Positions 1-33,501 of a DNA stretch of 33,501 bases are shown here, piece after piece. Location of the stretch: positions 1 to 33,501 of the forward strand of contig CACYSA010000006.1 in assembly GCA_902777015.1 (NCBI GenBank), read 5' to 3'. Made by a program: the position numbers and the translations under genes. Within the stretch, counting starts at the first letter, position 1. Every line of letters begins with the position of its first letter. The notes beneath the pieces were generated by a model. The model was given only the letters and a program-made list of their open reading frames with translations. It searched no databases and was not told the DNA's origin. This stretch comes from an uncultured Erysipelotrichaceae bacterium (GTDB lineage Bacteria > Bacillota_I > Bacilli_A > RFN20 > CAG-826).

Positions 1-129
1 TTCACTTGAGAATTCTTGAGCACCTGGGAGTGAGACTGGAGTATCAAAGCTCCAGTTGCCGTTGCTATCTTGAGTGGCAATGGCGTAATGAACATTTCGC
101 AAACCGAATGTAATTTTGTTATTTGGCAT
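1..129 (-). CDS. Major tail protein, phi13-type (partial, N-terminus only)
   Basis: The first 43 residues of a tail tube subunit; the rest runs off the left edge of the window. The start reads MPNNKITFGLRNVHYAIAT, the pattern seen at the N-terminus of phi13/TP901-type major tail proteins (K-x-T-[FY]-G-L-x-N-V-H-Y-A), followed by a T-P-V-x-[LI]-P-G-A segment typical of the same family. It overlaps the end of the upstream tail completion gene by 11 bases and its ribosome binding site (AGGAGG) is inside that gene, so the two are translationally coupled. In the virion this protein would polymerise into the tail tube of a siphovirus. The identification is good even though only the N-terminus is visible. 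Confidence 0.8.
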   Translation of the reverse strand, partial: MPNNKITFGLRNVHYAIATQDSNGNWSFDTPVSLPGAQEFSSE

Positions 130-463
130 ATTTAAAATCCTCCAGCCTAATTTCGTAAACTCTATAAATAGAGCCATCTGAGTTTCGGTACTCAGAAGTT
201 AAAGAAAAGATGCACTCTTTATCGAGCAGAGCTTTTTCAAGTTTCTCTTCAAGAGCCTCATCTTTTTTCTTTGTAGATAATGTGATTTGAATCGTCCTTT
301 GATAATAACCAGGTCTATCATCTCTAAAGTTTTGAGGCCTCTTTGAGATTTCCTGATAAAGAATGAAAGGCGGATCCGCATTTTGCTCATTGTCATAATC
401 GATATGAGCGTAGATAACCGTAGGCAAAACAGTGAGTAAGGTTTCGCGTAGCTTTTTAAGCAT
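119..463 (-). CDS. Tail completion / tail terminator protein (DUF3168-like)
   Basis: A 114-residue protein between the HK97 gp10-like gene and the major tail gene, the usual position of the tail-tube terminator in HK97-type phages. The sequence has the family's look: an N-terminal helix (MLKKLRETLL), a short strand, then P-P-F-I-L-Y-Q-E, and a C-terminal Y-R-V-Y-E-I-R strand. The open frame extends to an upstream ATG at 481, but those bases form the AAGGAGGTGG ribosome binding site, so the start at 463 is preferred. Family assignment rests mainly on gene order, size and weak sequence pattern. Confidence 0.65.
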   Translation of the reverse strand: MLKKLRETLLTVLPTVIYAHIDYDNEQNADPPFILYQEISKRPQNFRDDRPGYYQRTIQITLSTKKKDEALEEKLEKALLDKECIFSLTSEYRNSDGSIYRVYEIRLEDFKYAK

Positions 464-854
464 TACTTCCACCTCCTTCAATTATCTTTTTGATGTCTTC
501 AAGCATTTTAGGTGAAAATTCATCATAAGCAGGTCTAAGAAAAGGACGAGCTGCGACAAGCTTTCCGCCTCTATGTTTGAAGCCGAGTTCCACTAAGTGG
601 ACCAGGTAACCTTTGGTTTTAGAGTAAATGACTATAGTCTTATTCACTCCATCACCATAAGATTCCTTAATAAAAGAGTCGCCCATATGTTCTTTTGAAT
701 AAGGACTTCTCGGAGCGTGCTCTTTGATATATTCCAGGATTTGATCCGCTGTGTAATCAAGGCGTTTAACTATTGCTAGCTCGACGTCTTTTGTGTAAGA
801 CTGCACTGCTTTTTCAATTTCTGGAGTAAGCGCTGTGAGTTCTAAAGATTCCAT
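456..854 (-). CDS. HK97 gp10-like head-tail/tail component
   Basis: A 132-residue protein of the HK97-gp10 family, which sits at the head-tail joining region. The diagnostic stretch is near the C-terminus, around residues 99-112, where the sequence reads V-A-A-R-P-F-L-R-P-A-Y-D-E; this R-P-F-L-x-P-A motif is highly characteristic. An H-A-P-x-x-x-P-Y-x-x-x-H-M-x-x-S pattern lies before it, also typical of gp10. It overlaps the head closure gene upstream by 13 bases and the tail completion gene downstream by 8, as expected in a compact morphogenesis operon. The start has an AGGAGG at a normal distance. Confidence 0.85.
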   Translation of the reverse strand: MESLELTALTPEIEKAVQSYTKDVELAIVKRLDYTADQILEYIKEHAPRSPYSKEHMGDSFIKESYGDGVNKTIVIYSKTKGYLVHLVELGFKHRGGKLVAARPFLRPAYDEFSPKMLEDIKKIIEGGGSNA

Positions 855-1192
855 CCTTTGATGTCCTCCTTTTTGATGTTGGTTTCAGAAGCAGAAAGTT
901 CTAACCATGTGCCGTTTTGATATGTTCTTTCTACTTTGTAGATAGTATCTTCGTTAGGAACATAGATGTATTTGCTTCTGTCATAAAGGAAAGCTTGGAT
1001 AGAAACTTTAAAATCAAGTTGAACTTTGCTTTCTTTAGCTTGAAAAAATTCCTTAGAAGTGATGGAAGAGGTCACTCCCACCACCTCTTTGGAGCCGACC
1101 AAACGCAAGACCTGGTTTCCCAGATCATCAGCATCTGTTTTAACACGTAATAGGAATAAAGAAATGTTGCCGGAATTAGGATACGCTATCAC
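842..1192 (-). CDS. Head closure / head-tail adaptor protein
   Basis: A 116-residue protein that begins with GTG and overlaps the stop of the connector gene by four bases (GTGA). Its place between the gp6-like connector and gp10-like gene, and its size, fit the SPP1 gp16 / HK97 gp9-type head closure proteins that seal the portal after packaging. The sequence is beta-rich, with a central K-V-Q-L-D-F-K-V-S-I strand and a C-terminal V-E-R-T-Y-Q-N-G-T-W-L-E-L-S hairpin similar to that family. No ATG is available nearby; GGAGG lies about nine bases upstream of the GTG. Confidence 0.7.
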   Translation of the reverse strand: MIAYPNSGNISLFLLRVKTDADDLGNQVLRLVGSKEVVGVTSSITSKEFFQAKESKVQLDFKVSIQAFLYDRSKYIYVPNEDTIYKVERTYQNGTWLELSASETNIKKEDIKGWNL

Positions 1193-1500
1193 GAGGAAGA
1201 ACCTCCACCAACCTCAGGTCTATGTAAGCATAGTTGCCTAAGTAAGACGTCAAAGCTCTTGGGAAGCTCTTTCACTTCTCCGCTGCTCTTCCATCCGTAG
1301 TTTGTCTTCACATATATGGTAATGAGAGCTTTCACTAATGGGTTTGAATCCGATTCAGCGATTTCACGAGGAACTCCAGCTGTGACTAATAGCTGGCGGC
1401 ACGAAGCGATATGAAGGGATATCTCGTCATCAGCATAGTTTTCTGTTGCAGGGATAAGCAAAGCTTTTTTCATCAGTTCGAGCATGTTTTCGCACGACAT
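1189..1500 (-). CDS. Head-tail connector protein (gp6-like)
   Basis: A 103-residue mostly helical protein next to the capsid gene, the usual position of the gp6/gp15-type connector that forms a ring under the portal. It has the family pattern of an N-terminal helix, D-E-I-S-L-H-I-A-S-C-R-Q-L-L, a middle A-L-I-T-I-Y-V-K-T-N-Y-G-W segment, and a C-terminal F-D-V-L-L-R-Q-L helix. A GTG at 1509 is in frame but lies inside the GGAGGTG ribosome binding site, so the ATG at 1500 is chosen. It is the first gene after the 161-base gap that follows the capsid gene. Confidence 0.75.
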   Translation of the reverse strand: MSCENMLELMKKALLIPATENYADDEISLHIASCRQLLVTAGVPREIAESDSNPLVKALITIYVKTNYGWKSSGEVKELPKSFDVLLRQLCLHRPEVGGGSSS

Positions 1501-1570
1501 TTTAGACACCTCCTCTACTCGTTAGAATATTCTTCCTATTACTCTTAAACGGAAGGGCCCGCCTTCATAC

Positions 1571-1596
1571 AAAAGAAAAAAGATCTCTCCTTTTTC
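1571..1596 (-). terminator. Possible weak terminator or attenuator after the capsid gene
   Basis: In the 161-base space between capsid and connector genes, a hairpin with a G-plus-five-A arm pairs with a five-T-plus-C arm on the other side of a TCTC-type loop; a separate 5-bp hairpin (GAAGG/CCTTC) is at 1552-1566. Partial termination here would give more capsid than connector message. The run of T after the stem on the minus strand is short, so this is tentative. Confidence 0.3.
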
Positions 1597-1661
1597 AAAA
1601 TGTATTGCGACTAGCGACTTATCAAGGTTAGCGGGCTAGCCTCCGTGTTTCGACCTATGGT

Positions 1662-2849
1662 CTATTCTCCGTCATCAGGATTTTCTGGATCAGGAGTTAC
1701 AGGTTCTTCAGGTTGAGCCGCATTTGAGCTAGCTTTTTTAACTCTTAAGAAACCTTTGTAGCCGATGACGTTACCACCAGTAAAGACAGAAGCCTTATAG
1801 CAGATAATGCCATCTTTGAATTTATAATCAGTGGATTTGGCTACTTCTACACCACTGAAGATTGGGACTTCGTAGTTAGCGAGTGGACCATAGGCGATAC
1901 CATATTCACCAGCTTGAGTGCTTGCAGCAGAGATTGCTTTGCAATGGCTAGAGATGATGAATGGAATGCCGTCGATGGTTTTAGCCTTATAGTCAACAGT
2001 ATGGACTTTTCTACCTTCAGCGGTTCTTAAACCAGCAAAGGCTCTTAAGTCATTCTTATTGAGGATGAGGACACAGCCGCCTTCAACTTCTTCATCACCG
2101 CCATAGGCGTAGACGATATCATCGAGTGTATTCTCGTCGATAGCGCTAATTTCTAAGTCGGTTGCATCTGCTAAAGCTTCACAGTTAGCAGAGAAGATGC
2201 CTTTAAAGGTGTTTGTGGTACCTGCGCCACGAAGGATTTGTTCAGAAATCTTTTTGCGAAGAGCGATATTAACGCCCTTGATAACTTCGCCTTGGTAATC
2301 CGCAGCTGGAAGTTTTTCAAGTTCTTCGGTGATTTCTGCATAGGCGGTGACTTTAACTTTTGAAATTGTTAAATAACCAAATTCTGGTTCCGCTGTGGTA
2401 TATGGATCACCTTCAGTAGTTAATCCACCAGTGCCGTGAGATTTCACAAAGGATTTCTTATAGGTTTCGCCACCTTTTAAGTTAACGGTGTGAACTTGTT
2501 CTACTAAAGTAGAGACTTCACGGAAAGGATAAGGTGTAATCTTATCGTCAACATGTTCTGGGAGTAAGACTCCATCAGCGGTAACGGTGACAGTTCTACC
2601 TTCTTTTAATGCTTTACCACGAGCTTCTAAATCTTCAGTAGTTTCTGTAGATTTGGTTTCAATGACGGTATTGACATCGAATTTACCTCTCATTGCGAGT
2701 TTCTTTTCGATGGCTTTGCGTTCATTGGTTAATTCATCCACTTCTTTATCTAAAGCTTCAAGTTTAGAGACGTCAGTTTCAGAATCAGTTAAGCCCCTAA
2801 TTTCTTCAAGGCGGGCTTTGATTTCCTTTAAACGTAATTCTAAATTCAT
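1662..2849 (-). CDS. HK97-family major capsid protein with N-terminal scaffolding domain
   Basis: A 395-residue capsid subunit. Residues about 1-55 are a charged coiled coil (L-R-L-K-E-I-K-A-R-L-E-E-I) that acts as the scaffold (delta) domain in this family and is normally removed by the prohead protease, encoded just upstream. The rest has HK97-fold features: the E-loop region with V-H-T-V-N-L-K-G-G-E-T-Y-K-K, then A-E-I-T-E-E-L, and a conserved S-E-Q-I-L-R-G-A-G-T-T stretch around 200. The C-terminus is an acidic proline-rich tail (P-E-E-P-V-T-P-D-P-E). A strong AGGAGG precedes the start. Confidence 0.93.
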   Translation of the reverse strand: MNLELRLKEIKARLEEIRGLTDSETDVSKLEALDKEVDELTNERKAIEKKLAMRGKFDVNTVIETKSTETTEDLEARGKALKEGRTVTVTADGVLLPEHVDDKITPYPFREVSTLVEQVHTVNLKGGETYKKSFVKSHGTGGLTTEGDPYTTAEPEFGYLTISKVKVTAYAEITEELEKLPAADYQGEVIKGVNIALRKKISEQILRGAGTTNTFKGIFSANCEALADATDLEISAIDENTLDDIVYAYGGDEEVEGGCVLILNKNDLRAFAGLRTAEGRKVHTVDYKAKTIDGIPFIISSHCKAISAASTQAGEYGIAYGPLANYEVPIFSGVEVAKSTDYKFKDGIICYKASVFTGGNVIGYKGFLRVKKASSNAAQPEEPVTPDPENPDDGE

Positions 2850-2863
2850 AAAATGAATTCCTC

Positions 2864-3466
2864 CTAAATTTTGGTTTTGATTTTTAGTCTACTTACTAAT
2901 ACTGTTCTACGTTCAAGTTGCTCTGCATTATCCAATGCTTTTAGTTCCGCATCCGCGATCTCTAAAGAGCGAGCGCTTGCTTGGATAGAAGTTTGATCGT
3001 AGGCCGGCAAGTCTACGACACTAACATCAAAGAGGCGATCAATTGCCGTGATCGTTCTTTTTGGAAGCTTTCCACTTTTATCCCAGCTTTGACTTTTAAC
3101 AGTAAAAGCAAACGACATCTTGTCTAATAAGCCAGCTTCAATACATTTAAAAATGTCTCTGTTACTGGTTGTGTCGATAAGCTCGGCATGAATCTTCAAG
3201 CCTTTTTCATCAACACTTAAAGAAAGAGAACCATTCCTGGTCCTCGCGATAATGAGCGTGCTGTCATTATGGTTATATTTGAATGGCACGTCCTTCATAT
3301 TTGCTTCTTTTAAAGCTGAAGCATCAATAGATTCTAAAAAGCCATGCTCCTCAGTTCCAATGAGAGTTTCTTCATTGAAAACAATCGCATAGCCTTCCAC
3401 TATCATTTTCTTGTTTTCCTCATCTGCTCGACTTTCTAGGGATGAGAATCTTGTTTCTTTATTCAT
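2864..3466 (-). CDS. HK97-family prohead protease
   Basis: A 200-residue serine protease that matures the capsid by cutting off the scaffold domain. The N-terminal part has E-G-Y-A-I-V-F-N-E, the family signature. The catalytic His is probably in F-K-Y-N-H-N-D (residue about 66) and the Ser in K-M-S-F-A-F-T-V (about 117), with the typical V-S-V-V-D-L-P-A-Y after it. It overlaps the portal gene by 8 bases and precedes the capsid gene by 14, the standard portal-protease-capsid order. Confidence 0.93.
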   Translation of the reverse strand: MNKETRFSSLESRADEENKKMIVEGYAIVFNEETLIGTEEHGFLESIDASALKEANMKDVPFKYNHNDSTLIIARTRNGSLSLSVDEKGLKIHAELIDTTSNRDIFKCIEAGLLDKMSFAFTVKSQSWDKSGKLPKRTITAIDRLFDVSVVDLPAYDQTSIQASARSLEIADAELKALDNAEQLERRTVLVSRLKIKTKI

Positions 3467-4706
3467 CTTCGTTTATTTCCTCCTTTGATTTTGGTTTTTT
3501 GAAGAGTTTATCAAGTTGATATTCTGAAGCTTTATCAGCATCAACATAGTTGAGAGATTGAAGTCTCTTACTTCCACCCTCTATTGGTTCAAAGCCTAAT
3601 AAAGCTCTACTTTCATTAAGAGAAAGAATGCCTAAACCCATAAGTTTTTCAATAGCCTGGACTTTAGTATTCCAACTTGCGTATTGTAGTCTTTCCGAAT
3701 AGAAGATTATTTGTTCTCCTCTTTCTAGCTGACCTCTTGTAAGAAGTGCTTTTGAAAAGGCTTCACTTAAAGAGATTGCGATTCCTTCAATAACAGATTC
3801 ATAGAAAGCGTTATATTCGTTTTCATCGTACTTGTTATCAAAGATAGGTTCGCTTACACCAAAGTAAGAGATAATCTTCTTTTGAAGGAAGCTAAGAGTT
3901 GGAGAGTCAATAAGTTTTGGATCTGTGTTTAAAGGAACATAATCGCTTTTAAGGTCAACCGGAACGATAGAATTGCCTCCATCTTTAGCGGCCTCATTCA
4001 AAGCTTCATCGAATTCCTTCTTCTGAGCGGTTTTATCTTTTTCAGAGAGAATACCGTTAATCTTTAAAAGACCTCTAATTTGAAAAGAAGTCTTTATAGC
4101 GTTATCTAATCCTTGGAGAACTGAATCATTGATTTTGATTGTCTTCAATAAAGCTGCATGGTCAGACACCGCTCCACTTCCACCAAACAAATCATTCGTG
4201 CCATAGAACCTTCTTAAATGGATGACTGATTCATAAGGAAGAACATAGCTCTTCCCATTAGAGAAATAAAAACGGAGAAATGTTTCCCCGCTTTCGTCTT
4301 TAAGCATCTCTACTGAATTAGGCTTTAAAGGCCATAAAGCTTGTAGATCATAATTCTGATCATAAACCGGATAGATAAATGCGTTGTTATTTAAGTAAAG
4401 AAGAGTGACTACTTTGTAGATGAAATCAAAAGGAGTCATCAAAGGGTTAGGCTGGAACTTTAATAAGTAAGCAAGATTCCCCTTCTTTTCCTGGACCGTT
4501 TTATCATCTTCGGTTTTTACATAACGTGGTTTTAACTTTGCTGAGTGAGTAGCAATACGATCAATACAGATCTTCACTATATCACTTGCGTTGATGTTAT
4601 CTCCGAAGTCAGTAAATAGGTCCAGAGTTGTTTTAAATAAGTGAGCATCATAGCTAATAGGTGCCACTACTTTTTTCTTTCGTTTGAAAATGTCAAATAA
4701 GCCCAT
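3459..4706 (-). CDS. HK97-family portal protein
   Basis: A 415-residue portal subunit; twelve copies form the channel through which DNA enters and leaves the head. It starts MGLFDIFKRKKK, a common portal N-terminus, and has the family's N-A-F-I-Y-P-V, W-P-L-K-P-N-S-V and V-I-H-L-R-R-F segments in the first 180 residues, G-L-L-K-I-N-G-I-L in the middle, and L-N-E-S-R-A-L-L-G-F-E-P near the end. Length and position after the large terminase fit. The AGGAGGC ribosome binding site is 5-6 bases from the ATG. Confidence 0.93.
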   Translation of the reverse strand: MGLFDIFKRKKKVVAPISYDAHLFKTTLDLFTDFGDNINASDIVKICIDRIATHSAKLKPRYVKTEDDKTVQEKKGNLAYLLKFQPNPLMTPFDFIYKVVTLLYLNNNAFIYPVYDQNYDLQALWPLKPNSVEMLKDESGETFLRFYFSNGKSYVLPYESVIHLRRFYGTNDLFGGSGAVSDHAALLKTIKINDSVLQGLDNAIKTSFQIRGLLKINGILSEKDKTAQKKEFDEALNEAAKDGGNSIVPVDLKSDYVPLNTDPKLIDSPTLSFLQKKIISYFGVSEPIFDNKYDENEYNAFYESVIEGIAISLSEAFSKALLTRGQLERGEQIIFYSERLQYASWNTKVQAIEKLMGLGILSLNESRALLGFEPIEGGSKRLQSLNYVDADKASEYQLDKLFKKPKSKEEINEDE

Positions 4707-4716
4707 GGCCGCCTCC

Positions 4717-6357
4717 TTAGCTAATCATATTTTCGTAATCGATTTTGTAGCGGTTAAGAACTGCATAAGCAATTATCAAAGCTACACAACCATCGATTCT
4801 TTTTAGTTTTGAATTTAGTTTGCTAGGCTGAATGTTACCGTTTAAGTCAACCTTAGCTTGAGTGTTTGCAAAGCACCACTTGAGGATTGGGTTGTTATTA
4901 TAAATAACTCTCTTGTTTTTTAAGTCTCCTTCAAGCTGCTTCATCGGTTCTGACATAGTGAATATGCCTTGCCTAATCTTCTCCATAGTAAAGCCAGCAT
5001 CTTCCATTTCCTTTACCCAGTAGGTAGAGTTCCAAGGATCATAGCCAACCCATAAAGGTCTAATTCCATAGTTTCGTACCATAGAAACAAACCATTCGGT
5101 AACTTTAGAGAAATCGTTTTGATTACCTTCTGTTAAGGTGATGAGACCTTTCTTAACCCAGATGTCATATGGAATCTTATCTTCCTGGACTCTTTTTAGG
5201 ACTAAGTCAGAAGGCATAAAGAAATGCGGTATGACGTAGCGTTTCCCGTTTTTGATAACTAGAAGAATAGCTGCTGTTAAGTCTGTAGTTGAGGAGAGAT
5301 CAACTCCTCCAATAGCATAGCTATCTCTAACTTCTTCTAGCTTAAACTTTTCTTCGTTATTCAAATCGGTAAAGCTAAGCCAAGAGCCGCTTTCAACCTG
5401 TTTGATATTAAAGTCTTTGCAGAGCATCGTCACTCTAGTAGCTAAATCGTTACTAGCTTTGTTCATGATGTCTTCAAAGTAACTTCTAGTTTTAATGCTT
5501 CCTATAGAAGGGTTGCTCTTTTGCCAGCTTGATGGATCCGTGAAGATCTCCTCAATGGAATCTTGGGTATAAAGCCAAGGAAGAATTCTCTCATCCTTGA
5601 TTTCGCCTTTGATCATCTTGCGGCAATATTCGAGCTTCTTATCTAGAAAGCCGTCCACCACTGTACCTTCAGTTGTAATCATAAAGATAAGTGGTTCTTG
5701 TTTAGTTGACTGAGATTGCTTAATTGCATCATAGACTTTGGAATCAGTCATCTCATGGATTTCGTCAATACAGCCAACTTCGATGTTATAGCCATCTTTA
5801 TTTTTGCTTTGAGCAGATAGCTTTTTAATCTTGTTTTTATTTCTAGGAGAATAGATGTAAAAGATATTCTTTCTGGAGCGTTTTTCATTTCTGAGAGCTT
5901 TGCTCTGCTCTCTCATGTTATTTATTTCTTCAAAGAGGATGCTCGCCTGGTCATTCGTATTAGAAGCACAAACAATATCAGTTCCTCCTTTAGAAAGAAA
6001 GAATTCAGAAAGGTCAATACCAGCAATAAAAGTTGTCTTCCCGTTTTTACGAGAGATCAGTAAGAGAACCTCATTGAATCTTCTTAAGCCCGACTCCGCC
6101 ATCTTGAAGCCGTATGCACATTCTAATAGAGCCTTTTCCCAAAGCTCCAATAGAAACGGCTGTCCATTGAATGGGGATTTTGTATGTTTGCAGAACTTCT
6201 CAATGAATTCGATTCTAATCTTTCCTGGTTTCTCATCATAGATATAACGAGGATTGTTCAAATCGCTTTTTAAGCCATTTAAGACACTTTTTAGCTCGTT
6301 GCCAGCAATTATGCGGCCAGACTCTATTTCGTCGATATACGATAGTAAGAAACTCAT
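4717..6357 (-). CDS. Terminase large subunit
   Basis: A 546-residue packaging motor with an N-terminal ATPase and C-terminal nuclease. Residues 102-109 (S-R-K-N-G-K-T-T) are the Walker A loop, residues 193-200 (V-G-C-I-D-E-I-H) the Walker B strand with its catalytic Glu, and F-M-I-T-T-E-G-T around 225-232 the coupling motif. The nuclease begins near residue 343 with G-G-V-D-L-S-S-T-T-D and contains G-Y-D-P-W-N. This is the P27/YmfN-like class found in cos phages. The start overlaps the stop of the 59-aa gene (ATGA) with no clear ribosome binding site, so translation is probably coupled. Confidence 0.95.
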   Translation of the reverse strand: MSFLLSYIDEIESGRIIAGNELKSVLNGLKSDLNNPRYIYDEKPGKIRIEFIEKFCKHTKSPFNGQPFLLELWEKALLECAYGFKMAESGLRRFNEVLLLISRKNGKTTFIAGIDLSEFFLSKGGTDIVCASNTNDQASILFEEINNMREQSKALRNEKRSRKNIFYIYSPRNKNKIKKLSAQSKNKDGYNIEVGCIDEIHEMTDSKVYDAIKQSQSTKQEPLIFMITTEGTVVDGFLDKKLEYCRKMIKGEIKDERILPWLYTQDSIEEIFTDPSSWQKSNPSIGSIKTRSYFEDIMNKASNDLATRVTMLCKDFNIKQVESGSWLSFTDLNNEEKFKLEEVRDSYAIGGVDLSSTTDLTAAILLVIKNGKRYVIPHFFMPSDLVLKRVQEDKIPYDIWVKKGLITLTEGNQNDFSKVTEWFVSMVRNYGIRPLWVGYDPWNSTYWVKEMEDAGFTMEKIRQGIFTMSEPMKQLEGDLKNKRVIYNNNPILKWCFANTQAKVDLNGNIQPSKLNSKLKRIDGCVALIIAYAVLNRYKIDYENMIS

Positions 6358-6533
6358 TCTGCGATATCTTCTTCAGTTTTAATAGGCACTGGAATCTCAT
6401 GATAATGAATTTCTGAGTCCTTTTTGCCTAAAATGAGCTTCTTTCCCAAAATAGAACCGTCAGTCACACTTTGAATGACACATCCATTCTTAGCTACCAG
6501 AATACGTCTTCCGTTTTCATTAACAATTTCCAT
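6354..6533 (-). CDS. Small protein of unknown function next to the LRR tail-type gene
   Basis: A 59-residue protein, not recognised. The open frame reaches upstream to 6644, but that part lies inside the 491-aa gene; GGGAGG sits about 9 bases before the ATG at 6533, which is therefore chosen. The sequence predicts short beta strands (R-R-I-L-V-A-K-N-G-C-V-I-Q-S-V) and a charged tail rich in E and K. It lies directly between the LRR protein and the large terminase and is coupled to both. It may be an accessory to the LRR protein, by analogy with small genes that follow tail-fibre genes; that is inference only. Confidence 0.55.
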   Translation of the reverse strand: MEIVNENGRRILVAKNGCVIQSVTDGSILGKKLILGKKDSEIHYHEIPVPIKTEEDIAE

Positions 6534-6534
6534 A

Positions 6535-8010
6535 TCATTCTTCCTCCCTAACCAAAGCAAAGGTTCTATTTGTTCCAACGTTATTATTTGAATAAGTCTT
6601 GAGCTTAACAGAAGTAACTTCTCCACTACTGAAGCTAATAACACCAGTATCGTTAATTACAGAATCAACTGGGACTGGTCTAAAGTTGCCCCACGCACTT
6701 GGAATATAATCTCCACCAGAGATATCAATCTTAAAGGTTGTGTCAGAAAGATATTCATATGTGAAGTTAACTGCATTAGCATCAATTGAAATACAGCCAA
6801 AGCCTAAGGAAAATTCTAAATCAATGGAGATTTGACTATTTTCGTAATGGAAGAACTTCCCAGCAAGAGGATCGTTTCCTCCAATAACGCCAACGCTCCA
6901 ATTCTTGTTGTAAGCGATATCTAAATCTTCAGGTTCAAGTCTTTCTACCACGCTTGCATGGAGAGAGATGACTTTTGAAGCTGCTCCAGATAAGTCTTTT
7001 AAGTTTCTAAACATTTGAATAACTGATTCTCTAGTTAAAGATGTGCAGTTACCAAAGTTAGCGTTCACATTGAAGTTACTTTGTAAGCTAATCTTCGTTA
7101 AAGAAGGACATTCTTGAATAGCTTCCATAGGAATTGGAACATTAATTGTGTTAGGGAACCAGATCTCATTTAAGAGTGGGCAACCTTTAACAACCGCTGT
7201 TCCACCTGTAAAAGAAGTAAGTCTATCAGGAAGAAATAGCTTCTTAAGATTTGGAATGTTCCAAAACGAATAGCTGGATAAACTTCTCAAGTTGCTATTA
7301 GCTTCAAAGTAAACGTATTCTGAACCGCAATAACTGAGGTTGTAATTTCCCCAGCTTGATAATGAAGCAGGGAAAGTAATGTCATCTAAGTTTTCAATAC
7401 GATATAAAGCATTAGCTTCTAAGGTAGCTAAAGCTGAACCAGGTTCGAACTCAATATGAGTGCATCCACTTTGATAAAAAGCATGAGTCTTAATTGTTGT
7501 TACTGTAGCAGGAACATAAACCTCAAATGAGTTAGTAGCATCAGCAAGGAAGTTTTCAGTGATATAAGTCACTCCACTAGGAATTTCAAAGTGATCAAAT
7601 GTTCCTTCAACTAGTTGAGAGAGTAATCTAAACTCTTCAGAAGTATGAATGATTCCAAGGTTACCCCTGGTCACATCCGCCACTATTGGTTCAGAAGCAT
7701 AAATGTAGTTCGCTGTAATTGTTGAGTCGCTATTAGCTACTTCATCGCAAGCTACAAAGCTGATTTCCCATCTGCCTTCATAAGCTGTGACGGCTTTAGG
7801 GATTTCAAATTCGTTGTCGTGAACTCTATAAAGATAAGCTACTCTTGCATGGGTAAGTTTAAGGTAATGATAAGTACTATCAATTTCCTCATCTACTTCA
7901 AATAAGAGTTTTACTCTTTTGCTTTCTCTATAGACTGAGATAGAAAGAGGAAGCTCTTCGGTTTCTAGTTTTCCATTTTTATTAACATGAATATTAATTT
8001 CGTATGCCAT
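6535..8010 (-). CDS. BppU-type N-terminus fused to BspA-like leucine-rich repeats; putative receptor-binding or adhesin protein
   Basis: A 491-residue protein. The first ~115 residues (E-I-N-I-H-V-N-K-N-G through A-N-Y-I-Y-A-S-E-P) resemble the upper-baseplate N-terminal domain of lactococcal-type phages, which docks a receptor-binding protein to the tail. About 130-350 are degenerate leucine-rich repeats of the BspA/LRR_5 type, with units such as V-Y-V-P-A-T-V-T-T-I-K-T-H-A-F and D-I-T-F-P-A-S-L. About 375-491 form a beta-rich C-terminal domain. There is no signal peptide. The gene sits between the small and large terminase genes, far from a normal tail-fibre locus, so it may be an added moron gene. 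Domain calls are by eye. Confidence 0.7.
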   Translation of the reverse strand: MAYEINIHVNKNGKLETEELPLSISVYRESKRVKLLFEVDEEIDSTYHYLKLTHARVAYLYRVHDNEFEIPKAVTAYEGRWEISFVACDEVANSDSTITANYIYASEPIVADVTRGNLGIIHTSEEFRLLSQLVEGTFDHFEIPSGVTYITENFLADATNSFEVYVPATVTTIKTHAFYQSGCTHIEFEPGSALATLEANALYRIENLDDITFPASLSSWGNYNLSYCGSEYVYFEANSNLRSLSSYSFWNIPNLKKLFLPDRLTSFTGGTAVVKGCPLLNEIWFPNTINVPIPMEAIQECPSLTKISLQSNFNVNANFGNCTSLTRESVIQMFRNLKDLSGAASKVISLHASVVERLEPEDLDIAYNKNWSVGVIGGNDPLAGKFFHYENSQISIDLEFSLGFGCISIDANAVNFTYEYLSDTTFKIDISGGDYIPSAWGNFRPVPVDSVINDTGVISFSSGEVTSVKLKTYSNNNVGTNRTFALVREEE

Positions 8011-8021
8011 GAGGTTTCCTC

Positions 8022-8351
8022 CTAAGTAATGTTCTTCATAAATTCATCAAACTCATCATCTTCGTCTATCTCACCTTTTCCGAGAATGTTATTCAGGGTT
8101 TTAATTATTGTTTGATAGACCGCTAAAGATGATAAGTAAGTTTTATAAGCTGGATGCTGACGGCTGTTTCCTTTTGAAGAAACTTCCACCGCTCCCTTCT
8201 TTTTGATTAGAGTTTGTAGATCATCTAATTCCACCTTGAGAAAAGCTGCTTTCTTAAGTAGCTCATCTACAAGCTCTAGTTTTGTTTTATCAACGCTTTT
8301 GAATAGAGCAGCAAGTCTTGCATACTCTTTATTAACTTTTTTCGTATCCAT
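8022..8351 (-). CDS. Terminase small subunit (P27-like)
   Basis: A 109-residue helical, charged protein. It has N-terminal helices around D-K-T-K-L-E-L-V-D-E-L-L, then H-P-A-Y-K-T-Y-L-S-S-L-A-V-Y-Q-T-I-I-K-T-L at residues 65-85, which matches the H-P-x-x-x-x-x-x-x-A core of P27-type small terminases, and an acidic tail. It follows an HNH gene and a non-coding region with a possible cos site, the typical arrangement of cos phages. In most such phages the large terminase follows directly; here two genes lie between. The start has GGAG at a short distance. Confidence 0.7.
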   Translation of the reverse strand: MDTKKVNKEYARLAALFKSVDKTKLELVDELLKKAAFLKVELDDLQTLIKKKGAVEVSSKGNSRQHPAYKTYLSSLAVYQTIIKTLNNILGKGEIDEDDEFDEFMKNIT

Positions 8352-8400
8352 AACTGCTCCAAAAGAAAAAACCGAATTTCCAAAAATCCGATTTTCAAAA

Positions 8401-8475
8401 ATTTTGCCTCCCGTATTTCTGAGGTAGGGCCAGCGGTACTTTAAATATTTCTTAAAGAAATATGACCGGGGGGAT
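8401..8475 (-). other. Candidate cos / packaging site
   Basis: The 135-base space between the HNH and small terminase genes is non-coding and unusual in composition. At 8445-8463 there is a perfect inverted repeat (ATATTTCTT / AAGAAATAT around one base), directly followed by GACCGGGGGG at 8464-8473, a GC-rich run in an AT-rich context. In cos phages with an HNH-TerS-TerL order the cohesive-end site normally lies here. The exact cut position cannot be read from sequence alone. Confidence 0.45.
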
Positions 8476-8486
8476 AATATATTTTT

Positions 8487-8777
8487 TCAAAAAGGTTTTA
8501 TATTACCTTCTCTATCAAATTGAATTCTCCCTTTGTTAAATCTTCCATGCTCTTTGTTGTGACAGTCTTTGCATAGAAGGATGAGATTCTTCTTCCCTAA
8601 AGTAATCTCTGGATCGTTTATGTTTTCAGGAGTCAAATGAATGATGTGATGAACTTCTTCTCCAATAGCACCACACTTTTCGCAACGACCATTAGCAGAA
8701 GCTATCTTTTCCGCTCTAGCTAAAGCCCATTCAGCGCTCCTATAAAACCTATTGATTTCTGGGCACTTATTAAGCAT
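8487..8777 (-). CDS. HNH endonuclease, packaging-associated
   Basis: A 96-residue HNH nuclease of the type next to terminase genes, needed with the large terminase for cos cleavage in several phages. The zinc-binding and catalytic parts are visible: C-E-K-C-G at about 31-35, V-H-H-I-I-H-L around 41-47, and L-L-C-K-D-C-H-N-K-E-H-G near 66-77. The N-terminal F-Y-R-S-A-E-W-A is also typical. The frame extends upstream, but the ATG at 8777 overlaps the metK stop by one base (TAATG) and is preferred. Confidence 0.92.
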   Translation of the reverse strand: MLNKCPEINRFYRSAEWALARAEKIASANGRCEKCGAIGEEVHHIIHLTPENINDPEITLGKKNLILLCKDCHNKEHGRFNKGRIQFDREGNIKPF

Positions 8778-9559
8778 TAGAATAAGCCCCACTCAGCGAA
8801 CTTCTCAAAGCCGCCAAGTTTATTAATAAAGTCTTTTGCGATACAAACGATTTCTCCATAAGGTTTCCCGTCTATAAATTCATCGCCTATAGCGCAGCTT
8901 AGCTCTACCACTTTTCCTGTAGCTTGAGCTTTAAGCCAGGCATAGATATTTACTGAGACATCAGCTTTAGTGAGATCTTTCCCATGAAGACCTCCTCCTG
9001 TTACTGAATCTCCCATATCTGAGCCGAGCTTTCTATTAGTGGCACCACTATCAACATCTGTTCCACCAGTCCAATCGCCAATAGGATTCACTTCAGCATT
9101 CTTATAAATTTTCTTAAGCTCTTCACTATTAGCGTTGCTTTGACAAATGATAAGTCTATCTTTATCAAGGATGTACTTTCCATCTGAGTGATAAGCCTCA
9201 TAGATGTCTCTAGCAATTTGAGAAAGTTTCTTCTGCTCTTCAGTAAGCGGCACTCCTCTAAAGATGCCATTATCTCCACAGCGGAATTTGCCAGCTTGAT
9301 TCTTAGCTAAATGAGGATCTTGCTTTTTATGGATGTACCTGACATTAACGATATCAGCGATTCTTGCAACGATAGATTGAACTCTATAGCGGCAGAAAGT
9401 ATATGAAGATTCAATAATCACTGTTGCGTGACCGTGTCCAAGAAGGACTTCCACTGCAATTTTTGGGTTCTTTTCTTCTTCATAAGCAGCATCTACTAAA
9501 GCCCCAGCAATTCTATCTGCGAGTTTATCTGGATGAGCAGGATTAACTTTTTCAAACAT
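8777..9559 (-). CDS. metK: Compact phage S-adenosylmethionine synthetase (methionine adenosyltransferase)
   Basis: A 260-residue homologue of MetK, which makes SAM from methionine and ATP; cellular enzymes have about 380-400 residues. Residues 9-14 (H-P-D-K-L-A) with D-R-I-A-G-A match the N-terminal ATP/methionine motif; C-G-D-N-G-I-F-R-G at 94-102 corresponds to the host D-Q-G-x-M-F-G loop; G-G-G-L-H-G-K-D-L-T-K-A-D at 188-200 matches the phosphate-binding G-G-G-A-F-S-G-K-D-x-x-K-V-D. The shortfall is a reduced central domain and C-terminus. The start at 9559 follows AAGGAGA. It probably feeds the nearby methyltransferase. The shortened form might also be partly changed in activity. Confidence 0.85.
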   Translation of the reverse strand: MFEKVNPAHPDKLADRIAGALVDAAYEEEKNPKIAVEVLLGHGHATVIIESSYTFCRYRVQSIVARIADIVNVRYIHKKQDPHLAKNQAGKFRCGDNGIFRGVPLTEEQKKLSQIARDIYEAYHSDGKYILDKDRLIICQSNANSEELKKIYKNAEVNPIGDWTGGTDVDSGATNRKLGSDMGDSVTGGGLHGKDLTKADVSVNIYAWLKAQATGKVVELSCAIGDEFIDGKPYGEIVCIAKDFINKLGGFEKFAEWGLF

Positions 9560-9600
9560 AGTTTGTATCTCCTTATTGATAAAAAATGACGATTTTGCCT

Positions 9601-9625
9601 TTACTGAATACTTTGTATTGAGTAA
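9601..9625. promoter_or_regulatory. Operator-like palindrome upstream of metK
   Basis: TTACTGAATAC and GTATTGAGTAA flank a TTT centre, giving 11-base arms with one mismatch, 42 bases upstream of the metK start. The core AATACTTT-GTATT resembles the palindrome at 10639-10656 ahead of the 66-aa gene, suggesting a shared regulator. Confidence 0.5.
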
Positions 9626-9631
9626 AGAAGT

Positions 9632-9655
9632 AAAAAGCACCCATTTTTCGGGCAC
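9632..9655 (-). terminator. Intrinsic terminator after the 78-aa gene
   Basis: On the minus strand GTGCCC pairs with GGGTGC (two G-U pairs) around a GAAAAAT loop and is followed by TTTTTA. It lies 70 bases after the stop of the 78-aa gene, and would separate the methyltransferase transcript from the metK-terminase transcript. A second imperfect hairpin, CTCATTGGAA against TTCCTAATGAG, is between them at 9686-9711. Confidence 0.55.
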
Positions 9656-9723
9656 TTTCCTAGGTTTTTTATAGGTATTATTAGACTCATTGGAATGATA
9701 TTCCTAATGAGACAAATAATAAA

Positions 9724-9960
9724 TTATTCAATATCGACCAAGCCTTGTAAGCTGCCCTCTTCAAAGATTTCTTTAAGCTCTGAAGTTGTGTAAATAAGGA
9801 CTTGAGCATCAGGCATGGTTTTAGGATTATCAGTAGCAAAGACTAAGCTATTGTTCCAGAATCCAACCACCACTTTTGGCTTGTTGAAGAGGTATACAGT
9901 TCTTCCAACCTGGATACCTTTCTTATCTGTTACTTTAACGATTATTTCAAGCTTTGCCAT
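9724..9960 (-). CDS. Small phage protein of unknown function
   Basis: A 78-residue protein, not recognised. The sequence suggests a beta-rich fold: K-L-E-I-I-V-K-V, R-T-V-Y-L-F, V-V-V-G-F-W-N-N-S-L-V-F, A-Q-V-L-I-Y-T, then a short acidic helix at the end. The ATG at 9960 follows GGGAGGAC by about five bases; an in-frame ATG at 9975 lies upstream of that site and is rejected. It is the last gene of a small group behind the methyltransferase and precedes an intrinsic terminator. Confidence 0.6.
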   Translation of the reverse strand: MAKLEIIVKVTDKKGIQVGRTVYLFNKPKVVVGFWNNSLVFATDNPKTMPDAQVLIYTTSELKEIFEEGSLQGLVDIE

Positions 9961-9962
9961 CT

Positions 9963-10403
9963 TTAGTCCTCCCAAGGCTTATTGAACCAGTTGATAAGTT
10001 CTTTAACTGAGTCTGTTTCAAATAGATGTTCATCTGAGTGAAATTCGCCATCTGGAGTTCTTCCATAAACAGCGTATTTCTTCTTGTTCCAGCAGCAATC
10101 TAATTGAATGGTAAATTGGACTTCTCCAGTTTCTAAGTCCGCAAAGCGGAAATCATCATAAAGAGGTCCATTTAAAGGGCAGTTATTTTTGAACCAAACA
10201 TACCAGTTTTTGAAGTTCACTTTTCCGCCTTCTCTGAGCTTAGAAATGATGTTGCCCATTCTTTGGGTTTTCTTAGCTAAAGATGAGTCTTTGCAGAACC
10301 AGTCATACCAGCCTGCTTTTATTTGGGTTTTGACATCCTGGCTTTCATATTCGTTTAGGAGGAACGCCCCTATCCAGGATTGTAAGCAAATTCTTTCTTC
10401 CAT
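9963..10403 (-). CDS. Tryptophan-rich phage protein of unknown function
   Basis: A 146-residue protein, not recognised. It has many Trp residues (S-W-I-G-A-F, G-W-Y-D-W-F-C, N-W-Y-V-W-F, C-C-W-N-K, I-N-W-F-N-K-P-W) and several Cys, but no classic zinc motif. Strands in the middle (V-Q-F-T-I-Q-L-D-C-C-W) suggest a compact fold with a D-x-E-T-G sequence. No membrane segment or signal peptide is visible. The start at 10403 overlaps the stop of the 66-aa gene by one base and has GGAGGGG upstream. It belongs with the methyltransferase-metK group; a role in DNA modification or protection is only a guess from position. Confidence 0.6.
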   Translation of the reverse strand: MEERICLQSWIGAFLLNEYESQDVKTQIKAGWYDWFCKDSSLAKKTQRMGNIISKLREGGKVNFKNWYVWFKNNCPLNGPLYDDFRFADLETGEVQFTIQLDCCWNKKKYAVYGRTPDGEFHSDEHLFETDSVKELINWFNKPWED

Positions 10404-10603
10404 TATTTGAGTCCCCTCCAAAGTGGTTTAAGTTCAACAGGTGTGTTTTCCCAATCGACCTCATCCATGGCTAAGCCTTCATCTAAGCAGCCCTTGATAA
10501 CACTGATCCATCTATCGACTGGATATTTGTCATCGGTAACTCCTGCTTCTTGGTATCTTTTGAGTAAGGTTTCAAGACCTTTTTTAGTTTCGATATAGTG
10601 CAT
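10403..10603 (-). CDS. Small phage protein of unknown function
   Basis: A 66-residue protein, not recognised. It begins MHYIETKKGLETLLKRYQE, probably a helix, and ends with an aspartate-rich and tryptophan-containing part (V-D-R-W-I-S-V-I, E-V-D-W-E-N). The open frame extends further upstream to 10672, but AAGGAGGTC lies just before the ATG at 10603, which is therefore the likely start. It is coupled to the Trp-rich protein by a one-base overlap. Confidence 0.55.
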   Translation of the reverse strand: MHYIETKKGLETLLKRYQEAGVTDDKYPVDRWISVIKGCLDEGLAMDEVDWENTPVELKPLWRGLK

Positions 10604-10719
10604 ATTCTGACCTCCTTTTTGGTCATGTATATACTCTAATAATACTTTAGTATTATCAACATAATTCGACACTAAATAGAAGGTATTTCACGCATATGTG
10701 TGAGCTTGATTTTTTGATT
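10604..10719 (-). promoter_or_regulatory. Intergenic control region with operator palindrome
   Basis: A perfect palindrome, ATAATACT-TT-AGTATTAT, occupies 10639-10656 in the space between the methyltransferase stop and the 66-aa gene. On the minus strand TTGATA overlaps its edge and could be a -35 element, with AT-rich candidates (GAGTAT or TATATA) downstream at non-ideal spacing. A second near-palindrome, CACGCATATGTGTG, lies at about 10690-10703. The region probably holds a regulated promoter for the 66-aa to 78-aa genes. Confidence 0.45.
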
Positions 10720-11949
10720 CTATTCCGGAAGAATTTCGATGTGATAATCATCGATTTTTTCAAGTGGGATTTGCTCTCCCGCTCTAATTAAAAAGCAGCC
10801 TTCATAGCTGCTCTTGTATCTGAGATATCTTTTAACAATGACATCTGCGTATTTTGGTTTGAGTTCAGAAAGGAATGAAACTCTATTTGTTTGCTCAGCG
10901 GCAATAAGAGTTGTTCCACTTCCACCGAATAAATCAAGGATCTTCTCATATGGTTTAGAACCTTCTTTGATGAGAAACGCCATTAATTCAATTGGTTTCA
11001 TTGTTGGATGAAGATCGTTGTGCTTTGGCTTATCGTATTCAAGGATTGTTGTTAAAGTTCTATCGCCAGTTGTGTAATGTGGAGCGCCTTCTTTCCAACC
11101 AACCATAATTGGTTCATGTTGATAATGAGCCCAACCTCTACCAAAGGTAGCAGAGTTCTTTTTCCATATCCACATTTGAGCAAGCTTGAAACCTGCTCCT
11201 TTGAATCCGCCTTGGAAATTGACTCCTTCGATATCTCTGTGGAAGACAAATGCATTAGCACCATCTCTACAATGAGCAAACATATTTTTAAAAGCATTAG
11301 CGAGAAGATCTCTGAAGACTTCATCAGGTAAAGCATCATTATCAATCTTTTGGCCATCGCTTCCTTCATAGTCACAGTTATAAGGTGGATCGGTAAGAAC
11401 CAAATCGATAACATTTCCATCAACTAGCTTCTTCACTACTTCTGGATCTGTTGAATCTCCACAGATTAATCTATGCTTTCCTAAAACAAAGATATCTCCT
11501 GGTTTGGAATAAGGATTATCAGAAATGACGTCATCTTCATTGAAATCATCATCTTTGATCTCTTCTTCTGGAATCTCTTCAAGAAGCTTTTCAAAACCAA
11601 ATTGAGACATATCAATATCAATGTTAGCGAGTTCTTCATCTAAAAGTTCAAAATCCCAATCAGAGAGTTCGCTTGTTTTGTTATCGGCAATTCTAAATGC
11701 TTTAATTTGTTCTTCATTTAAATCAGAAGCAATGATACAAGGAACAGATTCTAAGCCGAGATATTTTGAAGCTTTTAATCTAGTGTGGCCAGTCACGATT
11801 ATGTTATCTTCTGTAATCACTAATGGAACCTTAAAACCGAATTCTCTTATAGAGTTAGCGACAGCTTCAACAGCTTTATCGTTTTCTCTTGGGTTATTTT
11901 CATAAGCTTTTAGCTCATCGACTTTCTTATAAACGATTTTGATCTCCAT
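10720..11949 (-). CDS. ParB-domain DNA methyltransferase, beta-class (N4C or N6A)
   Basis: A 409-residue fusion. Residues about 1-100 form a ParB/Srx-like domain: Y-E-N-N-P-R-E-N at 17-24, G-F-K-V-P-L-V-I, and T-G-H-T-R-L-K-A-S-K at 53-62. The methyltransferase follows, with D-P-P-Y at 187-190 and the SAM-binding F-G-G-S-G-T-T at 341-347, preceded by H-P-T-M-K-P. Order D-P-P-Y before F-x-G-x-G is beta class. Such proteins are common in gut and Firmicutes phages, where they methylate phage DNA against host restriction. A GTG at 11955 is possible but AAGGAG spacing favours the ATG at 11949, which overlaps the previous stop. Confidence 0.92.
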   Translation of the reverse strand: MEIKIVYKKVDELKAYENNPRENDKAVEAVANSIREFGFKVPLVITEDNIIVTGHTRLKASKYLGLESVPCIIASDLNEEQIKAFRIADNKTSELSDWDFELLDEELANIDIDMSQFGFEKLLEEIPEEEIKDDDFNEDDVISDNPYSKPGDIFVLGKHRLICGDSTDPEVVKKLVDGNVIDLVLTDPPYNCDYEGSDGQKIDNDALPDEVFRDLLANAFKNMFAHCRDGANAFVFHRDIEGVNFQGGFKGAGFKLAQMWIWKKNSATFGRGWAHYQHEPIMVGWKEGAPHYTTGDRTLTTILEYDKPKHNDLHPTMKPIELMAFLIKEGSKPYEKILDLFGGSGTTLIAAEQTNRVSFLSELKPKYADVIVKRYLRYKSSYEGCFLIRAGEQIPLEKIDDYHIEILPE

Positions 11950-12404
11950 CACCACTTCTCCTTGATATCTTCTTTTTGTTTTAATAGCGCAATCGCGGAT
12001 TCTAATTCAGGATAAGGAATGCCCAAATGATAATGACCATAGAATAGAAGCATCTTTGTATCAGGTGGTTCTTCTCTTTCGTCAATGATCACTTGTTTGA
12101 CAATTTCTTTGCCTTTACCTTCTTTAACGATTGTTCTTTTGGTTTGGTATTTTCCTCCGAAAGCTTTCTTTTCAACTGCAGCCCAGAACTTGTTTCTACA
12201 GACATCCAGGTGTTGTTCAAAAACTTCCGCGAATTCCTTATGCTTTTTTAGCCTAGAAAGAGTGGCTTCGTTCATTCCTAGGCGTTCACTGATTTCTCTC
12301 TGACTGCATCCTTTTTTAAGATCGTCTTTGATCTGCTCTCGAACCTCTGGCCACTTCTTTTCTCGAACCCACTTTTCAAAGGCATCTCCTTTTGGCATCG
12401 CCAT
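11949..12404 (-). CDS. HTH DNA-binding phage protein (terminase-small-like)
   Basis: A 151-residue protein with a helix-turn-helix at about 33-55: C-S-Q-R-E-I-S-E-R-L-G-M-N-E-A-T-L-S-R-L. The domain and the later part (W-A-A-V-E-K-K-A-F-G-G-K-Y-Q-T-K) resemble small-terminase-like and transposase-like HTH proteins at the head of phage late operons. A separate P27-like small terminase exists at 8022-8351, so this one may instead be a DNA-binding partner of the methyltransferase or a regulator. AGGAGGT is well placed before the first ATG. The stop overlaps the methyltransferase start. Confidence 0.6.
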   Translation of the reverse strand: MAMPKGDAFEKWVREKKWPEVREQIKDDLKKGCSQREISERLGMNEATLSRLKKHKEFAEVFEQHLDVCRNKFWAAVEKKAFGGKYQTKRTIVKEGKGKEIVKQVIIDEREEPPDTKMLLFYGHYHLGIPYPELESAIALLKQKEDIKEKW

Positions 12405-12426
12405 CGGTGTTACCTCCTAAAGTGTT

Positions 12427-12462
12427 TTTATAAAATAAAACCTCTACTTAATTTCGTAGAGG
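12427..12462 (-). terminator. Intrinsic terminator between late regulator and late operon
   Basis: On the minus strand CCTCTAC pairs with GTAGAGG around an 8-base loop (12441-12462) and is followed by TTTTATTTTAT. It ends the transcript of the 12517-12966 regulator. Only 22 bases separate the T run from the ATG at 12404, so the late operon either has a promoter in that AT-rich patch or is reached by read-through. Confidence 0.75.
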
Positions 12463-12516
12463 CCATCGAGCTTTTTCATTTTTGCTCAGCATAACTCTAT
12501 CAGTGTCAAGCCCAGT

Positions 12517-12966
12517 TCACAATAGGTCCACACCGGTCCAAATAAGCTTTTTATGGACCGAGTTTTCAATATTTTTAAGAGCTTCATATTTCCATCTTTT
12601 CGCGGTTGTTATCGAGATATAAAACTCCTTACAAATCATGGTCCATGTTTTACATGATAAAAACCTAGCGATCACTATTTTCTTCTGATTTAAATCGCTT
12701 AAAGAATCCACTGCTTCCATGATTATTTTTTCGTATTTATCAAGTTCTTCATATTTTTCATCAATCTTCTTTTCAATGGCGATTATTTTATCTATCCAAC
12801 GAATAAAAGGAGCTTTTGTACTGTGAGACTTTTGAACTCTGGGTTCATCATAGTTTCCACCAGGAATCGAATTAGCGAGGATTTCATATTGAGCTTTGAT
12901 TCCTTCAAGAGAAGAAATCTCTCTTTTTATCTGATATGGCTTATTTAAAACTTCTTGAAGGATCAT
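12517..12966 (-). CDS. Late-gene transcription regulator, RinA/ArpU-like (sigma-70 region 4-like)
   Basis: A 149-residue protein of the DUF1492/ArpU type found just before the packaging genes in Firmicutes phages. The N-terminal half is a long helix (I-K-R-E-I-S-S-L-E-G-I-K) and S-I-P-G-G-N-Y-D; the C-terminal half has the sigma-4-like HTH, L-S-D-L-N-Q-K-K-I-V-I-A-R-F-L followed by W-T-M-I-C-K-E-F-Y-I-S-I-T-T-A-K-R-W. Such proteins turn on late transcription. GAGGAGGT precedes the start, and the gene overlaps the previous one by 26 bases. It is the last gene before an intrinsic terminator. Confidence 0.75.
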   Translation of the reverse strand: MILQEVLNKPYQIKREISSLEGIKAQYEILANSIPGGNYDEPRVQKSHSTKAPFIRWIDKIIAIEKKIDEKYEELDKYEKIIMEAVDSLSDLNQKKIVIARFLSCKTWTMICKEFYISITTAKRWKYEALKNIENSVHKKLIWTGVDLL

Positions 12967-13288
12967 ATCTCTTTACCTCCTCATCAATTGTTTCCACTAT
13001 CCAGTTCGGATCAAGGGTACATATTAAGGAACAGGTTCTAGAAAAAAAGAACCTTTTGTTAATGTAGATTTGGCCTTTTAATCTCTCCAGTAATTCCTGG
13101 TATTTTCTGTCTTTTTTTATTAACCCATTTTTAGCTTTCCATTTTAGGGCTTTAAGCTTTTTAGAATATTCGCGATATTCTTCCACTGCATCCTGGACTA
13201 TTACTGCCGCTAACCGCTGAGCACCTTCCCAGGTCATCTCACTAGCTTTTAGTCTTATTTCCTCATTATTTTTCTTAGCTTTTGCCAT
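12941..13288 (-). CDS. Small phage regulator-associated protein of unknown function
   Basis: A 115-residue basic protein, not recognised. It has A-K-A-K-K-N-N-E-E at the start, a helical middle (A-A-V-I-V-Q-D-A-V-E-E-Y-R-E-Y-S-K-K-L-K), and a C-terminus with two Cys (S-R-T-C-S-L-I-C). The ATG at 13288 is preferred over an upstream GTG at 13303; the site before it, GGTGGTGAT, is weak. It is the first gene of the transcript with the RinA-like regulator, in front of an operator-like region. Confidence 0.5.
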   Translation of the reverse strand: MAKAKKNNEEIRLKASEMTWEGAQRLAAVIVQDAVEEYREYSKKLKALKWKAKNGLIKKDRKYQELLERLKGQIYINKRFFFSRTCSLICTLDPNWIVETIDEEVKRYDPSRSFK

Positions 13289-13337
13289 TCTTATCACCAC
13301 CATGAGATAAGTTTAAATGAGTAATTTAAAACACGTA

Positions 13338-13363
13338 ATTTGCTCAAAATATATAGTTTCTGC
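13338..13363 (-). promoter_or_regulatory. Operator/promoter box upstream of the late-regulator operon
   Basis: On the minus strand the sequence has GCAGAAACTATATA then GAGCAAAT. It matches a sequence at 29165-29190 in 22 of 26 positions, and that region holds a second, inverted copy. The TATATA may serve as a -10 element. The boxes probably bind a common regulator, for example the XRE protein at 28799. Confidence 0.45.
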
Positions 13364-13410
13364 GGTATAAAGAATGCGATATTGTCGCAGTCTTCGAACT
13401 CTTGAGTATG

Positions 13411-13437
13411 AAAAAAAGAAGCTCCAGAAAGAGCCTC
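13411..13437 (-). terminator. Intrinsic terminator in the gap downstream of the defence island
   Basis: Read on the minus strand, GAGGCTC pairs with GAGCTTC (one G-U pair) around a TTTCTG loop, with seven T after the stem. It prevents read-through from the island into the late-regulator operon. Confidence 0.75.
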
Positions 13438-13473
13438 AAATTTACTTAACATTTAACAATCCACTGCTACTTG

Positions 13474-13575
13474 TAAAAAACTACAGTTATTAGCAGGTTT
13501 AATTCTAATATCTACTTCTTTTATTGAAATAATTACAATTTCGATTACCGTTTCCAACAATTATCTGTAATCAAA
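13474..13575. repeat. Diverged direct repeat, copy 1 (pair with 26793-26895)
   Basis: The start TAAAAAACTACA with AGC-GG-TT after it, and a GATTAC-GTT...TTAT-TG-AAT block 69 bases further on, recur in the same order and spacing (68 bases) at 26793. The first 27 positions match at 23 and a later 24-base block at 16. The copies flank the segment with the replication gene and the Ssp island. Confidence 0.5.
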
Positions 13576-13598
13576 TAGTTACACTACAAAGGCAAAAG

Positions 13599-13626
13599 AA
13601 AAAGAGCTATATTTCAAGCTCCTTTT
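13599..13626. terminator. Bidirectional-looking terminator at the end of the Ssp island
   Basis: GAGCT/AGCTC forms the core of a hairpin with an A-rich arm on one side and a T-rich arm on the other, 2 bases after the stop of the 175-aa gene. On the minus strand the stem is followed by TTTTTCTTTT. One A-C mismatch lies in the extended stem. Confidence 0.6.
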
Positions 13627-13627
13627 A

Positions 13628-14155
13628 TTAGAAGAAATCATCTGTTCCAGGATTAACTTCGCCATCAGTATCGTTTGCTTTAAATTCATTGAGGAATTGA
13701 TTAGCTGATGTTAAATAATCTTCGTATCTAATATTTGAATCAACCATAAGTTTGTTATAGATGTCTTCGAGACCGCCAAGCATATACTCTTCAAACTCTT
13801 TGTAGTTATCATCTGTTTCTGGATTTCTAAACGTTCTATTTAATCGAGCTTTTTCATCGTATTTATCTTTGTTCCCTAATAAAGTAACAAACTTGAACGC
13901 CAATCTAACGTCATGGCTATGGGAATTAAATTGTTCAGCCATGATGTTTTTATCTCTTGATTTATCAGAATCTGGCTTCACTTTATGGTTGTGCATTACT
14001 CCAACAATCGCAGACATGACGAACACTTCTATAACAAGGTTAAAAACTGAGGCACCAGAGTCTTCGTCAATTTTGCCCACTAAAGCATTGACCATATCAG
14101 CGTGTCTACCATAGAAGTAATAATTCTTAAGGAACATGTTTTTATCTGCAGCCAT
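13628..14155 (-). CDS. Last gene of the restriction module; unknown 175-aa protein
   Basis: A 175-residue protein, not recognised, that follows the SMC-like ATPase by one base. It starts with K-N-Y-Y-F-Y-G-R-H-A-D-M-V-N-A-L-V and has a hydrophobic helix V-F-N-L-V-I-E-V-F-V-M-S-A-I-V-G-V-M around 37-54, then a His- and Asp-rich part, F-K-F-V-T-L-L-G-N-K-D and an acidic tail ending D-D-F-F. The size and the G-R-H-A-D-M start make it a possible partner subunit of a DndD-like ATPase. It may correspond to one of the SspF/G/H proteins, but which one cannot be told here. AGGAGG precedes the ATG. Confidence 0.6.
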   Translation of the reverse strand: MAADKNMFLKNYYFYGRHADMVNALVGKIDEDSGASVFNLVIEVFVMSAIVGVMHNHKVKPDSDKSRDKNIMAEQFNSHSHDVRLAFKFVTLLGNKDKYDEKARLNRTFRNPETDDNYKEFEEYMLGGLEDIYNKLMVDSNIRYEDYLTSANQFLNEFKANDTDGEVNPGTDDFF

Positions 14156-14156
14156 A

Positions 14157-16145
14157 TTATTTTCCTCCTAAAGCTATAACACTATGATATGTGTCTTCTT
14201 TAAAGATACTGTATTCTGAGCCAATTTGTGACTTCATTTTTTCCCTCAAAATTGGACCGCCAACATCATTAATAAAAACAATAATCTGATCGGCGATTTT
14301 CGGCATTAAGTCACTAAAGCTTTCCATTTGTTTCATACCAAAGTTAGAAACAGGCGCATCCATAACGAGTGGGTACGATTCTTTTTCCACCTCTTCTTCG
14401 ACAGCTTCAGGATCAATATCCTTTTCACCATTGACTTTAATGATTGCGCCAATAAAAGCAAGGGCAACAGCAACATCTTGTCCGCCAGAAGTAAAATCAT
14501 TAGATAACTCGTAATCTAGGGTTTTGATTTGAACACCGTAATTAGAATCTAAGGTAAATGTAATTACTTCTTCATAGAAATCTCTGAAAATCTCATTAAT
14601 GGCTTTAGCAAGTTTTTCTCTAGTTTCCTTTTCTTTTCTTTGAATGAATCTATCAATTTGGTTCTTCAAGAATTCAGCCTCAAGATAATAGGCTTGAAGC
14701 TTTTTGGTTTTTTCATCTCTGCTCTTTAGAATCCGAGCTTCTTCCTCTAATCTATTGATATTGTCCTGTTCTGTAAGAATAGATTTTTCTTTTTGACGCT
14801 TTTCGTCCATTAAATAAACAATTTTTTGGTTGTAACCAATTTCTTGCTCTTTTAATTTTCCTATATCTTCTCTAACACCACCGATATCTTTATTTAGCTG
14901 TTCTAATTCTTCCAACTTTTCGTTGTAGGATTTCAAATCATCAGCAAGGCCTTTTCTTTCTCTTGTAAAGTCTTCGTCAAAATAATTTGCTTGCCTCTTT
15001 ATTTCTTTGATTTCATTTTTAAAAGTTTCAATTTCAAATCCAATATTATTTGGAGGCAATAATTCTAAAAGGTCATGTAATTTGTTCCAATGATCAGAAC
15101 CTTCTACAAGATCCTCACCACAGATACACTTATGATTTGCCATTAAGAAATTAATAGCATCAACATTCATTCCAGGAATACCTTTGTCAATACTATCCGC
15201 ATCCTTCATCGTTTCTTCAACATCTTCTAAAAGAGATGCAAGAGCGAGATAAAAACCATTTGAGCTCATTTTTTTGAACAAAGTCTTTTTTCTATCGTTA
15301 ATTCTGACTCTTAGTGCGCTCAATTCATTGGAAAGAACTTTAGTTCTTTTTTGCTTTCCTTCTACTTCGGCATAAGCCATAAGCCTTTCGCTCAAGGTAT
15401 CTCTTTGAGTTGTGTTATAGGTAATCTCACCTTCAATTGTTTTGATTCTTTCTTTTGCTGAGTTAATCCTATCGTTACAGCCTTGAACCGTTTCAATTAT
15501 TTCCTTCAGTCTTTTGTTGGCTGTATTCTTGCTAATCTCAACTTCATAATCTGCACTTGCTGCATCTAAATGTTTGACAGCTTCATAGAGATGATTAAAA
15601 CCAAGAAGACCTTTGACAGCTTTCGCAAAGTCATTATTTGTTCCACTCTTTCCTCTAGACATTTGTTCACCAACTCTTGTTAAGCTTTCACCTTCAAGGA
15701 AGAAATATGGAAATAGATCTTGATGCATTAATTGCTTAATAAGTAAATTTGCATCTCTTCCTCTAACTTGTTTGCTAATTCCTTCATCATCTTGATAATC
15801 AACAGTAATTGTTGAATCTTCGGCATCGACTCTCTTACTAAGTTTATGGAAAAGTTGCTTTCTTGAAATTGTATATAGTCTATTTGCATGTAAAAGAGAA
15901 ACGGAAGCACAAACCTCTTCATAAGATTCTGGCTTCATGTTACTTCTTAAAGATTCATTGAGAATTTTTGTATACTTACAAGTTCCGTATAAGATCCACT
16001 GAAAAGCTTGAATTAACGTTGTTTTGCCAACACCGGATTCAGCAATTACGATTGTAACTTTTTTATCAGGGTTTGTTGAAAAATCGATTGTTTGTTCACC
16101 TGTAAATTGACGGAAGTTTTTAAGAGTTAAAGATTTAATAATCAT
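14157..16145 (-). CDS. SMC/Rad50/DndD-like ATPase of the restriction module
   Basis: A 662-residue AAA-type coiled-coil ATPase. The N-terminal I-K-S-L-T-L-K-N-F-R-Q-F and Walker A A-E-S-G-V-G-K-T at 35-42 are DndD/RecN-like, but with Glu-Ser in place of the usual Asn-Gly. Residues 200-320 and 375-515 form long coiled coils on either side of a short apex with C-x-C (340, 342; C-I-C-G-E-D-L). The signature S-G-G-Q-D is at 553-557 and Walker B V-M-D-A-P at 594-598. Known DndD-like proteins bind DNA ends and act in DNA handling or restriction; here the Ssp neighbours imply a role in sensing or attacking unmodified DNA. It overlaps the 55-aa gene by four bases (ATGA). Confidence 0.85.
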   Translation of the reverse strand: MIIKSLTLKNFRQFTGEQTIDFSTNPDKKVTIVIAESGVGKTTLIQAFQWILYGTCKYTKILNESLRSNMKPESYEEVCASVSLLHANRLYTISRKQLFHKLSKRVDAEDSTITVDYQDDEGISKQVRGRDANLLIKQLMHQDLFPYFFLEGESLTRVGEQMSRGKSGTNNDFAKAVKGLLGFNHLYEAVKHLDAASADYEVEISKNTANKRLKEIIETVQGCNDRINSAKERIKTIEGEITYNTTQRDTLSERLMAYAEVEGKQKRTKVLSNELSALRVRINDRKKTLFKKMSSNGFYLALASLLEDVEETMKDADSIDKGIPGMNVDAINFLMANHKCICGEDLVEGSDHWNKLHDLLELLPPNNIGFEIETFKNEIKEIKRQANYFDEDFTRERKGLADDLKSYNEKLEELEQLNKDIGGVREDIGKLKEQEIGYNQKIVYLMDEKRQKEKSILTEQDNINRLEEEARILKSRDEKTKKLQAYYLEAEFLKNQIDRFIQRKEKETREKLAKAINEIFRDFYEEVITFTLDSNYGVQIKTLDYELSNDFTSGGQDVAVALAFIGAIIKVNGEKDIDPEAVEEEVEKESYPLVMDAPVSNFGMKQMESFSDLMPKIADQIIVFINDVGGPILREKMKSQIGSEYSIFKEDTYHSVIALGGK

Positions 16146-16309
16146 TTTCCCACCTCCGACTCGATGATTTTTTTAATTCTATCAATCATCTCTTTGTCTT
16201 TTAGGCCATCAGGTTTTTGAGCATAATTTGCTCTTTCTAATTTGAGAACTCTTTTTCTGATATTATCTCTCATTTCCTGAACTGGCGTAGCATTATCTTC
16301 AATCGCCAT
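16142..16309 (-). CDS. Small linker protein between helicase and SMC-like ATPase
   Basis: A 55-residue charged helical protein, not recognised. It starts at the ATG at 16309, which lies inside the end of the helicase gene (11-base overlap) and follows GGGAGGG by eight bases; a longer frame to 16390 lies entirely within the helicase gene. The sequence has V-Q-E-M-R-D-N-I-R-K-R-V-L-K-L-E-R and K-E-M-I-D-R-I-K-K-I-I-E-S. Tight coupling to both large neighbours, with overlaps on both sides, suggests a stoichiometric subunit. It may be one of the three SspFGH proteins. Confidence 0.65.
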   Translation of the reverse strand: MAIEDNATPVQEMRDNIRKRVLKLERANYAQKPDGLKDKEMIDRIKKIIESEVGK

Positions 16310-18485
16310 AGTTAATACCCTCCCAATCAATGAATTCGTTTTCGTCAACCATATCAAAATCATTAAGACCAAATATGTCAGTGATTTCATTTACCAAGGC
16401 ATCGGATTCATGTTCGTTTTCAGCTAAAGAAGAGAATTCCTTAATTCTTTCAACTTCGTTTTTCGCCAAAGACTTAAAACTGCTTAAAAACTCACTGCTA
16501 TATGCGCTTGCATCATCTAACGATATTGGCAATGTAACAAAATCGTAAATATATGAATATTTTTTTCCTTCAAATTTTCTTAAAACACGTCCTCTACGTT
16601 GAATATATTCTCTTGGGTTTGTGCTACTAGCCAAAATAAATGCTGTTTTGATGCTTGGAATATTAACACCTTCATCCAAACACTTAATGGCAACGACCGC
16701 TTGTAAATCATTCCCATCTTTATAACGTTCTTTAATAACTTTTCTTTCTTCAATATTTTCTCTAGATGTATATCTAGCTATTTTCATTCCTAAATCATGG
16801 CCAAGCATTTTGCAGACTTCATCTATTTGTTTAGTTTCCTCTCCCGATAATCCTCCGGAAACTTTGCCTGTTCCACAATAGATTAATAAATTGTGATCGT
16901 TTTTATACTTTTCAATTTCTCGTCTTAAAACATCAAGCTTATTGGAAGCGGTTGCAACAATTCTCGCTCTCGCTATTGCGAGTCTTTCTCCCTCTTTAGT
17001 TAATTTTGGTTCACCGTTAGAAACATAAGTGTTCTTACTAATTTTTTCTGTCAATTCTAAATATTTTTGCAATTCTTCATCATTCAAAGAAACAGGAACT
17101 GGATAGTAGTAATATCTAGTTAAAACATCCGATTCAATAGCTTCTCTCAAACCATAATGAATAACAGGATCTCCAAAATAATCATAAATCGCATTTGTGC
17201 CATCTTCATCTCTGTGTCTATCGATAGTTGCAGATAATCCGATTCTATATTTAAAACTGTCAATCATTGATTCACGTAAGCCTTCAGCACCGAAGTTATG
17301 AACTTCGTCTGCTATGAATAAAACATCACCTTTAATGCCTCTTAAGAGTTTTTGAACTCTATCAAGCTTGAATGATGCATTTGTTGTAATAAAGAAGAAG
17401 TTATCAATAATTCTGTCATTGTAATCTTGGATGGTTTGTCCAAGAACTGACTCATAATTCTTATACTTTGAATCAGAATATCCAACAATAAACTTCAAAT
17501 TGAAGTTTTCTTCTTCTTCTACCCATTGCTCGACCAAATGAGTATAAGGACAGACAATAACTGTTGCCATCCTATAATTCAATCTTTCTAAAAGCTTTAC
17601 AGCAGCTGTTAAACCTGTAATAGTTTTACCTGTGCCTGTACCCATATCAAAAAGACCTCTATACCCTTGTCTTGCCCATTTATTCAAGGCATCTTTTTGA
17701 TATTTGTACAATTCAAAAGGATATCTACATTCTGGCTTAGCCCCACTAAGTTGTTTTCTGATTCTTTCTCTGCTTTCATATTCATCAATATCTCGATGGT
17801 ATGAAGCTTTTCTATATTTAAAAAGTGCATTTTTTACTGCTTCAGGAAAGTCGTAAACTTCAAGCGTATTTGTTTTATCGTCCCAAAGTCGATCAAAATC
17901 ATCTTCTATCATAGAAACACGCTTTGGTTCTTCCCAGCTTTTGAAAACTTGAATAGACTCAAAATTATTAGCGAAAGCATTGTCTGATTCATTCAATGAA
18001 CCAGTAAAAGCAACTTTGTTCTCGCTTTCATCAACAAAAAGACCAATCTTTTCATGAAACATGCCCATATCAGCCTCATCGTAAGCTGATATCTTGTCAG
18101 CAACCTTAATATCTAATACACCTTCTTCAATAAGGTGACATAAAAAATTTAAACGTTCGCAATCAAACTCATCAGTGTGATCTTTGAATTCTCTCAGCAA
18201 TGCATCTTCAACCACTTCTTTTCTGTTTTTGTATCCTAATTTTATTGCCTCAACATCTTCTTTGTATAAAATCGGGGAAACAACAAAATAAATGTGTGCA
18301 TTTTCTTTTGAGAGCAAGTAACTAATTCCTTTAGAAATTTTTAATAATGCTGACGACGAAAAAAAGCCAACAGCTCTCTTATATATAACACTACATTCAA
18401 GCATTTTAGAAACAAAATAAGTTCCTAAATCAGGACAGTCATCGGAGCGATATTTATCTTTAATTTCTATTTCCGTCAGTTTCAT
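16299..18485 (-). CDS. PLD-domain SF2 helicase of the restriction module
   Basis: A 728-residue protein. The first ~220 residues form a phospholipase-D-like domain with H-E-K at 144-146 and G-S-L-N at 162-165. An SF2 helicase follows: Walker A M-G-T-G-T-G-K-T (281-288), D-E-V-H at 393-396, G-L-S-A-T at 416-420, and the arginine finger Q-R-R-G-R at 629-633. The PLD domain usually gives DNA nicking or binding and is common in defence helicases, so this is likely the DNA translocase that scans or damages foreign DNA. It starts 2 bases after sspA with no good ribosome binding site. It best fits the helicase partner of an SspFGH-like set. Confidence 0.87.
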   Translation of the reverse strand: MKLTEIEIKDKYRSDDCPDLGTYFVSKMLECSVIYKRAVGFFSSSALLKISKGISYLLSKENAHIYFVVSPILYKEDVEAIKLGYKNRKEVVEDALLREFKDHTDEFDCERLNFLCHLIEEGVLDIKVADKISAYDEADMGMFHEKIGLFVDESENKVAFTGSLNESDNAFANNFESIQVFKSWEEPKRVSMIEDDFDRLWDDKTNTLEVYDFPEAVKNALFKYRKASYHRDIDEYESRERIRKQLSGAKPECRYPFELYKYQKDALNKWARQGYRGLFDMGTGTGKTITGLTAAVKLLERLNYRMATVIVCPYTHLVEQWVEEEENFNLKFIVGYSDSKYKNYESVLGQTIQDYNDRIIDNFFFITTNASFKLDRVQKLLRGIKGDVLFIADEVHNFGAEGLRESMIDSFKYRIGLSATIDRHRDEDGTNAIYDYFGDPVIHYGLREAIESDVLTRYYYYPVPVSLNDEELQKYLELTEKISKNTYVSNGEPKLTKEGERLAIARARIVATASNKLDVLRREIEKYKNDHNLLIYCGTGKVSGGLSGEETKQIDEVCKMLGHDLGMKIARYTSRENIEERKVIKERYKDGNDLQAVVAIKCLDEGVNIPSIKTAFILASSTNPREYIQRRGRVLRKFEGKKYSYIYDFVTLPISLDDASAYSSEFLSSFKSLAKNEVERIKEFSSLAENEHESDALVNEITDIFGLNDFDMVDENEFIDWEGINYGD

Positions 18486-18487
18486 AT

Positions 18488-19612
18488 TTATAAAGTTTTC
18501 AATGCATCAATAAGAACGTCGATTTCTTCCTTTGTGTTAAAAGCACCAAGACTAATTCTTACGGTTCCTTTGCTTTCTTCAGAACCGATGAATTCATGAA
18601 CAAATGGACTGCAATGATATCCCGATCTAACCAAAATATTAAATTCTTCACTAAGAATAGAAGAGACATCATCGGAAAGGTATCCATCAACAGAGAAAGA
18701 TACTATCCCAAGCACATTTTTATCGCATGGCAAGTATAATTTTATCTTATTTATCTTAGAAATACTATCTAAAAGATAGCGAGTAAGTTGGATTTCATGA
18801 TCTAAAACATTATGATTTCTCAGCCAATCACAGCTCACATTCAAGCCATAAATGGCAACAGAATTTGGAGATCCAGATTCATATTTAGCAAACCCTTTGG
18901 AAGGCATTTCGTGATTAAGCGAATCACTTCCATTTCCACCACTTTTGACAACCGCTAAGTTGTAATCGCCAGAAATAATAAACCCAGCAATGCCAAACGA
19001 AGCATACAAAGATTTGTGTCCTGCAAAAACGCAAAAGTCACTATTGTTCAATTCCGGATTCTTAACACCAAATATTTGAGCGGAATCTAAAATAGTAATA
19101 GCACCATATTGCTTCGACAGACCAAAAATGCTTTGATAATCAAGCTCAAACCCAGTTACATTGCTCACTTGAGAAGCAAAAACCGCTTTTGGCTTTTTGA
19201 TTGAAAACATTTCTTCTATTTTTTGTAAATCTGGATGCCATGTCTTTTTGTCAAAAGGAATAACTATTATTTCAATATCAATTGATTTTTTAACATTATA
19301 AAGAGGCCTGACAATTGCGTTATGTTCAAATGGTGTAATATAGACACAATCGCCATCATTAAAATCAATACCTTGAATAATCAGATTTAAACTCTCTGTT
19401 GCACTAGAAGTAAAAACGACTTTATTAAAATCAACCTTAGCAAAGGAAGCGATTTTTTTCCTTGTGTCAAGAATCATCTCGGCTATGTTACTCGATTGTT
19501 TGTATAATCCTCTTCCTGAATTAAATGCTAGATTTCTATTAGCATAATCAAGAGCCTTATAGACTTCTTCAGGTTTTGGATAGGTTGTTGCACTATTATC
19601 AAAATAGATCAT
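18488..19612 (-). CDS. sspA: Cysteine desulfurase of the phosphorothioation system
   Basis: A 374-residue class V aminotransferase. F-D-N-S-A-T-T-Y-P at 4-12 is the family N-terminus; E-H-N-A at 96-99 supplies His97, I-L-D-S-A-Q has Asp176, and G-H-K-S-L holds the PLP lysine, Lys200. The catalytic Cys334 is in R-S-G-Y-H-C-S-P-F, followed by G-T-V-R-I-S-L-G. It removes sulfur from cysteine and would pass it as persulfide to SspD. All expected catalytic residues are present, so it should be active. GGGGGG precedes the ATG. It is placed between SspC and the helicase, so it is part of the cluster and not a general NifS/IscS gene. Confidence 0.9.
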   Translation of the reverse strand: MIYFDNSATTYPKPEEVYKALDYANRNLAFNSGRGLYKQSSNIAEMILDTRKKIASFAKVDFNKVVFTSSATESLNLIIQGIDFNDGDCVYITPFEHNAIVRPLYNVKKSIDIEIIVIPFDKKTWHPDLQKIEEMFSIKKPKAVFASQVSNVTGFELDYQSIFGLSKQYGAITILDSAQIFGVKNPELNNSDFCVFAGHKSLYASFGIAGFIISGDYNLAVVKSGGNGSDSLNHEMPSKGFAKYESGSPNSVAIYGLNVSCDWLRNHNVLDHEIQLTRYLLDSISKINKIKLYLPCDKNVLGIVSFSVDGYLSDDVSSILSEEFNILVRSGYHCSPFVHEFIGSEESKGTVRISLGAFNTKEEIDVLIDALKTL

Positions 19613-19623
19613 AAATAACCCCC

Positions 19624-22600
19624 CTATAATAAGTCTTTAAGGATCTTGCTTAACACAGCTATTTTTTCAGAAGATGTAACGCTTCCGGAAAATTCTTCAA
19701 GAACGCTCTCAACATTATTCTGTAAAAGTGCTGCCATTCCAGAAATTTCATCATCGCTATTCAAAACTGATGATAAATCATTGTTTTTCAGAGAAACAAT
19801 TTTTGCCGTAGTTAAAGCATTTTTAAATTGATAAAGTGCCTCGCTGAGTTTTTTGGATTTATCAGAATCCCAATCTTCAATGTGTTGTCCAATTGAAATT
19901 TTAGACAATTCATCAATAGCATCAAAATCTTCATATGATAAATTTACAATAGAAGCAAAAATATCCTTATCCGCCTTCTCTAATATTGGTGTTTCGCCGG
20001 TCTTAACGTGCTTTTTAACAAAGTCTGTTAATCCCATTTTTAAGCTCGTTTTTTCATCGATGTTAAACAATTCCTTAGTGGACTCAATTATTTGTTTTTT
20101 GAATTTATTCAATAAAGCATCTTTATTATCGACGATTCTCTTAATTTTTGTATAAATATCATCATAATTTTTGGTTTCAAATATTTGCTTTGGACTATCA
20201 AAAATAGATTCAAATGGATTTATATTGAATGAAAGAAAAACATTTTTATATTCAATTAAATCAAGGTCTAGGGATAAGTAGTTGTTATTGGTTGTACATA
20301 GTCTTATTACTTGAGGTAAACCAATGAAGAAGCGTTTAATAGAATTTGAAAGAGCTCTTATATCTTTTCGGAAGTTATTCTCTGATTCAGTATGGAAAAG
20401 CTTCATCATTTTTTTGAGATAATTCTTTTGTTCGAGCGAGCCTTTAGAAAACGACAATTTATATTTATCATTCAATATTGATTTGACTATATTGTCTGAA
20501 TCAAGATCAATTTCTTTATTGGAAAAATATAGAACAACATTGTCTGACAATTCAGAAATAGCTTTAGCGAGCAAAATAGGCAAAACACCAACTCGAATTC
20601 CGTAAGGAGGGAGAGTGTATTTTTGAACAATTTCAAGTACCGTTATTTTGCTTCCAGCAGATTTTGAAATTGTATCTTTAATTTCTTCAATGATCGTTCT
20701 AAAATTTTTCGAACTTTCAGTACTTTTGCTTAGTGAATCATTTTCATCTAAAACAGACACTTTGACAGATGTTTCTGGACTTGTTGGAGAGTAATTTAAA
20801 TCGTTATCACCACCATCTATTAACCAATCTATCACGTGATTTATTGCCTTTTGGTATTGAGTGGTGACTTCTTTTTTGTTAATTAATTCATTGTTAAAAA
20901 CCAGCTTAAATGGGTAGATGCTATCCATAATGTTTGAAGCAAGCAAACCCAATGTCTTCTCGTTCTTCAACAATACAGAGTAATACTCGCATCCTTCATT
21001 AAAATATTTATTTATTAAAAATCTGACGTCACTGTTAGATTCTTGAAGGAGCAGGTCTATTTCGCTTTTTGTTATTTCATCAAGGCCTTTCTGCTTTTGG
21101 ACTTCTTCTAAACAAGCAACCCTTAAAATTGATTGATAGAAAACGTTTTCAATTTCTTCGGTCGGATACTTGTAAATAATCCTTCTGTCATTAATTTCTT
21201 TGCATTTATCAATTATTTCTTCAACCGACATCTTGTTGCGTAAAACATTAACGATAATTCCATCGCAATAATTTGTTTCAAAATAATAGTTAAATGATTT
21301 TATCATTCTAAAATCTTCTTCTGAATAAAATATAACCTTGAAAAATCTAGTAATTTTGTTTTCCTCATTATGCTTTCTTGGCAAAACAAACCTATGTTCA
21401 TTAATCCTTTCTGCAAGATCGCCATATTTAATGTTTTTAAATTTTGTTTTTTGCAAAAATTCAACCATTTCATCAATTTGTTTTGTGTTAGAAAGAGCAA
21501 AGGAAAGAAGATTGTTCAAAATATTTCTTCTAAGATAATGCAAATCAATTAACTTGCTAATGATCTGACTAACATCTTTTAAAGGCATTCCTAGAGCTAG
21601 AGCGATAATTTGCTCATTTGAAGGGAATCTTTCAAGATTATTTATCATTAAAATAATGGACAAAGCTTTGATTATTCTTCTTTCAGTTCTGTTTTCTAGT
21701 TTTGAAAGAATCGATTCTGTCCTATACCAAATATTTCTGATATGATTGGTCTCTTCTTTCTGAAGCATTGGACTAAAGTAATCGTACACTTTATCAACAT
21801 TAAAAAGTCCACTGCTCTCAGAATGAATGAATGAGTTAAACGAATTATCATCTGTATCTGATAAAAATGTAAATAACGTTCTTTCATTTTGAGCTGCATA
21901 TTCGGAAACCTGAATTAAGCAATAGGCGGTTATCGGATTAAGAGGAAAACAGCCATTAAATAGTACCTTTTCAGCAAGTTCATTCTCGAATAGAGAAAGG
22001 GATGATATTTCTTTATAAAATTCTCTATTTTCTTGTAAATACTTCTCAACAATCTTTTCGCTCTCAGCGCCTTTGCTTCTTTTTATAGCTGCAGCGATAA
22101 TTTGGTAGTTTTCATCTAAGCTTCTGTTGAAACGGATCTCTTTGAATCTTCCTTCAACAACCTTGAAAGAATAGCTTTTATTTTTGCTACCATCATCATA
22201 AAGAGTAATACTCTTATGTGTAACGCAGCAGAGATGAATTTGGTTTCCTCTACTGCTTCTTGCACACAATTCAGCAAAATCCTGGATCACTTTAAGATCC
22301 TTCATTAGATTATTTGAATTACTCTCAATGAATTTTGAAAATTCATCGAAAACAACAAATAATCCACTGTAACCATGCTTCTTAACGGATATAGAAATAT
22401 CAGAATATGTCTTAACGACATCATTGTTAATTAAAGGATTAAACTCCAAACCGATATTCACACAATCATATAATTCCTTAAAAGAAGCATATGCGGTTGG
22501 TGAATAGTTTAATAATCCTTGTCTAAGCTTTTCTAAATTAATATTTTTAAAGCCTTTACATTTCAGAAGAACTTCTTCTTTCACTTCTTCCTTAGCCATC

Positions 22601-23088
22601 CATCTATCAAGCAAACTGATGCAAATGTCAAATGCAGATTGAGGGATGATAGAATCCATGTCAGCTCTTTTTAATGATTCGTTTAATGCTATTTGCATTG
22701 ATTGAACGACGTTGTCGTAATTTGAGTTAATAAGCACTGGAAGCAGGGAAATATTTTTTTCTTTTATCTTTAAAAGATCATTTTTTAAGTCGGAATCAAT
22801 TTTTCCTATCTTTTCAACTAATTCGTTCCATTCAACAGTATCTTTGTTTGGACCCAACAAAAAGATCAATATTAAAAGTAAAAAGGATTTGCCTTTGCCA
22901 TAAGGTCCTACTAAAGTAGTTGCATAATCTTTTGAAGTACCAAGAACAGTTTTAACATATCTCTTAAGAACATCACAAATGTCGGAAGTCGGGATATATT
23001 CTTTTATTTTTTCAGAATTGTTTAAATCAAGTTCAAGATTAACGGATGATTGAAAATTCTTGTTAATAGAAAAGTAATTAGAGTACAT
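19624..23088 (-). CDS. sspC: Large ATPase of the phosphorothioation system (SspC-like)
   Basis: A 1154-residue P-loop ATPase. Walker A is L-V-G-P-Y-G-K-G-K-S at 59-68 and Walker B L-F-V-V-F-D-E-F at 243-250. After the ATPase domain come a long helical middle with winged-helix-like segments around 480-560 (L-A-L-G-M-P-L-K-D-V-S-Q-I-I) and charged stretches to the C-terminus. In Ssp systems SspC is the ATPase partner of SspB and SspD during sulfur insertion. The assignment relies on neighbours, size and P-loop, since no distinctive motif beyond those is known to me. It overlaps the sspB stop by one base. Confidence 0.8.
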   Translation of the reverse strand: MYSNYFSINKNFQSSVNLELDLNNSEKIKEYIPTSDICDVLKRYVKTVLGTSKDYATTLVGPYGKGKSFLLLILIFLLGPNKDTVEWNELVEKIGKIDSDLKNDLLKIKEKNISLLPVLINSNYDNVVQSMQIALNESLKRADMDSIIPQSAFDICISLLDRWMAKEEVKEEVLLKCKGFKNINLEKLRQGLLNYSPTAYASFKELYDCVNIGLEFNPLINNDVVKTYSDISISVKKHGYSGLFVVFDEFSKFIESNSNNLMKDLKVIQDFAELCARSSRGNQIHLCCVTHKSITLYDDGSKNKSYSFKVVEGRFKEIRFNRSLDENYQIIAAAIKRSKGAESEKIVEKYLQENREFYKEISSLSLFENELAEKVLFNGCFPLNPITAYCLIQVSEYAAQNERTLFTFLSDTDDNSFNSFIHSESSGLFNVDKVYDYFSPMLQKEETNHIRNIWYRTESILSKLENRTERRIIKALSIILMINNLERFPSNEQIIALALGMPLKDVSQIISKLIDLHYLRRNILNNLLSFALSNTKQIDEMVEFLQKTKFKNIKYGDLAERINEHRFVLPRKHNEENKITRFFKVIFYSEEDFRMIKSFNYYFETNYCDGIIVNVLRNKMSVEEIIDKCKEINDRRIIYKYPTEEIENVFYQSILRVACLEEVQKQKGLDEITKSEIDLLLQESNSDVRFLINKYFNEGCEYYSVLLKNEKTLGLLASNIMDSIYPFKLVFNNELINKKEVTTQYQKAINHVIDWLIDGGDNDLNYSPTSPETSVKVSVLDENDSLSKSTESSKNFRTIIEEIKDTISKSAGSKITVLEIVQKYTLPPYGIRVGVLPILLAKAISELSDNVVLYFSNKEIDLDSDNIVKSILNDKYKLSFSKGSLEQKNYLKKMMKLFHTESENNFRKDIRALSNSIKRFFIGLPQVIRLCTTNNNYLSLDLDLIEYKNVFLSFNINPFESIFDSPKQIFETKNYDDIYTKIKRIVDNKDALLNKFKKQIIESTKELFNIDEKTSLKMGLTDFVKKHVKTGETPILEKADKDIFASIVNLSYEDFDAIDELSKISIGQHIEDWDSDKSKKLSEALYQFKNALTTAKIVSLKNNDLSSVLNSDDEISGMAALLQNNVESVLEEFSGSVTSSEKIAVLSKILKDLL

Positions 23089-23942
23089 TATTGATCACCT
23101 CCGAAATACCTTCTGAATATATCAGGCAGTTTGCATTCTTTTTCAAAATAGACGGTATTTAAACCTGCGGTTTTATTAATAGTAATCAAGCCATTTCTTC
23201 TCATCTCTTCTAAGTATTGCAAATACATGTTCTTATCGAGGTTGAAGATTAAATATGGGGATCCAATCTGTTCAAAAGAATCTTCTATTTTAAATTCTTT
23301 GAATTTATATAAAACCGAAAGAGAATAATAAACAATTAAGTAGGAAAGGCTGTTGTAAGTCGGTCTAACTTTTTCAATTCTATCTCCGTTTTTCCTCAAC
23401 AACTTTAACGATGACAAAGGGCATACATAATTGTCTTCAGGATTATTAATTAATTCATCATCAATGTAGCTCTTAAGAAAGACACTCACATCTTCATCAA
23501 TATACTCTGGTTTTGTTTCAAAACCATCCATTGAAAAAACAGCTTCTAAATATTTGACGAGATCTTGTTTTCTGAAGCTTTTCAAATCAGTGTTAAAAGT
23601 ACCATAAAAAACAGGACACTCTTCATAATTTGTGCAAAGATAAAAATGAATCATAAACCAGGTAAATGGCGATTCAAAATATCTGTCCCATTTCAAAATA
23701 AGTTTGCCAAGATTTCCAATTTCAGTTTTTGTAGCAGAAGATACAATTATATCGCTTGCTTGGAGCCAATATCTCAATCCTTTTACCATATTTGCACCTA
23801 TTCCAAGCATTCGAATACCATTATTCTTTGCAAAAACATTAACTTCTTCATTTTCGGCGATAGTATTTAAAGCTTTTTCGTACCAACCATCTCTTATATA
23901 GAAGGACTCACTTTTTTTAAATTTAATTGTATTGGGTTTCAT
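23088..23942 (-). CDS. sspB: DUF4007 protein, SspB-like nickase component
   Basis: A 284-residue DUF4007 protein. The family motif is clear at 46-59: L-G-I-G-A-N-M-V-K-G-L-R-Y-W, matching the L-G-x-G-K-N-M-V-x-x-I-R-Y-W pattern, preceded by F-Y-I-R-D-G-W-Y. SspB proteins of this family nick one DNA strand in a sequence-specific manner so that sulfur can be added. The C-terminal part (residues 180-284) has F-K-I-E-D-S and K-E-C-K-L-P-D-I-F-R-R-Y-F and may bind DNA. The gene lies between sspD and sspC, which supports the role. A weak AAAGGCG site precedes the ATG. Confidence 0.85.
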   Translation of the reverse strand: MKPNTIKFKKSESFYIRDGWYEKALNTIAENEEVNVFAKNNGIRMLGIGANMVKGLRYWLQASDIIVSSATKTEIGNLGKLILKWDRYFESPFTWFMIHFYLCTNYEECPVFYGTFNTDLKSFRKQDLVKYLEAVFSMDGFETKPEYIDEDVSVFLKSYIDDELINNPEDNYVCPLSSLKLLRKNGDRIEKVRPTYNSLSYLIVYYSLSVLYKFKEFKIEDSFEQIGSPYLIFNLDKNMYLQYLEEMRRNGLITINKTAGLNTVYFEKECKLPDIFRRYFGGDQ

Positions 23943-23943
23943 A

Positions 23944-25866
23944 TTAATCGCCTTTCTTAGTTCTTAGAACTTTTTTCATGTAACAACCACCATCGAAATG
24001 TTTTACACATTCAAGGCAGCCTACACATTTTGAAGAATCAATCGTATACATGATTGTACTGTTGCTTACATGCCCTTTTTCAGAATTAACAACTTTAAGA
24101 GCATTAAATTTACAAACGCTTTGGCAATAAGAGCAGCCTATACAAGTTTGATACTTAGTGATTTGATTTCTCACACAGTCCGACATTTCTTTTTGATTCT
24201 GAAATGGTTTTGACACCTTAAGAAATGTAACTTTTAATTCTGTAGATCCATTTTTCCCAGATAAGCGGATAATTGGCTCATTGGTTATTTTGGACAAAAC
24301 ATAAACTTCATTAAGTCTTTTGTTTCCGATTTCTTTATTGATTAAACCTAATGGTTTAAAGAAGGTATATAAATCATCAGTTATAGCCTTCGTTAATTCA
24401 AAATTAATACTTGCCTCATCAAAGGTACAAGGTTTAAAAGTAACAACTGCATTCTTGCTATGCTCAAGACCATTGCCTCCTTGCCTCGCCTTCCACTTGC
24501 CTTCGTCAATGTATTCTTGCCAGTCTTCCTTGCCAACTTTTTTTGCAAACCTATATAGCATGTTCTTAAAATTGGAAGATTCTTCATTCATATAAATTGA
24601 TGACAAAAAAGCAGACCAATCGCTATTATTTGGGCAACACCAACATCCAACTCTAGAAAATCCTTGTTTGTAAGCATCGTTGAACGGAATATTATTCGCA
24701 AGAAGATATAGCCAAACATCAAAATCTGTCCAATCAATAATTGGAGAAGCAACTAATTGTTTTGAAATCTTAGGGCTATCAGTATCTCTATCGTATTTAC
24801 TTCTTGCTAAAGATTCCGCTCTTCTCACGCCTTGAAAAGAAAGCAATCTCAATTTGTTTTTATAAAGCTGCTCAATCTTTTTTGTAATTGCACCAGTTTT
24901 GAAAATCGTGCAACACCAACGCATAACCCTGCTGGGAGGGCCAACTACTTCACACAAATTTTCAAAATCTTGATCGTTATTTTTAGCAATTAATAAAGGC
25001 GTGTGAGGATATTGTTTTTTAAATAATTCAACATATTTTCCTGATGCAGGGTATTCTAAAGTTGTGTCGCCATAAATATGAGGAACGCTTTCAGTGCCTA
25101 AAGCTCTCATCACCAAATGGCTTGTAACAGTTGAATCTTTACCACCGCTAAATGATACAAACATCGATGACAAATCATAATTTTTTGAAATGTTTCTAAT
25201 ATACTCTATAGCCTCATCAGTGATTGAATTTAAATGATCTTTATTTAGCAGAATAAACTTCTTAATAAAATCATTGTCCGTATCTGAGGCAACATACTTT
25301 AGATTTTCATCTTCGTATTTCTTTAGTTCACTAATCACATGTAAAGGATCTCTTTTTCTAAATTCAGAAAAAGGCATTTTGATTTTTTGCCCATTAACAA
25401 CATAGTTGTTAGCTCCTACACACCAAATTGATTTGCCTGCAAATTTGAAAGGTTCTTCTAATAAAACTTCTAATAATAGTCTTTCAGCGGCAAAAACAGG
25501 TCTCAAATCGGCACCTATTTTTAGACATTTAGAATTGCATTCAGGACATATTTCGGAACAAGAAGGGGCACAACATTTTTCACAATAGAAAACTTCTGTT
25601 TTTAACAGTTCTGTTCTCTTACCGCACACAGGACATGTGCTAGTTTCACAGAGAAGATCATCACAGTTTTTACAAATATAAGTTTGCAAGGGAAGCGCCT
25701 CTTTCTTTAAATGACTATTTAGTAAGACATATGTTATCACATTTGCTGGACTTTTAAAATTGTTATAAGAAAAAAGTCCAATAATTCTAGCAACAATAGC
25801 CGAATAGAGACAATAAATATGTATAAAGATGTAATCTTTTTTTCTATTATTATAAATCTCAACCAT
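23944..25866 (-). CDS. sspD: PAPS-reductase-like sulfur-transfer enzyme, SspD-like, with zinc ribbons and dicluster ferredoxin domain
   Basis: A 640-residue protein. Residues about 65-114 hold many C-x-x-C pairs (C-K-N-C, C-P-V-C, C-E-K-C, C-P-E-C) forming zinc ribbons. The PP-loop S-F-S-G-G-K-D-S at 238-245 binds ATP, followed by W-C-C at 317-319 and C-W-C-C at 408-411, possible cluster or persulfide ligands. C-I-G-C-S-Y-C at 575-581 and C-V-G-C-L-E-C at 614-620 are ferredoxin-type [4Fe-4S] sites. The enzyme would activate DNA backbone with ATP and attach sulfur from SspA. AAGGAG just upstream is inside the final codons of the replication gene, so the two are one transcript. Confidence 0.88.
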   Translation of the reverse strand: MVEIYNNRKKDYIFIHIYCLYSAIVARIIGLFSYNNFKSPANVITYVLLNSHLKKEALPLQTYICKNCDDLLCETSTCPVCGKRTELLKTEVFYCEKCCAPSCSEICPECNSKCLKIGADLRPVFAAERLLLEVLLEEPFKFAGKSIWCVGANNYVVNGQKIKMPFSEFRKRDPLHVISELKKYEDENLKYVASDTDNDFIKKFILLNKDHLNSITDEAIEYIRNISKNYDLSSMFVSFSGGKDSTVTSHLVMRALGTESVPHIYGDTTLEYPASGKYVELFKKQYPHTPLLIAKNNDQDFENLCEVVGPPSRVMRWCCTIFKTGAITKKIEQLYKNKLRLLSFQGVRRAESLARSKYDRDTDSPKISKQLVASPIIDWTDFDVWLYLLANNIPFNDAYKQGFSRVGCWCCPNNSDWSAFLSSIYMNEESSNFKNMLYRFAKKVGKEDWQEYIDEGKWKARQGGNGLEHSKNAVVTFKPCTFDEASINFELTKAITDDLYTFFKPLGLINKEIGNKRLNEVYVLSKITNEPIIRLSGKNGSTELKVTFLKVSKPFQNQKEMSDCVRNQITKYQTCIGCSYCQSVCKFNALKVVNSEKGHVSNSTIMYTIDSSKCVGCLECVKHFDGGCYMKKVLRTKKGD

Positions 25867-25867
25867 T

Positions 25868-26770
25868 TTAATTCTCCTTAAAAGCTATTTTCTTGAGATA
25901 TAAATCAACTTCTTCACACCACTTTTGCATTCTTTCATCATATCCTTCCATCTTCTCAAGATTATTCTGAAGAGAAATTACAAAGTAAGAGGCCATATTT
26001 TCTATTTCGCTATGAGATCTATTTACCTGGTCTCTTGTGTATCTGAAGCAGCGAATAAAAAGTTCCTTATCCCATAAAGCAATAGTTTCTTTTATGAAAT
26101 CATTGAACTCCTGGATATAAGGTTCATAAATGGAAAGTAAGTGATCGTTTATCAAACAACAAACATAATAATTGGGTTCAAAAGGCAATTTGCCTATATC
26201 AAATCTATCTAGTTTATCTATTCTTTTACTTTTCTTTTCCTTTTTACTTTTACTTTGTGTACTTTCGTTAGCAGAAACCGAGTTAATGTCAGCATTATCT
26301 TCATTTATGTCAACATTAATTGAATTATTGTTAGCATTAATTCCATAGAACCTAGAAACCTTCTCTTCCTCTTCAGGAGACAAAATCCAATGCGGCCTTT
26401 CAGTTTTCTTTCTTCTATAAGTAGAAGCCAGGAATTGTTTCTGAATAGCTTTTGAAGTTACTACACCATCGTACTCTAAAGATAGAGAATCTATCATGTG
26501 ACATTCTTCCATCTTAAGTAGGATAGTTTTCACGTATTCGACATCAAGCTCAAAGTTTTTAAAATCTAAACTGGTCCAAATAGAATCCGCTAATTCATCA
26601 AGAGTCATTTCTAAATAATAACCAGAGGAATACACCATGGTTAGAAAGCAAATATAGATTGAAAGAAATTCTGCACCATAAAGCTTCATGAGCTTCTTGA
26701 TCTTAGGCTCAAGCAAAATGTCGGTGTCTATAGGAAAATAGTCTAGCCCTACTTTTAATTTTCTAGCCAT
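25868..26770 (-). CDS. Phage replication initiation protein, DnaD-like (Lin1244/Lin1753 N-terminal domain)
   Basis: A 300-residue protein. The N-terminal half has the DUF4373 form: Y-F-P-I-D-T-D-I-L-L-E-P-K-I-K-K-L near 11-27, then L-Y-G-A-E-F-L-S-I-Y-I-C and an ending of F-L-A-S-T-Y-R-R-K-K. A linker with many Asn, Asp and Ser (about 145-190) leads to a C-terminal DnaD-type helical domain. It would start phage replication by loading the host helicase. It is the only recognisable replication gene in the window, and its last codons contain the ribosome binding site of sspD. Confidence 0.83.
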   Translation of the reverse strand: MARKLKVGLDYFPIDTDILLEPKIKKLMKLYGAEFLSIYICFLTMVYSSGYYLEMTLDELADSIWTSLDFKNFELDVEYVKTILLKMEECHMIDSLSLEYDGVVTSKAIQKQFLASTYRRKKTERPHWILSPEEEEKVSRFYGINANNNSINVDINEDNADINSVSANESTQSKSKKEKKSKRIDKLDRFDIGKLPFEPNYYVCCLINDHLLSIYEPYIQEFNDFIKETIALWDKELFIRCFRYTRDQVNRSHSEIENMASYFVISLQNNLEKMEGYDERMQKWCEEVDLYLKKIAFKEN

Positions 26771-26792
26771 AATCTCTCCTCTATTTTTCGTT

Positions 26793-26895
26793 TAAAAAAC
26801 TACAATAATAAGCGGGTTGTGCATTATTTCTGCAGTAAAAAGTCAATTATTTTCGTTTTTGATTACTGTTCACAGGTATTATTTGCAATTACCTA
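26793..26895. repeat. Diverged direct repeat, copy 2, upstream of the replication gene
   Basis: Copy of the sequence at 13474-13575 in the same orientation. It lies in the space between the replication gene and the excisionase-like gene. On the minus strand it includes TTGACT, which could be a -35 element for the replication gene, but no convincing -10 is at 17 bases. Confidence 0.5.
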
Positions 26896-27102
26896 TTTAA
26901 GCTCATTTTTTTCGATATATTCTTCAAGCATATTCCTGGTGATTCTCTTAGAAGAACCAATGACGAAACAGCGAAGTTTTTTATCTTTGATGAGCTTATG
27001 AATGACTCTAGTTGGTACAGATAAAGCTTCAGCAAGTTCTGCAACTGTGAAGAATTCTTTATTTCTAAGCTGCTCTTTATCGAGCTCTGATAATTCTGCC
27101 AT
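26893..27102 (-). CDS. Excisionase-like MerR/HTH-17 protein
   Basis: A 69-residue winged-helix protein of the excisionase family: F-F-T-V-A-E-L-A-E-A-L-S-V-P-T-R-V-I-H-K-L-I is the helix-turn-helix and L-R-C-F-V-I-G-S-S-K-R-I-T-R the wing. In this class the protein binds DNA near attachment sites to direct excision, or acts as a small regulator. It overlaps the antirepressor stop by one base (TAATG) with AAGGAG upstream. Together with the tyrosine recombinase it may form a recombination pair. Confidence 0.78.
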   Translation of the reverse strand: MAELSELDKEQLRNKEFFTVAELAEALSVPTRVIHKLIKDKKLRCFVIGSSKRITRNMLEEYIEKNELK

Positions 27103-27848
27103 TAGATGATTTCTCCTTCTTTTTTGATAGTTTTCAAAATGAGGTTAATGCCTGTTTTATAAACAAAGACTCTTTTATTGGTCTTAATTGTGCATTTGCT
27201 ATCGCCATATTCAAAAGCGATCACTCTGAAATATTTCTTATCGATATACTCCTGGAACGGGAGATTATCTTCATTAAGAATTCCACTGCTTCTAAGGATT
27301 GAAAGCATCTTTACTTTATCGATTCCTTCAATAGCTAAAATAGTCGGAACATCTAATAGGTCTTTAAGCACACCAGAATCGGTAGCTCTTTTAACAAATT
27401 GACGAGCTTCTTCTGTTTCTTTATGGTCTTTTTCTAATAAAGAACATTTAAGTAAAAGCGCGGCATGATCTTCGAGTAATGCCTGAGCTGTTTCTGGAGA
27501 AGATACGACAGACCTTAATTCATATTTACCTGTTCTTCTAATAGCAGGAAGAACTTCCTCTGTAACCCAAACCACGAATGGCTCAGCTTCTTCTTTTCTA
27601 CTTTGTAGAATCAAGCGGTATAAATTACTTTCAGTGATAAAGGTAAAGTTTTGTGGTTTACCGCTTGTTGGAAGTTGGATCTTCACCACTCCTTCTTTCT
27701 TGAGTCTTTTTCTGGCATCGCTGACATTTCCAATATGGAGAATAGCGCATGCATCTTTTAAACAAAGAACCGGTCTTCCAAGAGGATCCACTGTTGTTCT
27801 AATCGTTCCAAGAGAGGAACTTGTATAAGGGATAATATTATTTTCCAT
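27102..27848 (-). CDS. BRO-domain phage antirepressor
   Basis: A 248-residue protein with an N-terminal Bro-N domain: P-V-L-C-L-K-D-A-C-A-I-L-H-I-G-N-V-S-D-A at 26-45, then T-F-I-T-E-S-N-L-Y-R-L-I near 68-79 and F-V-V-W-V-T-E-E-V-L-P-A-I-R-R-T-G near 90-106, the most conserved Bro-N block. The C-terminal part is a separate antirepressor domain with basic and hydrophobic strands. Such proteins counter the prophage repressor on induction. It overlaps the tyrosine recombinase stop by 11 bases. Confidence 0.85.
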   Translation of the reverse strand: MENNIIPYTSSSLGTIRTTVDPLGRPVLCLKDACAILHIGNVSDARKRLKKEGVVKIQLPTSGKPQNFTFITESNLYRLILQSRKEEAEPFVVWVTEEVLPAIRRTGKYELRSVVSSPETAQALLEDHAALLLKCSLLEKDHKETEEARQFVKRATDSGVLKDLLDVPTILAIEGIDKVKMLSILRSSGILNEDNLPFQEYIDKKYFRVIAFEYGDSKCTIKTNKRVFVYKTGINLILKTIKKEGEII

Positions 27849-28806
27849 GGTTTTTTCCTTTCATTCTTTTTAAGAAATTGTCTGAACCCATAATCTTTGA
27901 TTCCACTATCGATTCTGTATGATTATCTTCCCTGGATAAGTTATGGAGATAGATCATTGTGGTATTGATGTTTTTATGTCTCAAAATCATCTGAACCTCT
28001 TCCACACTTACTCCAGATTTAAGAGCTAAGGTTGCAAAAGTATGTCTTAGTCCATGAGCGCTGTATCTAGGATCATCTAAATCGATAGAACGAAGCAGCT
28101 CTTTTATTCTTTTAGAAATAACTTGTGTGGTTATTCTTTCTTCTGGATTGCGATTGCTATGAGAAATGAACAAAGCTTCAGCAGAAGAATTCCTCATTAA
28201 AAGGTATTCATCAAGAACCTCTTTAACAGATAACGGAAGCTCCACTCTTTGGTCTTTAGAGCTATGTCTTTTTCCTTGGATGAATAGATATCCATCTTTG
28301 ATGTCGGTGACGTCAGCTCTAGCTACTTCAATAGTTCTTAATCCAGTCATAACAATAAGCATCACAATTGCAAAATCGCGATAGTTTGAAACTGATTGTG
28401 AACTCAGTCTTTTTGCTTTTAGCAAAAGCTTGTGAACTTGAGCAAGAGTTAGTGGCTCTCTTGTAAAATCCGATTCGATTCTTTCATAGGTGAGATCAAT
28501 AGAAACATCTTCATAGAACTTTCTTCGATAACACCACTGATAGAATTTCTTTAAAACAACGATGTATTTTTGGATAGATGAGCCCATCAACTTTTTCTTG
28601 ATTTTGAGATAGTCATTTTTGAAAGCTACTACATCTTTTTCATTTGGTTTATCTATACCTTTTTGTTCAAGGTAATCTACATAGATTCTTAGTAAGCTCC
28701 CATATGACTTTTTGCTCACTCTTTCATTGTCGATGGAATCGATGAATTCGTTGACAAGTTCTCTATGAGAACGAGCATTTAGAATAAGCTCTCTAGATTC
28801 ATTCAT
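27838..28806 (-). CDS. Tyrosine recombinase, XerC/phage integrase-like
   Basis: A 322-residue tyrosine recombinase with an N-terminal SAM-like core-binding domain (about 15-105) and a catalytic domain. Active-site residues are visible: Arg157 (T-G-L-R-T-I-E), Lys179 (G-K-R), His251-x-x-Arg254 (H-G-L-R-H-T), His277 (L-R-H-K) and nucleophile Tyr286 (M-I-Y-L-H). The protein is complete. It lies in the early operon and not at the attachment end, where two serine recombinases lie, so it may resolve dimers or invert DNA, or be the integrase of an older element. Confidence 0.9.
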   Translation of the reverse strand: MNESRELILNARSHRELVNEFIDSIDNERVSKKSYGSLLRIYVDYLEQKGIDKPNEKDVVAFKNDYLKIKKKLMGSSIQKYIVVLKKFYQWCYRRKFYEDVSIDLTYERIESDFTREPLTLAQVHKLLLKAKRLSSQSVSNYRDFAIVMLIVMTGLRTIEVARADVTDIKDGYLFIQGKRHSSKDQRVELPLSVKEVLDEYLLMRNSSAEALFISHSNRNPEERITTQVISKRIKELLRSIDLDDPRYSAHGLRHTFATLALKSGVSVEEVQMILRHKNINTTMIYLHNLSREDNHTESIVESKIMGSDNFLKRMKGKNHGK

Positions 28807-29083
28807 CTCTATTTATCCCGTTTATTCTATCCACTTCATCAAGATAGGCTTTTTCAGCGTAGACAAAATCCTTGACCTCCACTCCTAAAGCTTCCACTAG
28901 CTTAACGATAAGTCTGGAATTCATTAGTCCACCCTTTTTGCCGTTTTCAATAAGGTTATACTCACATGGGAGCATTCCTATTGCTTTGGCAAGCCTGACT
29001 TGAGATAGTCCTGCGTTTTGTCTGAACTGAGCTAAGTAAGTTCGATAGACAAACTTAAAATCTTTGTTTCTTTTTCTGGCCAT
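28799..29083 (-). CDS. XRE-family transcriptional regulator
   Basis: A 94-residue Cro/CI-type protein. The HTH is at about 20-50: F-R-Q-N-A-G-L-S-Q-V-R-L-A-K-A-I-G-M-L-P-C-E-Y-N-L-I-E-N-G; the family usually has S-x-x-x-L-A and I-E-N-G-x-R, both close to what is seen. No peptidase domain is attached. It is the first gene of the minus-strand early operon and overlaps the recombinase by eight bases. Divergent from the serine recombinases, it is the best candidate to bind the boxes at 29165-29232. Confidence 0.83.
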   Translation of the reverse strand: MARKRNKDFKFVYRTYLAQFRQNAGLSQVRLAKAIGMLPCEYNLIENGKKGGLMNSRLIVKLVEALGVEVKDFVYAEKAYLDEVDRINGINRDE

Positions 29084-29164
29084 GGCCTATTTCTCCTTTC
29101 TCCCCAGTTACCCACTGCTCTTGAGGATTTGCGATTATTCTAGAAAGGAAAACTTAGCCTGCAT

Positions 29165-29232
29165 ATTTGCTCGGAGTATATAGTTTTTGCTTCGTGATAA
29201 TGTCTTAGAGAAAATCTATATATTCGGAGCAA
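29165..29232. promoter_or_regulatory. Divergent control region with inverted operator boxes
   Basis: Two inverted copies of CTATATA...GAGCAA (29165-29190 and 29216-29232) lie between the XRE gene and the recombinase-side genes, with outer CTCTTGAG / CTCAAGA repeats around 29119 and 29236. Each TATATA could be a -10 of one of two back-to-back promoters. The same box is found upstream of the late-regulator operon at 13338. Confidence 0.5.
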
Positions 29233-29305
29233 CTACTCAAGAAAGACTCTTTTTATTTATGATTTAAGCGGTTTATCAAGCTCTACATGGATCGGAAAGG
29301 ATCCA

Positions 29306-29452
29306 ATGAAAAAGGATGAAAAAGATGTTCTCTTCACACAAACGAAAGAGCAAATACTATCACTACTTAATAAACAATTAATCACCAAAGAGCAGGCTGA
29401 TTATCTTTTAATAAAGGCTAGAGAAAAACTCGGTTTACCTCATTTGAAATAG
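29306..29452 (+). CDS. Small SHOCT-like protein upstream of the serine recombinases
   Basis: A 48-residue protein that begins MKKDEKDVLF and has a helical core of the SHOCT/short-helix type: L-L-N-K-Q-L-I-T-K-E-Q-A-D-Y-L-L. AAAGG lies a few bases before the ATG. Small proteins of this sort are found before large serine recombinase pairs in Firmicutes mobile elements. The gene precedes the first recombinase by 63 bases on the same strand, so they may be one transcript. Coding status is inferred from the ribosome binding site, position and charge pattern. Confidence 0.55.
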   Translation: MKKDEKDVLFTQTKEQILSLLNKQLITKEQADYLLIKAREKLGLPHLK

Positions 29453-29515
29453 TCTATTTATCTATTGATAAATAGTTTTTGTTACGCGAACATATGGATG
29501 AAAGGAGATATATTA

Positions 29516-31180
29516 ATGGAAATTATTGTCACACCTAAAAAGGAAGCAATCAAAATTGATCTAGAGACTGGCAAGAAGATAAAACTGAAAGTTGCAGGAT
29601 ACGCTCGTGTTTCTACCGACTTAGATGATCAAAAGAACAGCTTTGAATTCCAGAAGCTAGAATTCGAGACCAGAATCAAACAAAATCCAGAATGGGAATT
29701 TGTTGGAATGTATTCCGATGAAGGTATCTCAGGAACCTCCATCAACCATAGAGATGGATTTAAGAATATGGTCGAGGCCGCAAAAAACGGTGAAATAAAC
29801 CATATTCTCACAAAATCTATATCCAGGTTCGCCAGAAACACAGTTGACTTCTTAAATACCGTTAGAGAGCTAGCAAAAGTAAATGTCAGCGTTTATTTTG
29901 AAAAGGAAAATATCACTACTAACAAAGATAACATTGATTTGATACTTACTCTTTACGCCTCTTTAGCTGAATCAGAATCTCGCTCCATTAGCGAAAACGT
30001 TAAATGGGGAGTGAGAAAAAGAATGAGCAAAAATGAAAGAAAGGTTCCAGTTGGAGCTTTGGTTGGTTACTCTCAACATCCAGATGGAACCTGGTACATT
30101 AACGAAGACTCAGTCCTTATTAAGAAAATCTTTGAAAAGTTTCTTGAAGGATATACCTTTAGGCAAATAATAGCTGAAGTAAAAGCTATGGACACAAACA
30201 AAGAACGTAGCTGGAGCGTTAGTAAGATAGGTCGAATCTTAAGATGCGAAAAATATAAAGGGTTCATAATTCATCAAAAGACCGTCACTATCGATGTACT
30301 TACTCATAAGCGAGTGAAGAATGAAGGAATTGAACCAATGTACACAATTAGAGGTCATCATGAAGCAATTATCCCAGAAGAAACTTTTGACTATGTTCAA
30401 ATCATCATGGATTCATTCAAGGGGAAATTTGGAGAGTTTGAAACATCAAACAAAAAAGAGTTTTCTGGAATGGTCATTTGCGAAAAATGTAACCGAGTTT
30501 TAAGAAGAATTACTTATCAGTATAACAAACAACAATACTTAACCTGCAAAACTTCTAAAAACAAAGAAGGTGACGAAAAAAGCTGTGATGCGGAAGTTAT
30601 TCCTTTAGTTATATTTAAGGACATATGTATAGACGCATATAAAAACCTCAGAAATAATAAGACTTTTGCAGCTTCACTGACTTCTACTTTGATTGCAGAA
30701 TTAGCTAACAAAGACTTCGTAAAAGAAATCAGCGAAATCAACACAAAAATAGAATCAGTTAATAAAAGCATTAACGAACTAGTTAAGTCACAAGTTGAGA
30801 ACGATTCTAAGAATTACCCCGCGGAATTCTCAAGGCTGAAAGCTGAAAGAAACATACTCCAAAAGGAACTTATTAAAATTAAAGATTTAGCAAAAAATAA
30901 TTATGAACTGCAGCGAAATCTTACTAAAATCGACACTTTTTTAAAAGAAAATAGCGAGTTCGATTATCTTCACTTTAAAGAGATCGTTTATAAAATCATC
31001 CATAAAGCAGATGGCTCGTTTAGATTCCTAGTTAGAGGTGAAAATTTTGATTCTCTAAATAAAGAACAGATAGATATTCAGGCAAAGAAAAAAGAGCCAC
31101 TAATGACAAAAATAGTGACTCTTAATGATGCTCTTATTAAATACGACGTTGTTGTTATGGAGGGGCAGAAGAATGATTAA
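29516..31180 (+). CDS. Large serine recombinase 1
   Basis: A 554-residue large serine recombinase. The resolvase domain has the catalytic Ser at Y-A-R-V-S-T-D (Ser33), followed by S-D-E-G-I-S-G-T-S and K-S-I-S-R-F-A-R-N-T. The recombinase domain and zinc ribbon come next (C-E-K-C-N, then C-K-T and C-D), and a coiled coil near the C-terminus (I-N-T-K-I-E-S-V-N-K-S-I). AAAGGAGAT lies just before the ATG at 29516. It and the next gene overlap by eight bases, so both are made from one message. Together they probably integrate and excise the prophage. Confidence 0.92.
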   Translation: MEIIVTPKKEAIKIDLETGKKIKLKVAGYARVSTDLDDQKNSFEFQKLEFETRIKQNPEWEFVGMYSDEGISGTSINHRDGFKNMVEAAKNGEINHILTKSISRFARNTVDFLNTVRELAKVNVSVYFEKENITTNKDNIDLILTLYASLAESESRSISENVKWGVRKRMSKNERKVPVGALVGYSQHPDGTWYINEDSVLIKKIFEKFLEGYTFRQIIAEVKAMDTNKERSWSVSKIGRILRCEKYKGFIIHQKTVTIDVLTHKRVKNEGIEPMYTIRGHHEAIIPEETFDYVQIIMDSFKGKFGEFETSNKKEFSGMVICEKCNRVLRRITYQYNKQQYLTCKTSKNKEGDEKSCDAEVIPLVIFKDICIDAYKNLRNNKTFAASLTSTLIAELANKDFVKEISEINTKIESVNKSINELVKSQVENDSKNYPAEFSRLKAERNILQKELIKIKDLAKNNYELQRNLTKIDTFLKENSEFDYLHFKEIVYKIIHKADGSFRFLVRGENFDSLNKEQIDIQAKKKEPLMTKIVTLNDALIKYDVVVMEGQKND

Positions 31181-32792
31181 AACAATGCACCATCTTTCAC
31201 CAGATGGGAAGAAGTTAAATGTATGTGCTTATGCCAGAGTTAGTTCTGATAGGTCTGAGGCTGAGATGAGTCTTGATAATCAAATAGACTATTACACTAC
31301 TTTAATTTTGAGTAATCCAGATTGGGAATATTGTGGAGTCTATGCTGATGAAGGAATATCCGGTACCTCTTTACTAAGCAGAAAGCAATTTAAAATCATG
31401 GTTGATAAAGCTCTTAAAGGAATGATCGACATTATCTTAGTTAAATCCATCTCAAGATTTGGAAGAAACATCGTTGATGTCATTGGAGCAATCAATAAAT
31501 TGAGAACTATGGGAGTTGAGGTTTATTTTGAAAGAGAAAATATTTCCTCTTTAGATGTCGCTTCCACTATCGCTTTAAGCATGTATGCTCAATTAGCTGA
31601 ATCTGAAGCTATAAGTATGTCCCAAAACATGACCTGGGCCATTGATAAAAGAATGAAAGCCGGAAAATACTACATTCCTGTTAACGAAATGCTCGGCTAC
31701 AGATATGACTCAGAAGGCAATCTTTGTATAGTTGAATCGGAAGCAAAGATAATACGAGAAATCTTCTCCATGTATATCCAAGGATTGAGCCTTCTATTTA
31801 TAGCTAGAACAATGATGGAAAAAGGATATAAAACTGGTATAGGTTCTTCTAATTGGAATGAAAAAACAATAACTCGAATTTTGATTAATGAAAAATATGT
31901 TGGTGATTGTTCTATGCACAAAACTTTTTCTGCGAAGTTATCAGCCAGAACTCAAGTGATAAATAGGGGTGAAAAAGATGCTTACTATGTAAAAGATGGC
32001 CATCCAGCAATTATCTCTAGAGAAGTATGGGATGAAGCATGTGCAATTAGAGAAAGAAGGAGAATCCAATTCAAACATGAAAAAGGTGAAACAAAAGCTC
32101 CTTTTAAAGAAGAATCTTGCTTCGGCATTTGCGCTCACTGCGGAAAAAATTATTTCATCAAGCGATTAAAGAACGGAGACAAAATCAGATACACTTTAAC
32201 TTGCTCAGCAAATAAAGCGACTCTTACCTGTAGAGATAGCGAATCAGTTTTTGTGGAAGATTTAAAAGATATCATTCTAGCTCAAATAAATGTCATTAAA
32301 GGAGATATGATTTCTTTTAAGAAAGAGCTTAAGAAGACTTTCGTTTTAGATGCCACTGCTATTGAACAAAAACTTGATGAAGTAAATAGCAAAATTAATG
32401 AATACAAAATTAGAATAGAAACACCTTGTATAAAGATTGATGATTCTTTCCTAGCTCTAAAGCGTGAAATCTTAAAAGAGATAGACAATCTCATGATTGA
32501 GAAAAAAGCGCTTGAGAATACTCTTTTAACACAATCAAATAATGAATCTATGATCAAAGAGATTCTAGCTGCAGCAGAAAAGCTCTCATGCACAGATAGA
32601 GAACAAAAATATAAGTTCTTCTTCAAAAAGATGATTGTTAAATCCAGAACCGACTTAACTTTTATAATTGGTAACGATGATATAAGTAAATTAGATTTAT
32701 TAAATCTACCTAAGCTCTTTAAAGGTACACACAGAATTAAAGTAAGAGCTCAATTTTATACAGTTAACTTTGGTGTCTTTTTTAATGCCTAA
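31173..32792 (+). CDS. Large serine recombinase 2
   Basis: A 539-residue second large serine recombinase, with Ser24 in Y-A-R-V-S-S-D, Y-A-D-E-G-I-S-G-T-S, and K-S-I-S-R-F-G-R-N-I. The zinc ribbon has C-A-H-C-G-K-N and later two Cys; a coiled coil follows. It differs clearly in sequence from recombinase 1, so it is not a recent duplicate. The ATG at 31173 follows GGAGGGG and lies within the end of the first gene. Pairs like this are known in staphylococcal cassettes and other elements, where both proteins are used. Confidence 0.92.
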   Translation: MIKTMHHLSPDGKKLNVCAYARVSSDRSEAEMSLDNQIDYYTTLILSNPDWEYCGVYADEGISGTSLLSRKQFKIMVDKALKGMIDIILVKSISRFGRNIVDVIGAINKLRTMGVEVYFERENISSLDVASTIALSMYAQLAESEAISMSQNMTWAIDKRMKAGKYYIPVNEMLGYRYDSEGNLCIVESEAKIIREIFSMYIQGLSLLFIARTMMEKGYKTGIGSSNWNEKTITRILINEKYVGDCSMHKTFSAKLSARTQVINRGEKDAYYVKDGHPAIISREVWDEACAIRERRRIQFKHEKGETKAPFKEESCFGICAHCGKNYFIKRLKNGDKIRYTLTCSANKATLTCRDSESVFVEDLKDIILAQINVIKGDMISFKKELKKTFVLDATAIEQKLDEVNSKINEYKIRIETPCIKIDDSFLALKREILKEIDNLMIEKKALENTLLTQSNNESMIKEILAAAEKLSCTDREQKYKFFFKKMIVKSRTDLTFIIGNDDISKLDLLNLPKLFKGTHRIKVRAQFYTVNFGVFFNA

Positions 32793-32799
32793 TTTGAGC

Positions 32800-32822
32800 T
32801 TGCGGAGGAAGGACTTAAACAC
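32800..32822 (-). repeat. Remnant of tRNA-fMet 3' end (possible attachment-site scar)
   Basis: TTGCGGAGG...GGACTT.AACAC matches the 3' end of the tRNA gene at 32981-33003 in 20 of 23 positions. The segment starts eight bases after the last recombinase gene and 178 bases from the tRNA end. The rest of the tRNA is missing here. Confidence 0.45.
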
Positions 32823-32885
32823 TTCCAAATCCCGACTGCCAGAAGTTGTTCAAAGTATAATAAGCTCTTAAGAAAGATAAAATGC

Positions 32886-32919
32886 AAAAATGGCCCCATT
32901 CAAAAAAGGTCATTTTTTT
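32886..32919 (+). terminator. Terminator of the serine recombinase operon
   Basis: AAAAATGGCC and GGTCATTTTT pair over 10 bases with one G-U, around a 12-base loop, and the stem is followed by a T run on the plus strand. It lies 94 bases downstream of recombinase 2 and may work from both sides. Confidence 0.7.
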
Positions 32920-32932
32920 GCAGAAAAAGTAT

Positions 32933-32966
32933 AAAAAAACTGACACAACTACATCTATTGTGTCAG
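32933..32966 (-). terminator. Terminator of the rpsU/tRNA-fMet transcript
   Basis: On the minus strand CTGACACAA and TTGTGTCAG form a perfect 9-bp stem around a 9-base loop (32940-32966), followed by a run of seven T. It lies 11 bases downstream of the tRNA 3' end and closes the host transcript before the prophage. Confidence 0.85.
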
Positions 32967-32977
32967 TAGCAATCGAA

Positions 32978-33053
32978 TGGTTGCGGAGGGTGGACTTGAA
33001 CACACCGACCTCCAGGTTATGGGCCTGACGAGCTACCACTGCTCTACTCCGCG
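32978..33053 (-). tRNA. Initiator tRNA-fMet(CAU)
   Basis: A 76-base tRNA with encoded CCA. The acceptor stem has C1 opposite A72, the mismatch that marks bacterial initiator tRNA, and six normal pairs. The D arm is GAGC/GCUC with an A-G-U-G-G-U-A loop. The anticodon loop is C-C-CAU-A-A, giving CAU for Met, with CCUGG closing the stem. Two details are odd: position 33 is C instead of U, and the T stem pairs only with a bulged U before the last pair. It begins 44 bases after rpsU and a terminator follows, so it is probably co-transcribed with rpsU. Confidence 0.85.
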
Positions 33054-33081
33054 ATCAGTGCTCGTCAGCCCATAAGGACCT
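33012..33081. repeat. Inverted repeat overlapping tRNA-fMet and its leader
   Basis: GCTCGTCAG-CCCATAA at 33060-33075 in the leader is the reverse complement of the D-arm/anticodon part of the tRNA at 33018-33033, with one extra base in the tRNA arm. It is a partial, inverted copy of the tRNA sequence. Confidence 0.6.
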
Positions 33082-33097
33082 CGGAGCAATTTAATTC

Positions 33098-33274
33098 TTA
33101 CTTGCGGTTTTTGCGACGAGCGTTTTCACTCTTCACTTTTCTCTTAAGAGATTTCTTTAAGAAAAATTCTCTTTTTCTCGCTTCTTGGATGGTACCTGCT
33201 TTATTGACTTGTCTTTTGAATCTACGAAGAGCATCATCTAAGGTTTCGTTTTCACGAACTGAAGTCTTTGGCAT
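33098..33274 (-). CDS. rpsU: 30S ribosomal protein S21
   Basis: A 58-residue, strongly basic protein. [16 protein letters not shown] and [14 protein letters not shown] are the core S21 motifs, and a run of Arg, Asn and Lys ends the protein. The ATG at 33274 follows AAGGAGGTGAAC; an in-frame GTG at 33283 lies within this site and is not used. S21 helps the 30S subunit bind mRNA at initiation. It is a host gene and marks the chromosome next to the prophage; the initiator tRNA follows directly. Confidence 0.95.
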
Positions 33275-33346
33275 GTTGTTCACCTCCTTAAAGCTTTACG
33301 CACTTGTCTATTATTTCAAAATATAGATATTATTGCAAGATTATTT

Positions 33347-33501
33347 TTAAATAATTTTCGCACCACTTGATGTGCCAATACGGTTAGCGCCTGCTTCCAC
33401 CATGGCAAGCAAGTCTTCGTGTGTACGCACACCACCACTGGCTTTAACGCCCATTTCTGGACCAACTGTTTCTCTCATTAATTTAACTGCTTCAACAGTG
33501 G
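33347..33501 (-). CDS. deoC: Deoxyribose-phosphate aldolase (partial, C-terminus)
   Basis: The last 50 residues of DeoC; the rest is off the right edge. [12 protein letters not shown] with its Lys, and [15 protein letters not shown] at the end are the conserved C-terminal blocks of the class I aldolase, which splits deoxyribose 5-phosphate. The catalytic Schiff-base Lys is outside the window or is the Lys near V-K-A-S depending on alignment. This is a host gene; rpsU follows on the same strand after a 72-base gap. Confidence 0.92.

Follow-up and report, generated by a model that had tools for sequence, protein, structure and literature searches.

The eight tightly packed minus-strand genes at 13628-25689 of the window (i.e., the whole stretch of DNA analyzed, 33,501 nt) constitute an intact operon, which quite probably (we would put it at roughly 0.78) encodes, in an uncultured member of the gut Bacilli, a prophage-borne SspABCD-PbeABCD phosphorothioate (PT) restriction system. 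Speaking for this are the gene content, the intact catalytic motifs, the linkage of Ssp and Pbe genes in two gene orders, the block-wise exchange of the two halves and the slot occupied by the island within the prophage. The features of the window that the argument draws upon are the following:

456..6357, minus strand: phage head/packaging genes (neck, head-tail adaptor, capsid, protease, portal, large terminase)
12517..13303, minus strand: two phage genes, gp12941 and transcription regulator phrog_36, the downstream slot flank (both conserved in G533, see below)
13599..13626, minus strand: terminator-like hairpin directly 3' of the PbeD stop (10 pairs, T-rich tail)
13628..14155, minus strand: PbeD (TIGR04062 dnd_assoc_4-like), 175 aa; position and size fit
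14157..16145, minus strand: PbeC, CxC-type ABC ATPase (DndD/Rad50-like); PADLOC PbeC 2.4e-98
16142..16309, minus strand: small protein at the PbeB position, 55 aa, named by position
16299..18485, minus strand: PbeA, PLD (HKD) nuclease domain fused to an SF2 helicase; PADLOC PbeA 1.7e-228
18488..19612, minus strand: SspA, cysteine desulfurase, SufS/CsdA-like; Aminotran_5 4.1e-67, PADLOC SspA 1.9e-30
19624..23088, minus strand: SspC, AAA+/BrxC-like ATPase; PADLOC SspC 2.8e-85, BrxC 5.5e-27
23088..23942, minus strand: SspB (DUF4007), predicted DNA recognition/nicking; DUF4007 1.4e-60
23944..25689, minus strand: SspD-type sulfurtransferase with an N-terminal Cys-rich ribbon, a PP-loop PAPS-reductase domain and a C-terminal 2x[4Fe-4S] ferredoxin
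25690..25867, minus strand: spacer of 178 bases from the phage rep to SspD, in which a weak candidate for an extended -10 promoter lies (25813-25784)
25868..26770, minus strand: phage replication initiator (rep, Lin1244-like), the upstream slot flank; Pfam Lin1244_N 2.1e-12, phrog_2562 2.8e-31
26893..32792, strand not specified: excisionase-like HTH, antirepressor, tyrosine integrase, HTH and two serine integrases

Read 5' to 3' on the minus strand, the order is SspD-SspB-SspC-SspA-PbeA-PbeB-PbeC-PbeD, and the ORF coordinates agree with the sequence-only reading that eight same-strand ORFs follow each other closely, either overlapping or no more than 11 bases apart: there are gaps of 1 (SspD/SspB), 11 (SspC/SspA), 2 (SspA/PbeA) and 1 (PbeC/PbeD) and overlaps of 1 (SspB/SspC), 11 (PbeA/PbeB) and 4 bases (PbeB/PbeC), and none of the eight operon ORFs contains a frameshift or an internal stop. 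The SspD start first proposed, ATG 25866 (a 640-aa ORF), lies too far upstream; because relatives align with that ORF only from residue ~60, the SspD profile match in the window's genome starts exactly at 25689, and a good purine-rich ribosome-binding site is found 8 nt upstream of TTG 25689, the latter is probably the true start of a protein of ~581 aa, hence the gap left between SspD and the upstream rep. The scan that gave the promoter candidate within this gap was, overall, at chance level (53 found vs 61.1 expected), while the hairpin scan gave 10 sites vs 6.0 expected, the longest stem being that of the hairpin after PbeD.

The first four genes had been taken for an Ssp-type PT modification set, which the family scores bear out, the modification itself being predicted; the domains named earlier for the operon (PAPS reductase, DUF4007, SspC, cysteine desulfurase, PLD plus SF2 helicase, AAA_23 ATPase) were likewise recovered. 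SspD, matching Pfam PAPS_reduct (1.3e-33) and Fer4, retains an invariant SFSGGKDS motif and invariant ferredoxin Cys residues in an alignment of 11 loci, as a PP-loop sulfurtransferase should. Its subfamily is nearer BrxP, and because it scores far better in PADLOC as BrxP of BREX type 4 (1.5e-85) than as SspD (5e-9), the modification half represents a distinct subfamily; a subset of SspD proteins shares the ferredoxin arrangement of the BrxP-like protein seen here (PMC12839542). The homology of SspB is evident from its ortholog profile, which matches the solved SspB 6JUF/6LB9 at 3.7e-30, whereas in SspC both the Walker A (G61..K67S68) and the Walker B D248E249 residues are invariant over 10-11 aligned loci. 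The same holds for PLP Lys200 and catalytic Cys334 of SspA (10-11 loci), consistent with a desulfurase, the nearest solved relatives of which are SufS-type.

These scores also feed a BREX type 4-like alternative, according to which the BrxP-type PAPS reductase, the DUF4007 protein, the BrxC-like ATPase and the cysteine desulfurase would act as BREX and not as Ssp. BREX type 4 (brxPCZL; PMC12839542) does have a BrxP-like PAPS reductase with ferredoxin, DUF4007, a BrxC-like ATPase and a desulfurase, the ferredoxin arrangement recurs in the SspD subset just mentioned, and SspB matches the C-terminus of BrxP (PADLOC), yet PglZ, universal among type 4 BREX taxa, and BrxL, present in 96% of them (PMC12839542), found no match in family searches of the island proteins, SspB and SspD are separate, unfused genes, and Pbe genes lie downstream. 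BREX type 4 itself was rejected upon the lack of PglZ and BrxL among the island proteins, and a BREX-like mode of action for the island is highly improbable.

The absence of SspE from the island, already noted from the sequence, was upheld, as no operon protein matches DUF262. Compared to SspABCD-SspE (E. coli 3234/A, V. cyclitrophicus FF75), with which the island shares homologous SspB and SspC, a cysteine desulfurase and a PP-loop protein, the operon thus has no SspE, and it differs further in a longer, BrxP-like SspD with ferredoxin, a SufS-like desulfurase and the order D-B-C-A; the mark of the SspABCD writer is a single-stranded PT, 5'-C(PS)CA-3', and the motif here may differ. A DUF262 protein with an HNH-like end is encoded elsewhere in the host genome, apart from the Ssp genes (G000:C28:6386-8419, L256), where its neighbor is a large protein resembling, at its start, a D12-class methyltransferase.

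It is the second half of the operon for which the sequence-only reading has to be revised, as the FGH-type module suggested there did not materialize: the profile check of all eight proteins returned SspD-, SspB-, SspC- and SspA-type matches for the first four, but none to SspF, SspG or SspH (PADLOC), PbeA and PbeC being found instead. The four genes of this half, puzzling at first, are explained by PbeABCD being a four-gene set, and the order PLD-ResIII-Helicase_C/small protein/AAA_23/small protein is the PbeABCD order of PMC6459918, wherein DndCDEA-PbeABCD of Haloterrigena jeotgali A29 comprises a PLD-ResIII-Helicase_C PbeA, a 66-aa PbeB, an AAA_23 PbeC and a 152-aa PbeD; a reannotation has them as an HKD-SF2 helicase, a small protein, a CxC ABC ATPase and a DndE-like protein (PMC10853773). 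PbeA here contains PLD, ResIII and Helicase_C, with H144/K146/D152/S163/N165 and the helicase motifs invariant (10-11 loci), and reaches 4.7e-149 against NCBIfam dnd_restrict_1, which is under the curated cut-off, while PbeC shows the invariant Walker A, C340-x-C342 hook and D596 (Walker B Asp) of an ABC ATPase with a CxC hook (10 loci). As to the small proteins, the 55-aa one had no match in the family search, and the relatives examined carry a 47-74 aa ORF with a conserved C-terminal half at the same PbeB position; the match of PbeD to TIGR04062 is weak (1.1e-7, under the curated cut-off), and 8 of 10 PbeD orthologs match that family too. The single-sequence fold of PbeD had a pLDDT of 39, and the structure comparison by profile found no solved relative for it.

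That the island would be an SspABCD-SspFGH system (V. anguillarum FF-93; PMC8092258), with an SspFGH-type nuclease module damaging unmodified DNA, is a reading which has in its favor the same writer family followed by a restriction module, as well as relatives (L195 etc.) in which SspFGH comes after the same SspDBCA cassette. True SspFGH in those relatives looks, however, unlike the second half seen in the window, the restriction genes are unrelated, and the two large proteins are strongly PbeA and PbeC; SspFGH was rejected for the second half, and the chance of the island being such a system is next to nil.

The likeness to DndCDEA-PbeABCD (PMC6459918), on the other hand, extends to the four Pbe gene types, the CxC hook, the gene order and a PT writer operon next to them, the differences being that the writer here is SspDBCA, that the host belongs to Bacilli and the genes are in a prophage, and that PbeB and PbeD are weakly recognizable. 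PADLOC recognized no set of Dnd writer genes among the island proteins, whereas in the original description such a set adjoins PbeABCD. Published partners of PbeABCD are either Dnd or methylases (PMC6459918, PMC10853773), and the Ssp and Pbe pairing was not found in the open-access literature, where sspBCD and pbeABCD are named together in one paper, and there as separate systems; judged on that literature alone, the combination is likely undescribed.

The pairing is no peculiarity of this contig, as it recurs in dozens of gut Firmicutes. Among 395 genomes of the class, SspDBCA is situated directly upstream, in the same order, at 9 of the 21 full-length PbeA loci (the window included), and the eight-gene order was seen again in two faecal records and, within the class, in 8 further genomes; scans with a single back-translated protein (PbeA, SspC) had given no matches, and alignment-based ones were needed. 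Scanning with the SspD alignment yielded 382 relatives, the 80 best-scoring of which come from Bacilli, Erysipelotrichaceae, Anaeroplasmataceae, Lachnospiraceae, Clostridium and others. Within these best 80 of 382, the window's gene order is present at 29 of the 68 SspDBCA loci showing SspA, and PbeA follows SspA at 32 of the 67 loci with a readable downstream region (directly and with PbeC at 29 of them, after an intervening DUF262 protein at 3), proportions that are not unbiased, as the sample is ranked by likeness to the window's SspD clade and overlaps the first one. Eight further loci of the 67 (L200, L201, L212, L182, L204, L206, L207, L208) have a DUF262 protein and then PbeC, with no recognizable PbeA, which the DUF262 protein may replace there; the rest include, within the same best 80, SspFGH-type modules, DUF262 proteins alone and trios of an SF2 helicase, a GHKL ATPase (HATPase_c_3) and a PLD protein. 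The trio is located directly 3' of SspDBCA at nine of the best 80 loci (L156:17233-21621, which is G533:C13:21626-26014, L159, L160, L161, L163, L166, L217, L222 and L227) and is a candidate for an unnamed restriction module for Ssp marks. In a closed genome (G035:C1:656838-666859, L257:1839-11860), the PbeABCD genes precede SspB-SspC and a gene for a short PP-loop protein, which is an independent, reversed arrangement of both modules. Two PbeA matches contain in-frame TGA codons (six in G467:C1:97201-99180, five in G169:C3:5928-7217), and their hosts possibly read TGA as Trp.

Pairwise identities correlate at r 0.84-0.96 among the four Ssp genes and at 0.94 between PbeA and PbeC, compared to 0.64-0.78 for Ssp vs Pbe across the blocks (a correlation of pairwise identities, not a formal tree test), and the nearest Ssp relative, L148, has 77% identity in SspD, yet 38% in PbeA and 21% in PbeC. 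To judge from these comparisons, each of the two blocks, Ssp and Pbe, evolves as a unit that can be exchanged. Such recombination of one block against the other could also be expected of two independent systems sharing an operon, i.e., an SspABCD PT writer with a role of its own and a PbeABCD paired with base methylation (e.g., by the phage ParB-methyltransferase), all the more so as Pbe-like CxC systems with methylases and without Dnd are known (PMC6459918, PMC10853773). The tight, overlapping operon, the return of the pairing in numerous genomes and in both gene orders, and the fact that other restriction modules stand in for Pbe in precisely this position make this improbable. The ParB-like and DNA methyltransferase protein in question (phrog_498, 1.2e-142) is encoded at 10720-11955 of the window.

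The placement of the island inside a prophage, also proposed earlier, is confirmed by the terminase, portal, protease, capsid, neck, replication initiator, antirepressor and integrase genes around the operon, although the contig stops inside the head/neck genes and thus shows no more than a portion of the prophage. Two integration systems stand side by side at 27838-33054 of the window, a tyrosine integrase and two overlapping serine integrases (29465-31180, 31125-32792), with a tRNA-Met just past them. Contig 13 of G533 (uncultured Bacilli, water deer rumen) runs through serine integrases, HTH, tyrosine integrase, antirepressor and rep to an SspDBCA that is 70/52/49/54% identical to that of the window, and continues with the helicase-GHKL-PLD trio, other genes and, downstream, homologs of gp12941 and the regulator, so that the slot is shared but the effector differs. 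Six more readable elements with a related rep could be inspected (L253 was left out of the count, as it ends too early), and in five of them restriction genes or a defence candidate occupy the slot after rep: type I RM (L249), type II RM (L250), cytosine methyltransferases (L251), an Mrr-like fragment (L252) and the PADLOC defence candidate PDC-S56 (L254), one of these cargoes sitting behind the regulator gene and the others directly after rep, while no defence gene was recognized in the slot of L248. As G533 and five other elements carry Ssp or other defence cargo after rep, positions 13304-25867 of the window are, as far as gene neighborhoods tell, a recurrent and variable defence-cargo slot. 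In several related elements, rep is divided between two ORFs, the break falling at a similar point (G533:C13:13338-14281, G281:C9:3330-4240, G664:C7:31090-31981), and because of this recurrence the split is probably a two-gene form, not a broken gene. G725:C13 and G533:C13, both 31287 bases long, may be one contig.

How far the prophage setting can be generalized is another matter, as a phrog_9 large terminase on the island's contig was found only in the window, among 36 genomes/records, a count limited by fragmented contigs and other terminase families; the notion that most Ssp-Pbe islands are in prophages is unsupported at 1 of 36. Two faecal “phage” records with the operon (MT835506.1 and MT835493.1; L034, L035) were dropped as phage evidence and are probably not phage, because the operon of MT835506 is flanked by bacterial metabolic genes and a phrog_9 terminase is missing from both. 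MT835506 also encodes a DUF262 protein, after PbeD.

Taken more broadly, we lean, with some reserve, towards SspABCD-PbeABCD being a distinct, as yet unnamed PT defence type, and towards SspDBCA of Firmicutes being a general marking cassette with block-swapped effectors (PbeABCD, SspFGH, DUF262 with or without PbeC, the helicase-GHKL-PLD trio), traded by gut Bacilli prophages in one cargo slot.

By analogy with Dnd-PbeABCD and SspABCD-SspE/FGH, the island would modify DNA, tell self from non-self and confer phage resistance, with Pbe depending on the Ssp marks. SspA would pass sulfur from cysteine to SspD (PP-loop, Fe-S), SspB and the ring ATPase SspC would choose and nick the site, and the sulfur would be put into the backbone of one DNA strand, marking host and prophage DNA alike. 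PbeC (ABC ATPase, CxC hook) and PbeD (DndE-like per the published reannotation) might then scan DNA and, where it is unmarked, engage PbeA (SF2 translocase with a PLD nuclease domain) to block replication of the invader, PbeB possibly serving as a small adaptor or brake. A lysogen would thus be guarded against other phages, the prophage's own DNA being already marked. The same parts could, per the model of PMC10853773, make up a suicide module, in which PbeA cleaves host DNA upon infection and PbeB is the brake; the intact HKD motif of PbeA and the small, fast-evolving PbeB fit this, but in the sole experimental study virus DNA remained intact and pbe genes without PT were non-toxic (PMC6459918), which leaves a suicide mode unlikely, if still worth keeping in mind. 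The SspABCD-PbeABCD restriction reading is, in our opinion, the best explanation, and the points against it are the distinct SspD subfamily, PbeD and the PLD-helicase scoring under NCBIfam cut-offs, the phage ParB-methyltransferase, the doubts voiced in PMC10853773 (see below) and the prophage being cut off by the contig end.

PbeABCD has been reported to have PT-dependent antiviral action (PMC6459918), and its status as a PT-reading restriction module is disputed because many copies occur without Dnd; PMC10853773 doubts a simple PT restriction module, given that methylase-linked and independent copies exist. The recurrent coupling to an unrelated Ssp writer, in two gene orders, offers a partner for some of these “solitary” Pbe copies, and if Pbe works with the marks of two unrelated writers, it would have to read the sulfur and not the writer. 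The natural effector swaps behind one writer are ready-made pairs for probing PT dependence, and the element itself would be a temperate phage with a cargo slot through which whole restriction systems are traded.
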